From Paraflavisolibacter caeni (GTDB taxonomy: Bacteria; Bacteroidota; Bacteroidia; Chitinophagales; Chitinophagaceae): a stretch of 64,000 nucleotides of DNA. Each line of letters starts with the position of its first letter. Position 1 is the first letter of the stretch. The notes beneath the pieces were generated by a model that worked only from the letters and a program-made list of their open reading frames with translations, made no database searches and was not told where the DNA came from. The position numbers and the translations under genes are program-made. The stretch is taken from NCBI RefSeq assembly GCF_025628885.1, contig NZ_JAOTIF010000003.1, positions 62,001-126,000 on the forward strand, read 5' to 3'. This document shows, one piece after another, positions 1 through 64,000 of the stretch.

Positions 1-1
1 C

Positions 2-256
2 GGAGGAAATACACTATTAATGACACAGGCCACATCCCGTTTTGTGCAGCGTGATAACTTCATTGACGCATCTAGTGTTACAGTAGGATACAACTTCCCA
101 GCCAATTTAAAATGGGTAAGACTATTGAAGTTGTCGACTCCTAAAATATTTATTACACAGAACCAGGTATTCCGTTTGGGAACTATTGAGGCTGAAAGGG
201 GAACAGCTTATCCCTTTACCCGCCGATTCAATTTTGGTTTATCATCTACTTTTTAA
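2..256 (+). CDS. SusC/RagA TonB-dependent outer-membrane protein, C-terminal end (partial)
   Basis: Reading frame 2 is open from the left edge to the stop at 256, so the gene starts outside the window and only about 84 residues are visible. The segment SSVTVGYNFP followed by short amphipathic strands and a final aromatic residue (the protein ends in STF) is typical of the last beta-strands of SusC/RagA barrels; the terminal Phe fits a BAM recognition signal. It precedes a SusD gene by 9 bp, the invariant SusC-SusD order. These proteins import oligomers across the outer membrane using TonB energy. Substrate cannot be read from this fragment; the downstream peptidases suggest peptides (inference). 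Confidence 0.85.
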   Translation, partial: GGNTLLMTQATSRFVQRDNFIDASSVTVGYNFPANLKWVRLLKLSTPKIFITQNQVFRLGTIEAERGTAYPFTRRFNFGLSSTF

Positions 257-265
257 TGTCTGAAT

Positions 266-1765
266 ATGATCAAAAGGAATTTTAATACAACCTCATTTCA
301 AAACAAAGCTATTAGCCGTCATCTTTTAGTGGTGACGATAGGAGTTCTTTTGCTGATGCCTGGACTTACAGGATGTAAAAAATTCCTGGATATTCCCCCG
401 AAAGACCGTGTACCTCAATCCATTCTGTTCAATGATGAACAAGGGTTTAAAGATGCCATGATTGGTGTTTACCTGGCTTTGGATAAGCCTAAGAGCGGAG
501 GTGGGTCGTTTGGGATGTATACCCAAAATCTGTCGATGGGCATGCTTTCCGCATTGGCCTATAATTATGACAGTACAGCATCTTCTGCTAACATAGGTAA
601 TGCAACATTTTACAATACTGTTGTACGGTATATCTATGCTGATGCAACAGTAAAGGCTGAGATCGCAGGCATTTGGGGCGGCATGTATAATACAATTGCT
701 AACATCAATAACCTTTTAAGCCAGATCGATGGGAAAAAGCAGGTGTTTAGCGGGGATAATTATTATCGTGTAAAAGGCGAAGCTATTGGAGGCAGGGCAC
801 TGCTGCATTTAGATCTGCTGCGCATGTTTGGGCCATTGCCTGCGACAGGTGCCAATTTAAAAGCAATTCCATATGTGCGGAGGTATGATATACGTTCAAC
901 GCGCCTATCTACTTTGAACGAGGCCCTGGACTCCTGTATCCATGATCTGAATGAGGCGAAAAGCCTTTTGGCCCAAACAGATACATCCGCAATTTTACAG
1001 GGCGCACATGACCTGTTTGCAGCTTATACTCAAAACCATATTAATTACTGGACAGTAGAAGCCTTATTGGCAAGGGCACATTTGTATAAAGGCAATATGG
1101 ATAGCGCCAATTATTATGCTTCGGCTGTTATAGGAAGCAATAAATTTCCTTTGATCAGTTCAAACGTTGCCGCGGCCAATCCTGCAGACCGCCTGTTTTC
1201 GCAAGAGGTACTCTTTTCTGTTTATTCAGCTAATGTAAAAAATTATAACGCAGTGTTTCCGGTACAGAGTTCTGGACAGCCCCTTATGTTCAGAAAAACT
1301 ACTAAAAATGCATTGTTCACAACCGGAAGCGGGAGTGTAAATGATTACCGTTATACTTCCTGGTTCAATGTAAACCAGACGTTCACTAAATATACCCAGG
1401 ATGATAACCTGACTTATCATCTTCAAAATAATGTGCCAGTAGTAAGGGTTTCGGAAATGTATTACATAGCTGCAGAAGCTGCCAATTCCAAAGGTGATAT
1501 CAATACCGGCGTTACTATGCTGAACAAGGTTCGCCAGGGACGTGGCCTGAATGCACTGAATGCAAATGGGATCAGTACAACCGATAGTGTTTCAACAGAA
1601 ATCATGAAAGAGTATCAGAAAGAATTCCTCCAGGAAGGACAAACCTTTTTTTATTACAAGCGGTTGAATAAAGACTTAAGTAAGGTTACATCCTCAACGG
1701 TAGCTATACCTGCCAACGTATATGTTTTCCCGTTACCTGATAAAGAGTTAGAATATAATCATTGA
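266..1765 (+). CDS. RagB/SusD family nutrient-uptake lipoprotein
   Basis: 499 residues. An N-terminal hydrophobic segment ends in the lipobox LTGC (Cys37) followed by Lys-Lys, so it is exported and lipidated. The body shows the SusD pattern: an early FLDIPP, a TPR-like helical scaffold, the YYIAAEAAN helix and LNKVRQGRG near the C-terminus, and a PLPDKE tail. SusD proteins sit as a lid on the SusC barrel and bind substrate at the cell surface. It directly follows the SusC end and is followed within 20 bp by a DUF4843 lipoprotein, so all four genes are probably one transcript. At 499 residues it is a typical length, with no sign of damage. Ligand unknown. Confidence 0.93.
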   Translation: MIKRNFNTTSFQNKAISRHLLVVTIGVLLLMPGLTGCKKFLDIPPKDRVPQSILFNDEQGFKDAMIGVYLALDKPKSGGGSFGMYTQNLSMGMLSALAYNYDSTASSANIGNATFYNTVVRYIYADATVKAEIAGIWGGMYNTIANINNLLSQIDGKKQVFSGDNYYRVKGEAIGGRALLHLDLLRMFGPLPATGANLKAIPYVRRYDIRSTRLSTLNEALDSCIHDLNEAKSLLAQTDTSAILQGAHDLFAAYTQNHINYWTVEALLARAHLYKGNMDSANYYASAVIGSNKFPLISSNVAAANPADRLFSQEVLFSVYSANVKNYNAVFPVQSSGQPLMFRKTTKNALFTTGSGSVNDYRYTSWFNVNQTFTKYTQDDNLTYHLQNNVPVVRVSEMYYIAAEAANSKGDINTGVTMLNKVRQGRGLNALNANGISTTDSVSTEIMKEYQKEFLQEGQTFFYYKRLNKDLSKVTSSTVAIPANVYVFPLPDKELEYNH

Positions 1766-1784
1766 TCGATTTACCATTATTACG

Positions 1785-2582
1785 ATGTTTAAAATATTTG
1801 ATATGAAAAAATGGACTGGCTTTGTTTTGGTTGTTGCTGTACTTACAACCTTTTGGGCCTGCAAACCTGACGCACCATTACAATTCAACTCACCAGATGG
1901 TATTTATTTTAATGCGGCTAGCGATAGCATCTATTACACATTTGCCAAATATCCAAACAGGGTTGTGGATACGGTGAAGGTTCCAGTAAATGTTTTGGGA
2001 AAGCCATCAGATCAAGAACGTGAGATCATTGTAACGCCCCTTGCTGGAAGTGATGCCAAAGCAGTGGAGAACAAGCATTACAAACTACTACCTCCTTATA
2101 AGATTCCTGCTAACAGTACAACTGCCTTGATACCTGTAGTTGTGTATAGAACCAGTGATCTGGACAATGAAGCGGCAGTATTGAAACTTGAATTAAAAGA
2201 GAACTCCCATTTTGAAGTAGGGATTAAAGCCAAGTCAACCATTAAGGTAAAAGTGGGTTACCTGCAGAAGCCCCCTAGCTGGGGAGATCCATCCGGAATT
2301 CTCTGGGCTGGTTATAGTGACAACTTTGGCACCTGGACCAAAACAAAGTATAAATTGATCCTTGATGCATTATACAGTCCATCGGCTGATACGACCATAA
2401 CCGAGTTTCCGATCAGCCGTTTTGGAACGATTCCTGCAGCCTACACGCAGTATCTGCAGATCGTGAAAAATTATATCCGCACCAATTATCCCGGTAACTA
2501 CAACAATGGTGTAGGTGCCACATTGCGTGATCCGGATGTGCCGAATAATCCTTACATCCAGGTAGGGAAAGCGAATTATTAA
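1785..2582 (+). CDS. DUF4843 domain-containing lipoprotein
   Basis: 265 residues. The lipobox FWAC puts the lipidated Cys at residue 26. After it comes the DUF4843 signature order: a GIYFN-type strand, then a region on inter-conversion of values (VDTVKVPVNVLG), an NKHYKLL motif and a long C-terminal half. An in-frame ATG at 1803 would give a shorter, more conventional signal peptide and may be the real start. DUF4843 proteins recur immediately after SusD in Bacteroidota loci and are thought to be surface glycan- or protein-binding accessory lipoproteins; no biochemical role is established. Here it sits between SusD and a PKD-like lipoprotein. Confidence 0.85.
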   Translation: MFKIFDMKKWTGFVLVVAVLTTFWACKPDAPLQFNSPDGIYFNAASDSIYYTFAKYPNRVVDTVKVPVNVLGKPSDQEREIIVTPLAGSDAKAVENKHYKLLPPYKIPANSTTALIPVVVYRTSDLDNEAAVLKLELKENSHFEVGIKAKSTIKVKVGYLQKPPSWGDPSGILWAGYSDNFGTWTKTKYKLILDALYSPSADTTITEFPISRFGTIPAAYTQYLQIVKNYIRTNYPGNYNNGVGATLRDPDVPNNPYIQVGKANY

Positions 2583-2625
2583 AATAACCATGTTGGCCAA
2601 AAAATTAATTCCCGAACAAAAGAAT

Positions 2626-4329
2626 ATGAAAAAGTTTTTAATACCCGTAAGCCTTTATTTATTGATCTTGCTTGGCTTGAGTGCCTGTATTAAGGATAAG
2701 GGCAATTATGATTATATAGAAGCCAATGCCATCACCATAACAACGGATATGGCGAAGGTAGATCCGTTGGTTGTTATCAATAATGATTCGGTGGTGATCA
2801 GGCAGAATGACAGCCTTAAGATCGACATCCTGTTGACGCAAACTGCCCAGGTCAGCGATGATCTGTCTTACCAATGGTTCATTACACAAACAGCAGCCAG
2901 CTTTAGTAATCCTGTACAGTATGTTATCGGGACAGAAAAACAATTGCGTGCAAAAATACTCCTGTCTCCTAATTTGTATCGATTGGTGGTAAAAGTAACA
3001 GATAATAAAACGGGTGTGTCATTTTATAAGTTTTATAATCTCAATGTGGATACCCCACCCTGGGGCGGTGAAGGTTGGTTGGTTTTGCAGGATCAGACTG
3101 CGCAAGGTGGTTGTGATTTCTCGATCATTACAACCCGTGATGGTGTAGCAAGAGGAACTGTTTATTCCAATTTGTATTCACTTGCGAATGCTCATAAGCT
3201 TCCAGAAGGTATAAATAAGATTGCCGTAATGAACTATGGCAATCAGCTCCGGATCCAAAAAGTTGCTTTCTATTCTCCAAATGAAGGCATCCAGGTTCGT
3301 TCCGTTGATTATTGGGATTCCAGCAATCACGAAGGGTGGTTTTTTGTTCCACCTTCTCCCATAAATATACAGTCCAATGCTGTGGGCACAATTGCCGGTC
3401 AGTATGAAGTGTTAATTAACAATGGACTACTCTATGTTCAGGCTGTAAATCTCAGTACCATTAAAACACCCCCTATTAAATTTGGTGCGCCCCTGTTAGG
3501 CTCATGGCCATCATTAAGTCCGTATTTTATGTTTAACGCTAACGGTGGTTATTGTACGTTTTATGATAAGGTGAATAAGTGCTTTTTGCATATCAATATG
3601 AGCAATAATACACTTGTTCCCAGTCTACCAGACAACCCTAACCAGCACTGGGCAGCTTATAGTGGGGCAGCGGCAAATTTGCATCCGTTAACTGGCAAGG
3701 GTTATGATCTGAACAATATTGGTCGTGATCTGATTTACAGTGAAAATGCGCAAATGACAGAAGGCGCGGTAGTAAATCCAATCTATTATTGTATATTCCG
3801 TAATTCGGCGAAAGATTCAACTTTTTTATACCAATTCACTTCCAATTCAACTGGCATTAAAAATGATAATTCAACAGGTCGATATTATTTGAAAGATGCC
3901 GCAACGCACGTGCCCGGTATTAATAGTGCTTCGCTTTTTGCTGTGCCAGCATTCTCAACATCAGCAGTCAGCAACGTGCTTTACTATGTGCCAGGAGGAA
4001 ACGCCAACCAGATCTATGTATGTAATCCAAGTTATACGGGTACCATGCCTGCTACTACTACCGCACATTCGGGATATAGCTTCCCGGCTGGAACTATTAT
4101 TAAAGCAATGAAAGTTTTCAAATCAGGTTTCAATGCTACTAATGTGCCTAATACTGAAGGCAAGGTTTTAGTGGTGGCTACCGATGAAACCGTCAATGGT
4201 AATGGGCATAACGTATATTTCTTTAAAATGACAAATACGGGAGAGTTTGACAATACAGCGACTCCCCAGGTTTATACCGGTTTTGATAAGATCCTCGATA
4301 TCGCCTTCAAAAAAGGTTTAGGTTCTTAA
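2626..4329 (+). CDS. PKD-like family lipoprotein
   Basis: About 567 residues from the ATG at 2626, preferred over the ATG at 2590 because MKKFLIP begins a clean signal peptide with lipobox LSAC (Cys21). After the Cys come KDKGNYDY and a beta-rich N-terminal region with the SYQWF pattern of PKD/Ig-like folds, then a long beta-propeller-like region rich in Trp, Tyr and Asn. It matches the PKD-like (PKD_2) lipoproteins that close SusC-SusD-DUF4843 modules in Bacteroidota. Probable role: surface binding of the substrate imported by this SusCD pair (inference). A strong terminator follows at 4365, so the module ends here. Confidence 0.8.
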   Translation: MKKFLIPVSLYLLILLGLSACIKDKGNYDYIEANAITITTDMAKVDPLVVINNDSVVIRQNDSLKIDILLTQTAQVSDDLSYQWFITQTAASFSNPVQYVIGTEKQLRAKILLSPNLYRLVVKVTDNKTGVSFYKFYNLNVDTPPWGGEGWLVLQDQTAQGGCDFSIITTRDGVARGTVYSNLYSLANAHKLPEGINKIAVMNYGNQLRIQKVAFYSPNEGIQVRSVDYWDSSNHEGWFFVPPSPINIQSNAVGTIAGQYEVLINNGLLYVQAVNLSTIKTPPIKFGAPLLGSWPSLSPYFMFNANGGYCTFYDKVNKCFLHINMSNNTLVPSLPDNPNQHWAAYSGAAANLHPLTGKGYDLNNIGRDLIYSENAQMTEGAVVNPIYYCIFRNSAKDSTFLYQFTSNSTGIKNDNSTGRYYLKDAATHVPGINSASLFAVPAFSTSAVSNVLYYVPGGNANQIYVCNPSYTGTMPATTTAHSGYSFPAGTIIKAMKVFKSGFNATNVPNTEGKVLVVATDETVNGNGHNVYFFKMTNTGEFDNTATPQVYTGFDKILDIAFKKGLGS

Positions 4330-4364
4330 AATTCAATTTTCTTTATTATCTATTTCTGATTGCG

Positions 4365-4396
4365 AGTCCGCTTCTGACAATGAAGCGGACTTTTTT
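4365..4396 (+). terminator. Rho-independent terminator after the SusCD module
   Basis: A 10-bp perfect stem (AGTCCGCTTC with its complement) around a 7-nt loop is followed by six T. It lies 35 bp after the PKD-like lipoprotein stop and separates the SusCD module from the protease operon. Confidence 0.9.
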
Positions 4397-4441
4397 ATAT
4401 AAAATTTTTATAAAAGCCAGTCTGGGCGCGGGTTTTGGCTG

Positions 4442-4539
4442 CTTAACAATTTGATCGTCTATACTTAACAATTTCGTCATTTGCTTTTGCCAATTGGTAC
4501 ATTTTCACATAGGAACCGCCGGGGTTTAGTGTAGTTTTA
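4442..4539 (+). promoter_or_regulatory. Candidate promoter with an 11-bp direct repeat upstream of the protease operon
   Basis: CTTAACAATTT occurs at 4442-4452 and again at 4464-4474, 22 bp apart, which is two helical turns. A Bacteroidota-like -7 element TAGTTTTA lies at 4532-4539, 46 bp before the ATG at 4586. The spacing suits a dimeric or tandem-binding activator. The AraC gene at 13033 is a natural candidate, but nothing links the two directly. Confidence 0.45.
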
Positions 4540-4585
4540 AAGGCATTTTTTTAACCCGAAGATTTTATTGAAAAAGAAAAATAAT

Positions 4586-7060
4586 ATGTTGTCAAAAAGA
4601 AGTTTTTTCTCCTTGTTTGCAGGCATGCTAACGGTTTCTGTTATGGCGCAGGATACAGCTTCAATTAAGAAGCCTGAAGTGTCAAAATTGAAATCCTATG
4701 GTGAAGTTGTGACGGCAAAAGCTGTAAGTAGCCAAGGTTTGTTTACCATTCACAAGGTAGATGATAAATATTACTTTGAAATCCCGGATTCATTACTGAA
4801 CAGAGAGTTTTTATTTACCACTCGATTGTCTAAAGTTGCAACGGGCAGCCCACTGTTTGGTGGTGAGCTAATGAACGGAATGATCGTATCATTCGAAAAA
4901 GCTCCAAATGATAAATTATTTGTGCGTGCGGTAACCAGTGTAGCAGTATGTGATACATCAGATGCACTTTATCGTGCTGTAAAAAATGCAACGGTTGATC
5001 CTATTATTATGGTACTCGATGTAAAAGCACGTGGGACTGATAATAAATCATCTGTTATTGATGTTACTGACTTCTACCTTAAAGAAAACCTGATTTCGGG
5101 TTTCGGTGCTGAAGCTAAAAAAATAATGAGAACAGGATCGCCTGCTGCTGACAGATCATTTATCTTGTCAATGGATGCCTATCCTCAAAACATTGAGATT
5201 AAATCAATGAAAACTTATAGCATGGGTGGTGGTGCTCCAAAAGAGGGTGAATCAGCTCCTGCTACATCTAGTGTTGGGGTTACATTTGAAATTAGTAACT
5301 CAGTATCGGTGTTGCCTAAGACTCCAATGGAGGCTCAGGTATATGATCCTCGGGTAGGTTTCTTCTCTGATAGTTATCAAGTGTTCTCTGATGCACAGCA
5401 ACGTGTAGAAGAAAAACGTTTCATTGTACGCAACAGACTGGAAGTTAAGCCTGAAGATTTGGAGCGTTACAAAGCTGGAGAGCTTGTGGAGCCTAAGGAG
5501 CCTTTGGTATACTATGTTGATCCTGCGACTCCTAAGCAATGGCGTAAATATATCATTGCTGGGATTAATGATTGGAATGAAGCATTTAAAGCAGCTGGCT
5601 TTAAAAATGCCATCATTGGTAAAGAATGGCCTGAGAATGATTCTACGATGAGTTTGGAAGATGCACGTTGCAGAGTAGTGCGTTATTTTCCTGCTTTAAC
5701 TCCTTTTTCTTACGGACCTAAATTGAATGATCCACGTACCGGTGAAATTTTGCAATCATATATAGGTTGGTCACATAGTCAAATTAAAACCTTGCATGAT
5801 TGGTACATGGTACAAGCTGGTGCAGTAGATACAGAAGGAAGAACCATGAAATTCAATGATGAGTTAATGGGTGCATTAATACGTGCCGATATTAGCCGCA
5901 CAGTAGGTTTTACGCTTGGTTTAAAGGAAAATTTGGGTAGCAGCTCAACTATTCCGGTTGAAAAATTAAGAGATAAAAATTGGCTGGCAAATCATCCGTT
6001 TAACCACTCTATAATGGACTACAACCATTACAACTACGTAGCTCAACCTGCTGATCTGGTTTCGCGTAAGGGGTTGATTCCTCAAATAGGTGAGTACGAT
6101 AAATGGGCGATCAAATGGGCTTATGCCTATACTGGTGCTAAAGATTTTGAAACCGATAAAAAAATTCGTTTGAAGTGGATCACTGATAATGTAAAATCAG
6201 GTTCAAAATTAATCTATATGGGAGATCAGGGCGGAAATCCAAGTGATCCTATTAATCCATCAGCGCAATGGGAAGATTTGAGTAATGATGGTGTTAAAGC
6301 AAGTGAGTATGGCGTTAAAAATTTAAAAATAGCAATGGCCAACCTGCTTAAATGGACCAAGACCGAAAATGGCACTTATTATACTACATCAGACCTGTAT
6401 TATACTATATGTGATCAGTTTTCTTTTCTTATTCGTCAAGCTTATTCACAAATAGGTGGAGTTCGTGAAAACGTTGCTAATATAGGACAAGAAGGCGAAG
6501 TTTATGCACCGGTTCCTAAAGCGACTCAAAGAGCGGCGGTAGCATTTTTAAATAAAGAAGTGTTTAATACGCCTACCTGGTTATTTGATCCGAATGTATT
6601 GAATAAGTGGGCAAAGCCTGCCAAAAAAGAGCACTATCAAAGATTCCAGGATAATACCCTTATGTACGTAATTAATGAGAAACGTCTGTTAAGGATGCAT
6701 ACTGCTGAGATGCGTTTTGGTAAAGAGAAAACGTATACAGTTGATGAATTCATGACTGACTTGAATAAGGGTCTTTTTGCTGAATTGCAAACCCGCCAAT
6801 CTGTTGATAGTTATAAACGCTTTATACAAAAACAGGCTGTAGGCTACATGCTTCAAATTGCACAAGCGGGTGATAAACTTCCTGATGGGAAAACTGATGA
6901 TTTAACTACTACTGATGTTCCTGTAGTGATGCGCTCTCACTTAAATAAAATTTTGGCTCAATGTAAAGCAGCTATTCCAGCGTACACAGATCCGATAATG
7001 GTTGCACACCTTAAATATATGTCGCAAAAAATCGATAATTATTTAAACCCAAAGAATTAG
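4586..7060 (+). CDS. Zinc-dependent metalloprotease family protein (DUF5117/DUF5118) with destroyed active site
   Basis: About 824 residues from the ATG at 4586; a TTG 18 bp upstream is less likely. The signal peptide ends near VMAQ. Order: DUF5118-like N-terminus, DUF5117-like region with the GSPLFGG motif, then the metallopeptidase domain. Where the paralogue at 7089 has HEVGHTLGLRH, this protein reads RTVGFTLGLKE (Arg438 in place of the first His). All three zinc His and the catalytic Glu are therefore replaced, while the flanking GSSS, PVEKLRDK and SIMDY segments stay conserved. The reading frame is intact over full length, so this looks like a maintained pseudoenzyme and not a decaying gene. 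It begins the operon 28 bp ahead of the active paralogue. It could be a partner subunit, substrate binder or regulator of that protease (inference). Confidence 0.88.
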   Translation: MLSKRSFFSLFAGMLTVSVMAQDTASIKKPEVSKLKSYGEVVTAKAVSSQGLFTIHKVDDKYYFEIPDSLLNREFLFTTRLSKVATGSPLFGGELMNGMIVSFEKAPNDKLFVRAVTSVAVCDTSDALYRAVKNATVDPIIMVLDVKARGTDNKSSVIDVTDFYLKENLISGFGAEAKKIMRTGSPAADRSFILSMDAYPQNIEIKSMKTYSMGGGAPKEGESAPATSSVGVTFEISNSVSVLPKTPMEAQVYDPRVGFFSDSYQVFSDAQQRVEEKRFIVRNRLEVKPEDLERYKAGELVEPKEPLVYYVDPATPKQWRKYIIAGINDWNEAFKAAGFKNAIIGKEWPENDSTMSLEDARCRVVRYFPALTPFSYGPKLNDPRTGEILQSYIGWSHSQIKTLHDWYMVQAGAVDTEGRTMKFNDELMGALIRADISRTVGFTLGLKENLGSSSTIPVEKLRDKNWLANHPFNHSIMDYNHYNYVAQPADLVSRKGLIPQIGEYDKWAIKWAYAYTGAKDFETDKKIRLKWITDNVKSGSKLIYMGDQGGNPSDPINPSAQWEDLSNDGVKASEYGVKNLKIAMANLLKWTKTENGTYYTTSDLYYTICDQFSFLIRQAYSQIGGVRENVANIGQEGEVYAPVPKATQRAAVAFLNKEVFNTPTWLFDPNVLNKWAKPAKKEHYQRFQDNTLMYVINEKRLLRMHTAEMRFGKEKTYTVDEFMTDLNKGLFAELQTRQSVDSYKRFIQKQAVGYMLQIAQAGDKLPDGKTDDLTTTDVPVVMRSHLNKILAQCKAAIPAYTDPIMVAHLKYMSQKIDNYLNPKN

Positions 7061-7088
7061 ATTTTTTAGAACGATAAAAAGCTAGGTA

Positions 7089-9608
7089 ATGAAGCTAAAA
7101 ATAATGTTTATAGTGATGTTGGGTCTGTGCAGTAGTCTGCTGATGGCTCAACGCAAAAAGGTTCAGCAACCTGTGGTTAAAGCCGATACGGTAAAAAAAG
7201 CCACTTCGCCGTTAAGTACCATCATCACAAAGAATACAGAGAGCAAAATAGGGTTAATCAGTATTCATAAGACTGGTGACAAGTATTATTTCGAAATCCC
7301 TGATTCGATCTTAAAAAGAGAGTTATTGGTAACCAACTGGTTGGTACAAGTGCCTGGTGGTAGTCCAAAGTTTGGTGGTGAGAAAATGGACCAAAAAGTG
7401 ATCTGTTTTGAAAAAGGATTGAATAATAAGCTGATGTTGCGCGTGGTAGATGTCTTTACCAAGGCCGACTCAAGCAATGCCATTTCAAAAGCCGTTGAAA
7501 ATTCAAATGTTAACCCTATCGCTACGCTTTATGATATCAAGGCAAGAGGTGAAAGCGGTAAAAGCTCAATCATTGATGCGACAGATTTTCTGAAAAATGA
7601 AAATTCTTTCACAATGATAGGCGCAGAGGTTAAAAGCAAGTTGGGACTTAGTTCACTTGCTGCAGATAGAAGCTGGGTGAAAAGTGTAGCTGCGTATCCC
7701 ATTAATGTTGAATTAAGAATGGTACGTACCTATGGAGCTTCTGGTGCACCGTCAAAAGACCGGAGTGGCCGTGAAATTCCTGCAATGGAAGCGGCTAGAA
7801 TCGCAGGAGCAGTAACGCTTGAGGTATCAACTTCTATTTTACTAATGCCGGAAAAGCCAATGATGGGACGCCATTTCGATATGCGCGTTGGCTACTTTGC
7901 TGATAATGCTGGCTATATTCCAATATCTGATGATCAACAAGCAATTGAAAGTAAAACTTTTATTGTTCGTTATCGTCTGGAGCCTAAAGCTGAGGATATG
8001 GAAAAATACAAAAGAGGTGAATTGGTTGAGCCAAAACAACAAATTGTGTATTACATCGATCCAGCTACTCCTAAACAATGGCGTCCGTACCTGATTGCAG
8101 GTATTAACGACTGGAATGTAGCATTTGAAGCTGCTGGTTTCAAAAATGCCATTATTGGAAAAGAATGGCCTGAAAATGATACCACCATGAGCCTGGAAGA
8201 TAAACGTTATAAAGTGTTGCGCTATTTGCCTTCAGATGTTCCGAATGCATATGGTCCGAATATCCACGACCCAAGAAGTGGAGAGATTTTAGAAGGTTAC
8301 ATTGGTTGGTACCACAACGTAATGACCCTGGTGCATGATTGGTACATGATCCAGGCAGGTCCAAATGATCCAAGAGCTCGTACTATGAAATTTAGCGATG
8401 AGTTAATGGGTGAGTTGATCCGTTTTGTATCCTCGCACGAAGTAGGCCATACTTTGGGTTTGCGCCACAATATGGGTAGCAGCAGTTTAACACCTGTTGA
8501 GAAATTAAGAGACAAAGAATGGGTTGAAAAACATGGTCACTGTAACTCAATTATGGACTATGCCCGTTTCAACTATGTTGCTCAGCCAGAGGATAAGATC
8601 GGCCCTGCCGGTATTATGCCACGTATCAATGATTATGATAAATGGGCCATTAAATGGGGTTACACCTACATTGACGCCAAAGATGACGAAGAGGATAAAA
8701 AAATTGTATCAAAGTGGATTGTTGACAGTTTAGCAGCCAATCCGAGATTATGGTTTGGTGGTGAAGGAATGAATCATGATGGACGTTGTCAAACTGAAGA
8801 CATGGGTGATAACAGCATGAAGGCCAGTGAATACGGTATTAAAAATTTGAAATACGTAATGGCTCACCTTCCTGAATGGACTAAGGAGGAAAATGATTTA
8901 AATAAAAATCTAACCCAAATGTACCTTCAGACTGTAACTCAATACAGACGCTACATTCAACACGTTGTTGGAAACGTAGCCAGCACTTACGAAACCATTA
9001 AAACTCCTGACCAAGCCGGTGATTGTTATGCTCCTGCTCCAAGGGAAACACAAAAGGAAGCGGTGGCTTTTCTAAACAAACAGGTTTTTGAAACCCCACA
9101 TTGGTTACTGGATGAAAAGTTGCTCAATAAAATTGGCAGCCCTGCCCGTACCGGCGCTGTTAGTACGGTTCAAGAAAGTACGATTATGCAGTTGACAAGT
9201 GATAGGGTGTTCAATACCTTAAACATGGCGGAACAGCGTTTCGGTAAAGGAAAGACCTATTCAATGGTTGAGTATTTATCGGATTTAAAATCGGGCATTT
9301 TCAGCGAATTAAAAACCAATAAACCGATCGAAATTTTCCGTCGTGACGTACAGAAGTTTTATATCCAGGGGCTTTTTAGAGCATTGGAAGAATCTGAAAA
9401 AGGAAACAATGTCATTGGATTTTTAAGCTTTGCGAATGCAGCGGAAGAGACACCGGTAACTGTGGGTACTGACGTTGGTCCCATATTGCGTATGCATTTG
9501 GAGGCTTTACGTAAAGAGATTTTAACTGCTGTTCCAACTATAAAAGATAAAGACTCAAAAGAGCATTTGTTGTTTGTAGCTGAGCGGATTAAAAAAGCTT
9601 TAAAATAA
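7089..9608 (+). CDS. Zinc-dependent metalloprotease (DUF5117/DUF5118/DUF4953 family)
   Basis: 839 residues with a signal peptide ending at LLMAQ. The DUF5118 and DUF5117 N-terminal regions precede a metzincin-like peptidase domain with HEVGHTLGLRH at residues 450-460. His450, His454 and His460 are the expected zinc ligands and Glu451 the general base. The CNSIMDY segment downstream resembles the Met-turn of metzincins. It is exported; the periplasm or cell surface is likely. It lies 28 bp after a full-length paralogue lacking all these residues and upstream of two thioredoxin-fold proteins. This family recurs beside SusCD loci in Bacteroidota, but substrates are largely unknown. Proteolysis of imported peptides or proteins is the plain reading. 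Confidence 0.92.
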   Translation: MKLKIMFIVMLGLCSSLLMAQRKKVQQPVVKADTVKKATSPLSTIITKNTESKIGLISIHKTGDKYYFEIPDSILKRELLVTNWLVQVPGGSPKFGGEKMDQKVICFEKGLNNKLMLRVVDVFTKADSSNAISKAVENSNVNPIATLYDIKARGESGKSSIIDATDFLKNENSFTMIGAEVKSKLGLSSLAADRSWVKSVAAYPINVELRMVRTYGASGAPSKDRSGREIPAMEAARIAGAVTLEVSTSILLMPEKPMMGRHFDMRVGYFADNAGYIPISDDQQAIESKTFIVRYRLEPKAEDMEKYKRGELVEPKQQIVYYIDPATPKQWRPYLIAGINDWNVAFEAAGFKNAIIGKEWPENDTTMSLEDKRYKVLRYLPSDVPNAYGPNIHDPRSGEILEGYIGWYHNVMTLVHDWYMIQAGPNDPRARTMKFSDELMGELIRFVSSHEVGHTLGLRHNMGSSSLTPVEKLRDKEWVEKHGHCNSIMDYARFNYVAQPEDKIGPAGIMPRINDYDKWAIKWGYTYIDAKDDEEDKKIVSKWIVDSLAANPRLWFGGEGMNHDGRCQTEDMGDNSMKASEYGIKNLKYVMAHLPEWTKEENDLNKNLTQMYLQTVTQYRRYIQHVVGNVASTYETIKTPDQAGDCYAPAPRETQKEAVAFLNKQVFETPHWLLDEKLLNKIGSPARTGAVSTVQESTIMQLTSDRVFNTLNMAEQRFGKGKTYSMVEYLSDLKSGIFSELKTNKPIEIFRRDVQKFYIQGLFRALEESEKGNNVIGFLSFANAAEETPVTVGTDVGPILRMHLEALRKEILTAVPTIKDKDSKEHLLFVAERIKKALK

Positions 9609-9622
9609 TCCTCCAATAAACC

Positions 9623-9660
9623 TTGATTAATGCCCGGTCTAACGGCCGGGCATTAATCAA
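9623..9660 (+). other. Perfect 15-bp intercistronic hairpin
   Basis: A 15-nt arm at 9623-9637 and its exact complement at 9646-9660 flank an 8-nt loop in the gap between the metalloprotease stop (9608) and the thioredoxin-like start (9680). No T-run follows, so it is not a classical terminator. An mRNA-stability or partial-attenuation element within the operon is more likely. Confidence 0.75.
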
Positions 9661-9679
9661 ATCCAGGAAAAGAAATATT

Positions 9680-11104
9680 ATGAAGAAATTGTTGGCGTTC
9701 CTGCTGTTGTTCAAGTTGAGTATAGCTGGAGCTAGTGCGGATTCAATTAAAACAACCATAAACTGTACGATTCATGGTCTTAAAAAGGAAGGTGGTTTAA
9801 ATGAGCTTCCCAGCGGTTTATTCTTATACGAATTAAAAAATGGTGAGGCGGTAAGTTTAGGTTTTCAACGTCCTGATGCACAAGGTAATTGTTCATTTGA
9901 CTTGGATGTAAAAGAAGGCGTTTACTTTTTCAAAAAAGCGGGTGGACATGGTCTGGATTTTAAGTACACCATTTATATTAAGGCTGGAGAGCAAAAGAAA
10001 GTTGATTTTTATTTAGGTAATCTATCTATTGATTATGATAGCTGTGTCATAACTAAGCCGAACGTTGAAACTAAATGTTTACAAGCTTGGTTAGAGGCAA
10101 TGAATAAGTACAAAAAAGAGACAATGCAAATTCCGTTAGGCAATTCTCTGGTTAAAAAATATGGGCAGTTTCAAAAAATTACAGCTTCATTTTTAGCTTC
10201 AAATAAAACTGCTAACACTTTTTTTAATGCATGGTTGGCTGATAAAGTTTATACTGATTTACAATATGTAAGAGCAGCAAGCTATTTCCGGTTTGGTAGG
10301 GTAAATACTAGGTATGATAGCAGCGCAGCTGTTCAATCATTCTACAAACCGCTTTACAATCAAAAAATTATTAATGATGCCCGATCGCTACGTTCAGAGC
10401 ATGGTATGGAACTACTTGATTATACTTTTGGTTACTGGAAAGTAAATGAAGGGAGTAGTCAAGAGAAGGTAGTTGCTAACTATTTTTCTCCGGAGAATGC
10501 CTCAAAAATCAGCAATAGCACGGTTAAAGTTGCTTTCTTATTGCATAAAATGCCCGGTATAAAAAAATACGAGGATTTTGTAAAGTATGTTCAGCCTAAC
10601 AAAAATCTTTTTGTAACTGAAAAACAGAAAGCCGCATATAGTAAGGCTTATAATGACTTGGGGCCGTTTGCAAAAGGTAACTTGGGTTACAATTTTGAGC
10701 TGAAAGACATTAATGATAAAACTTACACTTTGGCCGGCTTTAAAGGTAAAGTGGTGGTAATAGACATGTGGGCCATGTGGTGTGCGCCTTGCTTAGCCGA
10801 AAAACCTGTGATGGAAAAAATTGCAGAAAGCTATCATGACAGGAATGATATTGTTTTTGTGGGCGTATCAACTGACGGTTTAAGTAAAAAAGAAGTTTGG
10901 AAAGCCTTTGTTAAAAAACGCGGCTTTACCAGCATTGAACTTTTGTCAAACCATACTGAGTCCATTCAAAAGTATTATATGATTGAAGGTATTCCCCGTT
11001 TTCTGATCTTTGACAAAGAAGGTAAAATTGTAACTGTTGACGCTCCCCGACCTTCTGATCCTGCATTTAAAAAATTGATTGATCAAACGCTTGGGTTAAA
11101 ATAA
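9680..11104 (+). CDS. TlpA-like thioredoxin-fold protein (WCAPC)
   Basis: About 474 residues from the ATG at 9680; an upstream TTG lies inside the hairpin and is unlikely. A signal peptide ends near AGASA. The N-terminal 330 residues are unrecognised and mostly helical. The C-terminal 140 residues form a TlpA/ResA-type thioredoxin domain with GKVVVIDMWAMWCAPC; the cysteines are residues 368 and 371, and IPRFLIF supplies the cis-Pro loop. Expected role: thiol-disulfide exchange in the periplasm. It sits between the metalloprotease and a second TlpA-like gene 6 bp downstream, and would receive electrons from the DsbD at 14487. Alternative: a redox chaperone specific to the proteases. Confidence 0.88.
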   Translation: MKKLLAFLLLFKLSIAGASADSIKTTINCTIHGLKKEGGLNELPSGLFLYELKNGEAVSLGFQRPDAQGNCSFDLDVKEGVYFFKKAGGHGLDFKYTIYIKAGEQKKVDFYLGNLSIDYDSCVITKPNVETKCLQAWLEAMNKYKKETMQIPLGNSLVKKYGQFQKITASFLASNKTANTFFNAWLADKVYTDLQYVRAASYFRFGRVNTRYDSSAAVQSFYKPLYNQKIINDARSLRSEHGMELLDYTFGYWKVNEGSSQEKVVANYFSPENASKISNSTVKVAFLLHKMPGIKKYEDFVKYVQPNKNLFVTEKQKAAYSKAYNDLGPFAKGNLGYNFELKDINDKTYTLAGFKGKVVVIDMWAMWCAPCLAEKPVMEKIAESYHDRNDIVFVGVSTDGLSKKEVWKAFVKKRGFTSIELLSNHTESIQKYYMIEGIPRFLIFDKEGKIVTVDAPRPSDPAFKKLIDQTLGLK

Positions 11105-11110
11105 GCTTGT

Positions 11111-12892
11111 ATGAAATTAAGCTCAAAATATTTGTTGCTTCATATACTTTTCCTCTTTGTTGTGATGGCAGCAAAGGCTGAGGCTGGTTTGGGTATGCTG
11201 TATGGTTCGATTGAAGGAAAGGTTTTTACACAAATTACTTTTTGGAAGTTAAAAGAAGGAAAAGCCGAAAGGGTTGCTTCTTATTCCACTGATCCTGCTA
11301 ATAGAAAGTTTTGTTTTTGGGTGCCCGTTGATGAAACAGCTCAGTACAAGCTGGATGTTGCATTGATGAAACAAGGCCACCGCAGACTGGAAATAGATAA
11401 AAGTGCTAGTTATTCCCTGCAAATGAAAGCGGGGCAAAATATTGCCGTTAACATCAACCCGGCTTTTTGGGATGGAAGCCGAGGTTTCACTGTGAAGCCA
11501 ACTGGAAGTAATGCCGGTTATACAACTGTAAGCGGAACACTTACCAATATGTTTGGAGGAGGTGAAATGTCTATCAATAAAGTTGTTGATGGCGACCAGG
11601 TAAAGGTTGCCTCCTATTCAATAGCGAAAGGGCAAAACCGCTTTTATTTAGCATTTCCTGTAGGACAAGAGGGCTTGTATACCATTTCAACTTTGCGTTG
11701 GCAGCAACGTCTTTACCTGAAGCCGGGTGAAGATCTTCAATTGGATGCTGATTCCAAAAAAGGAGCTTATACTTTAATCAAAGGTTCTCCAGAAAGTCAA
11801 TTACTTTCAAAATGGCAGCAATTGATTACGCCTATTACTTCTTATGGTTACTACTTTCCTTTTTCGGGCTTAGCCGACACAGTAAACTTAGATCAATACA
11901 TTGAAACATACCAAAAGTTGCAACCGGAAATTGCCAGGTTTAAATTATCTGCAAAGAGCCCAAATCAAAGGTTCAATGAATTGTTTCAACAGGCGATGGA
12001 TATTGACATCGAGTATGCGCCAATCCGTTACCTATATATCTATACATCTAAAAGAAACTGGCGGGATTTTGTAGATGGCGGTAAAAATTTTCTGAATGTA
12101 CCTTCTTATTATAAGCAATTCATCCAAAATAATAAGTTCAGAAACGCGAAGATGACCCAAATTCCGGAAGCGAAAGATTATATACGCTTGTATGGGATGT
12201 TGCATCTGGCAATTACCCAACCCGGAGCCATAAAGGATATCAGTAGGGTTGAAAAGTTAAAACTGATGATGAGCCTGGCTGCCAATGACACCTTAAAGAG
12301 GTATGTTTTAAAAGATATGCTGGAAACAATTACGATCAATAACCTGAGCGAGTTTAAAGCAACTTTTGAACCTTACAAAAAATATGCAAATGCTGGTCCG
12401 GCCAAGCAAACATATCAATCCGTATTATCTCAATTCATTGGTGATACGGCTTATATCGGCAAGTCTTCCTATAATTTCAGTTTGCCTGATACCAATGGTA
12501 AAATGGTGTCCATGAAAGATTTTAAGGGTAAGGTTGTGTTTATCGATGTATGGGCCACATGGTGCGGACCTTGCAAGGCTCAGATCCCTTTCCTTAAGGA
12601 AATAGAAGAGGAATACAAGGACAACAAGGATATCGTATTTGTGGCTATTTCACTTGACAGAGAAAAAGACAAACAGAAGTGGCTCAATTTCATACAAAAA
12701 GAGAATTTACACGGCCTGCATTTATTGGATGATGCGGGCAAGGCTTTTGCCATGAAATACGAGATAAGAGCAATACCAAGGTTTTTATTAATCGATAAAA
12801 AGGGAAAATGGATAGAAGTGCGTTGTCCACTTCCCGAGGATAAAGCCAATTTGAAAAAATACATAGAAGATGCTTTGAAAGGATCATATTAA
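11111..12892 (+). CDS. TlpA-like thioredoxin-fold protein (WCGPC)
   Basis: 593 residues with a signal peptide (VVMAAKAEA). The N-terminal half carries two beta-rich stretches of the DUF4369-like type (SIEGKVFTQITFWKL and a second VSGTLTNMFGG repeat), followed by a helical linker. The C-terminal thioredoxin domain has WATWCGPCKAQIPF, cysteines 485 and 488, with a cis-Pro in IPRFLLID. Cytochrome-c-maturation-type TlpA/ResA proteins have this layout in Bacteroidota. It starts 6 bp after the WCAPC paralogue, so the two are co-translated. Likely a periplasmic disulfide reductase fed by DsbD. Confidence 0.88.
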   Translation: MKLSSKYLLLHILFLFVVMAAKAEAGLGMLYGSIEGKVFTQITFWKLKEGKAERVASYSTDPANRKFCFWVPVDETAQYKLDVALMKQGHRRLEIDKSASYSLQMKAGQNIAVNINPAFWDGSRGFTVKPTGSNAGYTTVSGTLTNMFGGGEMSINKVVDGDQVKVASYSIAKGQNRFYLAFPVGQEGLYTISTLRWQQRLYLKPGEDLQLDADSKKGAYTLIKGSPESQLLSKWQQLITPITSYGYYFPFSGLADTVNLDQYIETYQKLQPEIARFKLSAKSPNQRFNELFQQAMDIDIEYAPIRYLYIYTSKRNWRDFVDGGKNFLNVPSYYKQFIQNNKFRNAKMTQIPEAKDYIRLYGMLHLAITQPGAIKDISRVEKLKLMMSLAANDTLKRYVLKDMLETITINNLSEFKATFEPYKKYANAGPAKQTYQSVLSQFIGDTAYIGKSSYNFSLPDTNGKMVSMKDFKGKVVFIDVWATWCGPCKAQIPFLKEIEEEYKDNKDIVFVAISLDREKDKQKWLNFIQKENLHGLHLLDDAGKAFAMKYEIRAIPRFLLIDKKGKWIEVRCPLPEDKANLKKYIEDALKGSY

Positions 12893-13032
12893 TTATAAAA
12901 TAGAATTATTAGAGTGGATATAGATTGACAGTAAGTAATTTTTTACAAATACAAGGAACATAGTGTATTCAGGCAGTGAGATGATTGGAACTGTAAAAAA
13001 TAGCCGCACATTTAAAATCAATATTCATCCCT

Positions 13033-13950
13033 ATGAATAGTACATCAATTAAAAACTTGAAACGAAAAGACGGTTTTTCCGGAGAAAAACAAATCAATAT
13101 CCCTGATTCAGTACTGAACAGGCTGATTGGAAAACAAGTTTTTCTTCATTCTCTATTCATAACGCATATTGGGTATTTCCCGAATGCTCAATATCATTTC
13201 AGGGAAAGGATGCTTGGGTGTAATGATTATATCCTGCTTTATTCCCTTTCTGGGAAAGGGTATATTGAAAGCAAAAATGGGAGGTTTGCACTATTGTCTA
13301 ACCAGTTCATCATTATTCCACCCAATGAGTTTCATCGTTACCAGTCAGATCTACAGGATCCCTGGAGTATTTACTGGGTTCATTTCAGCAGTAATCAATT
13401 GGAGCAACTTAAGCAGGAATTTAATGTTGACCAATTCTTTACTCCAACTGATTTACAATATGATGAACAGATCCTTGAAATATGGCAACAGATGTATGAT
13501 AGCCTGGCCAGTGGGTATTCGGGCATAAGTATCAGGTATGCGAACCTGTGTTTATACCGTTTTCTTTGTTTCTTCTTTTTTCCCAATAAAAAATTCAAAT
13601 CGGAAAAAAAGGAAGATCCTTTAGAAAGATCAATCCTGTACATGGAATCCAATATTGGTAAAAGGTTGCAAGTTGGGGAAATTGCAAGCTATATTCAATA
13701 TTCGACTTCGCATTACACTGCACTCTTTAAGAAGAAAACCGGCATGACACCGATAGATTATTTCATCAAAATGAAAATGCGTTACGCTTGCCAGATGCTT
13801 GTTCAAGACAAATTAAAAATAAAAGATATTGCCTTAAGGGCTGGTTATGATGATCCCTACTTTTTTTCCAAGCTCTTTAAACAGGTAACAGGTAAGTCAC
13901 CGAAAGAGTACAGGCAAGTGCAATACGCAGGTTATATTCATGCAGCCTGA
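13033..13950 (+). CDS. AraC family transcriptional regulator of the protease/redox locus
   Basis: 305 residues. The N-terminal 180 residues form an AraC-type cupin sensor (YILLYSLSGKGY, QFIIIPPNEFHRY, WSIYWVHF). The C-terminal 100 residues carry two helix-turn-helix motifs ending in the signature GYDDPYFFSKLFKQVTGKSPKEYR. It is co-directional with the flanking redox genes, 140 bp after the second TlpA-like gene, in its own short intergenic region. It is strikingly similar over its full length to the AraC protein at 27282-28163 (shared HSLFITHIGYFP and FFFFPN), so the two are recent paralogues serving two SusCD loci. Probable role: sensing a small ligand and activating this locus. No binding site has been assigned. 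Confidence 0.93.
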   Translation: MNSTSIKNLKRKDGFSGEKQINIPDSVLNRLIGKQVFLHSLFITHIGYFPNAQYHFRERMLGCNDYILLYSLSGKGYIESKNGRFALLSNQFIIIPPNEFHRYQSDLQDPWSIYWVHFSSNQLEQLKQEFNVDQFFTPTDLQYDEQILEIWQQMYDSLASGYSGISIRYANLCLYRFLCFFFFPNKKFKSEKKEDPLERSILYMESNIGKRLQVGEIASYIQYSTSHYTALFKKKTGMTPIDYFIKMKMRYACQMLVQDKLKIKDIALRAGYDDPYFFSKLFKQVTGKSPKEYRQVQYAGYIHAA

Positions 13951-14019
13951 AGCCGGCCTGTAAGTGTGCAGTGGGACTTGGTTCAGTTTTTAAAAAAATG
14001 ATCGTTTAATAAAATAATT

Positions 14020-14472
14020 ATGAAAAATCTATTTGCAGTTTTTGTTTTCACCCTTGTTACTCATTTTTCTTTTGGACAGGTAAAAGACCCGGTTCAGTGG
14101 GCTTTTACTGCCAAGAAGCTCAATACTACGACCTATGAGGTGCATCTTACGGCTACCATTGATAATGGTTGGCACCTCTATTCCCAGACAACACCAGAAG
14201 GTGGACCTTCTGCCACCACTATTGCCTTTACCAAAAACCCTTTACTCTCGCTTGATGGCGGTGTAAAAGAAGTAGGCAAGCTGGAGCAAAAGCATGAGGA
14301 ATTATTTGGCGTGGATGTTAAGCAATTTTCCAATAAAGTGGACTTTGTGCAGGTTGTGAAACTCAAAGGTCCGGCTAAAACAGCATTGAAGGGGAATTTA
14401 GAATTTATGACCTGTAACAACCAGGAATGCCTGCCACCCAAAACACAAAAATTTTCCATCGCACTTAAGTAA
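14020..14472 (+). CDS. DsbD alpha-domain-like secreted protein
   Basis: 150 residues with a signal peptide ending at FSFGQ. The remainder matches the N-terminal (alpha) immunoglobulin-like domain of DsbD: NGWHLYSQT, a GGV..VGKLEQKHEELFG stretch, and Cys132 and Cys137 in CNNQEC followed by LPP. In DsbD this cysteine pair relays electrons from the membrane domain to periplasmic partners. Here the domain is encoded as a stand-alone protein only 14 bp before the full DsbD, so it may be a diffusible extra electron shuttle. Confidence 0.85.
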   Translation: MKNLFAVFVFTLVTHFSFGQVKDPVQWAFTAKKLNTTTYEVHLTATIDNGWHLYSQTTPEGGPSATTIAFTKNPLLSLDGGVKEVGKLEQKHEELFGVDVKQFSNKVDFVQVVKLKGPAKTALKGNLEFMTCNNQECLPPKTQKFSIALK

Positions 14473-14486
14473 TCATTCATAAAGTA

Positions 14487-16490
14487 ATGAAGAAACTAAT
14501 TCGGTCTGCTTTAGCATTTTTCCTTGCCCTGATCGTCTTCAGGGCAGTGGCCAATGACTCTACTGATGTCAGGTTGCGCTTTGACCAGCAAAGGATCAAT
14601 GAAAAAGAAGTATTGCTTTCCATCAAGGCGGCAGTCCCCAAAGGCATTAAGTTGTATGGCTTGCAAAAAGCGGAAACTGATGCCTTGTATTCATCGGTCA
14701 ATTTTGATTCTTCCGCCCATAAATACCTGAAGGATCATGTGCAGGAGCAAGGCTCCCAGCACACAGAGCAGGACGCTTCTGTTGGCGCTGCCGTCAGCTA
14801 TTTTACCGATTCGGTGCTGTGGCAGCAGGCGGTAAAAGCTGGTATAGAGGATAGTATAGTGCTGAAAGGTTCTGTCAATTATTTGTATCAGAAAGGGGAG
14901 GAGTATTTACCTGGAGAGCAGTCCTTTAAGTTTTATATTAATCCTGAAAAACCTGTGCAAAGCGGACAGGGAGCAGTTGAAGATAGATCCTTGCTGTGGA
15001 TTTTTCTTACGGCTTTTGGTGGTGGTTTGCTGGCATTGATCACGCCTTGTGTGTACTCCATGATCCCTATTACAGTTTCCTTTTTTACCAAACGCAGTAA
15101 AACAAGAAGTGAAGGCATCAGAAATGCCCTTTATTATTCCTCTTCCATTGTTGCCATATTCACCCTGCTGGGTTTTCTGATCACCCTGATCTTTGGGCCT
15201 GCCGCACTGAATAACCTGGCAACCAACTGGGTGGCTAATTTAGTTTTCTTCTTCGTCTTTTTGCTTTTTGGGTTTTCGTTTTTGGGTGCATTTGAAATTG
15301 GGTTACCTGCTTCCTGGTCAACAAAGGCTGACAGCAAGGCTGGTATGGGCAGCTTTATGGGTATCTTCTTTATGGCCTTAACGCTGGTGGTTGTGTCCTT
15401 TTCATGCACTGGCCCTATTATCGGTAATTTATTGGTGCTGGCTGCAAAAGGAAATTACTATGGTCCCCTGGTGGGCATGTTTGGTTTTTCCCTGGCACTG
15501 GCGCTACCCTTTGCTTTATTTGCCTTCTTTCCCTCCAAACTCAATATGCTGGGCAAAGCAGGCGGCTGGCTCAATGCCGTAAAAGTAACACTTGGGTTCC
15601 TGGAGCTAGCCTTAGCACTCAAGTTCTTATCCAATGCGGACCTGGCCAAAGGCTGGAGGCTGCTGGACAGAGAAGTGTTTATCAGCTTGTGGATTGTGAT
15701 CTTCGTGTTGCTCGGTATTTACCTCATTGGTAAACTCAAATTTCATCATGATGATGAACTTCCAAAAAATGATTTCGGTGTACCGTACTTAAGTGTAACA
15801 AGGCTTTGTTTTGCCATCACCGCTTTTGCTTTTTCTGTGTACATGATCCCCGGATTGTGGGGGGCTCCACTAAAAGGCATCAGTGCCTTCGTGCCACCCA
15901 TGGGGACACAGGATTTTACAGCCTCTGTTGCTGGGGTATCCAATAAAGTTGGTGTCCATGAATCTGCTGCAGAAGCCGATTTGCCTCACCCGGTTAAGTA
16001 TTATGACAAAATGCATGTGTATGAGCCAGAGGTAGTCACTAAATATGGGATGGTCACTTATTTCGATTACCATGAAGCATTGGAAGTGGCCAGGAAATTA
16101 AAAAAGCCATTAATGCTCGATTTCACCGGCATTAATTGTGTTAACTGCCGGAAGATGGAGGGACAGGTGTGGAGTGATCCCAAAGTCATGAAGCGTCTTA
16201 AAGAAGATTTTGTCATAGTGTCCTTATATGTGGATGTACACAACATTGAGCTTCCACCTTCAGAACAGTTTTATTCCAAAGCATTGGACAAGCAGGTAGA
16301 AACATTAGGCGATAAAAATGCAGATATGCAGGTAACGAAGTTTGGTGCTAACACACAGCCTTACTACTTCTTTGTGGATGGTAATGAACAAAAGCTTGCA
16401 CCAGAGGGATATGGTTATGATCCATCTCTAGAAAAATTTATTAGCCTCCTTGATAAGGTCAAAGAGGAGTATCAAAAACGGAAGGGGTAA
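14487..16490 (+). CDS. dsbD: Thiol:disulfide interchange protein DsbD (cytochrome c biogenesis family)
   Basis: 667 residues. A signal peptide and a variable periplasmic N-terminal region (about 1-165) precede eight membrane segments (about 168-480). The membrane core carries the paired cysteines in ITPCVYSMIP and SFSCTGPIIG. A C-terminal thioredoxin domain has the redox pair CVNC at residues 551 and 554. DsbD moves electrons from cytoplasmic thioredoxin to the periplasm. The N-terminal part lacks an obvious Cys pair of its own, which may explain the separate alpha-like protein encoded just upstream. In this setting it would keep the two TlpA-like proteins reduced (inference). Confidence 0.92.
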   Translation: MKKLIRSALAFFLALIVFRAVANDSTDVRLRFDQQRINEKEVLLSIKAAVPKGIKLYGLQKAETDALYSSVNFDSSAHKYLKDHVQEQGSQHTEQDASVGAAVSYFTDSVLWQQAVKAGIEDSIVLKGSVNYLYQKGEEYLPGEQSFKFYINPEKPVQSGQGAVEDRSLLWIFLTAFGGGLLALITPCVYSMIPITVSFFTKRSKTRSEGIRNALYYSSSIVAIFTLLGFLITLIFGPAALNNLATNWVANLVFFFVFLLFGFSFLGAFEIGLPASWSTKADSKAGMGSFMGIFFMALTLVVVSFSCTGPIIGNLLVLAAKGNYYGPLVGMFGFSLALALPFALFAFFPSKLNMLGKAGGWLNAVKVTLGFLELALALKFLSNADLAKGWRLLDREVFISLWIVIFVLLGIYLIGKLKFHHDDELPKNDFGVPYLSVTRLCFAITAFAFSVYMIPGLWGAPLKGISAFVPPMGTQDFTASVAGVSNKVGVHESAAEADLPHPVKYYDKMHVYEPEVVTKYGMVTYFDYHEALEVARKLKKPLMLDFTGINCVNCRKMEGQVWSDPKVMKRLKEDFVIVSLYVDVHNIELPPSEQFYSKALDKQVETLGDKNADMQVTKFGANTQPYYFFVDGNEQKLAPEGYGYDPSLEKFISLLDKVKEEYQKRKG

Positions 16491-16521
16491 TTTATTTCAG
16501 AAACATTCAATTTGTATTTAA

Positions 16522-19461
16522 GTGCGATCACATCAATTTTTATTTGTTCTTAGTTTTTTCTACACTCTTGCCTGCACGGCACAGAAAAGTTATGAGTGGA
16601 AGCAGGCTACATCAAACGGGTACACGTATAAGTATGTACTTGGGGATCCTATGCAAACCCGTTTTTATACGCTGAAGAATGGTTTATCGGTTATTCTTTC
16701 TGAAAATCACAAAGAGCCAAGGATTTCCATGCGCATACCTGTGCGAACAGGAAGCAATAATGATCCCAAGGATCATACAGGCCTGGCCCATTACCTGGAG
16801 CACCTGCTTTTTAAAGGAACTGATCAGTTTGGATCCCTAAATTGGGCAAAAGAAAAACCACTTCTGGACAAGATCGAAGGTTTGTATGAGCAGTATAACT
16901 CTACTACAGATGTTGCCAAAAGAAAGAATATTTATCACCAGATCGACAGTGTTTCAGGATTGGCAGCGAAGTTTGCCATAGCGGGAGAATATGACAATTT
17001 GATGAAATCGCTGGGTTCACAGGGAACCAATGCACATACCTGGGTAGAAGAAACGGTATATGATGAAGATATACCTTCCAATGCCATCGATAAATTGTTG
17101 GACATCCAGGCAGAAAGGTTCAGGAAACCTGTGTTCCGCATTTTCCACACTGAGTTGGAAGCTGTGTATGAAGAAAAAAACAGGGGCCTTGATAATGATG
17201 CCTGGAAAATCCAGGAGGCTATGCACTCACTGCTGTTTCCCACGCACAACTACGGGCAGCAAACTACAATTGGTACCATTGAACATTTAAAGAATCCATC
17301 ATTGAAAGCCATCCAGCAGTATTATGACGCCTATTATGTGCCTAATAATATGGCTATCATCCTGGCTGGTGATTTTAATCCTGATCAACTCATTAAAAAG
17401 ATAGATGCGGCCTTTGCTTATATGCAGCCACGGCCTGTTCAAGAATACCAGGGGCCAAGGGAAGCTCTGATCAAAGGCCCGGTTGTGAAAAATATTTATG
17501 GTCCTTCTGCTGAAACCATGCGACTGGTATACCGGGTGGGCAAAGCCAACTCGAGGGAAGCTGTATTGGCTTTACTGGCCTCTTCCATATTATCTAATGG
17601 AAATGCAGGGTTGTTGGATCTTAATATCAACAAACAGCAAAAAGCTTTAGGTGCAGGTGCTGGGATCAGGCAGTATAAAGATTATGGACTCTTTCAATTA
17701 GCGGCTTCTCCCAAGCAGGGGCAAACGCTGGAAGACGTGAAAGATTTGCTTCTGCAGCAGGTTGATATTTTAAGAAAAGGACAGTTTGATGAATCGTTGA
17801 TCAAAGCTATTGTAGCCAACTATAAATTCAGCCAGTTAGAAGCTTTGGAAGATAATTCTTACCGTACAAGCGACCTGGTAGAAGGATTTATTCAAAGCCG
17901 TGGACAAGACTGGAATAAAGTAGTTGCCGTTCTTGACGAGATGGGTAAGGTTAGCAAAAAAGAGATCGTTGATTTTGCCAATGGTTTTTTTAAGGATGAT
18001 AACTATGTTGTGATCTACAAAAGAAAAGGGGAAGATAAAAATAAAGTGAAAGTGGAGAAACCCGCTATTACTCCTGTAGAAACCAATGCGGGCAAAACTT
18101 CTGCTTATGTAAGTAATGTTCTAAAGGCTACTTTGCCTGCTACAAAACCTGTTTGGATCGATTTTGCAAAAGACTTGCAAAAGGGCAAAGCCGGTGGTGC
18201 TGAAGTATTGTACGTTCCTAACAAGGAGAATAGTCTGTTTCGCTTGTATTATCATTTTAATATCGGAAGTTTCAACAACAAGTTGCTGCCACTGGCGATC
18301 CAATATCTGCAGTTTTTAGGCACCAATCAATATACTGCTGAAGAGATCACCAAAGCGTTCTATAATCTTGCCGCCAACTTCAACGTAAATGCAGAAAAGG
18401 AAGAAACTACCGTTTCTATCAGCGGTTTAGAAGAAAACTTTACAGAAGCTGTATCACTATTTGAACATTTGATCCATAACTGTAAGCCTGATGCATCGGC
18501 CTTGCAAGCTTTGAAGGACAGGGTGTTCAAGACCCGTGCAAATAATAAGCTCAACAAGCAGATGATCGCCTCTGCTATGCGTAACTATGCTTTATATGGC
18601 GCCAACAATCCTTTCAATTATGGCTTGAGTGATGAGGAGATCAAGAATATAAAAGCTGAAGAATTGGTGGATCTTTTGCATCAATTTATGAACTACCAGC
18701 ATGCTGTATTGTATTATGGTCCATTATCTTTGCAATCGCTCCAGGCTAACATCCGGAGGTTGCACCAGATGCCGCAAGGCTGGGCTTCTGCACCTGCTCC
18801 AGTTCAATTTGCGCGGATCGCACAGACCAGCAACCGCGTGTTGTTTTCTGAATACGATGCTGTGCAGGCTGAAGTATTTTGGTCCAAAAACCTGCAGGCT
18901 TACCAACCAAAGCAGGAAGCGCTGATTAACTTATTCAACTCCTACTTTGGAAACGGAATGGGTACTGTGGTATTTAAGATCATAAGGGAATCAAAAGCTT
19001 TGGCCTATTCAACATATGCGGTGGTGCAAACACCTGTTAAAAAGGAAGATCCTTTTTCTTTTATTGGTTATGTAGGAGCCCAGGCTGACAAGCTTAATGA
19101 AGCTATAGGCGGCATGAATGAATTATTGAATAATCAACTGCCTGTAGCGGAACAGGATTTCGAAAATGCCCGTAAAAGTTTAATCAAGGATATAGAGACG
19201 GAAAGGATCACTAAGGAAGGCATCATCTTCGCTTATTTAAGGGCGAAGAAGAAAGGTGTTGACAATGATTTGCGTAAAGATATTTACCAGCAATTAGCCA
19301 CGCTACGTTTTAAAGATATATCAGGTTACCATCAACAGCAATTAGTTAGCCAGGCTTATACCTACAGTATTATTGGGTCAGCTTCGAAGATCAATGTTGA
19401 AGGTTTGAAAACCTATGGTGAAGTAAGGAAGTTGGATTTAAAGGAGTTGTTTGGTTATTAA
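16522..19461 (+). CDS. M16 family (pitrilysin/insulysin-like) zinc peptidase
   Basis: 979 residues starting at GTG; the first in-frame ATG lies well inside the conserved domain and the GTG opens a good signal peptide (cleavage near CTAQ). The inverted zinc motif HYLEH (His90, Glu93, His94) follows HTGLA, and the distal Glu ligand lies in AVYEEKNRG about 75 residues later. The length corresponds to a two-lobe protein: the N-terminal half has the active site and the C-terminal half (from about residue 530) is a non-catalytic M16 repeat. Members digest unfolded peptides in an enclosed chamber. It starts 31 bp after DsbD and probably shares its transcript. Likely to degrade peptides released by the upstream metalloprotease. 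Confidence 0.92.
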   Translation: MRSHQFLFVLSFFYTLACTAQKSYEWKQATSNGYTYKYVLGDPMQTRFYTLKNGLSVILSENHKEPRISMRIPVRTGSNNDPKDHTGLAHYLEHLLFKGTDQFGSLNWAKEKPLLDKIEGLYEQYNSTTDVAKRKNIYHQIDSVSGLAAKFAIAGEYDNLMKSLGSQGTNAHTWVEETVYDEDIPSNAIDKLLDIQAERFRKPVFRIFHTELEAVYEEKNRGLDNDAWKIQEAMHSLLFPTHNYGQQTTIGTIEHLKNPSLKAIQQYYDAYYVPNNMAIILAGDFNPDQLIKKIDAAFAYMQPRPVQEYQGPREALIKGPVVKNIYGPSAETMRLVYRVGKANSREAVLALLASSILSNGNAGLLDLNINKQQKALGAGAGIRQYKDYGLFQLAASPKQGQTLEDVKDLLLQQVDILRKGQFDESLIKAIVANYKFSQLEALEDNSYRTSDLVEGFIQSRGQDWNKVVAVLDEMGKVSKKEIVDFANGFFKDDNYVVIYKRKGEDKNKVKVEKPAITPVETNAGKTSAYVSNVLKATLPATKPVWIDFAKDLQKGKAGGAEVLYVPNKENSLFRLYYHFNIGSFNNKLLPLAIQYLQFLGTNQYTAEEITKAFYNLAANFNVNAEKEETTVSISGLEENFTEAVSLFEHLIHNCKPDASALQALKDRVFKTRANNKLNKQMIASAMRNYALYGANNPFNYGLSDEEIKNIKAEELVDLLHQFMNYQHAVLYYGPLSLQSLQANIRRLHQMPQGWASAPAPVQFARIAQTSNRVLFSEYDAVQAEVFWSKNLQAYQPKQEALINLFNSYFGNGMGTVVFKIIRESKALAYSTYAVVQTPVKKEDPFSFIGYVGAQADKLNEAIGGMNELLNNQLPVAEQDFENARKSLIKDIETERITKEGIIFAYLRAKKKGVDNDLRKDIYQQLATLRFKDISGYHQQQLVSQAYTYSIIGSASKINVEGLKTYGEVRKLDLKELFGY

Positions 19462-19487
19462 CAAGATTCTGATTCAAATTTTAATTA

Positions 19488-20588
19488 ATGTCCATGAATC
19501 AATTAGGGTCAGCAAATAAATTTAATATTAGTGGTGATTGCGGATGTTTTGATTCGGAGCTTTTTGTTAGTAATGAATCCAGGCTGCAATACAAGTTTGA
19601 ACATCTCTGGCACCTAGTAGGAGGAACGCCTATGCTGGAGATCGCATACCGCTACAGGGGCAAATGCCGTAAAATCTATGTAAAGTGCGAGCATTATAAC
19701 CTGACGGGAAGCATCAAGGATCGTATGGCTTTGTACATCCTGCAGAAAGCTTATGAACAGGGCGCCATTAAGCCGGGTGATACCATTGTGGAAGCGACGA
19801 GCGGTAATACCGGTATTGCATTCAGTGCGATTGGAAAAGCATTAGGGCACCAGGTGAAAATCATTATGCCCAACTGGCTTAGCAAGGAACGGATCGAGAT
19901 CATCAAAAGCCTGGGTGCAGAAGTGATCCTGATATCAAAGGAGGAAGGCGGCTTTCTGGGAAGTATCGCTTTAAGTGAAAAGATGGCTAGGGAGCGAAGT
20001 GATGTGTTTTTGCCCAAGCAGTTTGAGAACCGCTATAATGCTGAAGCCCACCAGAAAACTACGGGCAAGGAGATCTGGATGCAGTTGCAAAGTATTGATC
20101 GCACGCCAGATGCTTTCGTAGCTGGTGTCGGTACTGGAGGAACAGTAATGGGTATCGGGCATTATCTGAAGAAGAGAAACCCATTTATCAATATCCATCC
20201 GTTGGAACCAAAGGAGTCTCCAACGCTTTCAACAGGCTACAAAGTAGGATCGCATAGAATCCAGGGTATTTCTGATGAATTTATTCCTGCAATTGTAAAA
20301 TTGAATCAATTGGATGAAGTTGTGCAGGCTTCAGATGGTGATTCTATTTTGATGGCTCAAAAACTGGCCAATCAATTGGGACTGGCTGTTGGTATTTCTT
20401 CGGGAGCCAATATCATTGGTGCGATCGAAGTTCAAAACCGATTAGGAGATGAAGCCGTGGTGGTAACTGTATTAAGTGACTGCAACAAAAAATATTTAAG
20501 TACTGACTTGGTAAAAGAAGAACCGGTGAAGGAAGGATATATAACACCGGAAGTGGAATTCATAGATTATTTACCGGTCAGGAGATGA
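19488..20588 (+). CDS. Cysteine synthase-like PLP-dependent enzyme
   Basis: 366 residues, beta-family fold II PLP enzyme. The Schiff-base Lys is in TGSIKDR (Lys77), the phosphate/substrate loop is EATSGNTG, and a GTGGTVMG glycine loop binds PLP phosphate. O-acetylserine sulfhydrylase, cystathionine beta-synthase or a related lyase are all possible. It has an unusual 45-residue N-terminal extension with CGC (GDCGCF), which is not typical of CysK. No signal peptide is apparent, so it is cytoplasmic. It follows the M16 peptidase by 26 bp, an uncommon partner. In a disulfide/peptide-degrading locus it might handle released cysteine or sulfide (inference). Confidence 0.85.
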
Positions 20589-20688
20589 GCTTTGCAATAG
20601 CAATTTTCTCAAGTGAACCGAGGGTTTGTGTCTACTTACCCTCTTTTTTAAAAATTTGTTTTTAAGTTTAGATTTAGATAGTGCAAAA

Positions 20689-20720
20689 AAAAGCGGTGCT
20701 GTGAATTCAGCATCGCTTTT
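20689..20720. terminator. Bidirectional terminator between convergent genes
   Basis: A 13-bp stem (one G-U pair) around TGAATT has A-run on the left and T-run on the right, so it can stop both the PLP enzyme transcript from the left and the GH18 transcript from the right. Confidence 0.85.
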
Positions 20721-20741
20721 ACTTTTTGGGTATGAAGTGTT

Positions 20742-21755
20742 TTATTTCAATGGAGTGGCTGCTGGATTGGCATCATAAATTGTTTTCAACAGGGAGTATT
20801 CTGTTGTGGCAGTTGTATCCTGTGAAAGTTCCCAAGCTGTAATACCGGCATAAGCATTATATCGTAGGAAATCAACTTTTTGCATCAGTAATGAACGTCC
20901 ATTGTAAGCGTAAGCAGTACTTCCAATCAATGTTTTGCTCTCATTCATTGTGGGCTTAGTGCCTGCCGAGTTGAAGATATAAGAATAAGTTTGAGTTAAT
21001 GGAGGATTTGTTCCACTACCACTTCTTTTTCCAAAGAAAGGAACACCAACTATGATTTTTGACTTTGGGATTTTCAAATTAGTGAATAAAGTAATGGCGC
21101 TGGTCATTTGAGTAAAGGTGGAGTGATTGTTAGATGCATCTAATCCTCCATAGTTCATAATATTGACGTTGTCGATTTTGTCCACAACATCGGCACCAAA
21201 ATTGGCTTTATTAGCATCATCGCCCAAGGCAACAGAAAACTTCATACCTCTTGCGTGAACAGAATCAGCAAGTTGTTTGGTAAATGATCCATAAAGGGTT
21301 CTGTTTACGGCTGCAGGATAATCTTCCCAATCCAGGTCTACACCTTTCACATTGAAGTACTTGCAGAAATTCATTAGTGCAGTAATGTAATTCATGCGTT
21401 TTACAGCGGAGTCTGCTGCCATTACGGGTATGCCTTTTGATTTGACCCAACCACCGACAGTTATAAATAAGTCTTGCCCAGGTTTCAGTTTAGAATTGAG
21501 ATAGTTCAGGTTGGCTGTATCTGAAGCGAAGGTCTTGAAAACCCCTGTAGTCGTATCAGGATAAACAGAGAAATAATAAACCCGATCGAGTAAAGCCAAG
21601 TTGGATACGTCGGTTCTGCTAATGCCATAATCAGGCAAATAACCTGCAACGAGGATTTTACTAGGGCTTCGGAAAGTGTTTGTCGTTGGATAGTCCAGTT
21701 TCTTCTTGCAACTAAAAAGTAAAGCTACAACGGAAAACAATGCTAGTTTTTTCAT
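20742..21755 (-). CDS. GH18 family (chitinase/endo-beta-N-acetylglucosaminidase-like) lipoprotein
   Basis: About 337 residues from the ATG at 21755. Lipobox LFSC near residue 17 predicts a lipoprotein. The body is a GH18 TIM barrel: ILVAGYLPDY (beta 1), FITVGGW (beta 3), GVDLDWEDYP (beta 4, catalytic Glu in DxDxE form, with the first Asp of the classical DxxDxDxE replaced), and the late AGITAWELSQD strand with its Trp. At this short length it is a single catalytic domain. The likely target is chitin, chitooligosaccharide or an N-glycan core. It is transcribed alone and divergently from the SusC at 22045, sharing a 290-bp intergenic region. Confidence 0.88.
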   Translation of the reverse strand: MKKLALFSVVALLFSCKKKLDYPTTNTFRSPSKILVAGYLPDYGISRTDVSNLALLDRVYYFSVYPDTTTGVFKTFASDTANLNYLNSKLKPGQDLFITVGGWVKSKGIPVMAADSAVKRMNYITALMNFCKYFNVKGVDLDWEDYPAAVNRTLYGSFTKQLADSVHARGMKFSVALGDDANKANFGADVVDKIDNVNIMNYGGLDASNNHSTFTQMTSAITLFTNLKIPKSKIIVGVPFFGKRSGSGTNPPLTQTYSYIFNSAGTKPTMNESKTLIGSTAYAYNGRSLLMQKVDFLRYNAYAGITAWELSQDTTATTEYSLLKTIYDANPAATPLK

Positions 21756-21952
21756 GAGCAATCAGTAGTTTGTTTTTTTAATGATGATTATTATTTCAAA
21801 AATTATAGAATGGTATTGTGTTTTCAGCAAATCAGCGAGCGATCATTCATCTTAATATCAGTTCCTGCGCAATAATAAAATATATTTTGGATGCACAATT
21901 TTATACATTGTATTTTGTTTTGACAAAAAAATGTTTATGAAAAAAAATCGTC

Positions 21953-22014
21953 GTATTATCCATTAAAATTATTGTTTCCTCTATTTTCTAGACCTGGCAG
22001 CAAGACTAATTTTA
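21953..22014 (+). promoter_or_regulatory. AraC-type tandem-box promoter of the fucose-locus susC
   Basis: Box 1 (21953-21966, 12 of 14 matches to GGATAATCCATTAA) and box 2 (21974-21987, core TCTATT) start 21 bp apart. The -7 element TAATTTTA starts at 22007, exactly 33 bp after the start of box 2. The same geometry occurs at 28356 and 29765. The predicted transcript starts about 25 bp before the susC ATG. Confidence 0.7.
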
Positions 22015-22044
22015 CAAGTCCTAATCAAACATTTTAATTATCTT

Positions 22045-25000
22045 ATGAGACTTAAACAATTGCTTGCCTTGCTGCTGATATTTATATCGGCATTCAGTTA
22101 TGCCCAGCAGTCAAATACCCGGTTAGTTACGGGTACTGTCAAAGATGAAAAAGGAAATATTCTTCCTAGTATTACTGTAACAGAAAAGACAACTTCCAAT
22201 GCTGTTGTTACCAATGACAAGGGTGCTTTTTCCATTCGTGTAAAAGAGAAAAACACCATGCTTATTTTTACTGGTATTGGATTTGAAGCACAAACCATCA
22301 GTGTTGGCAGTCAAACTACTTTGAATATCATGTTAAAAGATGATGTCAAAAGTTTAAATGATGTCGTGGTTGTTGGTTATGGATCTCAAAAGAAAGCAAA
22401 GGTTACAGGTGCTGTCGCTACTGTAAAAATGGATGAAATTCTCGGTGAAAGACCTGTAAGCACAACCGCCACATTGTTGCAAGGTGTTACACCAGGCTTG
22501 CAGGTGACCTTACCTTCTGGTCGTCCAGGGGAAGGTGCCTCATTGAATATTCGTGGCGCAACTGGTTTGAATACTGCAAACAATAGTATCACTTCAGGAA
22601 GTCCATTAATCCTGGTGGATAATACGGTATTTCAAGGTCCTTTAAACCTCATTGATCCGAATGATATAGAGACTGTAACAGTATTAAAGGATGCCGGAGC
22701 CGCAGCCATTTATGGAGGGCGTTCTTCATATGGTGTTATTTTGATTCAAACCAAAAAAGGCATAAAGAACCAAAAACCTCAATTTAATTTTAGCAATAAT
22801 ACAGTGTTTGCCACACCGGATAATTTACCTCAAAAAGCTACTCCACAACAAAGCATCCAGGCTTTAATAGACGGTGGATTAACTAATTATACAGTAGGGC
22901 AGGGGCAGGATTTGAAAAAATGGATCCAGTTCATTGACGAGTATGAAGCAGATCCCAGCAAGTATCCTAATGGATACAGGTTTGATGGGCCGGTTTATTA
23001 TAATCTAAAGGGAAACAAAGCAGTTGATGAATTACTTGGCAACTCTTCCATGCAGGTGATGAATAATCTATCTGTTAGTGGTGGCTCAGATAAAACGACC
23101 TACCGTCTTTCATTTGGTGCCACTAATGAAAAAGGTATATTGATGCCTGAAAAAGATGTCGATAATTTTAAACGTTATAATGTAAAATCAGTGCTAACTA
23201 CTGATGTTACCAATTGGATGAATGTGCTCATAGATGCATCTTATTCCAATGCTGTTACCACCCGTCCTGGCTATGCTGATCCCTTTACTTATGCTGTTCG
23301 TATTCCCAGTTTTTTGACAGGAGATAGTATTCCTAATTATCCAGGTTTAATTGCAACGGGAAAGAACCTGGTTGATAATTCTTATCCTACAAAATACCGT
23401 TATGACCAGCTTAGGTTAACTGCGAAAGTTGTTTTAAAACCATTTGCAGGTATGACCATTACCGGTGAAAATACATTTGATAATTATCATGCATTAACAA
23501 CAAGTTTCGGAAAGCAATTTATATTACGTGATCCTTATGGATGGAATCCTCAGCCTTATGGAAATGACCAATTCCAAAAGAATAATGAAGCGCAGGATTA
23601 TAATTCATTAAACCTGTTTGCTGCATATACGAAAGCTTTAGGTCGTCATAACGTATCTGCGATGGCGGGTTTCAACCAGGAGACCAAGAACTATGAGCAG
23701 GAGATCCTTTCCAAAACACAAATTATTAACCCGGATCTTCCTTCCATTTCTGCTGCTTCTGGTGATTTTTCAGGCCTTGACAACTATTCCCAGTTTGCAA
23801 CCATGGGCTATTTTGGCCGCTTCAACTATGACTTTGACAGCAAATACCTTCTTGAGCTCAATGGCCGTTATGATGGTTCATCACGTTTTCCATTTAGTCA
23901 TCGTTGGGGTTTCTTCCCTTCAGCATCTGCTGGTTGGAGGATTATGAATGAGAAATTCATGGCATTTGCAAAGCCCTATTTTAGCGAGTTGAAATTAAGA
24001 GCATCTTATGGCAGTGTGGGTAACCAAAACATTGCGGAGTACCAGTTTATTGCGCCTATGTCACCATCAAACCCTTCCTGGTTTAATAGTGGCAAGAGCG
24101 TTGTGACCTTGTCAACGCCAGGATTAATCAGTCCTAACTTTACATGGGAAGAGATCAGCACTATGGATTTTGGCGTTTCTTACGGAATGCTTAAAAACAG
24201 GTTGACCGGTGAACTTGACTGGTATACCCGTGAGACAAAAGGTATCTTGAGCAGGGATAACACACCGACGCCTGCGGTATTGGGTGCCAGCGCTCCTTTG
24301 GTCAATTCTGCTTCAATGAAATCAAAAGGATTCGAGGTTGAATTGAATTGGAGGGATAAAATAGGTAAAAAAGTAAATTATTATGTTTCTGCGAACCTGT
24401 ATGATTTTACTTCCACTGTAACTAAAGTAGATAACCCCAATAATTTATTAAGTCAACTTTATGTTGGACAGAAATTGGGTGAAATGTGGGGTTATGTTAC
24501 TGACAGGTTTTACACTGTTGATGATTTTATTCCTGGTACATTGGATGCTAATTTAAAAGGTGGTGTAACCAAAGCCTATGCTCCTAAATATGGCAACCAG
24601 TCTCCCAATCCTGGCGACATCATGTATGTAGATTTGGATAGCAATGGTCTTATCAATGCCGGAGCCAATACACTTGCAGATCATGGTGACAAACGCATTA
24701 TCGGAAACAGTTCTCTTCGTTACCAATTCGGTTTCAGAGGCGGCATTTCTTTTGCCAATTTTGACTTTTCATTTGTTTTATCCGGAGTGTTGAAGAATGA
24801 CCAATTCCGCAGTAGTTATTTGTTTTTCCCCAATAACTGGCAGGTATATGGTGCCTTGTATAAAAACCAGTTGAATTACTGGACACCCAATAATCCAGAT
24901 GCTTATTTTGGAAGGATATATACAACCACTCCAAATGGATCAGAACAACCCAATAATGAAATCCTTCAAACACGTTTTGTATTGAATGGAGCTTATGTAA

Positions 25001-25212
25001 GGGTTCGTAATCTTTCATTGCGTTATAACATACCCAACCAAATTTTGGAGAGAGTGAAACTGAAGAGATTGTCGATCAGTTATAGCATTGAGAATCCTAT
25101 TGTTTTCCACCACTTGCCTAATGGAATGTATCCAGATGTCAACGATCTGGGTGGCGGTTTGGCTTATCCTTTATTGCGTAAATCATCTGTTGGTATCAAT
25201 CTCAATTTTTAA
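22045..25212 (+). CDS. SusC/RagA family TonB-linked outer-membrane protein
   Basis: 1055 residues. The signal peptide ends at FSYAQQ. An N-terminal carboxypeptidase-like regulatory domain (VTGTVKDEKGN) is followed by the SusC signature region (DDVVVVGYGSQKK), the plug domain (about 120-240, with the LKDAGAAAIYGGRSSYGVI motif) and the 22-strand barrel ending in GINLNF. It imports large oligosaccharides with the SusD partner encoded 59 bp downstream. Context of fucosidases, sulfatases and fucose catabolism suggests a fucosylated or sulfated fucan-type glycan (inference). Its promoter belongs to a three-member set with a shared operator layout. Confidence 0.95.
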   Translation: MRLKQLLALLLIFISAFSYAQQSNTRLVTGTVKDEKGNILPSITVTEKTTSNAVVTNDKGAFSIRVKEKNTMLIFTGIGFEAQTISVGSQTTLNIMLKDDVKSLNDVVVVGYGSQKKAKVTGAVATVKMDEILGERPVSTTATLLQGVTPGLQVTLPSGRPGEGASLNIRGATGLNTANNSITSGSPLILVDNTVFQGPLNLIDPNDIETVTVLKDAGAAAIYGGRSSYGVILIQTKKGIKNQKPQFNFSNNTVFATPDNLPQKATPQQSIQALIDGGLTNYTVGQGQDLKKWIQFIDEYEADPSKYPNGYRFDGPVYYNLKGNKAVDELLGNSSMQVMNNLSVSGGSDKTTYRLSFGATNEKGILMPEKDVDNFKRYNVKSVLTTDVTNWMNVLIDASYSNAVTTRPGYADPFTYAVRIPSFLTGDSIPNYPGLIATGKNLVDNSYPTKYRYDQLRLTAKVVLKPFAGMTITGENTFDNYHALTTSFGKQFILRDPYGWNPQPYGNDQFQKNNEAQDYNSLNLFAAYTKALGRHNVSAMAGFNQETKNYEQEILSKTQIINPDLPSISAASGDFSGLDNYSQFATMGYFGRFNYDFDSKYLLELNGRYDGSSRFPFSHRWGFFPSASAGWRIMNEKFMAFAKPYFSELKLRASYGSVGNQNIAEYQFIAPMSPSNPSWFNSGKSVVTLSTPGLISPNFTWEEISTMDFGVSYGMLKNRLTGELDWYTRETKGILSRDNTPTPAVLGASAPLVNSASMKSKGFEVELNWRDKIGKKVNYYVSANLYDFTSTVTKVDNPNNLLSQLYVGQKLGEMWGYVTDRFYTVDDFIPGTLDANLKGGVTKAYAPKYGNQSPNPGDIMYVDLDSNGLINAGANTLADHGDKRIIGNSSLRYQFGFRGGISFANFDFSFVLSGVLKNDQFRSSYLFFPNNWQVYGALYKNQLNYWTPNNPDAYFGRIYTTTPNGSEQPNNEILQTRFVLNGAYVRVRNLSLRYNIPNQILERVKLKRLSISYSIENPIVFHHLPNGMYPDVNDLGGGLAYPLLRKSSVGINLNF

Positions 25213-25271
25213 CTATTGATGATCCATATTATTCATAATACGGATTGGTTTTGTACATTAAATCTGAAATA

Positions 25272-27203
25272 ATGAAAAAGTATATATTATCGCTTCCTGT
25301 TCTTTTCATGCTTATCGTAAGCTGTAATAAGAACATCCTTGATAAAGCTCCCATTGATTCATTGACGGATGCTACTGCATTTAAAACGAACAGTAACTTT
25401 CTAACTTATTCATGGGGATTGTATGACTATATGGCCGGGTATGGTGGCTCGGGCTCAGCATTACCTCCTTATTTTACTTCCCAGGAACTAAATACTGATA
25501 ATTACCAGGTTTCTGCAGGGGGCAATTCCGCTTATATTACGGGTACGAAGGCAATACCAACCCAGGCAGGAGGGGCAACCAGTTCCATGCAGGTTGCCGG
25601 CTGGAATTTTTCTTATATACGCAAGGTGAATGTAATGCTGGATCATATTGATGCCTCAAGCATGACACAGGCGGAGAAAGATCATTGGAAAAGTGTAGGT
25701 TATTTTTTCAGAGCCTTACGATATTATGACATGATCGCTGCTTTTGGTGATGTGCCCTGGATTGAAAATGCATTGAATATCAATGATTCCACTGTTTTAT
25801 ATGCTCCGCGTACCTCAAGAGATAGTGTGGCCAAAAATATTCTGAATAACCTGCTATGGGCTGAGGGCCATATTAAACCTACCGGTGATGGAATTAATAC
25901 TATTAATGTTCACGTAGTGCGTGCACTGATCTCCCGTTTTGGATTGTTTGAAGGTACCTGGAGAAAATATCAAGGTTTGGCCGATGCAAATATTTATTTG
26001 CAGGCCTGTGTTACGGCTTCTCAAAAACTGGCTGCAGATTTTCAAACACTTCTACCATCCTATGATGATGTGTATAATAGTGAAGACCTTGTAGGTAAAC
26101 CTGGAATTATTCTTTGCAAGCAATACGTGTCCGGTGCGATGATCAATGGTAATACTAATACGACGCATCATACGGCAAGATTTATTACTACCGGTAACTC
26201 TGGAAATATAGCCTGTCCAACCAATGATATGGTGGAAAGCTATCTGTGTGCAGATGGTAAGCCTATTTCAACCAGTGCGACTTATGTTGGAGACTCTATT
26301 TACAGTTCATTCAGAAGCAGGGATACCAGGCTGTATTTTACTGTTTGTCCTCCCTATCGTGTCACCATGACTTCAAATCCAGTTTATGGATGGTCCCAGC
26401 CATGGGTGACTTTTGACACAACAAAGACGCCAACAACAAGATACAATGAATATATCCGCCTTATGAATGGTCTTGCTGCAACTACTGCCAGTAAGTCCAA
26501 AACATTGCCTTTGGCTTCATGGGCGCCTGCTCCAGGCAATTATATCCCACAAATGCCACATTTTGCAGGATATGTCAAAAGCCTTAATAACCTGATTTAT
26601 GATAACGGAGCCAATGGCGTTTCCGGACAAGCTGGTAATACCTTAGGTTATAAAGACTGGAAATTATATAACCGATTAGTAGTTGATGCCTCCAACGGAA
26701 GCAGTAATGATTGCCCGATTTTCAGAATTGAAGAAGTGTTGTTAAATTATGCAGAGGCTGCTTTTGAGTTGGGACAGTTTAACCAGACAATTGCAGATCA
26801 AACCATCAACAGATTGCGTAAACGTGTCAACATGCCCGATATGATTGTTGCTAATATCTCGGCCGCATTTGATACTAAACGTGACGCGGATGTAGATCCT
26901 GTGTTGTGGGAAATCAGAAGGGAGCGTCGTGTGGAATTAATGGGCGATGGTTTCCGTTTCAACGATATCAAGCGTTGGAAAAAAGGTGCCTATATGAATA
27001 AAGTTGTATTGGGTGCCCGAGTGAGAGTTGCTGATTATCCATCAGGAGTTACTTTTGATGCAACTTCAGGTACAACCTATAAGAATGTGCGTTCATTATT
27101 TACTGCCGCTCCAGCATGGAATGATAAATATTATCTAGAGCCAATACCTACCCAGGAAATGGTGATCAATCCGAAATTGATTCAGACCAAAGATTGGCAA
27201 TAA
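25272..27203 (+). CDS. RagB/SusD family nutrient-uptake lipoprotein
   Basis: About 643 residues from the ATG at 25272, chosen over an upstream TTG because MKKYILS opens a signal peptide with lipobox LIVSC (Cys18). SusD features: NILDKAPID, the YFFRALRYYDMIAAFGDVPW motif, the LLNYAEAAFELG helix, INRLRKRVNMP, and RRERRVELMGDGFRFNDIKRW near the C-terminus. It is long for the family. It pairs with the SusC just upstream as the surface glycan-binding lid. A terminator follows directly. Confidence 0.94.
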   Translation: MKKYILSLPVLFMLIVSCNKNILDKAPIDSLTDATAFKTNSNFLTYSWGLYDYMAGYGGSGSALPPYFTSQELNTDNYQVSAGGNSAYITGTKAIPTQAGGATSSMQVAGWNFSYIRKVNVMLDHIDASSMTQAEKDHWKSVGYFFRALRYYDMIAAFGDVPWIENALNINDSTVLYAPRTSRDSVAKNILNNLLWAEGHIKPTGDGINTINVHVVRALISRFGLFEGTWRKYQGLADANIYLQACVTASQKLAADFQTLLPSYDDVYNSEDLVGKPGIILCKQYVSGAMINGNTNTTHHTARFITTGNSGNIACPTNDMVESYLCADGKPISTSATYVGDSIYSSFRSRDTRLYFTVCPPYRVTMTSNPVYGWSQPWVTFDTTKTPTTRYNEYIRLMNGLAATTASKSKTLPLASWAPAPGNYIPQMPHFAGYVKSLNNLIYDNGANGVSGQAGNTLGYKDWKLYNRLVVDASNGSSNDCPIFRIEEVLLNYAEAAFELGQFNQTIADQTINRLRKRVNMPDMIVANISAAFDTKRDADVDPVLWEIRRERRVELMGDGFRFNDIKRWKKGAYMNKVVLGARVRVADYPSGVTFDATSGTTYKNVRSLFTAAPAWNDKYYLEPIPTQEMVINPKLIQTKDWQ

Positions 27204-27221
27204 TTCGTATCTATTGAAATT

Positions 27222-27253
27222 AAAAGGCTGCTTTCTTCAGGAAGCAGCCTTTT
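27222..27253. terminator. Terminator between susD and the convergent araC
   Basis: A 12-bp stem AAAAGGCTGCTT with its complement, flanked by A-run and T-run, can act in both directions between convergent genes. Confidence 0.9.
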
Positions 27254-27281
27254 TCAGTAATACACCGAGGGGATAAATCTA

Positions 27282-28163
27282 TCAGATTACCTCTCTGTAT
27301 TCTTTAGGGGATTTATTCATAATCTGCTTAAAAAGCCGGGAAAAATAATAAGGGTCATCGTAACCAACTTTTTCTGCTATTTCTCTGATCTTTAATTCAC
27401 TTTGCGAAAGCAATTGACAGGCAAAATGAATTTTCATATTGATGAAATAATCAATTGGAGAAGATCCCGTTTTTTTCTTGAAAATGGCGGTATAATGTGA
27501 CGAAGAATATTGAAACTGGTTTGCTATTATATCAGCTGTCAAGCGTTTATCAATATTTGCTTTCATGTATTCTATGGATTGGTCCAATGGGCATTCCTGT
27601 TCGAGGATGTTGAATTTATTATTAGGAAAAAAGAAGAACGACAAAAAGCGATATAAACAAAAATTGGCATATCCTATCGTTGTCGTTGAATACTCACTGG
27701 CTAAACTGGAATACATTTCAAACCACACATCTATTATTTTTTCATCATAAAATATATCAGTCGGTTTATAATATTGTTCTACATTAAATTCCTTATTCAA
27801 CTCGTTAAGTTTATTGCTGCTGAAGTGAACCCAATAAATTGTCCATGGGTCATTAATGTCGGCCTGAAAGCGGTGATACTGGTGTGGAGGAATAATTATG
27901 AATTGATTGGGGGCCAATTCAAACTTTTCTTCAGCATTTTCAATATAACCTTTGCCCCCTAATGAATAAAGCAGGATATAGTCTTCGCAACCGTTTTTCC
28001 TTTCCCTGTAGTGATACAGTGCTTTGGGAAAATAACCTATGTGGGTAATAAACAGGGAGTGTAGAAATTCTTTCTTTTTGATATGCTTTGATAAAATAGT
28101 TTTAGGAATGTTTATTTGTTTTTCTCCTATAAAACCATCTCTTCTTTTTGCTGACATTTGCAT
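27282..28163 (-). CDS. AraC family transcriptional regulator of the fucose locus
   Basis: 293 residues. Cupin-type sensor domain in the first 175 residues (DYILLYSLGGKGY, QFIIIPPHQYHRF, WTIYWVHFSS) and a two-HTH AraC DNA-binding domain at about 190-293 (YSSSHYTAIFKKKTG, GYDDPYYFSRLFKQIMNKSPKEYR). It is closely similar to the AraC protein at 13033. Encoded on the opposite strand, between the SusCD pair and the catabolic operon, it is the obvious candidate for binding the 21-bp-spaced boxes at 21953, 28356 and 29765. The ligand is likely L-fucose or a catabolic intermediate (inference). A second in-frame ATG two codons in is also possible. Confidence 0.93.
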   Translation of the reverse strand: MQMSAKRRDGFIGEKQINIPKTILSKHIKKKEFLHSLFITHIGYFPKALYHYRERKNGCEDYILLYSLGGKGYIENAEEKFELAPNQFIIIPPHQYHRFQADINDPWTIYWVHFSSNKLNELNKEFNVEQYYKPTDIFYDEKIIDVWFEMYSSLASEYSTTTIGYANFCLYRFLSFFFFPNNKFNILEQECPLDQSIEYMKANIDKRLTADIIANQFQYSSSHYTAIFKKKTGSSPIDYFINMKIHFACQLLSQSELKIREIAEKVGYDDPYYFSRLFKQIMNKSPKEYREVI

Positions 28164-28258
28164 TCTATTTTACTGGATTTCAAGGGATTGTTGAAAGTAA
28201 ACCGGGACGAGTTTATTTTATATTTATTTATTTAATTCTATCATTTTTTCATAACATG

Positions 28259-28272
28259 GGATAATCCATTAA
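28259..28272 (+). promoter_or_regulatory. Isolated upstream AraC-type half-site
   Basis: An exact GGATAATCCATTAA identical to box 1 at 28356, 97 bp further upstream and about 96 bp upstream of the araC start. No convincing second box or -7 element lies at the usual spacing. It might be a looping or autoregulatory site. Confidence 0.5.
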
Positions 28273-28355
28273 GTGTTTCTACAGATTTTTTCAAAAGTAC
28301 TCATGAATTTGTAAAAAAAATATGATTGATTAGCCTTGTAATAAAAATTTTCAGA

Positions 28356-28417
28356 GGATAATCCATTAATGTTAGTGTATAGTCTATTGAATTCTATACC
28401 AGTCCTAAATAATTTTA
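28356..28417 (+). promoter_or_regulatory. AraC-type tandem-box promoter upstream of the glycosidase gene
   Basis: Box 1 GGATAATCCATTAA (28356-28369), box 2 GTATAGTCTATTGA (28377-28390), start-to-start 21 bp. The TTG in box 2 (28387-28389) acts as a -33 element, 20 nt before the -7 element TAATTTTA (28410-28417). The layout equals the promoters at 21953 and 29765. The leader to the ATG at 28514 would be about 90 nt. Confidence 0.75.
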
Positions 28418-28513
28418 CGGAATTTTATTTTTTTCAGTTTCCTGAAGGGGGCCGGGGATTTTTTTGGAGATCCTGCAGGAACTAGAATGGCAATTTAAAT
28501 CAATTTAGTATCC

Positions 28514-29692
28514 ATGACCAGGTCGGTATTTTTATATTTCAAATTCGTATTTCTTCAAATTGTTGCTTTCCTGTTGTTTTTAAAACTTTCAGCCCAAGAT
28601 GATCTGAATTTAAATGCAAGGCTTGGCATTGTTGATTCTTCTGGTATTTTTTATACTGATGGTTATTACACCTGGTGCAGCAGTGTCATCAAAGGGGAAG
28701 ATGGGAAGTATCATATGTTCTATTCACGCTGGCCTCATGGCAAAAGAACTGCAGACGATGATTCCATGAATTATATTTTCAATGGATTCAGGGGCTGGAA
28801 TAAGTATTCCGAAATTGCCTATGCGGTATCGGATCACCTGAATGGACCTTATCGCTATGTAAAAACAATTTTAAAAGGCGATGGCAATCCTGCAAGATGG
28901 GACAGGTATACCATGCACAATCCTCAGATACGCAAATTCGGAAAGTTTTATTACCTCTATTATATCAGTAATTCTTTTGATCCCGGTTTTCAGTATAAAG
29001 ACTCAGCTACCAATAAAGACTGGCATCATTGGCTGAAGTATAATTGTACGCAAAGCGTTGGTGTCATCAGGGCTTCCAGTATCCAGGATTTAGTTGCAGG
29101 TAATTATTACAAACCAACTGGTCCGGTAATGATGGTTGACCGGATAAATACCTTTGAAGTAACAACCAATCCTACAGTTACCCAGGGGCCAGATGGTAAA
29201 TATTATATGATGTTCAAGTCCAGGAAGCCCAATGTTGGGAATATGACATTTTGGATGGCAAAAGCGGACCAGCCTGATCAACCATTTACGTTGATTGGAG
29301 ACGTATTTACTTCGGCGGAACTGGCTTGTGAAGATCCGTGTATGTGGTATGATCGTAAAAGAAAATGTTTCTATGCTGCAGTAAAATATTATTCGCACAG
29401 CAAAAAGCTGGTCCCCCAGTTTGGTGCTCTAGCCCTGATCACTTCACGCGACGGATTGCATTGGCAGGCAGCTCATCATTCGCTTGTTTCTTTGAGGGAG
29501 ATCAGGATGAAGGATGGCAGAAGGATTGAATTGGCACATCTTGAGCGTCCATTTGTCGTTACCGATCAAAAAGGGCAACCACTGGCCTTATTTGCTGCAG
29601 CATCGATTAATGAACCATCCAGTGGAGATGTCATGCATGTTACGTCAGAGTATAATACGTTTAATGTTTGTTTCCCAATCAAGAAGAAATAG
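28514..29692 (+). CDS. Five-bladed beta-propeller glycoside hydrolase-like protein (GH43/GH117-type)
   Basis: 392 residues with a signal peptide ending at LSAQ. Repeated propeller signatures include GYYTWCSSVIKGEDGKY and HMFYSRWP, EIAYAVSDHLNGPY, HNPQIRKFGKFYYLYYI, TVTQGPDGKYYMMF and ELACEDPCMWYD, matching family-43-like proteins often found with sulfatases and fucosidases in Bacteroidota loci. The exact CAZy family cannot be fixed by eye, and catalytic acids are not assigned. Periplasmic or surface hydrolysis of a sulfated or fucosylated glycan is likely. It is the first gene after the araC and has its own AraC-type promoter. Confidence 0.8.
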   Translation: MTRSVFLYFKFVFLQIVAFLLFLKLSAQDDLNLNARLGIVDSSGIFYTDGYYTWCSSVIKGEDGKYHMFYSRWPHGKRTADDDSMNYIFNGFRGWNKYSEIAYAVSDHLNGPYRYVKTILKGDGNPARWDRYTMHNPQIRKFGKFYYLYYISNSFDPGFQYKDSATNKDWHHWLKYNCTQSVGVIRASSIQDLVAGNYYKPTGPVMMVDRINTFEVTTNPTVTQGPDGKYYMMFKSRKPNVGNMTFWMAKADQPDQPFTLIGDVFTSAELACEDPCMWYDRKRKCFYAAVKYYSHSKKLVPQFGALALITSRDGLHWQAAHHSLVSLREIRMKDGRRIELAHLERPFVVTDQKGQPLALFAAASINEPSSGDVMHVTSEYNTFNVCFPIKKK

Positions 29693-29764
29693 ATGGATTT
29701 ATATAGACTGGAGTGAAGATTGAGGTTAATTGTCGCTATAAATTGCACTTACCGAAGCGTCATA

Positions 29765-29826
29765 GGATAGTCCATTAAAGTTGTCGGATGGTCTATTGAG
29801 TGGACTTTGCTTTAAGAATAACTTTA
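29765..29826 (+). promoter_or_regulatory. AraC-type tandem-box promoter of the fucose catabolic operon
   Basis: Box 1 GGATAGTCCATTAA (29765-29778) and box 2 GGATGGTCTATTGA (29786-29799) start 21 bp apart. The TTG at 29796-29798 lies 20 nt before the -7 element TAACTTTA (29819-29826). Predicted transcription starts near 29833, which favours the ATG at 29868 for the dehydrogenase. Confidence 0.75.
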
Positions 29827-29867
29827 CAACACAAATGGATTTAAAAACAAAACAGCTATTTCCCAGA

Positions 29868-30668
29868 ATGAAGCAGTTAAACAATAAAGTTATTTTTTTA
29901 ACCGGCGGTACTGAAGGCATAGGGTATGAATGTGCTAAAGCATATGTGCACGAAGGCGCTCATGTAATCATAGCGGCAAATTGTGAAACGAAATTATCAG
30001 AAGTTGCTGAAGAATTTGGTCCTGGGCACCTTGGTATTTTTTGTGATGTCAGCAATGCTGCCGATGTACGTAATGCTATAAACAGAAGTCTTGAAGTATA
30101 TGGGAGAATAGATGCCATACATAATAATGCAGGTATTGCCCATCCATCTAAAACGCTTGATGAAACTACAAGTGAAGAATGGGATCAACTGATGAATGTT
30201 AATCTGAAAAGTATTTTTCATACAGTTAAATATGGTTTTGCGGCATTGAAGGCCTCAGAAGGATGCATATTAAATACCAGCAGTTTGGTAGGGGAAATCG
30301 GACAAGAGTTGCATGCGGCTTATACAGCGACCAAAGGAGGTGTCAATGCTTTAACAAAATCGCTGGCCCTGGATTATGCGAAGTACAATATCAGGGTCAA
30401 TGCAGTAAGCCCTGCAGGTGTATTAACGCCTATGTTAAAAAAGTGGAAAGAAGAACAGCCTGATCCTGCTCATATAACCGCTTACCTGGATGCGATCCAT
30501 CCGCTTGGTTACTGCCCAGGTGGGGATGTAATCGCTGATGCCTGTGTTTTTTTGCTTTCGGATAAGGCCAGGTTTATTACTGGCTGTATTTTGCCTGTCA
30601 GCGGTGGGGCAGAACTTGGTTATAGAAGTATTATTACAGTTCCAGACCCTCTTGAAATTGAAAAATGA
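29868..30668 (+). CDS. SDR family oxidoreductase, probable L-fucose dehydrogenase
   Basis: About 266 residues. Rossmann motif TGGTEGIG, NNAG, catalytic Ser in NTSSLVG and YTATK (Tyr and Lys). The segments SSLVGEIGQ, TKSLALDYAKYNIRVN, DPAHI and the C-terminal GGAELGYR resemble the HSD17B14 group, whose human member oxidises L-fucose. Reaction: L-fucose to L-fuconolactone with NAD(P)+. The ATG at 29868 is chosen because the predicted transcription start falls near 29833; the ATG at 29835 would add 11 residues. Followed at 9 bp by a GH29 fucosidase and then fuconate dehydratase. Alternative: a 2-keto-3-deoxyfuconate dehydrogenase. Confidence 0.85.
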   Translation: MKQLNNKVIFLTGGTEGIGYECAKAYVHEGAHVIIAANCETKLSEVAEEFGPGHLGIFCDVSNAADVRNAINRSLEVYGRIDAIHNNAGIAHPSKTLDETTSEEWDQLMNVNLKSIFHTVKYGFAALKASEGCILNTSSLVGEIGQELHAAYTATKGGVNALTKSLALDYAKYNIRVNAVSPAGVLTPMLKKWKEEQPDPAHITAYLDAIHPLGYCPGGDVIADACVFLLSDKARFITGCILPVSGGAELGYRSIITVPDPLEIEK

Positions 30669-30677
30669 TCATTTATT

Positions 30678-31997
30678 ATGAGAAGATTTTTTTTACTAAC
30701 AGTTGCTTTCCACTTTTCTTTTTTCCTGTTACAGGCCCAGACAGCAAAGCCTGCCGGTGTGAAAACCGGAAAACAGGTTCTTGACAATTTCATGGACATG
30801 CGTTTTGGCATGTTCATACACTGGGGGCCGGTTACATTGCGTGGTACTGAAATCGGATGGTCAAGAAACCACCAGGTGGCGCAAAATGACTATGATAGTT
30901 TGTACAAGGAGTTCAACCCTGTTTTGTTTGATGCAGAAAGTTGGGTTAAAACAGCAAAGACAGCCGGCATGAAATATTTGACCATCACAGCCAAGCATCA
31001 TGATGGGTTTTGTTTATGGCCTTCCGCATTTACCCCTTATAATATCAGCAATACTCCGTTCAGGAAAGACGTAGTAGGCTTGCTTGCAAAAGCCTGCAAA
31101 AAATATGGTGTTAAATTCTGTATTTACTATACTGTGCTCGATTGGTACAGTACCGATTATCCTTTGCATAACAATGGAACAAAGCAGCCAGATGCAAATG
31201 GCAATATGGAACGGTTTACACTGTATATGAAAAACCAGTTGAAAGAATTAATCACCAATTACCATCCTTATATGCTTTGGTTTGACGGCAATTGGGAATC
31301 ACCTTGGACAAAGGAAATGGGCGCGGATATGTATGCTTTCATAAAAAGTTTGGATACTTCCGTGATTGTCAACAACCGTTTGGGCAAAGGAGACCACAAA
31401 ACAATAACTGATGCATCGGTGGGTGATTATGCTACTCCTGAACAGGTGGTGGGCAAGATGAATATGGAATATCCATGGGAATCCTGTATAACCATTAGTA
31501 AACAGTGGTCATGGAAACCCAACGATGAATTGAAGACGTTGCAACAATGTCTTCAAACCCTTGCTGGTACTTCTGGTGGCAATGGAAACCTGTTGCTTAA
31601 TATCAGTCCAATGCCTGATGGTCGCATTGAACAACGTCAAATAAATCGTTTACAGGAAATCGGCAACTGGCTTCAAAAAAATGGAGAAGCCGTTTATGGG
31701 ACTTTGGGTGGACCTTTTTTCCCTGATAGTTTGAAAGCTTCTACCCGGAAAGGAAATAAAATATACCTGCATTTGTTTGCTTCCAATAAAAATCAGTTGC
31801 AATTGGTAAATGTGCCAGGGTGCACGGTTAAAAAGGCCTTCTTTCTGAATGGTGCTACGGTTGATTTTCAGCAAAGCAGTCAGCATATTGTTCTATCCTG
31901 GAATGGAAATATGCCTGATCACAATTGCTCTGTGCTTGTATTGGAAATGGATCAAAATGTTGAGAACGTTCCTTTAATTAATAATTCAAGTAAATAA
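30678..31997 (+). CDS. Alpha-L-fucosidase, GH29
   Basis: 439 residues with a signal peptide ending at LLQAQ. GH29 signatures in order: MRFGMFIHWGP, AKHHDGFCLWPS, FCIYYTVLDWY, and YMLWFDGNWE, where Asp203 is the expected nucleophile. LLLNISPMPDG follows in the usual place. The pattern fits the broad-specificity GH29-A-type group, but this is judged by eye. It releases L-fucose in the periplasm for the dehydrogenase and dehydratase encoded on either side. The stop codon overlaps the next start (TAATG), so translation is coupled. Confidence 0.94.
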   Translation: MRRFFLLTVAFHFSFFLLQAQTAKPAGVKTGKQVLDNFMDMRFGMFIHWGPVTLRGTEIGWSRNHQVAQNDYDSLYKEFNPVLFDAESWVKTAKTAGMKYLTITAKHHDGFCLWPSAFTPYNISNTPFRKDVVGLLAKACKKYGVKFCIYYTVLDWYSTDYPLHNNGTKQPDANGNMERFTLYMKNQLKELITNYHPYMLWFDGNWESPWTKEMGADMYAFIKSLDTSVIVNNRLGKGDHKTITDASVGDYATPEQVVGKMNMEYPWESCITISKQWSWKPNDELKTLQQCLQTLAGTSGGNGNLLLNISPMPDGRIEQRQINRLQEIGNWLQKNGEAVYGTLGGPFFPDSLKASTRKGNKIYLHLFASNKNQLQLVNVPGCTVKKAFFLNGATVDFQQSSQHIVLSWNGNMPDHNCSVLVLEMDQNVENVPLINNSSK

Positions 31998-33220
31998 TGA
32001 TACAGAATTTTCAAATAAGAGACCGGAGATTTCAACTGAATGGAGGGGCAGGTAGTGATGCCATCCATCGTGACCCGATCTATTCTTATGCGGTGACAGA
32101 ACTTGCAGATGATAGCGGTATTACCGGCACTGGCTTCGCCTTTACATTGGGTGAAGGGAATGACCTGGTATGCAAAGCTGCTGCTTTCTATGCCGAACAA
32201 TTAAAAGGAAAAGATATTGAAGAACTCATGGCCAACTTTGGCCACGTATTCAACCAGTTTTCAAATCAACAGCAGTTCAGGTGGCTGGGGCCACATAAAG
32301 GCGTGGTACACCTGGCACTTGCGTCTGTAACTAATGCCTGTTATGATTTGTGGGCTAAAAAAAGAGGGTTACCGCTCTGGAAGTTATTGATTGATCTTTC
32401 GCCGGAGCAAATCATCAATACACTGGATCTTTCATACCTGGAAGATGTTTTGACAAGGGAACAGGCGCTTCAATTAATGCAGGATGGGCTGACCGGCAAG
32501 CAGGAACGAAATGATATTGTATTAAAAGGTTATCCCGGCTATGATACATCGGTGGGCTGGTTTAATTATGATGATGAGATGGTAAGAGCAAATTGCAAGA
32601 AAGCAATTGCTGCCGGCTTTACTGCCATGAAATTAAAAGTAGGATCAACCGATCCAAAAAGAGATATCAGGAGAGCGCATATTGTACGTGAAGAAGCTGG
32701 TGATCACTGTAAAGTGATGCTCGATGCTAACCAGCAATGGACCCTGCCCCAGGCTTTAAGCATCTGCAAGGAACTGCAGTCGATGCAGCCTTACTGGATA
32801 GAAGAACCCACGCATCCGGATGATGTGCTGGCACATAAGACATTGGCCGATGCCATTGCGCCCACGAAAATAGCACTAGGCGAACATGTTCCCAACCGCA
32901 TCATTTTCAAGAATTATTTGCAAACCGGTTGTGCAGGCTTTATGCAGGCAGATGCTGTGCGTTTAGGTGGTGTGAGTGAGTTTATCACGGTTAGCCTGCT
33001 CTGTAAGAAATACGGAGTGCCCGTAGTGCCACATGTAGGAGATATGGGCCAATTACATCAGCACCTGGTATTGTTCAATCATATTTCTATGGGACATGAA
33101 GCGTTGTTTTTGGAACATATACCGCATTTACAAAAGCATTTTATTCATCCGGCGCAAATTGTAAACGGTGTCTATCAAACTCCTGAAGTGCCTGGCAGCA
33201 GTTGTGATTTGAAAAATTAA
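31997..33220 (+). CDS. L-fuconate dehydratase (enolase superfamily)
   Basis: 407 residues. Mandelate-racemase-type enolase superfamily member: N-terminal capping domain with GGAGSDAIHRDPIYSYAV and GFAFTLGEGND, then the barrel with the Lys base in MKLKVG, metal ligands in MLDANQQW, WIEEPTHP and ALGEHVPN, and the catalytic His in PHVGDMGQLHQH. This arrangement and the N-terminal SDAIHRDP segment match the characterised Xanthomonas L-fuconate dehydratase group (also human ENOSF1). Reaction: L-fuconate to 2-keto-3-deoxy-L-fuconate. Translationally coupled to the fucosidase, and 1 bp ahead of the transporter. No signal peptide, cytoplasmic. Confidence 0.92.
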   Translation: MIQNFQIRDRRFQLNGGAGSDAIHRDPIYSYAVTELADDSGITGTGFAFTLGEGNDLVCKAAAFYAEQLKGKDIEELMANFGHVFNQFSNQQQFRWLGPHKGVVHLALASVTNACYDLWAKKRGLPLWKLLIDLSPEQIINTLDLSYLEDVLTREQALQLMQDGLTGKQERNDIVLKGYPGYDTSVGWFNYDDEMVRANCKKAIAAGFTAMKLKVGSTDPKRDIRRAHIVREEAGDHCKVMLDANQQWTLPQALSICKELQSMQPYWIEEPTHPDDVLAHKTLADAIAPTKIALGEHVPNRIIFKNYLQTGCAGFMQADAVRLGGVSEFITVSLLCKKYGVPVVPHVGDMGQLHQHLVLFNHISMGHEALFLEHIPHLQKHFIHPAQIVNGVYQTPEVPGSSCDLKN

Positions 33221-33221
33221 A

Positions 33222-34886
33222 ATGCTACTCACCATGATTGGAAATATTGATATTATCATTAGTGTATTCTATATTCTCGGTATTGTAACCGTAGGATTAT
33301 GGGCTGGCTTTAAAAAAAAGGAAGTGAAAGCAGGAACTGCTTCCAATGATTATTTTTTGGCAGGTAAGACATTGAAATGGCCGATGATCGGGTTGGCATT
33401 GTTTGCTACCAATATTTCATGTCTGCACCTGGTTAGTCTTGCCCAGTCGGGATTTGATACAGGTTTGTTGAATGGCAACTTCGAATGGATGGCAGCATTT
33501 ACATTGATACTGTTGGCATTGTTTTTTGTTCCTTTTTATTTGAAATCAAACGTAACTACTCTTCCCGATTTCCTGGAAAGGAGATATAACAGGGCATGCC
33601 GGGATTGGCTGGCGGTTATTTCCATTTTATCAGCCGTTATCATTCATATTGCCTTTTCATTTTTAGCAGGTGGTATCGTACTGAAAACATTGTTTGGCGT
33701 CAATATGTATGTTAGTGTGATTGTTATTGCACTACTTACCGGTATTTATACCATCATTGGAGGGTTGCGTGCAGTCGTTATTACCGAGTCGATACAAACT
33801 GTTGTATTGCTGGCTGGTGCTATTATTATCACCGTCATTTGCTTTCAAAAAACAGGGGGGTGGAGTTCCATTACACAAACGCTGCAGGATACCAATAGTT
33901 TAGATAAGCTATCCATGCTTCGACCTGCTGGCGATGCCAGCGGCATGCCCTGGTATGCTGTTTTTTTGGGGTATCCTGTATTGGGTATCTGGTACTGGTG
34001 TGCTGATCAAACCATTGTGCAACGTGTATTAGGTGCAAAGGATGTCAATCATGGGAGAGTAGGGGCCTTGTTCTGTGGACTGATTAAGCTTTTGCCTGTA
34101 TTTATTTTCGTTTTGCCTGGTCTAATGGCTTTTGTATTAGCACAAAGAGGGTTGTTTGATGTCAGCAGTATTCAGCATATTGATGCTACTGGGAAAACAA
34201 TAACTGAAACAAAGGGGATTTACACGTTAATGATTACCCAGTTAGTGCCCACAGGATTGGTTGGTGTGCTTGCGGCTGCTTTGTTATCAGGATTAATGAG
34301 CCAGATCTCAGGCGCGTTGAATTCAATTGCTACGCTGGCAAGCTATGATTTATATCAGCGCTTTCAACCCTATGCCAGTGATTTGAAGTTGGTTAAAGTA
34401 GGCCGAATTTCAGCGGCCATTGCCCTGGTTGCCTCCATTGCATTATTGCCCTTGCTCAATCAATATGAGAGTTTGTTTCAGGGGATTAATGATATTATCG
34501 CTCATATAGCGCCGCCAATAACCACGGTGTTTGTGCTAGGCATATTCTGGAAAAAGGCTTCAGCAAAATCAGCACAGTATACATTGTGGTTCGGTTCTTT
34601 ACTTGGCGCAATCGTGTTTGCAGTGAACAAGCTGATGCCAGAAGCCGCTATCAGCAGCATTCCATTTATGATGATGGCATTCTATCTGTGTTGTACCTGT
34701 GTTTTCATGCAGGTAGTGTTATCCTATATTTTCCCAGTTGAGCATACCAAGCAAAGTGCAGTGCTTTATTGGAAATCACCATTGGAACCTTTAAGGGGTA
34801 AGGCCTGGGGCGGAATTGGTAATTACAAATTCCTGTCCGTATTGTTGATTGTAATTATGATCTGTATGTACTGGGTATTCCGGTAA
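33222..34886 (+). CDS. Sodium:solute symporter (SSS family), probable fucose or fuco-oligosaccharide importer
   Basis: 554 residues with about 14 hydrophobic segments. SSS features: NDYFLAGKTLKWPMIG (first core helix), LPDFLERRYN, and the WYWCADQTIVQRVLGAKD segment typical of the SGLT/sugar branch, with ALLSGLMSQISGALNS later. A second ATG at 33234 could be the start. Packed between fuconate dehydratase and a mutarotase, so import of L-fucose released in the periplasm is the best guess. It would duplicate the function of the FucP-like permease at 60723. Confidence 0.9.
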   Translation: MLLTMIGNIDIIISVFYILGIVTVGLWAGFKKKEVKAGTASNDYFLAGKTLKWPMIGLALFATNISCLHLVSLAQSGFDTGLLNGNFEWMAAFTLILLALFFVPFYLKSNVTTLPDFLERRYNRACRDWLAVISILSAVIIHIAFSFLAGGIVLKTLFGVNMYVSVIVIALLTGIYTIIGGLRAVVITESIQTVVLLAGAIIITVICFQKTGGWSSITQTLQDTNSLDKLSMLRPAGDASGMPWYAVFLGYPVLGIWYWCADQTIVQRVLGAKDVNHGRVGALFCGLIKLLPVFIFVLPGLMAFVLAQRGLFDVSSIQHIDATGKTITETKGIYTLMITQLVPTGLVGVLAAALLSGLMSQISGALNSIATLASYDLYQRFQPYASDLKLVKVGRISAAIALVASIALLPLLNQYESLFQGINDIIAHIAPPITTVFVLGIFWKKASAKSAQYTLWFGSLLGAIVFAVNKLMPEAAISSIPFMMMAFYLCCTCVFMQVVLSYIFPVEHTKQSAVLYWKSPLEPLRGKAWGGIGNYKFLSVLLIVIMICMYWVFR

Positions 34887-34937
34887 TATAGAGGTAAGTG
34901 GAAATTGTTTACTATTTCATACAATGATTTTAAAATA

Positions 34938-35393
34938 ATGGCAAAGAAACTTTTCATATTTCTGATAGCATGTGTTGTATTTACAGCGTGCAAACAAAAG
35001 GTTGATAATAAAGGAAATGACAAATTAGCTTCAACAGCCATTGAGAAAAAACAGATGGTTCGATATGGCATGGTTACGGGGATCAAGCCAGAGAAGTTAG
35101 GCTACTATAAAGAATTGCATGCCAAGCCATGGCCTGCTGTTGTGGCTAAAATCAAGGAATGTAATATTGAAAACTATTCCATCTATTTGCAGAAAATAGC
35201 AGACAAATATTACCTGTTTTCCTATTTTGAATATACAGGAAAAGACTTTGATGCCGATATGAAAAAGATGGCGGCAGATACCACAACACAACGGTGGTGG
35301 AAGGAAACAGATCCCTGTCAATTGCCTTTACCAGAAGCTATGTCAAGAAAACAAATCTGGACGGAAATGGGAGAACTGTTTCATGCAGAGTAA
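34938..35393 (+). CDS. L-rhamnose/L-fucose mutarotase-like lipoprotein (RhaM/DUF718 family)
   Basis: About 151 residues from the ATG at 34938. Unusually for this enzyme family it carries a lipoprotein signal (lipobox FTAC, Cys18). The mature part has the RhaM fold signatures: YGMVTGIKPEKLGYYKELHAK with PWP, IENYSIYLQ, YYLFSYFEYTG, and WWKETDPCQ. Members interconvert sugar anomers; a related Xanthomonas protein encoded beside fuconate dehydratase is an L-fucose mutarotase. Membrane anchoring suggests it acts in the periplasm before import. Lies between the transporter and the second fucosidase. Confidence 0.85.
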   Translation: MAKKLFIFLIACVVFTACKQKVDNKGNDKLASTAIEKKQMVRYGMVTGIKPEKLGYYKELHAKPWPAVVAKIKECNIENYSIYLQKIADKYYLFSYFEYTGKDFDADMKKMAADTTTQRWWKETDPCQLPLPEAMSRKQIWTEMGELFHAE

Positions 35394-35427
35394 AAACTAT
35401 TATGTCTTTTAAGTAAGAAATACTTTG

Positions 35428-36795
35428 ATGCGATTTTATATTTTCATGCTCACCATAGCTGGATTGATGTATTTTCAATCTGTTCAGGCACAGGAAGGAT
35501 TTCTCAAACCAACACCTTTGCAATTGAACTGGCAAGAAAACGAAACTACAGCCTTTTTGCATTTTTCAATCAATACATTTACTGGTAAAGAATGGGGGGA
35601 CGGTACGGAAAGTCCGCAGATATTTAATCCCGTAAAATTTGATGCAAGACAATGGGTGAAAGCATTGAAGGATGCCGGGTTTAAAATAGCCATTATCACA
35701 GCAAAGCATCATGATGGATTTTGTTTGTGGCCTACAAATACAACAGATCACTCCGTAAAAAACAGTCCCTGGAAAAATGGGAAAGGTGATGTTGTAAAAG
35801 AAGTGGCAGATGCCTGTAAGGAATTTGGCGTTGCATTTGGCTTTTATCTTTCGCCCTGGGACAGGCATGAGAAGAGTTATGGAACACCTGCCTATAATGA
35901 GTTTTATAAAAAGCAGTTGAAAGAGTTATTAACCAATTATGGTGAAGTGGCTGAAGTTTGGTTTGATGGTGCCAAAGGGAAAAATGAAAAAGATATGGTC
36001 TATGATTTTGATGGTTACTGGAAAATGGTGCGTGAAATGCAACCCAAAGCGATCATTTTTTCAGGAGTTGGTCCCGATGCCAGGTGGGTAGGCAATGAAA
36101 ATGGAAATGCCGGTGATACCTGCTGGTCAACGATTAATACAGATGGCATGATGCCCGGAAATGTAAATCCCAGTTATTTAAATAAGGGTGATGAGCATGG
36201 AAAAAAATGGATTCCTGCAGAGACCGATGTGAGCATTCGACCAGGCTGGTTTTGGCATGAAAAGGAGAATAACCAGGTACGTTCTGCAAAAAATCTTGTA
36301 AACCTGTATTATCAATCTGTAGGTAGAAACAGTTTGCTCTTGCTGAATATACCACCGAATAAAGATGGCCTTTTTGAGGAAACAGACATTCGTGCTATTG
36401 ATAGCTTGCGCAATATTCTCAATGAAACCTTTGCACATAATTTAGTTAAAAGCAGAACTAAAAAAGAACTTACCGACAAAAAAATAAGTACTTGCATTGC
36501 ACTAAAAGTAAATGAACCTTTGGTTATTAACCTGGGAAAGGAACAAATATTTGATCGCTTATTAATGCAGGAAAATATTGAGAATGGACAAAGTATCAAA
36601 CAAGGATTGTGTGAATATTGGGATGGTAGCAAATGGCAAGTTCTTAAAACATTTTCGACTATTGGTTATAAGCGATTACTTCGTTTTAATACCATAAAAA
36701 GTTCAAAAGTCCGGCTTACTATTTTGCAAGCAAAAATAAATCATCAGCCTCAGTTATCTGAAGTTGGTGTTTACAAAGCGTCTGCAGGAGAATAA
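35428..36795 (+). CDS. Alpha-L-fucosidase, GH29 (B-type)
   Basis: About 455 residues from the ATG at 35428, with a signal peptide ending at VQAQ. GH29 signatures: AFLHFSINTFTGKEWGDG, AKHHDGFCLWPT, the HSVKNSPWKNGKGDVV stretch, FGFYLSPWDRHEKSYG, and EVWFDGAKG with Asp180 as expected nucleophile. These match the GH29-B group (alpha-1,3/1,4-linked fucose on branched glycans). A C-terminal beta-sandwich (about residues 340-455) is present. A second fucosidase of different type in the operon implies more than one fucosyl linkage in the target. Confidence 0.94.
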   Translation: MRFYIFMLTIAGLMYFQSVQAQEGFLKPTPLQLNWQENETTAFLHFSINTFTGKEWGDGTESPQIFNPVKFDARQWVKALKDAGFKIAIITAKHHDGFCLWPTNTTDHSVKNSPWKNGKGDVVKEVADACKEFGVAFGFYLSPWDRHEKSYGTPAYNEFYKKQLKELLTNYGEVAEVWFDGAKGKNEKDMVYDFDGYWKMVREMQPKAIIFSGVGPDARWVGNENGNAGDTCWSTINTDGMMPGNVNPSYLNKGDEHGKKWIPAETDVSIRPGWFWHEKENNQVRSAKNLVNLYYQSVGRNSLLLLNIPPNKDGLFEETDIRAIDSLRNILNETFAHNLVKSRTKKELTDKKISTCIALKVNEPLVINLGKEQIFDRLLMQENIENGQSIKQGLCEYWDGSKWQVLKTFSTIGYKRLLRFNTIKSSKVRLTILQAKINHQPQLSEVGVYKASAGE

Positions 36796-36861
36796 TGCCG
36801 CCGAAGGAGGATAGAAATTTTTTTTAGTAAACATCATTGGGTATACAAAGAAAAAATTAAA

Positions 36862-38343
36862 ATGAAACGTATAGCTTCTTTTATACTGGGCGCGGTTATA
36901 CTTGCCTGCTGCTTTTTGTCAGCTGGTGCAAAAGAGCCTGGACCTGTTAATCCGCCGCAGCCACAAAGGCCCCCTAATGTTATCCTGATTTTAATGGACG
37001 ATATGGGTTATGGTGATCTGGAGTGTTATGGTGGTTTTCCGTATCATACTCCGGAAATTAATAAGCTGGCGTCGAGTGGCATGCGCTTTACCAATTTTTA
37101 TGTAGCCCAGGCTACCTGCAGCGCATCAAGGTCCGCTATTCTAACAGGATGTTACCCGAACAGGATTGGCGTTTCCGGTGCATTCAGTCCCGACAATAAA
37201 ATTGCCTTAAATCCGGATGAAGAAACCATAGCCAAGCTGCTCAAGGATCGTGGTTATAAAACAGGAATGGTGGGTAAATGGCACCTGGGGCAAAAAGTAC
37301 CATTTCTTCCACTCAATTATGGGTTTGATGAATTTCTCGGATTACCTTATTCGCATGATTACTGGCCAGTAAATTATGATGGTACGCCATTAGACACTAC
37401 TAGCGTACGGGGCAAATGGCCAACTCTTAGATTGATCGAAGGGAATGAGAAAGGAAAAGCGATTACTACCCTGGAAGATGCTTCAAAGCTTACGACCATG
37501 TACACGGAAAGGGCTATCAGTTTTATTAAAAAGAATAAAAACAATCCTTTCTTTTTATACCTGGCTCATCCAATGCCTCATGTGCCCCTGGCTGTTTCTG
37601 CAAAATTCAAAGGAAAAAGTGGTGCCGGATTATTTGGGGATGTTATGGAAGAAATTGACTGGTCTGTAGGCCAGATTATGAAAACCCTGGATGCAAACGG
37701 CCTTACGAAAAATACGCTCGTCATTTTTACCAGCGATAATGGTCCCTGGCTTACTTATGGTAATCATGCAGGCAATACCGGGGGCTTGCGAGAAGGAAAA
37801 GGCAGTGCGTGGGATGGAGGTGTTAAAGTGCCCTGTATCATAAGCTGGCCGGGTAAGATTGCTGCAGGCAATATTTGTAATAACATGGTGGCAAGTATGG
37901 ATTTGCTGCCTACCATTATGACTGTATGTAATGCGAAAATGCCTGTTAAAAAAATTGATGGGGTAAATGTATGGCCCCTGCTTAGCGGCGTACCCAATGC
38001 AAATCCACGGGATGAATTTGTTTATTATTACGACCGCAATAGTTTAAAGGGTATTAGAAAAGGCCAGTGGAAATTGGTATTCCCCAACATATCTCAAACC
38101 TATAAAAGAACTTCTGCCATTGGAGTGGATGGTTGGCCGGGCAAGTATGCAAGTGATTCGGTAAAGCTTGCCTTGTATGATTTGCGCACAGATCCAGGAG
38201 AAACACTGGATGTGAAAGAGAAATTTCCGGACATTGTAACACAGCTTACTGAAATCGCAGATCGATACAGAAATGAATTAGGAGATGATCTGACCAAAAA
38301 AACCGGAACCGAAGTGCGGCCTGCTGCAAAAGTAACCTTCTAA
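36862..38343 (+). CDS. Sulfatase (S1 family), CSASR active site
   Basis: 493 residues with a signal peptide (FLSAGAKE). Alkaline-phosphatase-fold sulfatase: N-terminal LILMDDMGYGDLECYGG with metal-binding Asp pair, active-site CSASRSAILTG with Cys86 as the predicted formylglycine, VGKWHLG, HPMPHVPL, and FTSDNGPW. The motif is C-x-A-x-R and not the textbook C-x-P-x-R, a variant seen in other Bacteroidota sulfatases. Exported desulfation of the target glycan. Followed 55 bp later by a second sulfatase of a different subfamily. Confidence 0.93.
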   Translation: MKRIASFILGAVILACCFLSAGAKEPGPVNPPQPQRPPNVILILMDDMGYGDLECYGGFPYHTPEINKLASSGMRFTNFYVAQATCSASRSAILTGCYPNRIGVSGAFSPDNKIALNPDEETIAKLLKDRGYKTGMVGKWHLGQKVPFLPLNYGFDEFLGLPYSHDYWPVNYDGTPLDTTSVRGKWPTLRLIEGNEKGKAITTLEDASKLTTMYTERAISFIKKNKNNPFFLYLAHPMPHVPLAVSAKFKGKSGAGLFGDVMEEIDWSVGQIMKTLDANGLTKNTLVIFTSDNGPWLTYGNHAGNTGGLREGKGSAWDGGVKVPCIISWPGKIAAGNICNNMVASMDLLPTIMTVCNAKMPVKKIDGVNVWPLLSGVPNANPRDEFVYYYDRNSLKGIRKGQWKLVFPNISQTYKRTSAIGVDGWPGKYASDSVKLALYDLRTDPGETLDVKEKFPDIVTQLTEIADRYRNELGDDLTKKTGTEVRPAAKVTF

Positions 38344-38398
38344 CAATACAATATATCAGCTGACGTTTGAAGAAAAAACATATAATACAGCATACAAA

Positions 38399-39964
38399 AT
38401 GAGGAATCAATTTCGGAATCTATTCATGGCGGTTGCGATCATATTAATAAATATGGTTGTTGTGCAGCAAGCCGTGGCACAGGAAAAGGGGAAGAAGCCC
38501 AATATTATTTACATCATGAGTGATGATCACGCCTACCAGGCTATCAGCGCTTATGGTTATGGTTTGAACCAAACTCCTAATATTGATAAACTGGCTGACC
38601 AAGGTGTTTTATTCAACAGGGCATTTGTTACTAATTCCATATGCGGCCCAAGCCGTGCAGTGATGCTCACCGGCAAGCATAGTCATATCAATGGTTTTAA
38701 AGACAACCACAGCACTTTTGATGGCAATCAGCAGACTGTTGCTAAATTGTTGCACGACGGTGGCTATACTACAGCTGTCATCGGTAAATGGCATTTGATT
38801 TCCGAACCTCAAGGATTTGATTACTGGAATATTGTACCGGGGCAGGGTGAATATTACAATCCCGATTTCATTGAAAATGGGGTGAAGAAAAGGGTGCCAG
38901 GTTATATCACTAATCTTACAACTGATTTTGCCATTAATTGGCTTGACAAAAGGGATAAGGACAAACCCTTTTTCCTCATCTACCAGCAGAAGGCGCCACA
39001 CCGCAATTGGATGCCAGAGGAAAAATACTACCACTTGTTCGATAGCACTGAGTTTCCCGTTCCTGCTAATTATTTTGATGGTTACCAAACAAGAACAAAA
39101 GCGGCACAGGCACAGGAAATGGAAATAGCCACGGACATGCATTATGCTTACGACCTCAAACTGGCATTTGATTTACCAAAGGATAAACAGACAGGGCTTG
39201 CTGCCGGCTGGCAAGGTATCTATAACCGTTTGACGCCTGAAGAAAAGAAGAAATGGGAAGCTGCTTATGGGCCTTCTATCGAAGCCTTCAATAAGGCTAA
39301 CCTCAGTGGCAAGGATCTGGCTATATGGAAATACCAGCGCTATATGAAAGACTACCTGCGTTGCGTGCAAAGTGTGGATGACAACGTGGGTAGGTTGATG
39401 GATTATTTAAAAGCCAATGGATTGGATCAAAATACCATCATTATTTATACCTCTGACCAGGGTTTTTACCTGGGCGAGCATGGGTGGTTTGATAAGCGTT
39501 TTATGTATGAAGAATCTTTCCGCACTCCGCTCATAGTCAAATGGCCGGGTGTAACCAATAAGAAAGTAACTACTTCCAGCATGGTGCAGAACCTGGATTT
39601 TGCAGAAACTATCCTGGATATGGCCGGACTGCCTATTCCTGCTGATATGCAGGGTAAGAGTTTTGTACCGCTATTAAAAGGAAAGCAGAAGGGCAATGTA
39701 CACGATGCTTTATATTATCACTTTTATGAAAACCAGGAACATAAAGTGGCCAAACATATTGGTGTGCGTACAGACAGGTATAAGCTGATTTACTTTTATG
39801 AAAACAATGAGTGGGAGCTATATGACCTTCAAAAGGATAAAGGTGAAATGAATAATGTTTATAATGATCCGTCGTACAGTAAAGTAAAGACGATGATGCA
39901 AAAGAAATTGGAGGAGTTGAGGAAGCAATATAAAGATTCTGAGCCGGCAGTGGTTAACAAATAA
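38399..39964 (+). CDS. Sulfatase (S1 family), CGPSR active site
   Basis: 521 residues with a signal peptide ending at AVAQ. Canonical C-x-P-x-R motif CGPSRAVMLTG with Cys82, preceded by IIYIMSDDHAYQA. VIGKWHL, KAPHRNWMP and YTSDQGFYLGEHGWFDKR follow, the last typical of the mucin-desulfating/N-acetylglucosamine-6-sulfatase and related branch. It differs strongly from the neighbour at 36862, so the two probably act on different sulfate positions. Last gene of the locus; a strong terminator begins 15 bp after the stop. Confidence 0.93.
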   Translation: MRNQFRNLFMAVAIILINMVVVQQAVAQEKGKKPNIIYIMSDDHAYQAISAYGYGLNQTPNIDKLADQGVLFNRAFVTNSICGPSRAVMLTGKHSHINGFKDNHSTFDGNQQTVAKLLHDGGYTTAVIGKWHLISEPQGFDYWNIVPGQGEYYNPDFIENGVKKRVPGYITNLTTDFAINWLDKRDKDKPFFLIYQQKAPHRNWMPEEKYYHLFDSTEFPVPANYFDGYQTRTKAAQAQEMEIATDMHYAYDLKLAFDLPKDKQTGLAAGWQGIYNRLTPEEKKKWEAAYGPSIEAFNKANLSGKDLAIWKYQRYMKDYLRCVQSVDDNVGRLMDYLKANGLDQNTIIIYTSDQGFYLGEHGWFDKRFMYEESFRTPLIVKWPGVTNKKVTTSSMVQNLDFAETILDMAGLPIPADMQGKSFVPLLKGKQKGNVHDALYYHFYENQEHKVAKHIGVRTDRYKLIYFYENNEWELYDLQKDKGEMNNVYNDPSYSKVKTMMQKKLEELRKQYKDSEPAVVNK

Positions 39965-39979
39965 GAATCCTGTTCAAGA

Positions 39980-40018
39980 AAGAAAAGCCTTAAGCTATCT
40001 CAGCTTAAGGCTTTTCTT
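39980..40018 (+). terminator. Strong terminator closing the fucose locus
   Basis: A 17-bp perfect stem around the loop ATCTC, ending in a T-rich tract, directly after the second sulfatase. Confidence 0.92.
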
Positions 40019-40060
40019 TTTTAATTGTATTTTAATAGCTGCAACAGAATACGTTATGTT

Positions 40061-40786
40061 ATGAGTATTCACATTGGCACATCGGGATGGAGTTATGACC
40101 ATTGGCATGGGGTACTGTACCCACATGGCATTGCTCTTTGGGACCGGTTGAGTTATTATGTGCAGCGATTTCAAACTGTAGAGCTCAATAGTAGTTTTTA
40201 TCGATGGCCCAGGAATGGGGCTTTCAAAAGCTGGCAGCGTAGACTGCCACCTGGTTTTTTATTGAGTGTAAAAGCGCCGCGGCTATTAACTCATGGTAAA
40301 TGCCTGTATGCTCCTGAGCGGTGGATAGAGCGGATCAAGGCATGCTGGCATGAACTGGGGGATAAAAGAGCGGTATTGTTGGTACAGCTGTCTCCAAATT
40401 TTGTTTATGATTATGAACGACTGCGTTATTTTTTACAGCAAGTGCCAGCCTGGATCAGGATGTCCATAGAATTTCGTCATTCCAGCTGGCACCATGAATC
40501 CGTCTTTAATTTGTTAGAACAATATGGGGTAGCTTACTGCATCATGAGTGGGGCACAGCTGCCATGTGTGTTAAGGGCAACGGCTCCTTTTGTTTATGTG
40601 CGAATGCATGGTCCGGACCAGCAGTATTTGTATGGAGGATATTATTCAGATGCAGATTTGCATTGGTGGGCCAATCGCATACGGGAATGGGAAGGCCAGG
40701 GAAAGGAAATTTTTGTTTACTTCAACAATGATGGAGGCGGTAATGCCGTTTATAATGCCACTACTTTGCGGGATTTTTTAAGGTAG
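40061..40786 (+). CDS. DUF72 domain-containing protein
   Basis: About 241 residues from the ATG at 40061. DUF72 TIM-barrel signatures: IHIGTSGWSYDHW, VELNSSFYRWP, FLLSVKAPRLLTH, LLVQLSPNFVYDY, SIEFRHSSWH, and YVRMHGP near the end, then YFNNDGGGNAV. Function of the family is unknown. No signal peptide, so cytoplasmic. It stands alone between the fucose locus and the RNA-rich intergenic region. Confidence 0.9.
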   Translation: MSIHIGTSGWSYDHWHGVLYPHGIALWDRLSYYVQRFQTVELNSSFYRWPRNGAFKSWQRRLPPGFLLSVKAPRLLTHGKCLYAPERWIERIKACWHELGDKRAVLLVQLSPNFVYDYERLRYFLQQVPAWIRMSIEFRHSSWHHESVFNLLEQYGVAYCIMSGAQLPCVLRATAPFVYVRMHGPDQQYLYGGYYSDADLHWWANRIREWEGQGKEIFVYFNNDGGGNAVYNATTLRDFLR

Positions 40787-40844
40787 CTGCAAAGTTGTTC
40801 ATCAAATTTGTAACGTTTTATTTGTGGATTTACCTTTACAACAA

Positions 40845-41056
40845 AGCCTTAACATAAAAAACATGAGCTTTGCAGTCTAATCATTTAGTTTTTAGTGAGG
40901 AAAAAAGCCCGTTTTTTATCCGGAAGATATAGTGAAAAGATTAACCGTTGAAAAACCCTTGGTTAGTCGGTACAGATGAAAACTAATGTATTGAAAACTT
41001 AATTTTAAGCATTTCCTACCCTTTATAGTCCCCTTCTCCGGAAGGGGATTTTTTTT
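40845..41056 (+). ncRNA. Candidate ~210-nt small RNA (family 2, copy X)
   Basis: A good Bacteroidota promoter, TTTG (40807-40810) then 20 nt then TACCTTTA (40831-40838), points to a start near 40845. A terminator with stem CCCCTTC/GAAGGGG (41030-41047) and eight T ends it. No open frame of note lies inside. It shares ordered blocks with the region at 43946-44165: CCCGTTTTT.ATCCG, GTGAAAA.AT, GAAAACT and CC.TTATA just before a CCCCT hairpin. Confidence 0.5.
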
Positions 41057-41176
41057 CAGGCCTGGTTTAGCTCAACAGTTATATTAATATTGGATTTAAT
41101 AATTGATGTTAAAGTTTTAGGTATTTACACTTATTTGTGAGGAGGTTTTTGCAGTAAGTCATTAACTTTGCATCAG

Positions 41177-41235
41177 TTTTCATAGGGTACGGATTAAAAC
41201 GGGCCAAGAGTTTCTACTCTAAGGCCCTTTTTTTT
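41177..41235 (+). ncRNA. Candidate ~60-nt small RNA (family 1, copy 1)
   Basis: A -7 element TAACTTTG (41163-41170) lies 14 bp before the conserved TTTTCATAGGGTACGGATT. A terminator hairpin with GGGCC.AAGAG arm, loop TTTCTA and matching CTCT..GGCCC arm ends in eight T. Copies 2 and 3 share the 5' block, loop and spacing while the stem bases differ but still pair. Confidence 0.6.
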
Positions 41236-41307
41236 GAATCAATAGTGCAAAAATAAATTATGCGATAATTGTCTGATATAAAAAATATTTTCTATTTTCA
41301 CACTGGT

Positions 41308-41363
41308 TTTTCATAGGATATTGGATTTAAACGGGGCTAGATTTCTATCTGGGCCCTTTTTTT
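41308..41363 (+). ncRNA. Candidate ~56-nt small RNA (family 1, copy 2)
   Basis: TTG (41269-41271), 21 nt, then TATTTTCA (41293-41300) precede the conserved TTTTCATAGGATATTGGATT. The hairpin uses GGGCTAGAT against ATCTGGGCCC with a T-run of seven. Only about 130 bp downstream of copy 1 in the same orientation. Confidence 0.55.
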
Positions 41364-41585
41364 ATGCATTTCAAAAAAATACTATCAACCATTCTTTCTT
41401 ACCGGATTGCTGTTGACTTGCCTGTGTATGTCGGTTGAAACGCAGTCTATTAATGGAACCAATCAGATTGACTCCCTAATTATAAGTCTGCTGGAATTAT
41501 AAGTCTGCTGGCCATGATGCGCTGTGACGAAAACAAAGCCAGGCGGATGATTCACGAATTGGAACTGAGGTCGGTGCAACTTTAA
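41364..41585 (+). pseudogene. Broken small secreted protein gene
   Basis: An ATG at 41364 opens MHFKK, but a seven-A run (41373-41379) throws the frame. Read with six A, a hydrophobic stretch FFLTGLLLTCLC follows, like a signal peptide, then about 40 more residues. A 17-bp tandem duplication at 41478-41511 breaks the frame again; with one copy removed the frame runs on to the TAA at 41583-41585, giving about 67 residues. No family recognised. It starts directly after the T-run of small-RNA copy 2. Confidence 0.5.
41478..41511 (+). repeat. 17-bp perfect tandem duplication
   Basis: AATTATAAGTCTGCTGG occurs twice back to back (41478-41494 and 41495-41511). Since 17 is not a multiple of three, it shifts the frame of the small gene that contains it. 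Confidence 0.95.
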
Positions 41586-41660
41586 CATCGTCATGGCATC
41601 ATTCAAAGTAAGCCATGGTATCACTTTTGTGATTGATTAATAAACTCCTCACACCCTAAA

Positions 41661-43505
41661 ATGTGCAGGAAACTACTTTGGTATTCAGCTTTAATGTTGG
41701 TTTTTTTAATCGACCATCAGCAATTTTTGTATGCCCAAAAAGATACCCTTCAAGGTTCAAAACTAGATAGCTTTCTGAAAAATCAAAAAGGCGTTGTAGG
41801 TCAGTTAGCCCAAAATTTATTAACCAATAAAACAGATGTTCAAAAAGGTCTTCAAAGTAACGATTGGGCATTCCAGCAGTACCGTGGCCGCACAATACGG
41901 GGTATTATCATAAAGTCGCTGGAATTTGGTATATCCATCGGCGATACGAGTAAGGTTTTAAATAATAAGCTCACACGTTTAGCCAATTATATACATTGGA
42001 ATACCCGGGAAAAAGTAATTTCGAATAACCTCTTTTTTCGACAAAACGACAAACTCTCACCTTTTCTTTTTGGCGATAATGAAGCATATCTGCGTGCTCT
42101 TCCTTATATACAGGATGCCAGAATAATCGTGCAGCCTGTAGAAGGCAGTATGGATTCAGTAGATATATTGGTGCTTACAAAGGATGTAATTTCTATAGGG
42201 GGGAGTTTTCATATGCACAATTATCAGAGTGTTTCTATTACAGTAAGAGAAGATAATTTACGTGGGCTAGGTGATCGTTTTCAATTACAGATGCTATATG
42301 ATCAGAGTCGATTCAAACATGTAGGAAATGGGTTTGAGTATATCAAGAGAAATATTGGTGGATCGTTTATCGATGGAGCAGCAGGCTATTTAAATTTTGA
42401 AAAGGCCATCAGCAGCAGAAGGGCAGAAGAGCGTATGGGTTATATTACGTTTATTAAACCGATGGTTCATCCATACTTGCGATGGACTTATGGCCTGGAA
42501 GCCAGATTGCGTGCATCACAAAATATGTATGCTTCCGACTCTTTCTATACAAATTATCTTAAGTATAAAGCTAATTCAATTGATGCGTGGGCTGCTTTAA
42601 ATACCAGTGCAGGACATATTGCAGGAAAGAATGAGGACGATCGATTGCGCACAGCATTGAGTATGCGTTTTTTACATCAAAATTTTACTGAAAAGCCCTT
42701 GCAATACAGCCATCAATATTACTATCTATATCCGAACATGACAGCTATTTTAGGTGGCGCATTCATATTCAAACAAAACTTTTATAAGGTACAATATCTG
42801 TATGCGTTTGGGAGACCTGAGGATGTGCCAGAGGGCGTGAATGCATCACTAACATTTGGGTGGATATCAAAGGATATAAGGAAGCGGCCATATATGGCAA
42901 TAGATCTTCAACGATTTTTCTTTACAAGAGCTGAACAGTATTTTGATTTTACGTTCCAGGCAGAAAGTTATTATCATAAACACCAATTGGAAGATGCCAC
43001 TCTATTAGGCCGGGTTGAGTTCATTAACCATTTAAATAACATCAATAGCAGATGGAAACAACGTATGTTTTTAAGGGCAGAAATTGTAAAGCAGTATAAT
43101 GGTTTGTTGAATGAACCAGTTTTCCCTGTAAAGTTATATGGAACATTGGACGCCAATAATAACCCGGTTGGTGGTGATTTGAGAGCCAATATCAGTGGTG
43201 AATCAGTTTTCTATAGCCCATGGTCGATATTGTATTTCAAGTTGGCTCCACTTGTTTTTGGAGATGTTTCTTTATTCAGATATACCAATGAGCACTCTAC
43301 AAAAGTGGAACTTTATCCTGCTATTGGGGGAGGCGTTCGCTTTCGTAATGAAAGTTTAGTTTTTGGAACAATGGATTTCAGAGCCTGGTATTTTCCTAAA
43401 AAGAACTTTTATGGTGAAGGATTAAATTTTCAGTTTGAAACAAAGGTGCGATTCGATTATAATCAAAAGTTTATCAGGCGCCCTGAATTTATCCAGATCA
43501 ATTAA
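41661..43505 (+). CDS. POTRA/beta-barrel outer-membrane protein (BamA/TamA-like)
   Basis: 614 residues with a signal peptide ending at LYAQ. The region at about 75-180 looks POTRA-like (RTIRGIIIKSLEFG, YLRALPYIQDARIIVQP, SVDILVLTKDV), and the remainder is a beta-barrel of alternating aromatic strands ending in a short polar tail (PEFIQIN). This matches Bacteroidota proteins annotated as BamA/TamA-family or uncharacterised outer-membrane proteins. Role in outer-membrane protein assembly or lipid traffic is unproven. The gene is isolated, without coding neighbours within 150 bp except the broken small gene, and candidate small RNAs flank it on both sides. Confidence 0.78.
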   Translation: MCRKLLWYSALMLVFLIDHQQFLYAQKDTLQGSKLDSFLKNQKGVVGQLAQNLLTNKTDVQKGLQSNDWAFQQYRGRTIRGIIIKSLEFGISIGDTSKVLNNKLTRLANYIHWNTREKVISNNLFFRQNDKLSPFLFGDNEAYLRALPYIQDARIIVQPVEGSMDSVDILVLTKDVISIGGSFHMHNYQSVSITVREDNLRGLGDRFQLQMLYDQSRFKHVGNGFEYIKRNIGGSFIDGAAGYLNFEKAISSRRAEERMGYITFIKPMVHPYLRWTYGLEARLRASQNMYASDSFYTNYLKYKANSIDAWAALNTSAGHIAGKNEDDRLRTALSMRFLHQNFTEKPLQYSHQYYYLYPNMTAILGGAFIFKQNFYKVQYLYAFGRPEDVPEGVNASLTFGWISKDIRKRPYMAIDLQRFFFTRAEQYFDFTFQAESYYHKHQLEDATLLGRVEFINHLNNINSRWKQRMFLRAEIVKQYNGLLNEPVFPVKLYGTLDANNNPVGGDLRANISGESVFYSPWSILYFKLAPLVFGDVSLFRYTNEHSTKVELYPAIGGGVRFRNESLVFGTMDFRAWYFPKKNFYGEGLNFQFETKVRFDYNQKFIRRPEFIQIN

Positions 43506-43657
43506 AATTCGAGTCATCATTTGAGGCTAACTATATATCCGGTCGGAAGATATCAATCTATTGGGGTTTTTACGATAGAAATACGTAAAAACTGAATGTT
43601 AATGAAGCGTGTTTATACAATTGATTATCAAACCATATTGCCATATCTTTATTCCAG

Positions 43658-43716
43658 TTTTCATAGGGTACGGATTTAAAGAACGGGGCAAGGTTTTTAC
43701 CTTTTGCCCTTTTTTT
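43658..43716 (+). ncRNA. Candidate ~60-nt small RNA (family 1, copy 3)
   Basis: TTG (43621-43623), 20 nt, TATCTTTA (43644-43651), then the conserved TTTTCATAGGGTACGGATTT beginning at 43658. The terminator hairpin pairs GGGCAAGG (43686-43693) with CCTTTTGCCC (43700-43709) around TTTTTA and ends in seven T. The promoter is the best of the three copies. Confidence 0.6.
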
Positions 43717-43945
43717 ATAAGTTTTTTGGGAGGTATTCTACTGTTAAATGTTTTAACAAAAAAACGCAGTCCAAGTTTCCTCTCGTGTGATGATTTATTC
43801 TTTTGAAGTTGTATTTCTCAGTTTATAATTTCGGTGTTTTTGCACATACTTGTGGGCTATTATTTTCTGGACTTTAACCTCTGCTTTATCCCTTTCATCG
43901 AAACAGGCTGTATTTGCCGGTTTTTTGATCATAGCTTTGTGTCAT

Positions 43946-44165
43946 CAAACATTTAAAGAAATCATTAAAATATTCCGGTTATCCGATTGAAAACCAAAAC
44001 TAAATGTTTTGATTCCTATTGAAAAACCCGTTTTTGATCCGTGCGTCTTGTGAAAAATCCAAATCCTATCAATGAAAAACGAGGCGTTCAATATCCAATG
44101 AAAATGAAAACTGCTTTGTCACTAAACGCCTTATAATGAGCCCCTCCATCCAGAGGGGTTCATTG
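43946..44165 (+). ncRNA. Candidate ~220-nt small RNA (family 2, copy Y)
   Basis: A perfect -7 element TAGCTTTG (43932-43939) sits upstream; the -33 element is poorly spaced. Shares with copy X the blocks CCCGTTTTTGATCCG (44027-44041), GTGAAAAATC (44050-44059), GAAAACT (44106-44112), CCTTATAATG (44129-44138) and a CCCCTC/GAGGGG hairpin (44141-44158). The T-run after the hairpin is weak. It also contains repeated TGAAAA stretches whose complement resembles the family-1 5' block. The 230 bp before it hold nothing else recognised. Confidence 0.4.
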
Positions 44166-44167
44166 TT

Positions 44168-44572
44168 TTACAGGGTTTTCTCGTATTTCTTTCTGGCTTT
44201 TAGCATTGTTTCAAAGTTTTCTTCAGTCCATTTTGCTATTTGCAGCAGCTGTTTTAACAAACCTTCGCCAAGACCGGTTAAACTGTATTCCACTCTGGGT
44301 GGTATTTCCGGGTAAAGCAAACGGGCCACAATGCCATTTTCCTGGAGAGCGCGTAGTGTGACAGTTAACATCCGCTGTGAAATGCCGTTGATAGCTGTTC
44401 TTAACTCATTGAATCGCATCTTTTGATGCTGACCTAGCAGGAGAATTGTATAGATAGACCATTTATCGCTAAAGCTGGCCATGAAGTCTTTTACAGGACA
44501 TAGCTTTTTGCGGCTGCAGGTTCCGGAAAATACAGCGGCAATTTGCTTTCGGTCTTTATTGGTAATGGCCAT
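44168..44572 (-). CDS. HxlR family transcriptional regulator
   Basis: 134 residues. Winged-helix of the HxlR type: CPVKDFMASFSDKWSIYTILLLG, RFNELRTAINGISQRMLTVTLRALQENGIVARLLYPEIPPRVEYSLTGLGEGL in order. Cys19 and Cys25 precede the recognition domain, as in thiol-sensing HxlR proteins (YodB/HypR type), so redox or electrophile sensing is plausible. Divergently transcribed from the DsbA-like gene 159 bp away, which is a likely target. Family members are usually repressors. Confidence 0.93.
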   Translation of the reverse strand: MAITNKDRKQIAAVFSGTCSRKKLCPVKDFMASFSDKWSIYTILLLGQHQKMRFNELRTAINGISQRMLTVTLRALQENGIVARLLYPEIPPRVEYSLTGLGEGLLKQLLQIAKWTEENFETMLKARKKYEKTL

Positions 44573-44731
44573 CAGGTTTACTTTAACAATTGGAATATGG
44601 ATTCATCAAATAAAATTATGTAACTTTGGTTACTTTTAGTAACCTAGTTATTTTGATATAATAGCTACCTGCTTTTAAGTTACAAACCAGGAACCCGCCG
44701 CTTATAAACTTTCTTACAAGTACATTAAATT

Positions 44732-45298
44732 ATGAAAAAAGCAGAGATAGTGGAAGTTATTCCTTCCAAAAAAATTGTAGTTGGTGAAAAAGATGCACCG
44801 GTTACTTTGATGATGTTTGGGGATTATGAAAGTCAAGCCTGTGCTAAAGCTCATAAAGCAGTAAAGGAACTGCTGGAAGTGTTTCCTCAGGAGGTGAAAT
44901 TTATATTTCGCCACTTTCCGTTGCTTAAAATCCATCAAAAAGCACACAAAGCTGCAGAAGCTTCTCTGGCTGCCGCACAGGAGGGAAAATTCTGGGAAAT
45001 GCATAATGAACTTTTTGCTAACCGGAATAGACTGGGAACCATCAGCCTTAAAGAGCATGCCCGCGCAGTTGGGGTTAAGTCTAAAAAAATACTGGATGAG
45101 TTGATCAATAGTTATTATGGTGTATATGTACAGGATGACTTGAGGGAGGGGATTGCTCTGGGTATAAGAGATGTTCCTGCCATTTTTATTAATGGTGCCC
45201 CTTTTACAGGCGAGCCTACAACTAAAAATTTAACTATAATGATCCAATCGCTGCTGGGGCGTACATCTGTAACTAAGAGTACAAAAAGAGCAGCTTAA
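44732..45298 (+). CDS. DsbA-like thioredoxin-fold protein with single active-site Cys
   Basis: 188 residues without signal peptide. DsbA/NhaA-C-type fold: APVTLMMFGDYES at the usual active-site strand, a helical insertion (HKAAEASLAAAQEGKFWEMHNELF), then DVPAIFINGAPFTGE with the cis-Pro. Where DsbA has CxxC this protein reads SQAC (Ser34 to Cys37), leaving only the second cysteine. It therefore cannot be a normal disulfide oxidant; a monothiol role or thiol-adduct handling is possible. Divergent from an HxlR regulator with cysteines, suggesting control by thiol stress. Cytoplasmic. Confidence 0.85.
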   Translation: MKKAEIVEVIPSKKIVVGEKDAPVTLMMFGDYESQACAKAHKAVKELLEVFPQEVKFIFRHFPLLKIHQKAHKAAEASLAAAQEGKFWEMHNELFANRNRLGTISLKEHARAVGVKSKKILDELINSYYGVYVQDDLREGIALGIRDVPAIFINGAPFTGEPTTKNLTIMIQSLLGRTSVTKSTKRAA

Positions 45299-45338
45299 GA
45301 ATGGTCCTTAGAGGAACCATGCATAGTTAAGTGTGATG

Positions 45339-45370
45339 AAAGCCTTGGAATTTAATTCCAGGGCTTTTTT
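45339..45370 (+). terminator. Terminator after the DsbA-like gene
   Basis: A 13-bp stem containing one wobble pair, loop TTTAA, followed by a T-run; located 41 bp after the stop. Confidence 0.85.
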
Positions 45371-45506
45371 ATTGGTATGTCCCGTCCTAAAATTGATTGC
45401 CCAAAAGTCATATGTGAAGAATGCAAGTTTCAAAATGGTAGAGGTAAAAACTTTAAAACTAGTAAAGCATTCAGGCAGGCCTGTAAACATCAGTGGGTAA
45501 TGTTAT

Positions 45507-46052
45507 ATGATCCGCAAGTTCCTGGATGAAACTCTAGACGCTGCTCAGTTCAGGGGGCAATATGACTTTAAAGAAATCAGGTATGCTGAAGTTTTATTGA
45601 TTTTGGCTGAAGCTTTATACGAAAAGAATGGCTCGATTTCTGACGAAGATTTTGATAAAACCATTAATCTGTTGAGAAGCCGCGTGAATATGCCCCGGCT
45701 CACGAATGCGTTTGTTCAGACAAATGGCTTGAACATGCTGAACGAAATAAGAAGGGAGCGCACCGTTGAGTTGGCCTTTGAAGGCTTCAGAAGGGAAGAC
45801 CTCAGGAGGTGGAAAACTGCTGAAACAGTAATGCCACAAGCGCTCAGGGGTGTTAAATTTGTAGGTACAGAATACCAGCAGAAATATCCATCACTTAAAG
45901 TGGGAGTAGATATCCAGGTGGACAATAATGGGTTTATTATAGCAGAACCTGCGTCAGCCCGCCAGTTTTTACCAAAACACTACCTTGATCCGGTTCCCTT
46001 GCAACAAATTCAGTTAACGAAAGGAGCGGTAACGCAGAATAACGGATGGTAG
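45507..46052 (+). pseudogene. C-terminal fragment of a RagB/SusD protein
   Basis: 181 codons beginning inside a SusD: MIRKFLDE, then EIRYAEVLLILAEALYE, INLLRSRVNMP, NEIRRERTVELAFEGFRREDLRRWK and a YLDPVPLQQIQL tail, which are all C-terminal SusD signatures. There is an in-frame stop only 9 bp upstream (45498) and no signal peptide, lipobox or N-terminal half. No SusC is adjacent. It is a deletion remnant of a third SusCD locus, perhaps the one that used to serve the DUF4091 and DUF5107 genes downstream. The 130 bp between the terminator at 45370 and this fragment hold no recognisable gene. Confidence 0.88.
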
Positions 46053-46080
46053 CAGACAGAGTGTTTACCCGTTGCAAGTT

Positions 46081-46146
46081 ACCGGTTACGAGTAACCGGT
46101 AGCTTCATTTCTAAATATCAAATGATCACATCAGCTCATGAGCTGA
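46081..46146 (+). promoter_or_regulatory. Two perfect palindromes upstream of the DUF4091 gene
   Basis: ACCGGTTAC and its complement with a 2-nt spacer (46081-46100), and TCAGCTCATGAGCTGA (46131-46146), a perfect 16-bp palindrome ending 12 bp before the start codon. Either could be an operator; the first, 29 bp after the SusD remnant, could also act as a weak terminator without T-run. Confidence 0.5.
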
Positions 46147-46158
46147 AAAAAGAATGAA

Positions 46159-47994
46159 ATGAAAAATAAAATCATAGTTTTTTGTTGTTGTATTCTTATC
46201 TATGGAATCACCCATGCACAACAATTCAAGGGGCAAATGAACATTGCTGCTGTTCCTGCCCCCAATATGCATTATCAGGAAGAATATACATTTGATAAGC
46301 CGGTTGATCCTGCTAAATGGAACAGCCAGACTGCAGGCATGCATGTTTCTTTTGGCTCAACTGATAAACTATATTTCAGGACCGAAGTTCCGGATCTTGA
46401 CAAACAGGCCAGCACCTGGAAGGAAACGGGGTGGAAAGGAGAACGCTTGAATGCACAGCTCTTGGTTTGGTCACCAGATACTATACAGCAGGTACGATTA
46501 AAATGTAATGACCTGAAACATTCAAATGGGAAAGTTATTGGTAAAAACAACATTAAAGTGAATATGGTTCGGTATGTTGTATCTAACTATCCCTATGGTG
46601 TTAAAGATGCGACCTGTGGTGAGAGTCCCTATAAGAACGCCTATTTAATGCCTGACCGTTTTGAGGCATTTGATCGTTTTGAAATTCCGGGTAAAACGGT
46701 AAGACCCATTTGGATTTCTGTCGATGTACCTGCAGATGCAGAGGCTGGAATCTATAGTGGTGATATTGAAGTGCTTTCTGAGAAAAGTAGATCTGTTTTA
46801 ACTATTAAACTCAAAATCCAAAACCAGGTGTTGCCCAAACCCGGTGAATGGAAGCACCGCTTCGACTTATGGCAAAATCCTTGGGTGGTGGCCTGGTACA
46901 ATCGTATTGAGCCCTGGTCTGAAGAACACAAGGTGATGCTGGAAAAGCATTTGAAGCTATATGCTGATGCAGGCGGAAAATTCATTACTACTTATGCGGT
47001 GCATTCCCCCTGGTCCGATAACTCTTATATGATCGAAGGAACCATGATTGAGTGGATCAAACAGAATAATGGCGCATGGAAGTTTGATTACAAAATCTTC
47101 GACGAGTATGTGGAATTGGCTATGAAAGCTGGTATCAATGATGCCATTACTGTCTATACCTTGCTTCCCTGGGGCAACCGCTTTCGTTATATGGAAGAAG
47201 CTACCGGCAATTACGTATATGAAGTATGGCCTCCGGAGTCAAAAGAATTTAAATCCTTCTGGCACACATTCCTGACCGACCTGGAAAAACATTTGCAACA
47301 GAAAGGCTGGTTTGAAAAGACCTACCTGGGCATTAATGAGAACGAAATGAAGCAAACATTGGCCGCCATAAAAGTGGTAAAAGAACATCCTGCAAAATGG
47401 AAGATAACTTATGCCGGCAACTGGCACACGGAATTGGACACTTTGCTGGACGACTATTGCTTCCTCTATGGTAATGAATCCAATCAGCAGCAGGTAAAAG
47501 CAAGGTCAGCGCGTGGTGCTACTACCACTTATTATGTTTGCTGCAACCCTCCTGTTCCCAATAACTTTGTTTTTTCACCACCGATTGAAGGTCGTTGGAT
47601 CAGTTGGTACTCAGCAGCCTTTGGTTACGACGGCTTTTTGCGCTGGGCTTACGATGCCTGGCCGGCTGATCCTTCCAGAGATGCACGGCATACACTTTGG
47701 CCTGCCGGCGATTGCTTCCTCGTTTATCCGGGGGGTGCCAGCGGTATTCGCTTTGAAAAGCTAAGAGAAGGCATTGTTGATTTTGAAAAGATCAGGATCA
47801 TAAGAGCGTTAGCATCAAAATCAACCGATAAAACCGTAAAGAACCTGTTGAAGCAATTAGACCAGCACATGAAAGTATTTGTTCCTGAACGGGCTTTCGA
47901 TGAAAAAAAGATTGCAAAAGACGTGCAGAAAGGCAATGATCTGATTGAACAACTAAGTGATAAATTGGCAAGCAATGAAATGGTCTTTAAATAG
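46159..47994 (+). CDS. DUF4091 domain glycoside hydrolase-like protein
   Basis: 611 residues with a signal peptide ending at THAQ. An N-terminal beta-sandwich (about 25-225, with SVDVPADAEAGIYSGDIEV) is followed by a TIM-barrel-like core (about 230-520) and the DUF4091 C-terminal region (WISWYSAAFGYDGFLRWAYDAWP, CFLVYPGG, IRFEKLREGIVDFE). This layout resembles GH123-like enzymes and other DUF4091 proteins in glycan loci. A catalytic pair is not assigned. Secreted. Followed 44 bp later by a DUF5107 protein; upstream is a SusD remnant, so these may be survivors of a degraded locus. Confidence 0.85.
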   Translation: MKNKIIVFCCCILIYGITHAQQFKGQMNIAAVPAPNMHYQEEYTFDKPVDPAKWNSQTAGMHVSFGSTDKLYFRTEVPDLDKQASTWKETGWKGERLNAQLLVWSPDTIQQVRLKCNDLKHSNGKVIGKNNIKVNMVRYVVSNYPYGVKDATCGESPYKNAYLMPDRFEAFDRFEIPGKTVRPIWISVDVPADAEAGIYSGDIEVLSEKSRSVLTIKLKIQNQVLPKPGEWKHRFDLWQNPWVVAWYNRIEPWSEEHKVMLEKHLKLYADAGGKFITTYAVHSPWSDNSYMIEGTMIEWIKQNNGAWKFDYKIFDEYVELAMKAGINDAITVYTLLPWGNRFRYMEEATGNYVYEVWPPESKEFKSFWHTFLTDLEKHLQQKGWFEKTYLGINENEMKQTLAAIKVVKEHPAKWKITYAGNWHTELDTLLDDYCFLYGNESNQQQVKARSARGATTTYYVCCNPPVPNNFVFSPPIEGRWISWYSAAFGYDGFLRWAYDAWPADPSRDARHTLWPAGDCFLVYPGGASGIRFEKLREGIVDFEKIRIIRALASKSTDKTVKNLLKQLDQHMKVFVPERAFDEKKIAKDVQKGNDLIEQLSDKLASNEMVFK

Positions 47995-48038
47995 ACTTGT
48001 ATTAATTTTAATGCTATTCCTTATCGCATTGCCATTGT

Positions 48039-49841
48039 ATGAAAACAAGTCTATTTTTCTTTGTGTTGCTTCAGTTGATAGCTACCACATGTATTGCTCA
48101 AAGCGATAAAAGCAAAGTGGTATGTACAAAATTTGAGGACTATATCTTAACACACCAATTAACGCCATTTGGACCAGTACCAACCGCTTTTGATCCCAAT
48201 GGTGTATATCCTTACGTTAGCTATGCCGAAACTTCAAACAGGCCGGTGCTTAAAAAGTACAGGTTTGTAGTATTGGAGAACAGTCAGATGAAAGTGACCA
48301 TCTGCCCCGACCTGGGAGGGAAGGTTACTTCCATGATTCATAAGGCTTCCGGCAAAGAGGTGTTGTATGTGCCGGATGTGATCCGGTATACGCGTATTCT
48401 TCCTCGCTTTTATTTTGTTGCTGGTGGTATAGAAGTGAGCTTTCCTATTTCCCACACCCCTGTACAAAATGAAAGCGTTTTGTATAAAATTGACAAAACG
48501 CCTGACCGGATATATGTCACTTGTGGAGAGCGGGAGCTTCGCTTTGGCATGCAATGGTCAGTAGAATACTCTCTCGGAACAAGCGATGCATTCCTTACCC
48601 AGAGAGCTGTATTCTACAATCCAAACACTTCGGCTTATCCTTGGATGTCCTGGTCAAATGCAGCTTTACCTTCGGCTCCCGATACTAAATATGACTTTCC
48701 CAATGGACGAGTTTTGTCCCATTCATCAAAAATCGATACCCTAGACTGGCAAAAGGGGGGACCCAAAACAGAAGCAGATATCAAAGAAATGACAGGCTAC
48801 TTTTGGAAAACAAAAGATGCTAATGCATTTGGTGCTTTTACGCCTTCTCTTGGGACAGGTTTGTATCATATTGCTGATGTAAAGAGTGCACCCGGCATAA
48901 AATTGTGGAGCTATGGTGTTGGTGATGACAGTGCATGGTCGGTTCTCAGTACAGCAAAGCACCAGACATATATTGAGATACAAGGTGGGCCTATCAGCGA
49001 TCAATCTATTAAACTGGAAATGCAACCCAAAGAAACAAAGTGGCATGTAGAATATTGGATTCCTACAGATAAAGAATTAAGTATCTACTCTTTGAAAGTT
49101 CCTGATATTACTTTGCGTCCCGTAAAGCAAGTTCCCTTATTTACTTGGGCAAGGAATGAAGCCGTGAAATGTTGGGAACAACTGGTCACTGCTTACCTGC
49201 AGAAAGGAAAAGTTCCTGCGCCTCCGCAAGTACATCAGAATTTGTGGGCTCCTTCCGGGATGGAAAACCTTGACAAAGCTTTTAATTGGGCGATCCAGAA
49301 TTCTAAAGGTGAAGAAGCTGACTTATGGAAGTTTCATTTTGGCAGTTGGTTGGCAGGCAGGGGAAAAAGTGATGAAGCTATTGCTACTCTGTCCAAGACC
49401 AATAATGGGGTGTCAAAAGTCCTGTTAGCTCGCCTGCTCAAGATGAAAGGTGATATGACAGGTGCACGCAATGCGCTGGAATCTATCAAAGAACCCTGGT
49501 TGCAATTACATCCGCAGGTGGTGGTGGAAAGAGATAAAGTGCTTCGCAATTTAGGACCGCAAACCATTGCCGAACGTGAAACCTGGCTTTCAAAAGTAGC
49601 AGCCCTGAATGACGAATGGGTCATTGAAAGAAGAGTACAACTATTGATTGATAAAGGTGAAATAGAAGCTGCCCGTAAATTGCTGTTATCTGTTCCTTTC
49701 CAGAAAGTGCACCAGACATATACCCGTACCAACCTGTGGATGCAGATCTGTGAAAAACTCAAGGTCTCCTGTTTCCCGATTCCTCAGACACTTGGAGAGG
49801 ACCGTCTGGCCACTTTTGGAGCCTATCGCGAATTTGAATAG
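48039..49841 (+). CDS. DUF5107 domain-containing secreted protein
   Basis: 600 residues with a signal peptide ending at CIAQ. The region of about 60-360 is a DUF5107/galactose-mutarotase-like beta-supersandwich: VLENSQMKVTICPDLGGKVTSMIHKASGKEVLY in order, FYFVAGGIEVSFPISHTP and YIEIQGGPISDQ. The C-terminal 200 residues are helical and repeat-like (TPR-type). Function unknown; related proteins appear in polysaccharide-use loci and could bind or hydrolyse a sugar. It forms a pair with the DUF4091 gene. No terminator was recognised before the converging minus-strand gene. Confidence 0.82.
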   Translation: MKTSLFFFVLLQLIATTCIAQSDKSKVVCTKFEDYILTHQLTPFGPVPTAFDPNGVYPYVSYAETSNRPVLKKYRFVVLENSQMKVTICPDLGGKVTSMIHKASGKEVLYVPDVIRYTRILPRFYFVAGGIEVSFPISHTPVQNESVLYKIDKTPDRIYVTCGERELRFGMQWSVEYSLGTSDAFLTQRAVFYNPNTSAYPWMSWSNAALPSAPDTKYDFPNGRVLSHSSKIDTLDWQKGGPKTEADIKEMTGYFWKTKDANAFGAFTPSLGTGLYHIADVKSAPGIKLWSYGVGDDSAWSVLSTAKHQTYIEIQGGPISDQSIKLEMQPKETKWHVEYWIPTDKELSIYSLKVPDITLRPVKQVPLFTWARNEAVKCWEQLVTAYLQKGKVPAPPQVHQNLWAPSGMENLDKAFNWAIQNSKGEEADLWKFHFGSWLAGRGKSDEAIATLSKTNNGVSKVLLARLLKMKGDMTGARNALESIKEPWLQLHPQVVVERDKVLRNLGPQTIAERETWLSKVAALNDEWVIERRVQLLIDKGEIEAARKLLLSVPFQKVHQTYTRTNLWMQICEKLKVSCFPIPQTLGEDRLATFGAYREFE

Positions 49842-49871
49842 ATGTCAATAAATAATACAATTACTTTTTAC

Positions 49872-52703
49872 TTATAAACCTTCATCAACCAAATACAAAA
49901 TAGATTCATAATTTCTTTTGGTTGATTCTGATAAAGCCATTTCGCATGTTTTGGTAGAAGAGTAATAACCATCACCTTGCATTTCTGATCTTACTTCCAA
50001 AGCTTCCGGTGCTGTAGCCGCGGCTGTCAATTCTGGAAACAGAAAGCCGCGGTCACCAGCCATGCCACAACAACCAGCATATTTGGGTACTTTAACCTTA
50101 TCGGAAAAATGCTTTGCTATAGCAATGAACTTGTGGTCAGTTTTCATCTTCTGCAGCGAACAAACGGGATGTAATACTATTTCTTTTTTCTTTCTTTTTG
50201 TCTGTACTAATGGCAGAACCAAATCATGAAGGAAATCGACACTATCCAGTATGTTGAGCTGGTCAAACTTGCTTTTATTGTCTTCAGTTAATACCGGTCG
50301 AATATTGTGCAATGTATAAGCGCAGGAACTGACATCAATAACAACAGGTAATATCCCTTCCTGGCTCTGCTTCCATAATCTTTCGACAATTTGATTGGCC
50401 GTAAAGGTGTACGCATCCTTAAATCCTTTGGACGAATATATCTGGCTGCAGCAACTACTGTCAGCGTCTTCCAAAACAGAAACTTCAATACCAACCTTGC
50501 TGCAAATGCTCATGAATGTTTCGATCCCGTTTTTCTCCTTTCCTGTATATGTTCCCATTGTTCTGGAAATGCAACTGGGAAAATAAATGATAGTTCTTCC
50601 TTCAGGTTTTTGAGTTGCTTTATGATTCTTTATGGAAGATAAATTGGGTGGGGAGCTGATTTGTTCAGACCATAAGGGAGTTGAAGGGAACATTTTCTTT
50701 AAACTACCAGTCAGCCTGCTCATCGTATGCCTGCCAAATGTTCTATTGATTATATGACCTGCTTTCAATGCTGCACGTACCAACCATTGTATGGTTGCAA
50801 AGTTTTTGGCAATAAGCAATGCTAGCCTGTTGGCAAAAGATGAGTGGTTTTCTCTCCTCAGTCTTTTGATCAGGTCGCCTGTATTGATGTCAACCGGGCA
50901 GGCTGTAGCGCATAGTCCATCCACCGCACAGGTATCCATGCCATCATATTTGTATTGCTCAAGCAAAAGTTCATAATGCTTTATATCACCGGCGGCTTCC
51001 AGTTTTTTTAGCTCCCTTCTGATCACAATTCTTCTCCTGGGCGTGGTAGTTAGATCCCGGCTGGGACATTTATGCTCGCAGTACCCACATTCGATGCAAC
51101 GGTCTACTTCCTCTTCTACTGTAGGAAGTTCTTTTAAATTCTTGATGTGTACTTTCTCGTCCTGGTTGATGATGACACCTGGATTGAGCAGCCCTTTGGG
51201 ATCAATGACCTCCTTAATCTGTTTCATAATCGCATAGGCCTCACCGCCCCATTCTGTTTCCACAAATGGAGCCATATTACGGCCTGTTCCATGTTCTGCT
51301 TTTAAAGTGCCATTATACTTTTCCACCACCAGTTTGACCACTTCTTTTGTAAACCGGTCGTAGCGTAGCACTTCTTCTTCGGTATTGAAAGATTGCGTAA
51401 CTACGAAATGAATATTACCATCCTTGGCATGACCAAAAATGATTGCATTCAGGTAATCATATGCCCGGAACAATTGCTGCAGGTCCATGATAGCGTCGCC
51501 CAGTTTTTCCACCGGGAAGGCAACATCTTCCAATATCACTGTTGTGCCACTAGCTCTTACAGCGCCAACAGCAGGAAAAAGGCCTTTCCTTACTTTCCAT
51601 AAAAAGTCTTGCTCTTTAGGGTCAGTAGTAAAAACTGGTGCATTGTATAAAGCAAGCTCTGTTGAAGAAACCAGGAATTGGTTCACCCTTTCTTCCAGTT
51701 CTTCTATGCTGTTTTCCTGGAATTCGATCAAGAGTGCTGCTGCGGTTTCCGGCAGTGTCTTTACAATGGAAGGCATGCCAGGTAAATCTTCAACGGCATG
51801 CAGGGAAGCCCTGTCCATAAGTTCAACCATCATTGCTCCGGCTTTCGTGAGTGGTACTATTGCCTGGCAGGCTGAATAGATCTCAGCAAAGTACAGGAGT
51901 GCTGTCGATTTATAAGGATAATCAGGAACTGTATGTAATACGGCTTCCGAAATAAAGGCCAGGGTACCTTCTGCACCGATCAGTAGGTGTGCTAAAATGT
52001 CCAGAGGATGCTCATGATCAATAAACGCATTTAACGAATATCCAACTGTAGTCTTCGTTCTGTATTTGTTCCTGATTTTATTATATAGAACCTGGTCAGA
52101 TGTAATCTGATCTCTGATTGCAGTCAAATTTTGAAAGATTTCGCTGCACTCTTTTTCAAATCGTATATAGTCTTCTTGTTTCTCTGTTGAAAAGACCCTT
52201 CCATCGGGTAAGATGAAACGTATGTATTGAGTGGTATGATAAGAGTTCAATTTTACACCGCAGCACATGCCGCTGGCATTGTTGGATAAAATGCCGCCCA
52301 TCATGGCCGCGCTGATGCTGGAAGGATCGGGGCCGATCTTTTTGCTATGTTTTTTTAAATGAGCATTTACCATAGCGCCGGTGATCCCGGGTTGAACACG
52401 AACCAGGTCGCCGCTTTCTTCTATTTTTATTCCATTCCAGTGCTTGCTAAGGTCTACCAAAATGCCATCAGTAATGGATTGTCCTGAAAGACTAGTGCCT
52501 CCTGTACGGAATACCAGGGGAATTTGGTGCTGACGCGAAAAATGGAAAAGCGAAATGATTTCTGCTTCATTGATGGGCTGAACAACAGCCTTTGGAACCA
52601 GGTAATAAAAGCCTGCGTCTGAAGCAAACGATACCAGGTCAATATATCTTGACCTGATGCGGCTTTCAGGTAAGATCTTTTTTAATTCAGTTTCAATTTT
52701 CAT
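49872..52703 (-). CDS. FAD-binding and Fe-S oxidoreductase (D-lactate/2-hydroxyacid dehydrogenase type)
   Basis: 943 residues, a fusion. N-terminal FAD-binding PCMH domain (about 30-180: LVFRTGGTSLSGQS, GPDPSSISAAMMGGILSNNASGM in order), FAD-oxidase C-terminal domain (about 240-490: FGHAKDGNIHFV, GTLKAEHGTGRNMAP), then two 4Fe-4S motifs CIECGYCEHKCP and CAVDGLCATACP, and two CCG-type segments (DSSCCSQ and AGCCGMAGDRG) for further Fe-S or heme-disulfide chemistry. Such fusions oxidise D-lactate, glycolate or other 2-hydroxyacids and pass electrons to the respiratory chain. No signal peptide. Divergent from the RuBisCO-like operon with a 425-bp shared upstream region. Confidence 0.9.
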   Translation of the reverse strand: MKIETELKKILPESRIRSRYIDLVSFASDAGFYYLVPKAVVQPINEAEIISLFHFSRQHQIPLVFRTGGTSLSGQSITDGILVDLSKHWNGIKIEESGDLVRVQPGITGAMVNAHLKKHSKKIGPDPSSISAAMMGGILSNNASGMCCGVKLNSYHTTQYIRFILPDGRVFSTEKQEDYIRFEKECSEIFQNLTAIRDQITSDQVLYNKIRNKYRTKTTVGYSLNAFIDHEHPLDILAHLLIGAEGTLAFISEAVLHTVPDYPYKSTALLYFAEIYSACQAIVPLTKAGAMMVELMDRASLHAVEDLPGMPSIVKTLPETAAALLIEFQENSIEELEERVNQFLVSSTELALYNAPVFTTDPKEQDFLWKVRKGLFPAVGAVRASGTTVILEDVAFPVEKLGDAIMDLQQLFRAYDYLNAIIFGHAKDGNIHFVVTQSFNTEEEVLRYDRFTKEVVKLVVEKYNGTLKAEHGTGRNMAPFVETEWGGEAYAIMKQIKEVIDPKGLLNPGVIINQDEKVHIKNLKELPTVEEEVDRCIECGYCEHKCPSRDLTTTPRRRIVIRRELKKLEAAGDIKHYELLLEQYKYDGMDTCAVDGLCATACPVDINTGDLIKRLRRENHSSFANRLALLIAKNFATIQWLVRAALKAGHIINRTFGRHTMSRLTGSLKKMFPSTPLWSEQISSPPNLSSIKNHKATQKPEGRTIIYFPSCISRTMGTYTGKEKNGIETFMSICSKVGIEVSVLEDADSSCCSQIYSSKGFKDAYTFTANQIVERLWKQSQEGILPVVIDVSSCAYTLHNIRPVLTEDNKSKFDQLNILDSVDFLHDLVLPLVQTKRKKKEIVLHPVCSLQKMKTDHKFIAIAKHFSDKVKVPKYAGCCGMAGDRGFLFPELTAAATAPEALEVRSEMQGDGYYSSTKTCEMALSESTKRNYESILYLVDEGL

Positions 52704-53128
52704 ATGGACTATTCGGCGGGCAATTTAAGCAGTTCAGTTTATTAAAATTTCCTTTTCTGTTTGAATATTATTTGCGATTAGGAGTTATTGACCAGTTTTG
52801 GCATACTTTTCTTTCCTTTTTTTATTAATCTGTTAATTCTGATGCAAGATTTTATACATAAAATTTATTTTAGCTTTCACTTTCTTTCTATTATTTTTGT
52901 TTATCTTCGAATTGTTGCTGTTCTTTAAGAATATTAAACTTGAATATCAAGTTTCTCATAAATGCCAATCATGTTTTGGCAAGTAGTTTCATAAAGCAAA
53001 TCGTCCCTTGTTTCTACAAGGGGCTTCTTTTATCATTAAAAGCATGAGCAGCAAAACCGTTAGTTAAACTTTGAAAATGAATTGACCATTTGCAATTCAA
53101 AAAATATTAATAGAGCGCACACTTACTC
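52704..53128. other. Divergent intergenic region between oxidoreductase and RuBisCO-like operon
   Basis: 425 bp, AT-rich, without coding capacity. The only structure seen is the hairpin element at 52985-53032. Both flanking genes must be driven from here; no clean -33/-7 promoter pair could be fixed for either. Confidence 0.6.
52985..53032 (+). ncRNA. Degenerate fourth copy of the family-1 small RNA element
   Basis: GTTTCATAAAGCAAATCGT resembles the family-1 5' block, and the hairpin CCCTTG, loop TTTCTA, CAAGGG (53005-53022) has the same loop as copies 1 and 2. The -7 element is poor (ATGTTTTG at 52971) and the T-run is interrupted. It may be a leader attenuator for the operon starting at 53129 or a decayed copy. 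Confidence 0.35.
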
Positions 53129-54394
53129 ATGGAAAGAATTACTGCAACATATTTCATAGAGACACCTCTGGAAGTGGAAAAAGCTGCGGCTGTACTAGCT
53201 GGCGAACAATCATCGGGTACTTTCGTTGCCGTACCTGGCGAAACAGATGAACTCAAACAAAGGTTCGCAGCCCGCGTGGAATCAATCAGTCACCAGGAAA
53301 CAGTAACTGAATCTGCCATTCCTGGAGCGAGAGCTAGTAGTGGTTTGTTTCACAGGGCAATGATTGAAGTGTCGTGGTCTATTGAGAATTTTGGATACAA
53401 CCTGCCGGTTCTTATATCTACACTGCAGGGAAATTTGTATGAATTGACTCAGTTTACAGGTTTAAAGCTGATGGACCTGGACGTGCCGCCTTCCTTTGCA
53501 CAACATTTCCATGGCCCCTGCTTTGGCATAGAAGGCTGCCGCCGGCTGACCAGTGTTGCAGACCGCCCTTTGATTGGTACCATCATCAAGCCAAGCATCG
53601 GCCTCTCGCCGGAGCAAACAGCTGCTTTGGTACAAACGCTAGTCGGAGCAGGAATCGATTTCATTAAAGACGATGAATTGCTTTCTTCTTCTGCTAATTC
53701 ACCTTTTGATAAGAGGGTAGACGCTATCATGCGTGTAATTAATGATCATGCAGATAAGACCGGTAAAAAAGTAATGTACGCCTTTAATATCAGCGATGAT
53801 ACAGATGCCATGCTGAGAAATTATGAAAAGATCGTCTCTGCTGGAGGCACTTGTGCTATGATCAGCTTGAATAGTGTCGGATTGTCAGGGGTGAAAAAGA
53901 TTTGTGATCAGGGACAACTGGCCATACATGGTCACCGCAATGGCTGGGGCATGTTGAACAGGCATCCACTGTTGGGCATTGAATTTCCTGCTTATCAAAA
54001 ATTATGGCGATTAGCTGGTGTAGATCAGATCCATGTAAATGGCATCCAGAATAAGTTCTGGGAATCTGATGATTCGGTGGTGCGTTCCATTGAAGCATGT
54101 CTGAAACCGATGCTGGGAGGTTATTCTATTCTTCCGGTGGTTTCTTCCGGCCAGTGGGGCGGACAGGCACCCGAAACTTATCGCCGTACGCAAACCGTTG
54201 ACTTGCTCTATATGGCTGGGGGCGGTATTATGGCTCATCCCGAAGGTCCTGCAGGTGGTGTTGTAGCTCTCCAACAGGCATGGCAAGCCGCAGTTGAAGG
54301 ATTATCAATTGAAGAAGCTGCACAGCAGTATCCGCAATTTGCCCAATCAGTGGTAAAATTTGGCAAAATGGATAAAATAAAAAATGTGCAATAG
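53129..54394 (+). CDS. RuBisCO-like protein (type IV large-subunit family)
   Basis: 421 residues. RuBisCO large-subunit fold: N-terminal domain with FGYNLPVLISTLQGN, then the barrel. The carbamylated Lys and metal ligands are conserved in FIKDDE (Lys180, Asp182, Glu183); TIIKPS keeps the first active-site Lys (Lys154) but has Ser156 in place of the second. AIHGHRNGWG and HVNGIQNKFWE hold the later substrate residues. The changes rule out CO2 fixation. Paired with a DUF1537 kinase, it matches RLPs that cleave 3-oxo-isoapionate-4-phosphate in D-apionate catabolism. First gene of a four-gene operon. Its stop codon lies inside a short interspersed repeat. Confidence 0.9.
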   Translation: MERITATYFIETPLEVEKAAAVLAGEQSSGTFVAVPGETDELKQRFAARVESISHQETVTESAIPGARASSGLFHRAMIEVSWSIENFGYNLPVLISTLQGNLYELTQFTGLKLMDLDVPPSFAQHFHGPCFGIEGCRRLTSVADRPLIGTIIKPSIGLSPEQTAALVQTLVGAGIDFIKDDELLSSSANSPFDKRVDAIMRVINDHADKTGKKVMYAFNISDDTDAMLRNYEKIVSAGGTCAMISLNSVGLSGVKKICDQGQLAIHGHRNGWGMLNRHPLLGIEFPAYQKLWRLAGVDQIHVNGIQNKFWESDDSVVRSIEACLKPMLGGYSILPVVSSGQWGGQAPETYRRTQTVDLLYMAGGGIMAHPEGPAGGVVALQQAWQAAVEGLSIEEAAQQYPQFAQSVVKFGKMDKIKNVQ

Positions 54395-54413
54395 GCAATC
54401 AATCATTACTCAT
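54387..54413 (+). repeat. Short interspersed repeat, copy 1
   Basis: 27 bp beginning TGCAATAGGCAAT; 25 of 27 bases match the copy at 55827-55853, one gene downstream. The TAG stop of the RuBisCO-like gene (54392-54394) lies within it. The following bases ACTGATCATTCATCAT recur with one change at 62172. Confidence 0.85.
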
Positions 54414-54428
54414 CACTGATCATTCATC

Positions 54429-55820
54429 ATGCGCTCCCTTCTTCTCACATACTACGGCGATGACTTTACCGGCTCTACCGATGCCCTGGAGTTCTTAAGC
54501 CGTGCTGGCGTTAAGACAGTGCTCTTTATAAAACCGCCAACACCAGAACAACTCGAACAGTTTCACGGCCTGCAGGCCGTTGGTGTTGCTGGCATTTCAC
54601 GGGCTATGAAACCGCGGGAGATGGAACAGGAACTGTATCCTGCTTTTACAGCCCTTAACCAAATAGGTGCAAGGCATGTTCATTATAAGGTTTGCTCCAC
54701 GTTCGATTCTTCTCCTTCCATCGGTAGCATTGGCAAGGCGATCGATGTTGGGGCGGAGATCTTTCAATCCCACTTTGTACCATTGCTGGTCGCGGCTCCG
54801 GCATTAGGGCGCCATTGTGTCTTTGGCAACCTGTTTGCCCGCTTGGGGATAGGGAGCAAGGGAAATATTTATCGACTGGACCGGCATCCTTCTATGAGCC
54901 GTCATCCGGTTACTCCTGCCGATGAAAGCGACCTTAGGCTGCATTTAGCACGGCAAACAGATAAGAAAATTGGTTTGTTGGATATTCTGCATTTACAACT
55001 TCCTTTGGATGAGGCTGCTGCAGTCTTGGAAAATATCATTGATGGCGGCAGTGAAATTGTCTTGTTCGATGCCATCCAAGAAGATCAAATGAGCAGGATT
55101 GGACAGTTAATTGACGCTTATGCTGAAAATGGAAAAACCCTTTTCTCCGTAGGTTCATCAGGCATAGAAATGGCCATCGGCGCATATTGGCAGGAACAGG
55201 AAATAGTGCATCCTCAAAAAAGCTGGCCTGATCCGGGAAATGCCGGTCCATTGTTGGTAATTTCTGGTAGTTGCTCACCTGTCACCGCCGGGCAAATTAC
55301 CTGGGCGGTGGCTAACGGCTTTGTAGAGGTGCCTGTAACCATAACTGCTTTATCAGGCGAAAACGGAAATGAATTATCACTAAGCTGCGATCTTGAAGCT
55401 GTAATATCTTATTTGCAAAAGGGCCGTAGTGTGATTGTGCATACAAGTCGTGGCGCTGATGATGAAAGAATAATCCAAACAGCAGCATTATGCGCTCAAA
55501 TAGAAATGGATAAATCAGAAACTGCAAGACTGTTGGGGACCTTTCTGGGCAGGATAGCACGGGAAGTGGTCACCCAGACAGGTGTCAAACGCCTTGTGAT
55601 CGCAGGCGGTGATACTTCTGGTTATGCGGCCAGGGAAATGGGCATTGAAGCAGTGGAGATGATGGCGCCACTTGCTCCCGGCGCTCCATTGTGTAAGGCT
55701 TATGCGCCCGGATCTCCACTGGATGGCCTGCAGGTAAACTTCAAAGGTGGTCAGGTAGGAGGGGAGGATTATTTCGGACTGGCACTCCAGGGGACTACAA
55801 CGTTAAATGCAGTAAAATAA
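54429..55820 (+). CDS. Four-carbon acid sugar kinase family protein (DUF1537), probable 3-oxo-isoapionate kinase
   Basis: 463 residues. N-terminal substrate domain opens with YGDDFTGSTDALEFLS, the family's DDxTG signature, and HYKVCSTFDSSPSIGSIG. The C-terminal nucleotide-binding domain has VISGSCSPVTAGQI, HTSRG, AGGDTSGYAAREMGIEAVE and NFKGGQVGGEDYF. DUF1537 proteins phosphorylate acid sugars such as threonate, erythronate or 3-oxo-isoapionate. Placement directly after a RuBisCO-like gene points to the last of these. Starts 34 bp after the RLP; no signal peptide. The substrate is an inference from neighbourhood. Confidence 0.9.
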   Translation: MRSLLLTYYGDDFTGSTDALEFLSRAGVKTVLFIKPPTPEQLEQFHGLQAVGVAGISRAMKPREMEQELYPAFTALNQIGARHVHYKVCSTFDSSPSIGSIGKAIDVGAEIFQSHFVPLLVAAPALGRHCVFGNLFARLGIGSKGNIYRLDRHPSMSRHPVTPADESDLRLHLARQTDKKIGLLDILHLQLPLDEAAAVLENIIDGGSEIVLFDAIQEDQMSRIGQLIDAYAENGKTLFSVGSSGIEMAIGAYWQEQEIVHPQKSWPDPGNAGPLLVISGSCSPVTAGQITWAVANGFVEVPVTITALSGENGNELSLSCDLEAVISYLQKGRSVIVHTSRGADDERIIQTAALCAQIEMDKSETARLLGTFLGRIAREVVTQTGVKRLVIAGGDTSGYAAREMGIEAVEMMAPLAPGAPLCKAYAPGSPLDGLQVNFKGGQVGGEDYFGLALQGTTTLNAVK

Positions 55821-55826
55821 ACGATC

Positions 55827-55853
55827 TGCAATAGGCAATTAATCATAACTCAT
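55827..55853 (+). repeat. Short interspersed repeat, copy 2
   Basis: 27 bp, 25 identical to the copy at 54387-54413. Here it lies wholly in the gap between the kinase stop and the GTG of the racemase-like gene. Confidence 0.85.
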
Positions 55854-55876
55854 AACGAATCAAAAACTATAAAATC

Positions 55877-56542
55877 GTGGCAAAAACACTTGGACTGATA
55901 CACACTTCGGCTACGCTGGTACCTGTTTTTCAGCAACTTTGTCAGCAATCACTACCTGGGGTAACCGTATTTAATATTGTTGACGACAGTCTGATCAAAG
56001 ACGTCATTGCTAAAGGTGCATTAACAGCAAATACAGCAAGGAGGGTAGTTGATTATATTGGTTCTGCAGAAGATGCTGGTGCAGATTTTATAATGGTTAC
56101 CTGCTCTTCTATCGGGGCCGCTGTTGAAGCTGCCGCCCCTTTAACAAAAGTACCTGTGTTAAGGGTAGATCAGCCTATGGCCGACCAGGCGGTTCAGTCC
56201 GATTCAAAAATAGGCGTCATAGCAACATTGCCTACAACCTTGAATCCTACCTGCGACCTGGTAAAGCGAAGAGCTGCTGCTATAGGAAAGGAAATTCAAT
56301 TGATTGCTCATCTCTGCGAAGGCGCTTTCGAAGAATTAATGAGCGGTAATGCAGCCAAACACGATGAAATGGTTGCCGGCGCTTTACGTAAGCTTTCTTC
56401 TGAGGTAGATGTGATCTTGTTGGCCCAGGCTTCAATGGCGCGTGTTGTTGACACCCTTGCTCCGGAAGACAAAAAGGTGCCTATTTTGGCAAGCCCCCCA
56501 TTAGCCGTACAACATCTTTCTTCTGTTTTATTAGATAATTAG
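55877..56542 (+). CDS. Asp/Glu racemase-fold protein with one active-site Cys
   Basis: 221 residues, GTG start. Asp/Glu/hydantoin racemase superfamily: HTSATLVPVFQQL, the first catalytic loop MVTCSSIGAA (Cys present), IGVIATLPTTLNPT, and the second loop position VILLAQASMARV where racemases have the second Cys in a GCT-type motif. With a single Cys it cannot run a two-base racemisation; arylmalonate decarboxylase or maleate isomerase chemistry within the superfamily uses different arrangements. In this operon it might decarboxylate or isomerise an acid-sugar intermediate. Lies 56 bp after the kinase and 20 bp before the transporter. Confidence 0.85.
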   Translation: MAKTLGLIHTSATLVPVFQQLCQQSLPGVTVFNIVDDSLIKDVIAKGALTANTARRVVDYIGSAEDAGADFIMVTCSSIGAAVEAAAPLTKVPVLRVDQPMADQAVQSDSKIGVIATLPTTLNPTCDLVKRRAAAIGKEIQLIAHLCEGAFEELMSGNAAKHDEMVAGALRKLSSEVDVILLAQASMARVVDTLAPEDKKVPILASPPLAVQHLSSVLLDN

Positions 56543-56562
56543 ACACCATCCCAACTGCCATT

Positions 56563-57903
56563 ATGAAATCTCTACGAAAAATTTGCCTGGGCCTTAGTGG
56601 CCTTTCTCTTATTCTGTTAATTGCAGGAATTGTTTCAGCACAGCCTCATATCTGGCAGCCTGCGGCCGTTTGCCTATCTGTATTCTTTGCTATTGGGATT
56701 GGTTCGATTCCTGCTTTAAAAAGCTATCAATACACAGCCTGGATCATTACTGCGGTCGTAGCGGGCATGATATATCCGGCCGCTTTTCAAAAGTGGGGTG
56801 ACTTTGACCTTCGCAACAAATGGTTGATCCTCTTGGTAATCCAAATGGTGATGTTTGGTATGGGTATTCAAATGAGTTTGCGTGATTTTACAGGTTTAGC
56901 AAGCACAGGCAAAGGAGTCTTGATAGGATTGATTTGTCACTTTTCAATCATGCCCCTCGTTGGCTTTTTGTTGACAAGGATCTTTCATTTTGATATGGAG
57001 ATCGCTGCCGGCATCATTTTAATTGGCTCCTGTTCGAGCAGCCTGGCTTCTAATGTCATGGTATATATAGCACGCGCAAACCTGGTGTTATCTGTAACTG
57101 TAACGGCAATGGCTACTCTTGTTGCTCCTATTATGACACCATTCCTGATGAAGTTATTAGCAGGTACTTTGATCCAGGTACATTTTATCGACATGATGAT
57201 GGAGATCATTAAGATAGTGATCGTTCCTATTGGTGCAGCTCTCTTGCACGATTACCTGAAAACTGCTTCACCTCAGGGCTGGAGAATTGTAAGGAATATA
57301 ATAATGGCTTCAATTCTTTGGTTAGTTGCTCTGCCCTTTGGGTTGTGGCAGTTTTTGAAAGCGCATTTATCAGTCTCTATCCTTCAGTCATTCGAGATCC
57401 TGAGTTTTTTTGCAGGTGCTGTTCTGGCTGGTGTTGGTTATAACTTGCTGGCTAATCGGGTCTCGCGTTTCGACTCCTTTATGCCTTATTTCTCCATGTT
57501 TGGTATTGTTTATTTTACTACGGTCACTACGGCTGCAGGTCGCGATAATCTCATGCAAGTTGGCTTGCTGCTATTCTTTACCTCTGTTTTCCATAATGCA
57601 GCTGGCTATTTCTTTGGCTATTGGTTAAGCAGGATATTTGGTCTGGATAAGAACTCTGCTCGTACCATTGCTTTTGAAGTGGGACTGCAAAACGGTGGCA
57701 TGGCTTCCGGTCTGGCTGGTGCCATGGGTAAGTTGGGTACTGTAGGACTTCCTGCTGCAGTTTTCAGTCCATGGATGAATATATCAGGATCTATACTTGC
57801 CAATTTCTGGCGTCGCAGACCAGTAAATGAAAGCGAGATAGTTGTTGAAGAAACAAAGGTTGCGGGCCCGGGCCCGGGTACTTGTACTACCACGTATGGT
57901 TAG
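56563..57903 (+). CDS. BASS family sodium-dependent transporter
   Basis: 446 residues with about 11 hydrophobic segments. Two extra N-terminal segments precede the bile-acid:sodium symporter core: VMFGMGIQMSLRDF, IILIGSCSSSLASNVMVYIARAN and FEVGLQNGGMASGLA are family signatures. BASS proteins import organic acids with Na+. As the last gene of the RLP operon it is the likely importer of the acid-sugar substrate. The C-terminus is odd: the final residues GPGPGTCTTTYG are encoded by a GC-rich palindromic stretch (57864-57878) and by DNA that reads in another frame as a pectate lyase end, so the native C-terminus has probably been replaced. Confidence 0.9.
   Translation: MKSLRKICLGLSGLSLILLIAGIVSAQPHIWQPAAVCLSVFFAIGIGSIPALKSYQYTAWIITAVVAGMIYPAAFQKWGDFDLRNKWLILLVIQMVMFGMGIQMSLRDFTGLASTGKGVLIGLICHFSIMPLVGFLLTRIFHFDMEIAAGIILIGSCSSSLASNVMVYIARANLVLSVTVTAMATLVAPIMTPFLMKLLAGTLIQVHFIDMMMEIIKIVIVPIGAALLHDYLKTASPQGWRIVRNIIMASILWLVALPFGLWQFLKAHLSVSILQSFEILSFFAGAVLAGVGYNLLANRVSRFDSFMPYFSMFGIVYFTTVTTAAGRDNLMQVGLLLFFTSVFHNAAGYFFGYWLSRIFGLDKNSARTIAFEVGLQNGGMASGLAGAMGKLGTVGLPAAVFSPWMNISGSILANFWRRRPVNESEIVVEETKVAGPGPGTCTTTYG
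57864..57878. repeat. GC-only palindromic junction
   Basis: GGGCCCGGGCCCGGG, 15 consecutive G/C bases in otherwise AT-rich DNA, at the border between the transporter gene and a pectate-lyase remnant. It marks a likely recombination joint. Confidence 0.85.
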
Positions 57904-58057
57904 TGATGCTGATGGTCTTCCTGATGACTGGGAAAAATCCAATGGATTGAATCCTCATGATCCAAAAGACAGTTCGGAAAAAGCAAAGGGAAAGCAAGGT
58001 TATACGAATATTGAAGTATTTATCAATCAACTTGGTGGCTTTACAAAACGTTTTTAA
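57881..58057 (+). pseudogene. C-terminal remnant of a pectate lyase-type protein
   Basis: A short frame reads PRMVSDADGLPDDWEKSNG, then LNPHDPKD and GYTNIEVFINQL to a stop at 58057. This is the usual C-terminal signature of Bacteroidota pectate lyases and related secreted polysaccharide lyases (D-x-D-G-x-P-D-x-W-E, LNP.DP, GYTN.E.Y.N.L). The catalytic part is missing; upstream in this frame the DNA belongs to the transporter. It is a deletion remnant joined to the RLP operon at the GC palindrome. Confidence 0.8.
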
Positions 58058-58361
58058 AGTAATTTATCAAAAGCCCCTTGATGAATATGCTGATTATCTA
58101 AAATAAGTTTCAAATAGAAATGGAATATTTGTTTTTTTTTAATAAATAAATAACATATAGCTGGAGGTTCAAATCATTTATATTTTGTTAAACAATAAAA
58201 TAATTCAGCTTTCGTTTCTGCTAGTTGGCTTTAACCGCGCCTTTGAATTTAATATTTGAAAAATAAGAGATCTAATTGTTGGCAGAGTATTTGTTTATTA
58301 GGCCTCAACATCGTTAACCTGATTAAAACCAGGAAACATCATTAACCTTAAAAACACCAAC
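58058..58361. other. AT-rich intergenic region without recognised features
   Basis: 304 bp between the pectate-lyase remnant and the small repeat protein. It includes a nine-T run near 58131. A promoter for the 58362 gene must lie here, but no confident -33/-7 pair was found. Confidence 0.5.
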
Positions 58362-58631
58362 ATGAAGAAGAATCTTTTATTAGCAACTACATTCGTTGCA
58401 GGCTTAATTACCATGGGCGTTGCTCAATTACCTTCTAATACAAGTGCATCAGCCAAAAACTTAAATGGCTACATGACTTTAGATACCGTGCCTCAAAAGG
58501 ACACTGTTCCTGGTAAATCTGATAGCAGCTCCGCTAATTTAACTAGCTTTAATAGCTATATGGCAAAGGATACAGTTCCTCAAAAAGATACTGTTCCCTC
58601 GAAGCCTGATAGCAGTTCAGTAAATCTGTAA
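58362..58631 (+). CDS. Small secreted protein with two DTVPQKDTVP repeats
   Basis: 89 residues. A signal peptide (MKKNLLLATTFVAGLITMGVAQ) cleaves near residue 21. The mature protein is two copies of one module of about 30 residues: a [GS]YM.. lead, DTVPQKDTVP, then K.DSSS.NL. It is hydrophilic, Pro/Thr/Ser/Asp-rich and probably disordered. Similar DTVPQKDT-type tails occur in secreted Chitinophagaceae proteins, but no function is known. Isolated gene with a strong terminator 18 bp after the stop. Real expression is supported by the signal peptide, repeat preservation and terminator. Confidence 0.75.
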   Translation: MKKNLLLATTFVAGLITMGVAQLPSNTSASAKNLNGYMTLDTVPQKDTVPGKSDSSSANLTSFNSYMAKDTVPQKDTVPSKPDSSSVNL

Positions 58632-58648
58632 TCAGTTTTCATTAAAAT

Positions 58649-58692
58649 AAAAAAGCACAATGACATATTATTTAAAGTCATTGTGCTTTTTT
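58649..58692 (+). terminator. Strong terminator after the small repeat protein gene
   Basis: A 16-bp perfect stem (AAAAAAGCACAATGAC with its complement) around a 12-nt loop, followed by T. Confidence 0.92.
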
Positions 58693-58778
58693 TTACTGCA
58701 ATTTCTAGCCTCTTTGGTACTTAATGTGTGCAGAATTAATTGATAAATTCGTAATTTATCGCACTCAATTGCTTGCCG

Positions 58779-60512
58779 ATGCCTAACGATTCTACTAACA
58801 TCAATATCAATACTAAGAGCGTTGCACAAAATTCTTTTGATGCCATAGTGATTGGTTCAGGGATTAGTGGTGGCTGGGCCGCCAAAGAACTGTGCGAACA
58901 CGGATTGAAAACACTGGTATTGGAAAGAGGCAGAAATATCGTTCACAATAAAGATTATCCAACAGCTTTCAAACACCCATGGGAGTTTACCCATAGGGGT
59001 CAAATGGCCCGGGATTTCAGGAAAGCAAATCCCTTGATCAGTAAAGCGGCTGGCTTTGGTGAGGATACCGCTCATTTTTTTATCAAGGATGCTGATCATC
59101 CTTATGTTCAGGAAAAACCGTTTGACTGGATCCGTGGTTACCAAGTGGGAGGTAAGTCCCTTACCTGGGGGCGCGCCTGTCAACGGTGGAGCAACTTTGA
59201 GTTTACAGCACCCGCACGATTGGGCTATGGTATTGAATGGCCTATCAGCTATTTGGATATTGCTCCGTGGTACAGCCATGTGGAGAACTTTATCGGCGTC
59301 TGTGGTCACAAAGATGGCTTGGAGGCTATGCCCGATGGAGAGTTTCTCCCTCCATTCGACTTGAATTGTGTCGAAACGCACATGCAGCAAAACATTAGGA
59401 AACATTATAAAGATCGCTACCTGGTTCATGCACGCTGGGCACACCTGACTTTACCTAAAGAGATTCATTTGCAGCAGGGTAGGGGCCGATGCCAGGCGCG
59501 AAATAAATGTATGAGAGGATGCCCGTTCGGTGGCTATTTCAGCTCTGTTTCATCTACTTTACCCTGGGCAGAAAGAACCGGAAACCTTGCCATTCGTCCG
59601 TTTTCTGTAGTCCATTCCATTATATACGATGAACAAAAAGGGAAAGCAATTGGCGTCCGGGTGATCGATGCAAATACAAAAGAATCAACCGATTATTATG
59701 CCCGCATTATTTTCTTAAACGCATCTGCTTTAAACAGTAATTTGGTTTTATTAAACTCCACATCTAACCGTTTCCCTAATGGTCTGGGAAATGAAAATGG
59801 GGTATTAGGCAAGTTTGTGGCTTTTCATAATTACCGCGCTTCTGTGAATGCAACAATTGATGGTTTTGAGGATAAATATTACTACGGCCGTAATCCTACT
59901 GAGCCGATTATTGCTAACTACAGGAACCTGCACACCCAGGATACGGATTATGTAGGAGGGTTTACCACTTTTATGGGGGCATTCCGTTCCGGAGTAGATG
60001 AAAGTACAATGACTGAAACCATAGGAGGTAACTATAAAGATGCCCTGACCGAACCTGGAGGGTGGAAAGTTTATATGTATATGCAGGGAGAAACCATTCC
60101 TAAGGAAACAAATCATGTCCGCTTGAGCAAAGACCAAAAAGACCAGTGGGGTATACCATTACTGGTGACAGCAGTAGACTATGATCAAAATGACGAAAAA
60201 ATGATTAAGGATTTTTTAACGCAGAGTACTGAAATGATGGAAAGGTCGGGCTGTAAAAATATTAATCAGAATGACAGTAAGCAACCTCCTGGTTTGGATA
60301 TTCACGAAATGGGCGGTGTGAGAATGGGAAAAGATCCCAAAACTTCAATGCTCAACAAATGGAACCAGTTGCACGCATGTCCGAATGTGTTTGTTACCGA
60401 TGGTGCTTGTATGACCAGTACCGGGAACCAAAGTCCTTCTATTTTATACATGGCACTTACTGCAAGAGCTGCCAATCATGCAATAAATGAATTGAAAAAA
60501 GGAAACTTGTAA
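58779..60512 (+). CDS. GMC family oxidoreductase
   Basis: About 577 residues from the ATG at 58779. FAD-binding VIGSGISGGWAAKEL near residue 20, GGKSLTWGRACQRW, a Cys-rich loop CMRGCPFGGYF, and the C-terminal pair HEMGGVRMG and DGACMTSTGNQSPS with the active-site His and Asn. It belongs to the bacterial sugar-oxidising branch that in Bacteroidota usually has a small gluconate-2-dehydrogenase-subunit-3-like partner carrying the Tat signal; none is adjacent here. No signal peptide of its own. Probable substrate: a sugar or polyol. It is followed 210 bp later by a sugar permease. Confidence 0.9.
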   Translation: MPNDSTNININTKSVAQNSFDAIVIGSGISGGWAAKELCEHGLKTLVLERGRNIVHNKDYPTAFKHPWEFTHRGQMARDFRKANPLISKAAGFGEDTAHFFIKDADHPYVQEKPFDWIRGYQVGGKSLTWGRACQRWSNFEFTAPARLGYGIEWPISYLDIAPWYSHVENFIGVCGHKDGLEAMPDGEFLPPFDLNCVETHMQQNIRKHYKDRYLVHARWAHLTLPKEIHLQQGRGRCQARNKCMRGCPFGGYFSSVSSTLPWAERTGNLAIRPFSVVHSIIYDEQKGKAIGVRVIDANTKESTDYYARIIFLNASALNSNLVLLNSTSNRFPNGLGNENGVLGKFVAFHNYRASVNATIDGFEDKYYYGRNPTEPIIANYRNLHTQDTDYVGGFTTFMGAFRSGVDESTMTETIGGNYKDALTEPGGWKVYMYMQGETIPKETNHVRLSKDQKDQWGIPLLVTAVDYDQNDEKMIKDFLTQSTEMMERSGCKNINQNDSKQPPGLDIHEMGGVRMGKDPKTSMLNKWNQLHACPNVFVTDGACMTSTGNQSPSILYMALTARAANHAINELKKGNL

Positions 60513-60722
60513 CACCGTCAAACCATTTCATTACTAAGCCGGTTCTTTGGTAACTGGGCCGGTTCCATCTTAACGTGAAGGCCAATGATTTGAATTTTAA
60601 GCTTTCTTAACTAATATTTTGTTTTGATTACCAATCATTATTTATCTTCCCGCCTATTCAAAGAGATATTTATATATTCAATAGAAAACCAACCATTTTA
60701 AATCAAAACAACGATTGTTAAA

Positions 60723-61976
60723 ATGTCAAAAACTAACGGCAAACGTCTGGCAATAATTCTTGTTACCTCATTGTTTTTCCTCTGGGGATTTGCACTCAAT
60801 TTGAATCCTATTTTAATTCCTCACCTCAAAAAGGCTTGCCAACTGTCAGATACGCAGTCGGCATTTATTGATTCGGCTTCCTATATTGCCTATTTTCTAA
60901 TGGCGATACCTGCCGGCCAGTTTATGAAGCGGTTTGGATATAAAGGGGGGATCATTGTTGGATTACTGCTTTTTGCATTTGGTGCCTTTCTGTTTTACCC
61001 GGCATCAACCACAAGGATGTATGGTTTCTTTTTGACGGCATTATTTATTATTGCGTGTGGACTTACTTTCCTGGAAACTGCGGCCAATCCATATATCACT
61101 GTGATTGGCGATCCTGATCAGGCTACCCAGCGTATCAACTTTGCCCAGTCATTTAATGGATTGGCAGCTACATTGGCTCCTTTAATTGGCGGTAATTTTA
61201 TACTTTCAGGTAAAACACTTTCGGCAGAGCAGGAAGCTGTCATGTCTCCGCAGCAACTGAACGATTACTTGCAACATGAAGCATCTTCTGTTCAACTCCC
61301 TTTTATCATTATCGGGGTAGTGGTGCTATTGGTCGCCATTCTATTGATTAGAACACCTCTCCCTGAAATTGAGGAAGAGGAAACGACAGAGACAAGTCAC
61401 AAGTCGATATTTAAAGAGAAAAACTTAATGCTTGGCGTACTTGCGCAATTCTTTTATGTGGGTGCGCAGGTTTGCGTCAGTAGCTTTTTCATTCGTTTCT
61501 CTCATCAGGTTGCTGGTATTGAAGAAAAATCGGCTGCATTCTTCCTGTCAGCTGCACTTCTGGGTTTTATGGCCGGACGTTTTATAGGTACCTTCCTGAT
61601 GAAATATATTGCACCATCAAGGTTGCTGGCTGTCTATAGCGTTATTAATTTCTTGTTGTTGATATTGGCTGTAATGCTTGATGGTAAATTCTCCGTGTAT
61701 GCGCTGATGGGAGTAGAGTTCTTCATGTCCATTATGTTCCCAACTATTTTTTCTTTAGCCATTCGCGGACTTGGACCAAAAACAAAAGAGGGGTCATCCC
61801 TGGTGATCATGTCTATAGTTGGAGGCGCTATTTTCCCTGTGATCATGGGACGTGTTTCTGATGCCACCAACATTCAGACTGCTTACTTGGTACCGGCTTG
61901 CTGTTTCCTGGTTATTCTTTATTTCGCTATGAAAAACATTACTGTTACCAAATTAAAGCTCGCTGTTTCCCACTAA
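60723..61976 (+). CDS. fucP: FucP-type L-fucose:H+ symporter (MFS)
   Basis: 417 residues with 12 membrane segments. FucP signatures: FFLWGFALNLNPILIPHLKKA, IDSASYIAYFLMAIPAG, TFLETAANPYITVIG and RINFAQSFNG in order, plus a later VSSFFIRF. The group imports L-fucose or related sugars with a proton. It is 21 kb from the fucose locus but would complement it. Its own promoter region (60513-60722) lacks the GGATAATCCATTAA-type boxes, so it is probably not in the same regulon. Substrates other than fucose (galactose, glucose, N-acetylglucosamine) occur in this family. Confidence 0.88.
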   Translation: MSKTNGKRLAIILVTSLFFLWGFALNLNPILIPHLKKACQLSDTQSAFIDSASYIAYFLMAIPAGQFMKRFGYKGGIIVGLLLFAFGAFLFYPASTTRMYGFFLTALFIIACGLTFLETAANPYITVIGDPDQATQRINFAQSFNGLAATLAPLIGGNFILSGKTLSAEQEAVMSPQQLNDYLQHEASSVQLPFIIIGVVVLLVAILLIRTPLPEIEEEETTETSHKSIFKEKNLMLGVLAQFFYVGAQVCVSSFFIRFSHQVAGIEEKSAAFFLSAALLGFMAGRFIGTFLMKYIAPSRLLAVYSVINFLLLILAVMLDGKFSVYALMGVEFFMSIMFPTIFSLAIRGLGPKTKEGSSLVIMSIVGGAIFPVIMGRVSDATNIQTAYLVPACCFLVILYFAMKNITVTKLKLAVSH

Positions 61977-62032
61977 TCCTGGATGAGAACAGCAACCATA
62001 AAACATCTTAATTGGTTTAATATCCATATTAC

Positions 62033-62060
62033 AGCCGCTCTTTATTGGAGCGGCTTTTTT
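62033..62060 (+). terminator. Terminator after the FucP-type permease
   Basis: An 8-bp stem AGCCGCTC/GAGCGGCT around TTTATTG followed by a T-run. Confidence 0.9.
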
Positions 62061-62176
62061 ATTATCTTCCTGCCATGGACCATTTTCCACCCCTTTGCAG
62101 TGCAGTAATGTGCCCACGGTACTAATGAAAAATGAATAATGAGTTGTCTGTAATGAGCATGCTTACTGATAACAGA

Positions 62177-64000
62177 TCATTCATCATTCATCAACTTCCT
62201 TGGTTCCACTCTTTTCAGTTTCAGGTTGGTAACAGGTGCCACGATCAGCGGGAACTTTTCTACGGTTACCGTACTGACATCCAGTCCAAAGCCCCTTTCT
62301 TCTGAAAGACTCACCTCCTTCAACCAGAAGTAAAGTTTCATGACCATGCGCTCTAAGATCGGCAGGTCGTTATCCTGGCTGAGGTATTTTTCCATGACAA
62401 TAAAGGAGAAGTCTCCCACAATATTGCTGCGCTCCAGGCTTTCATAGCGACTGGTGATGTTCACTTCCCTGTTGGCTACCAGGTCTTCCACCACTTTGCG
62501 GAACATCAGGTTGATGCGGGGCTGAACCCTGAAGCCTAATCTGAATTCCACACGGATGATATCGTTGGGAATGATGTGTTCAACTGTGTACTCTGAGGTA
62601 TAAGGATCATCCAGGGTGTCCACATGCACAAACCAGTAGATATCCGCCCTTTTGGGCTTTTTGTTCAGTATAGAATAGATGATCTTGTGCTCTATTTCTT
62701 TAGGGTTATCGGCACTGGTCAGGTACACCAGGTGGGTAGCATACTTGGGCACAGAGCGGTCGTTGCTCAACTCCTGGATCTTGGGAATATAGTGCTCCAG
62801 CCGTACAAACTCCACATAGCGGTTCTTGATCTTACGGGCTTTGAACCAGGCATACATCACTAAGAATAAGGCGCCTCCAACAAACAGGGTAACATAGCCA
62901 CCATGAGGGAACTTATCCATGTTTGCCCACAGGAAACTAAATTCAATGGTAAAGTAAATTGCCAGGTATAGATAGATCAAAATAGCCTTTGCTCTGTGCA
63001 GCACCAGGTAATTGGCAAAGAGAATGGAGGTGGCAATCATACAAAGTGTAATGGCCAGTCCATATGCAGCTTCCATACTCGAGGCTTTCTCAAAATGAAG
63101 TACAATCCCAACACATCCCGCATACAGTAAGAGGTTAATAGCCGGGATAAAAAGTTGACCTCTTTCCTCGGTTGGGTAAACAATTTTAAACTTGGGCCAC
63201 AGGTTCAGGCGCATGGACTCACTGATCAGGGTAAAGGAACCGGAAATCAGTGCCTGGCTGGCAATGATGGCCGCTGCTGTGGCAATAGCAATACCAAAAT
63301 AAAGGAACCACTCTGGCATCACACCATAAAACGGATTGAAACCATGCTCGATCATTGTGGAGGTAATAGGTTTACCATTGTAGTGGCTTATTAACCAGGC
63401 ACCCTGTCCCAGGTAGTTCAAAATCAGGCAGGACTTAACGAATATCCAGGAATAGCGTATGTTCCATTTCCCACAGTGGCCCAGGTCCGAATAAAGCGCT
63501 TCGGCACCCGTGGTACAGAGGAAAACACCACCTAGGATATAAAAGCCTTTGGGATATGTTGTGAGCAGTTTGATCGCATAATAAGGATTAAATGCCTTAA
63601 ATACTTGCAGGTCATCTGAAATGTGAATGAGTCCAAATAAGGCCAGCATCAGGAACCATAAGGACATAACCGGCCCAAAGAAACGGCCGATGAGGGCTGT
63701 ACCAAACTGCTGAATGAAAAATAATACTGAAATAATGCCAATGACAATATAAACGATAGTGGTTTGTGTGATGCCGGAAAAAGCAGGTAACTGTTTCAAA
63801 CCTTCAATAGCGGATGTAACTGAGATAGGAGGGGTGATCATGCCATCTGCCAGTAAAGAGGCTCCCCCGATCATGGCAGGTACCACAAGCCATCTGCGCC
63901 TTCTTCTTACTAAAGCGAAGAGTGAAAATACGCCGCCTTCACCCCTGTTATCCGCCTGGAGGGTAAGGATAACATATTTGACAGTGGTTTGCAAGGTAAG
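62177..64000 (-). CDS. kup: KUP/Trk-type potassium uptake protein (partial, N-terminus beyond window)
   Basis: The minus-strand frame is open to the right edge. The visible protein starts in LTLQTTVKYVILTLQADNRGEGG, about 60 residues into a normal KUP protein; ASLLADGMITPPISVTSAIEG and the roughly 11 further hydrophobic segments follow, then a cytoplasmic C-terminal domain with VEFRLGFRVQPRINLMF. About 607 residues are visible. The family imports K+ by proton symport. The last residues and TGA stop fall in a short ATCATTCATCAT-type repeat shared with 54415. Confidence 0.95.
   Translation of the reverse strand, partial: LTLQTTVKYVILTLQADNRGEGGVFSLFALVRRRRRWLVVPAMIGGASLLADGMITPPISVTSAIEGLKQLPAFSGITQTTIVYIVIGIISVLFFIQQFGTALIGRFFGPVMSLWFLMLALFGLIHISDDLQVFKAFNPYYAIKLLTTYPKGFYILGGVFLCTTGAEALYSDLGHCGKWNIRYSWIFVKSCLILNYLGQGAWLISHYNGKPITSTMIEHGFNPFYGVMPEWFLYFGIAIATAAAIIASQALISGSFTLISESMRLNLWPKFKIVYPTEERGQLFIPAINLLLYAGCVGIVLHFEKASSMEAAYGLAITLCMIATSILFANYLVLHRAKAILIYLYLAIYFTIEFSFLWANMDKFPHGGYVTLFVGGALFLVMYAWFKARKIKNRYVEFVRLEHYIPKIQELSNDRSVPKYATHLVYLTSADNPKEIEHKIIYSILNKKPKRADIYWFVHVDTLDDPYTSEYTVEHIIPNDIIRVEFRLGFRVQPRINLMFRKVVEDLVANREVNITSRYESLERSNIVGDFSFIVMEKYLSQDNDLPILERMVMKLYFWLKEVSLSEERGFGLDVSTVTVEKFPLIVAPVTNLKLKRVEPRKLMNDE

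Follow-up and report, generated by a model that had tools for sequence, protein, structure and literature searches.

Paired direct-repeat boxes at three promoters of a probable fucose-use cluster in Paraflavisolibacter caeni are candidate operators of an AraC-type activator

A probable fucose-use cluster of P. caeni carries three promoters at which two similar boxes precede a -7 element, and a gene for an AraC-family regulator lies divergent from one of them. Are these repeats the operators of that regulator, and how far beyond the cluster might they reach? We analysed a window of 64,000 nucleotides (contig NZ_JAOTIF010000003.1, positions 62,001 to 126,000), the rest of the same genome (7.0 Mb, G000) and loci from other genomes. 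The sites look real, and they look like a new example of an already described type of gene control.

Geometry of the three sites

The first-pass annotation had placed tandem boxes 21 bp apart at 21953, 28356 and 29765, and this spacing proved exact to the base at all three (Table 1), giving two similar boxes in the same orientation as in the direct-repeat operators of Bacteroidota AraC and HTCS regulators. The -7 element, TAAYTTTA across the window, likewise starts 33 bp past the start of box 2 in 3/3. As expected of a class-II activator site, the proximal box thus stands at a fixed 33 bp from the -7 element, its overlap with the -33 region resting on predicted starts. By eye, GGATnATCC can be read in box 1; it is lost in box 2 and in most relatives, where the direct repeat stays, and a palindromic operator was rejected.

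Passages of PMC7366714 give the Bacteroidota primary-sigma promoter as TAnnTTTG at -7 with TTTG at about -33, and add that in Flavobacterium johnsoniae the -33 motif went unidentified. Over 18 sites the -7 element reads TA..TTT in 15, and its final letter is A in 14 and G in 4. For the two best copies, the TTG of box 2 had been proposed as the -33 element. Of the 18 sites, 10 have TTG at the end of box 2 and the other eight have TTT, so that this part of the proposal is half right and TTG is dispensable. The poorest copy, box 2 of site 1, agrees with GGATNGTCTATTGA at 8 of its 13 specified positions (hand count), with the core TCTATT intact and TTG absent.

The SDR gene after site 3 had been listed with a TTG start at 29781, which we take to be mechanical, since it overlaps box 2 and the relatives begin at the equivalent of 29868. 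A fourth, unpaired box upstream of site 2 has neither box 2 nor a -7 element in register. The corresponding position in G015, a genome of the same genus, lacks it, and a conserved looping site was therefore rejected; it may have a function confined to this species.

Table 1. Features of the window discussed in the text (all coordinates count from the first letter of the window)
Feature	Coordinates	Strand	Remarks
AraC paralog, possible second binder	13033-13950	+	64% identical
Site 1 box 1 (distal half-site), in the promoter of susC	21953-21966	+	GTATTATCCATTAA
Site 1 box 2 (proximal half-site)	21974-21987	+	GTTTCCTCTATTTT; weakest copy; spacer from box 1 aattatt
Site 1 -7 element	22007-22014	+	TAATTTTA; 19 nt after box 2
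SusC-type TonB-dependent receptor	22045-25212	+	predicted target of site 1
SusD-type lipoprotein	25272-27203	+	next gene downstream of SusC
AraC-family regulator	27282-28163	-	AraC_binding (cupin) and AraC HTH domains; proposed binder of the sites
Fourth box	28259-28272	+	perfect box 1 without a partner; site 2 begins 97 bp further downstream
Site 2 box 1, GH43-like gene promoter	28356-28369	+	GGATAATCCATTAA; between GH43-like gene and divergent araC; aligned site in G015
Site 2 box 2	28377-28390	+	GTATAGTCTATTGA; spacer from box 1 tgttagt; aligned with G015
Site 2 -7 element	28410-28417	+	TAATTTTA; 19 nt after box 2; aligned with G015
GH43-like protein	28514-29692	+	predicted target of site 2; Pfam match 24.6 bits, below cut-off 32.2
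Site 3 box 1, promoter of SDR-fucosidase-dehydratase-symporter genes	29765-29778	+	GGATAGTCCATTAA; kept at the orthologous SDR gene of G015 (L165:12023)
Site 3 box 2	29786-29799	+	GGATGGTCTATTGA; spacer from box 1 agttgtc
Site 3 -7 element	29819-29826	+	TAACTTTA; 19 nt after box 2
SDR dehydrogenase	29868-30668	+	first gene after site 3; start set by comparison with relatives
GH29 alpha-L-fucosidase	30678-31997	+	
Enolase-superfamily protein	31997-33220	+	probable sugar-acid dehydratase
Sodium:solute symporter	33222-34886	+	
rhaM-family sugar mutarotase	34938-35393	+	
Second GH29 alpha-L-fucosidase	35425-36795	+	
Two sulfatases	36862-39964	+	downstream; 36862-38343 and 38399-39964

Recurrence in other genomes

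For a held-out test, a box matrix trained on the three window sites only was applied to 57 loci that had been selected in other genomes for AraC homology (1.01 Mb). At a spacing of 21 bp, the single peak, it gave 14 matches in 12 loci, against a mean of 1.3 and a maximum of 5 at 28 other spacings, and TAnnTTT stood at +33 in 12 of the 14. A looser threshold yielded 30 matches in 23 loci at 21 bp (mean 7.0, maximum 14 elsewhere), 19 of the 30 with TAnnTTT at +33. An earlier spacing test on 62 loci had included loci chosen by the pattern and was repeated with the 57 AraC-chosen loci only; these are partly dependent, in that L091 and L092 come from a single strain and share their site, and that close kin occur among the loci from Flavobacterium, Pedobacter and Chitinophaga.

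A retrained matrix of 62 columns (R1) was built from 18 training sites, nine from G000 and seven from G015, with eight of the 18 lying in the 57 loci. It placed 33 sites in the 73 kb that lie no more than 600 bp from AraC ORFs and 16 in the 935 kb elsewhere, a density about 26-fold higher. A near site (at most 600 bp from an AraC ORF, score 16) was present in 30 of the 57 loci and absent from 27. No site reached score 20 anywhere in 25 loci, 21 of which have an AraC below 40% identity. Every one of the 42 sites with a score of at least 20 faces a mechanically called ORF start no more than 450 bp away (random positions, 15%), and so they lie upstream of candidate target genes as Bacteroidota direct-repeat operators do; 39 of them fall outside ORFs (random positions, 16%), and at 23 there is an ORF start on the other side too. 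In eight of the loci one or more of six fucose-cluster genes are present at no less than 45% identity, and each of the eight has a site scoring at least 20 (five gave training sites). Box spacing, fixed -7 offset, gene orientation and AraC-subfamily association thus all held in other genomes, in support of the AraC-type operator proposed at the outset.

Among 58 genomes the strict pattern (at most one mismatch) occurred seven times in P. caeni, five times in G015 (71% ortholog), once each in G031 and G014, and in none of the other 54. G014 has its match though it lacks an AraC match at E<=1e-40, and nine of the 12 genomes with such an AraC match gave no pattern match at this stringency. At two mismatches there were 12 matches against 2 in the control for G000, 6 against 5 for G015, and 68 against 100 for the remaining genomes (hand sums); outside G000 the two-mismatch pattern is noise. 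R1 returned nothing below 1e-4 in the other 16 members of the genus (best 1.7e-4, in G008), and its best matches in G000 and G015 are its own training sites. Within G015, the orthologous SDR gene and operon keep the site (L165:12023) though it lies 38 kb from the AraC gene, and another site precedes a gene run holding an L-fucose dehydrogenase; there are seven strong sites in total, all in the training set.

Chance and other binding proteins

Could the repeats be chance, or a common promoter sequence without any regulator? Single boxes are mildly enriched in the window, box 1 with up to three mismatches at 27 observed against 15.6 expected and box 2 at 19 against 9.4, and by themselves they are weak evidence. 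The full core, TCCATTA-N14-TCTATT-N21-TANNTTT, matched three times on both strands of the window, only at the three sites, and 774 alternative geometries produced a single match in one. No full core appeared in 60 first-order Markov windows, and the same geometry (21 bp, +33) recurs in held-out genomes, so that we give chance practically no weight. In the whole genome a 35-bp pattern with up to three mismatches had 8 matches against 0 for its backward control, a pattern scan at three mismatches had 49 against 27, and one mononucleotide shuffle of 1.3 Mb contained no match of the retrained matrix.

The protein encoded at 27282 combines a C-terminal AraC-type double helix-turn-helix (PF00165, 77.5 bits, cut-off 26.6; PF12833, 68 bits, cut-off 33.6) with an N-terminal cupin ligand-binding domain (PF02311, 47.6 bits, cut-off 21.1); against the E. 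coli AraC equivalog NF007860 it scores 93.8 bits, below the cut-off of 208. The motif had been assigned to this protein. Across other genomes it is associated with the AraC subfamily encoded at 27282, and it is not a motif of the 27282 protein alone; the 13033 paralog has very similar helix-turn-helix regions and may bind the same boxes. With both genes in the window, this paralog, or both proteins, could occupy the sites in vivo, with the 27282 protein, though adjacent, not acting as the main activator. We consider that unlikely: the paralog has no paired site in its own 3.9-kb locus (L002), the 27282 gene is divergent from site 2 in an arrangement repeated in relatives such as L061, L062 and L073, and G015, with seven strong sites (all of them training sites), has a single AraC match at E<=1e-40, which speaks for a single protein of this kind acting at every site. 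No site occurs in the 3.8-3.9 kb loci of the three further P. caeni members of the subfamily (64, 39 and 36%). It is more improbable still that another AraC-type DNA-binding protein, for instance a hybrid two-component regulator, recognises the boxes and that the 27282 gene is a mere neighbour. According to passages of PMC3878776, the HTCS motifs of Bacteroides likewise consist of direct repeats, 21 bp apart on average, yet the sites here concentrate beside this AraC subfamily within the same loci, the strict pattern is common in no genomes but the two that hold the near ortholog, and eight loci of about 3.3 kb around less closely related AraC-type genes of P. caeni carry no site.

Extent of the candidate regulon

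The first-pass annotation described a regulon of three promoters. All three sites are present, but the candidate set is wider: six strong sites lie outside the window in the same genome, three of them before ECF-sigma/FecR/SusC operons. No site at score 12 turned up within the 18-19 kb surrounding each of the two nearest L-fucose dehydrogenase homologs of the genome (75 and 72%), so the regulon here is not simply all fucose catabolism.

Proposed mechanism

Judging from sequence, each site very probably serves as operator and promoter for a class-II AraC activator from the subfamily to which the 27282 protein, the candidate binder, belongs. Two monomers would bind head to tail on one DNA face, at box 1 and box 2, two turns apart. 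Box 2 would cover the -33 region with its end. The constant distance of 33 bp to the -7 element, TAnnTTTR, would set the proximal monomer against polymerase, so that the protein would compensate for a poor -33 element when the sugar ligand is present. We infer activation rather than repression, with L-fucose or a metabolite as the likely inducer. Such an activator would switch on the SusCD pair, the GH43-like gene and the fucosidase, dehydratase and symporter genes together, and would probably control further loci elsewhere.

A broader reading is that the 21/33 geometry is a general rule for the cupin-AraC subfamily across Bacteroidota, and that the regulator here heads a cascade through the three ECF sigma/FecR anti-sigma/SusC operons. 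We put this forward tentatively, holding it slightly more doubtful than probable. If true, the DNA sequence would directly reveal the regulons of this subfamily, and outer-membrane glycan uptake systems that otherwise respond to sigma factors of their own would also need the licence of an internal fucose signal.

Comparison with known systems

To our knowledge, operators have not been described for most sugar loci of environmental Bacteroidota. Paired boxes with a fixed -7 place offer a search pattern that could assign promoters, start sites and operons to their regulator, distant targets included. The literature titles and abstract openings retrieved give no description of this motif or of a fucose AraC in these groups. 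The classical parallel is E. coli AraC at araI1-I2, a direct repeat 21 bp apart whose proximal half lies over the promoter's upstream element in class-II activation; that promoter has sigma-70 -35/-10 elements, whereas the sites here have -33/-7.

Direct repeats of 21 bp have already been described for Bacteroides AraC and HTCS regulators, as passages of PMC3870299 and PMC3878776 relate. Bacteroides RhaR is likewise an AraC-family regulator of a sugar regulon; it serves a different sugar, and the passages of PMC3870299 give no fixed distance to a -7 element. The Bacteroides thetaiotaomicron HTCS motifs, as presented in PMC3878776, share the AraC-type DNA-binding domain, the SusCD targets and direct repeats on one face two turns apart, 21 bp on average, but HTCS are sensor-kinase fusions and the 27282 regulator is a soluble cupin-AraC protein. 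CgrA, the carrageenan regulator of Zobellia galactanivorans, is comparable by its described role (passages of PMC5698469): it is an AraC-family protein that acts positively on a sugar locus of a Bacteroidota species, and induced susCD genes lie far from that locus, although its substrate differs and those passages give no operator motif. Passages of PMC3878776 place fucose in Bacteroides under the GntR-family FucR, whereas our results point to fucose genes under an AraC activator in P. caeni.

Geometry of the three promoter sites

The three promoter sites of the window all have the geometry proposed for them in the first-pass annotation, with boxes 21 bp apart and a -7 element that starts 33 bp past box 2 (3/3 sites). 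On both strands of the window, the core TCCATTA-N14-TCTATT-N21-TANNTTT matched only these three sites, 774 alternative geometries yielded a single match in one of them, and 60 simulated Markov windows gave no match to the core. The genome motif scan proposed beforehand as a check, performed over 7.0 Mb with a looser 35-bp pattern, returned eight matches, compared with none for the backward control. A fourth, perfect copy of box 1 is unpaired, with neither a partner nor a -7 element. It is upstream both of site 2, by 97 bp, and of the start of the divergent araC, by about 96 bp. This copy is a possible autoregulation or looping site; no counterpart was seen at the aligned place in the same-genus genome G015.

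Both distances were also borne out in other genomes. A two-box matrix trained on the three window sites only was scanned over 57 loci (1.01 Mb) of other genomes, picked for AraC homology without regard to the motif and partly non-independent (L091 and L092 represent a single strain and carry the same site, and others are close kin), comparing start-to-start box distances of 12 to 40 bp. At the strict threshold, 14 matches in 12 of the 57 loci fell at 21 bp, whereas the 28 other distances had a mean of 1.3 and a maximum of 5; TAnnTTT began exactly at +33 in 12 of the 14 and at +32 in one. The looser threshold gave 30 matches at 21 bp in 23 loci (other distances, mean 7.0, maximum 14), with TAnnTTT at +33 in 19. 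Example loci come from Flavobacterium sp. A45 (L061), a Ferruginibacter MAG (L062), Zobellia uliginosa (L073) and Pedobacter psychroterrae (L093). Both numbers thus emerge from data that had no part in setting them.

Features of the window (G000:C23:62001-126000) and sites elsewhere in the P. caeni genome (G000)
Feature	Position	Strand	Remark
AraC paralog	13033-13950	plus	64% identical to 27282 protein
GH18	20742-21761	minus	
Site 1	21953		susC
AraC regulator (27282 protein)	27282-28163	minus	
Unpaired box 1	28259-28272		
Site 2	28356		GH43-like
Site 3	29765		SDR
Strong site	C4:128619		upstream of ECF-type sigma, FecR, SusC genes, in that order
Strong site	C24:7976		
Strong site	C24:59214		as C4:128619
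Strong site	C31:33840		upstream of DUF5703 and GH97 genes
Strong site	C78:127452		as C4:128619
Strong site	C23:31272		between GH29 fucosidase and GH20 gene
Weaker site	C24:45483		E 0.005
Strong sites: E<=1.7e-6 with the 18-site model R1, whose training set includes all six.

Gene content and further sites

GH18 is followed by SusC, SusD, AraC (minus strand), GH43-like (product under the Pfam cut-off), SDR and GH29 fucosidase genes, then by those for an enolase-family protein, a sodium symporter, a mutarotase, GH29 and two sulfatases. This content is in keeping with a locus devoted to glycans that contain fucose and are perhaps sulfated, a substrate that we infer from it. Contig C24, which carries two strong sites, also has GH29 and GH95 matches. 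The sites outside the window may be regulated by the 27282 protein, its paralog, or two more distant AraC members, on C35 (39%) and C14 (36%).

ECF sigma/FecR/SusC genes lie behind the operator in three contigs other than that of the window (L041:8620, L043:9275 and L044:8514), which suggests an AraC-over-sigma cascade. Separately, related sites at L163:541 and L168:10707 lie upstream of a MaoC-type dehydratase gene (L163 by Pfam, L168 by resemblance), and the gene runs behind them are alike in G000 and G031, hinting at another pathway governed by a sister AraC; the Zobellia locus L073 has genes resembling those of these runs. At L042:4160-7945, on a fucosidase-bearing contig, a site is followed by a PSCyt1/DUF1549/DUF1553 gene and a DUF1501 gene, encoding Planctomycete-type proteins.

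Association with the AraC subfamily

A retrained matrix (62 columns, 18 sites, eight from the 57 loci) found 33 sites no more than 600 bp away from an AraC ORF (73 kb) versus 16 elsewhere (935 kb), with such a near site in 30 of the 57 loci and none in 27. All 42 sites scoring >=20 point to an ORF start within 450 bp (random positions, 15%), and 39 lie outside ORFs (random positions, 16%). No site scored >=20 in 25 loci, in 21 of which AraC is below 40% identity. In G000, no site occurs at the loci of eight more distant AraC-type genes, but none occurs either at those of the three other subfamily members, among them the paralog, whose 3.9 kb locus has no paired site.

Across 58 genomes, matches at <=1 mismatch numbered seven in G000, five in G015 and one each in G031 and G014, with zero in the remaining 54. 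Of the relatives in this set, G015 alone has a near ortholog (71%; next 41%), and it has one AraC match at E<=1e-40. Nine of the 12 genomes with an AraC match at this cut-off lack a strict site, and G014 has a strict site but no such match.

The aligned araC/GH43-like intergenic region of G015 has diverged, yet the site and -7 element stand out. In that genome, the SDR gene, together with its dehydratase and symporter, is separated from the AraC gene by about 38 kb and retains a site 95 bp upstream of its start (L165:12023). A further site in G015 (L166:8562) lies upstream of a run of genes, all on one strand, that includes L-fucose dehydrogenase (403 bits; curated cut-off 300) and sub-cut-off matches to L-fuconolactonase and didehydro-deoxy-rhamnonate hydrolase. 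Evidence to the contrary comes from G000, where the two closest L-fucose dehydrogenase homologs (75 and 72% identity) lack any site at score 12 within the surrounding 18-19 kb.

Proposed mechanism and comparison with known operators

Monomers on direct repeats two turns apart would occupy the same DNA face, and, with the -7 element positioned as in B. fragilis, the proximal box 2 would span roughly -44 to -31. PMC7366714 gives TAnnTTTG and TTTG as promoter elements of B. fragilis and notes that for Flavobacterium johnsoniae a -33 motif had not been found. Because the 33 bp distance is fixed, it suggests polymerase contact and not proximity alone. The TTG of box 2, previously read as the -33 element in the two best copies, is present at the box end in 10 of the 18 sites and replaced by TTT in the other eight, so that the sites appear to do without a good -33 element, as would be expected if an activator took over its task. 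We infer all three of activation, ligand and polymerase contact.

The 27282 protein is AraC-like, yet by NCBIfam it is not E. coli AraC. In the portions of the literature searched, we found no description of the sequence of the boxes, of the constant phase of the -7 element or of the sigma-operon targets. Earlier papers describe direct repeats of about 21 bp for Bacteroides HTCS (PMC3878776) and AraC-type rhamnose regulators (PMC3870299) and, in Zobellia, an algal sugar locus activated by an AraC-family protein, with susCD lying at a distance (PMC5698469). Since such repeats and AraC sugar activators have already been described, the window motif joins a direct-repeat operator type known in Bacteroidota.
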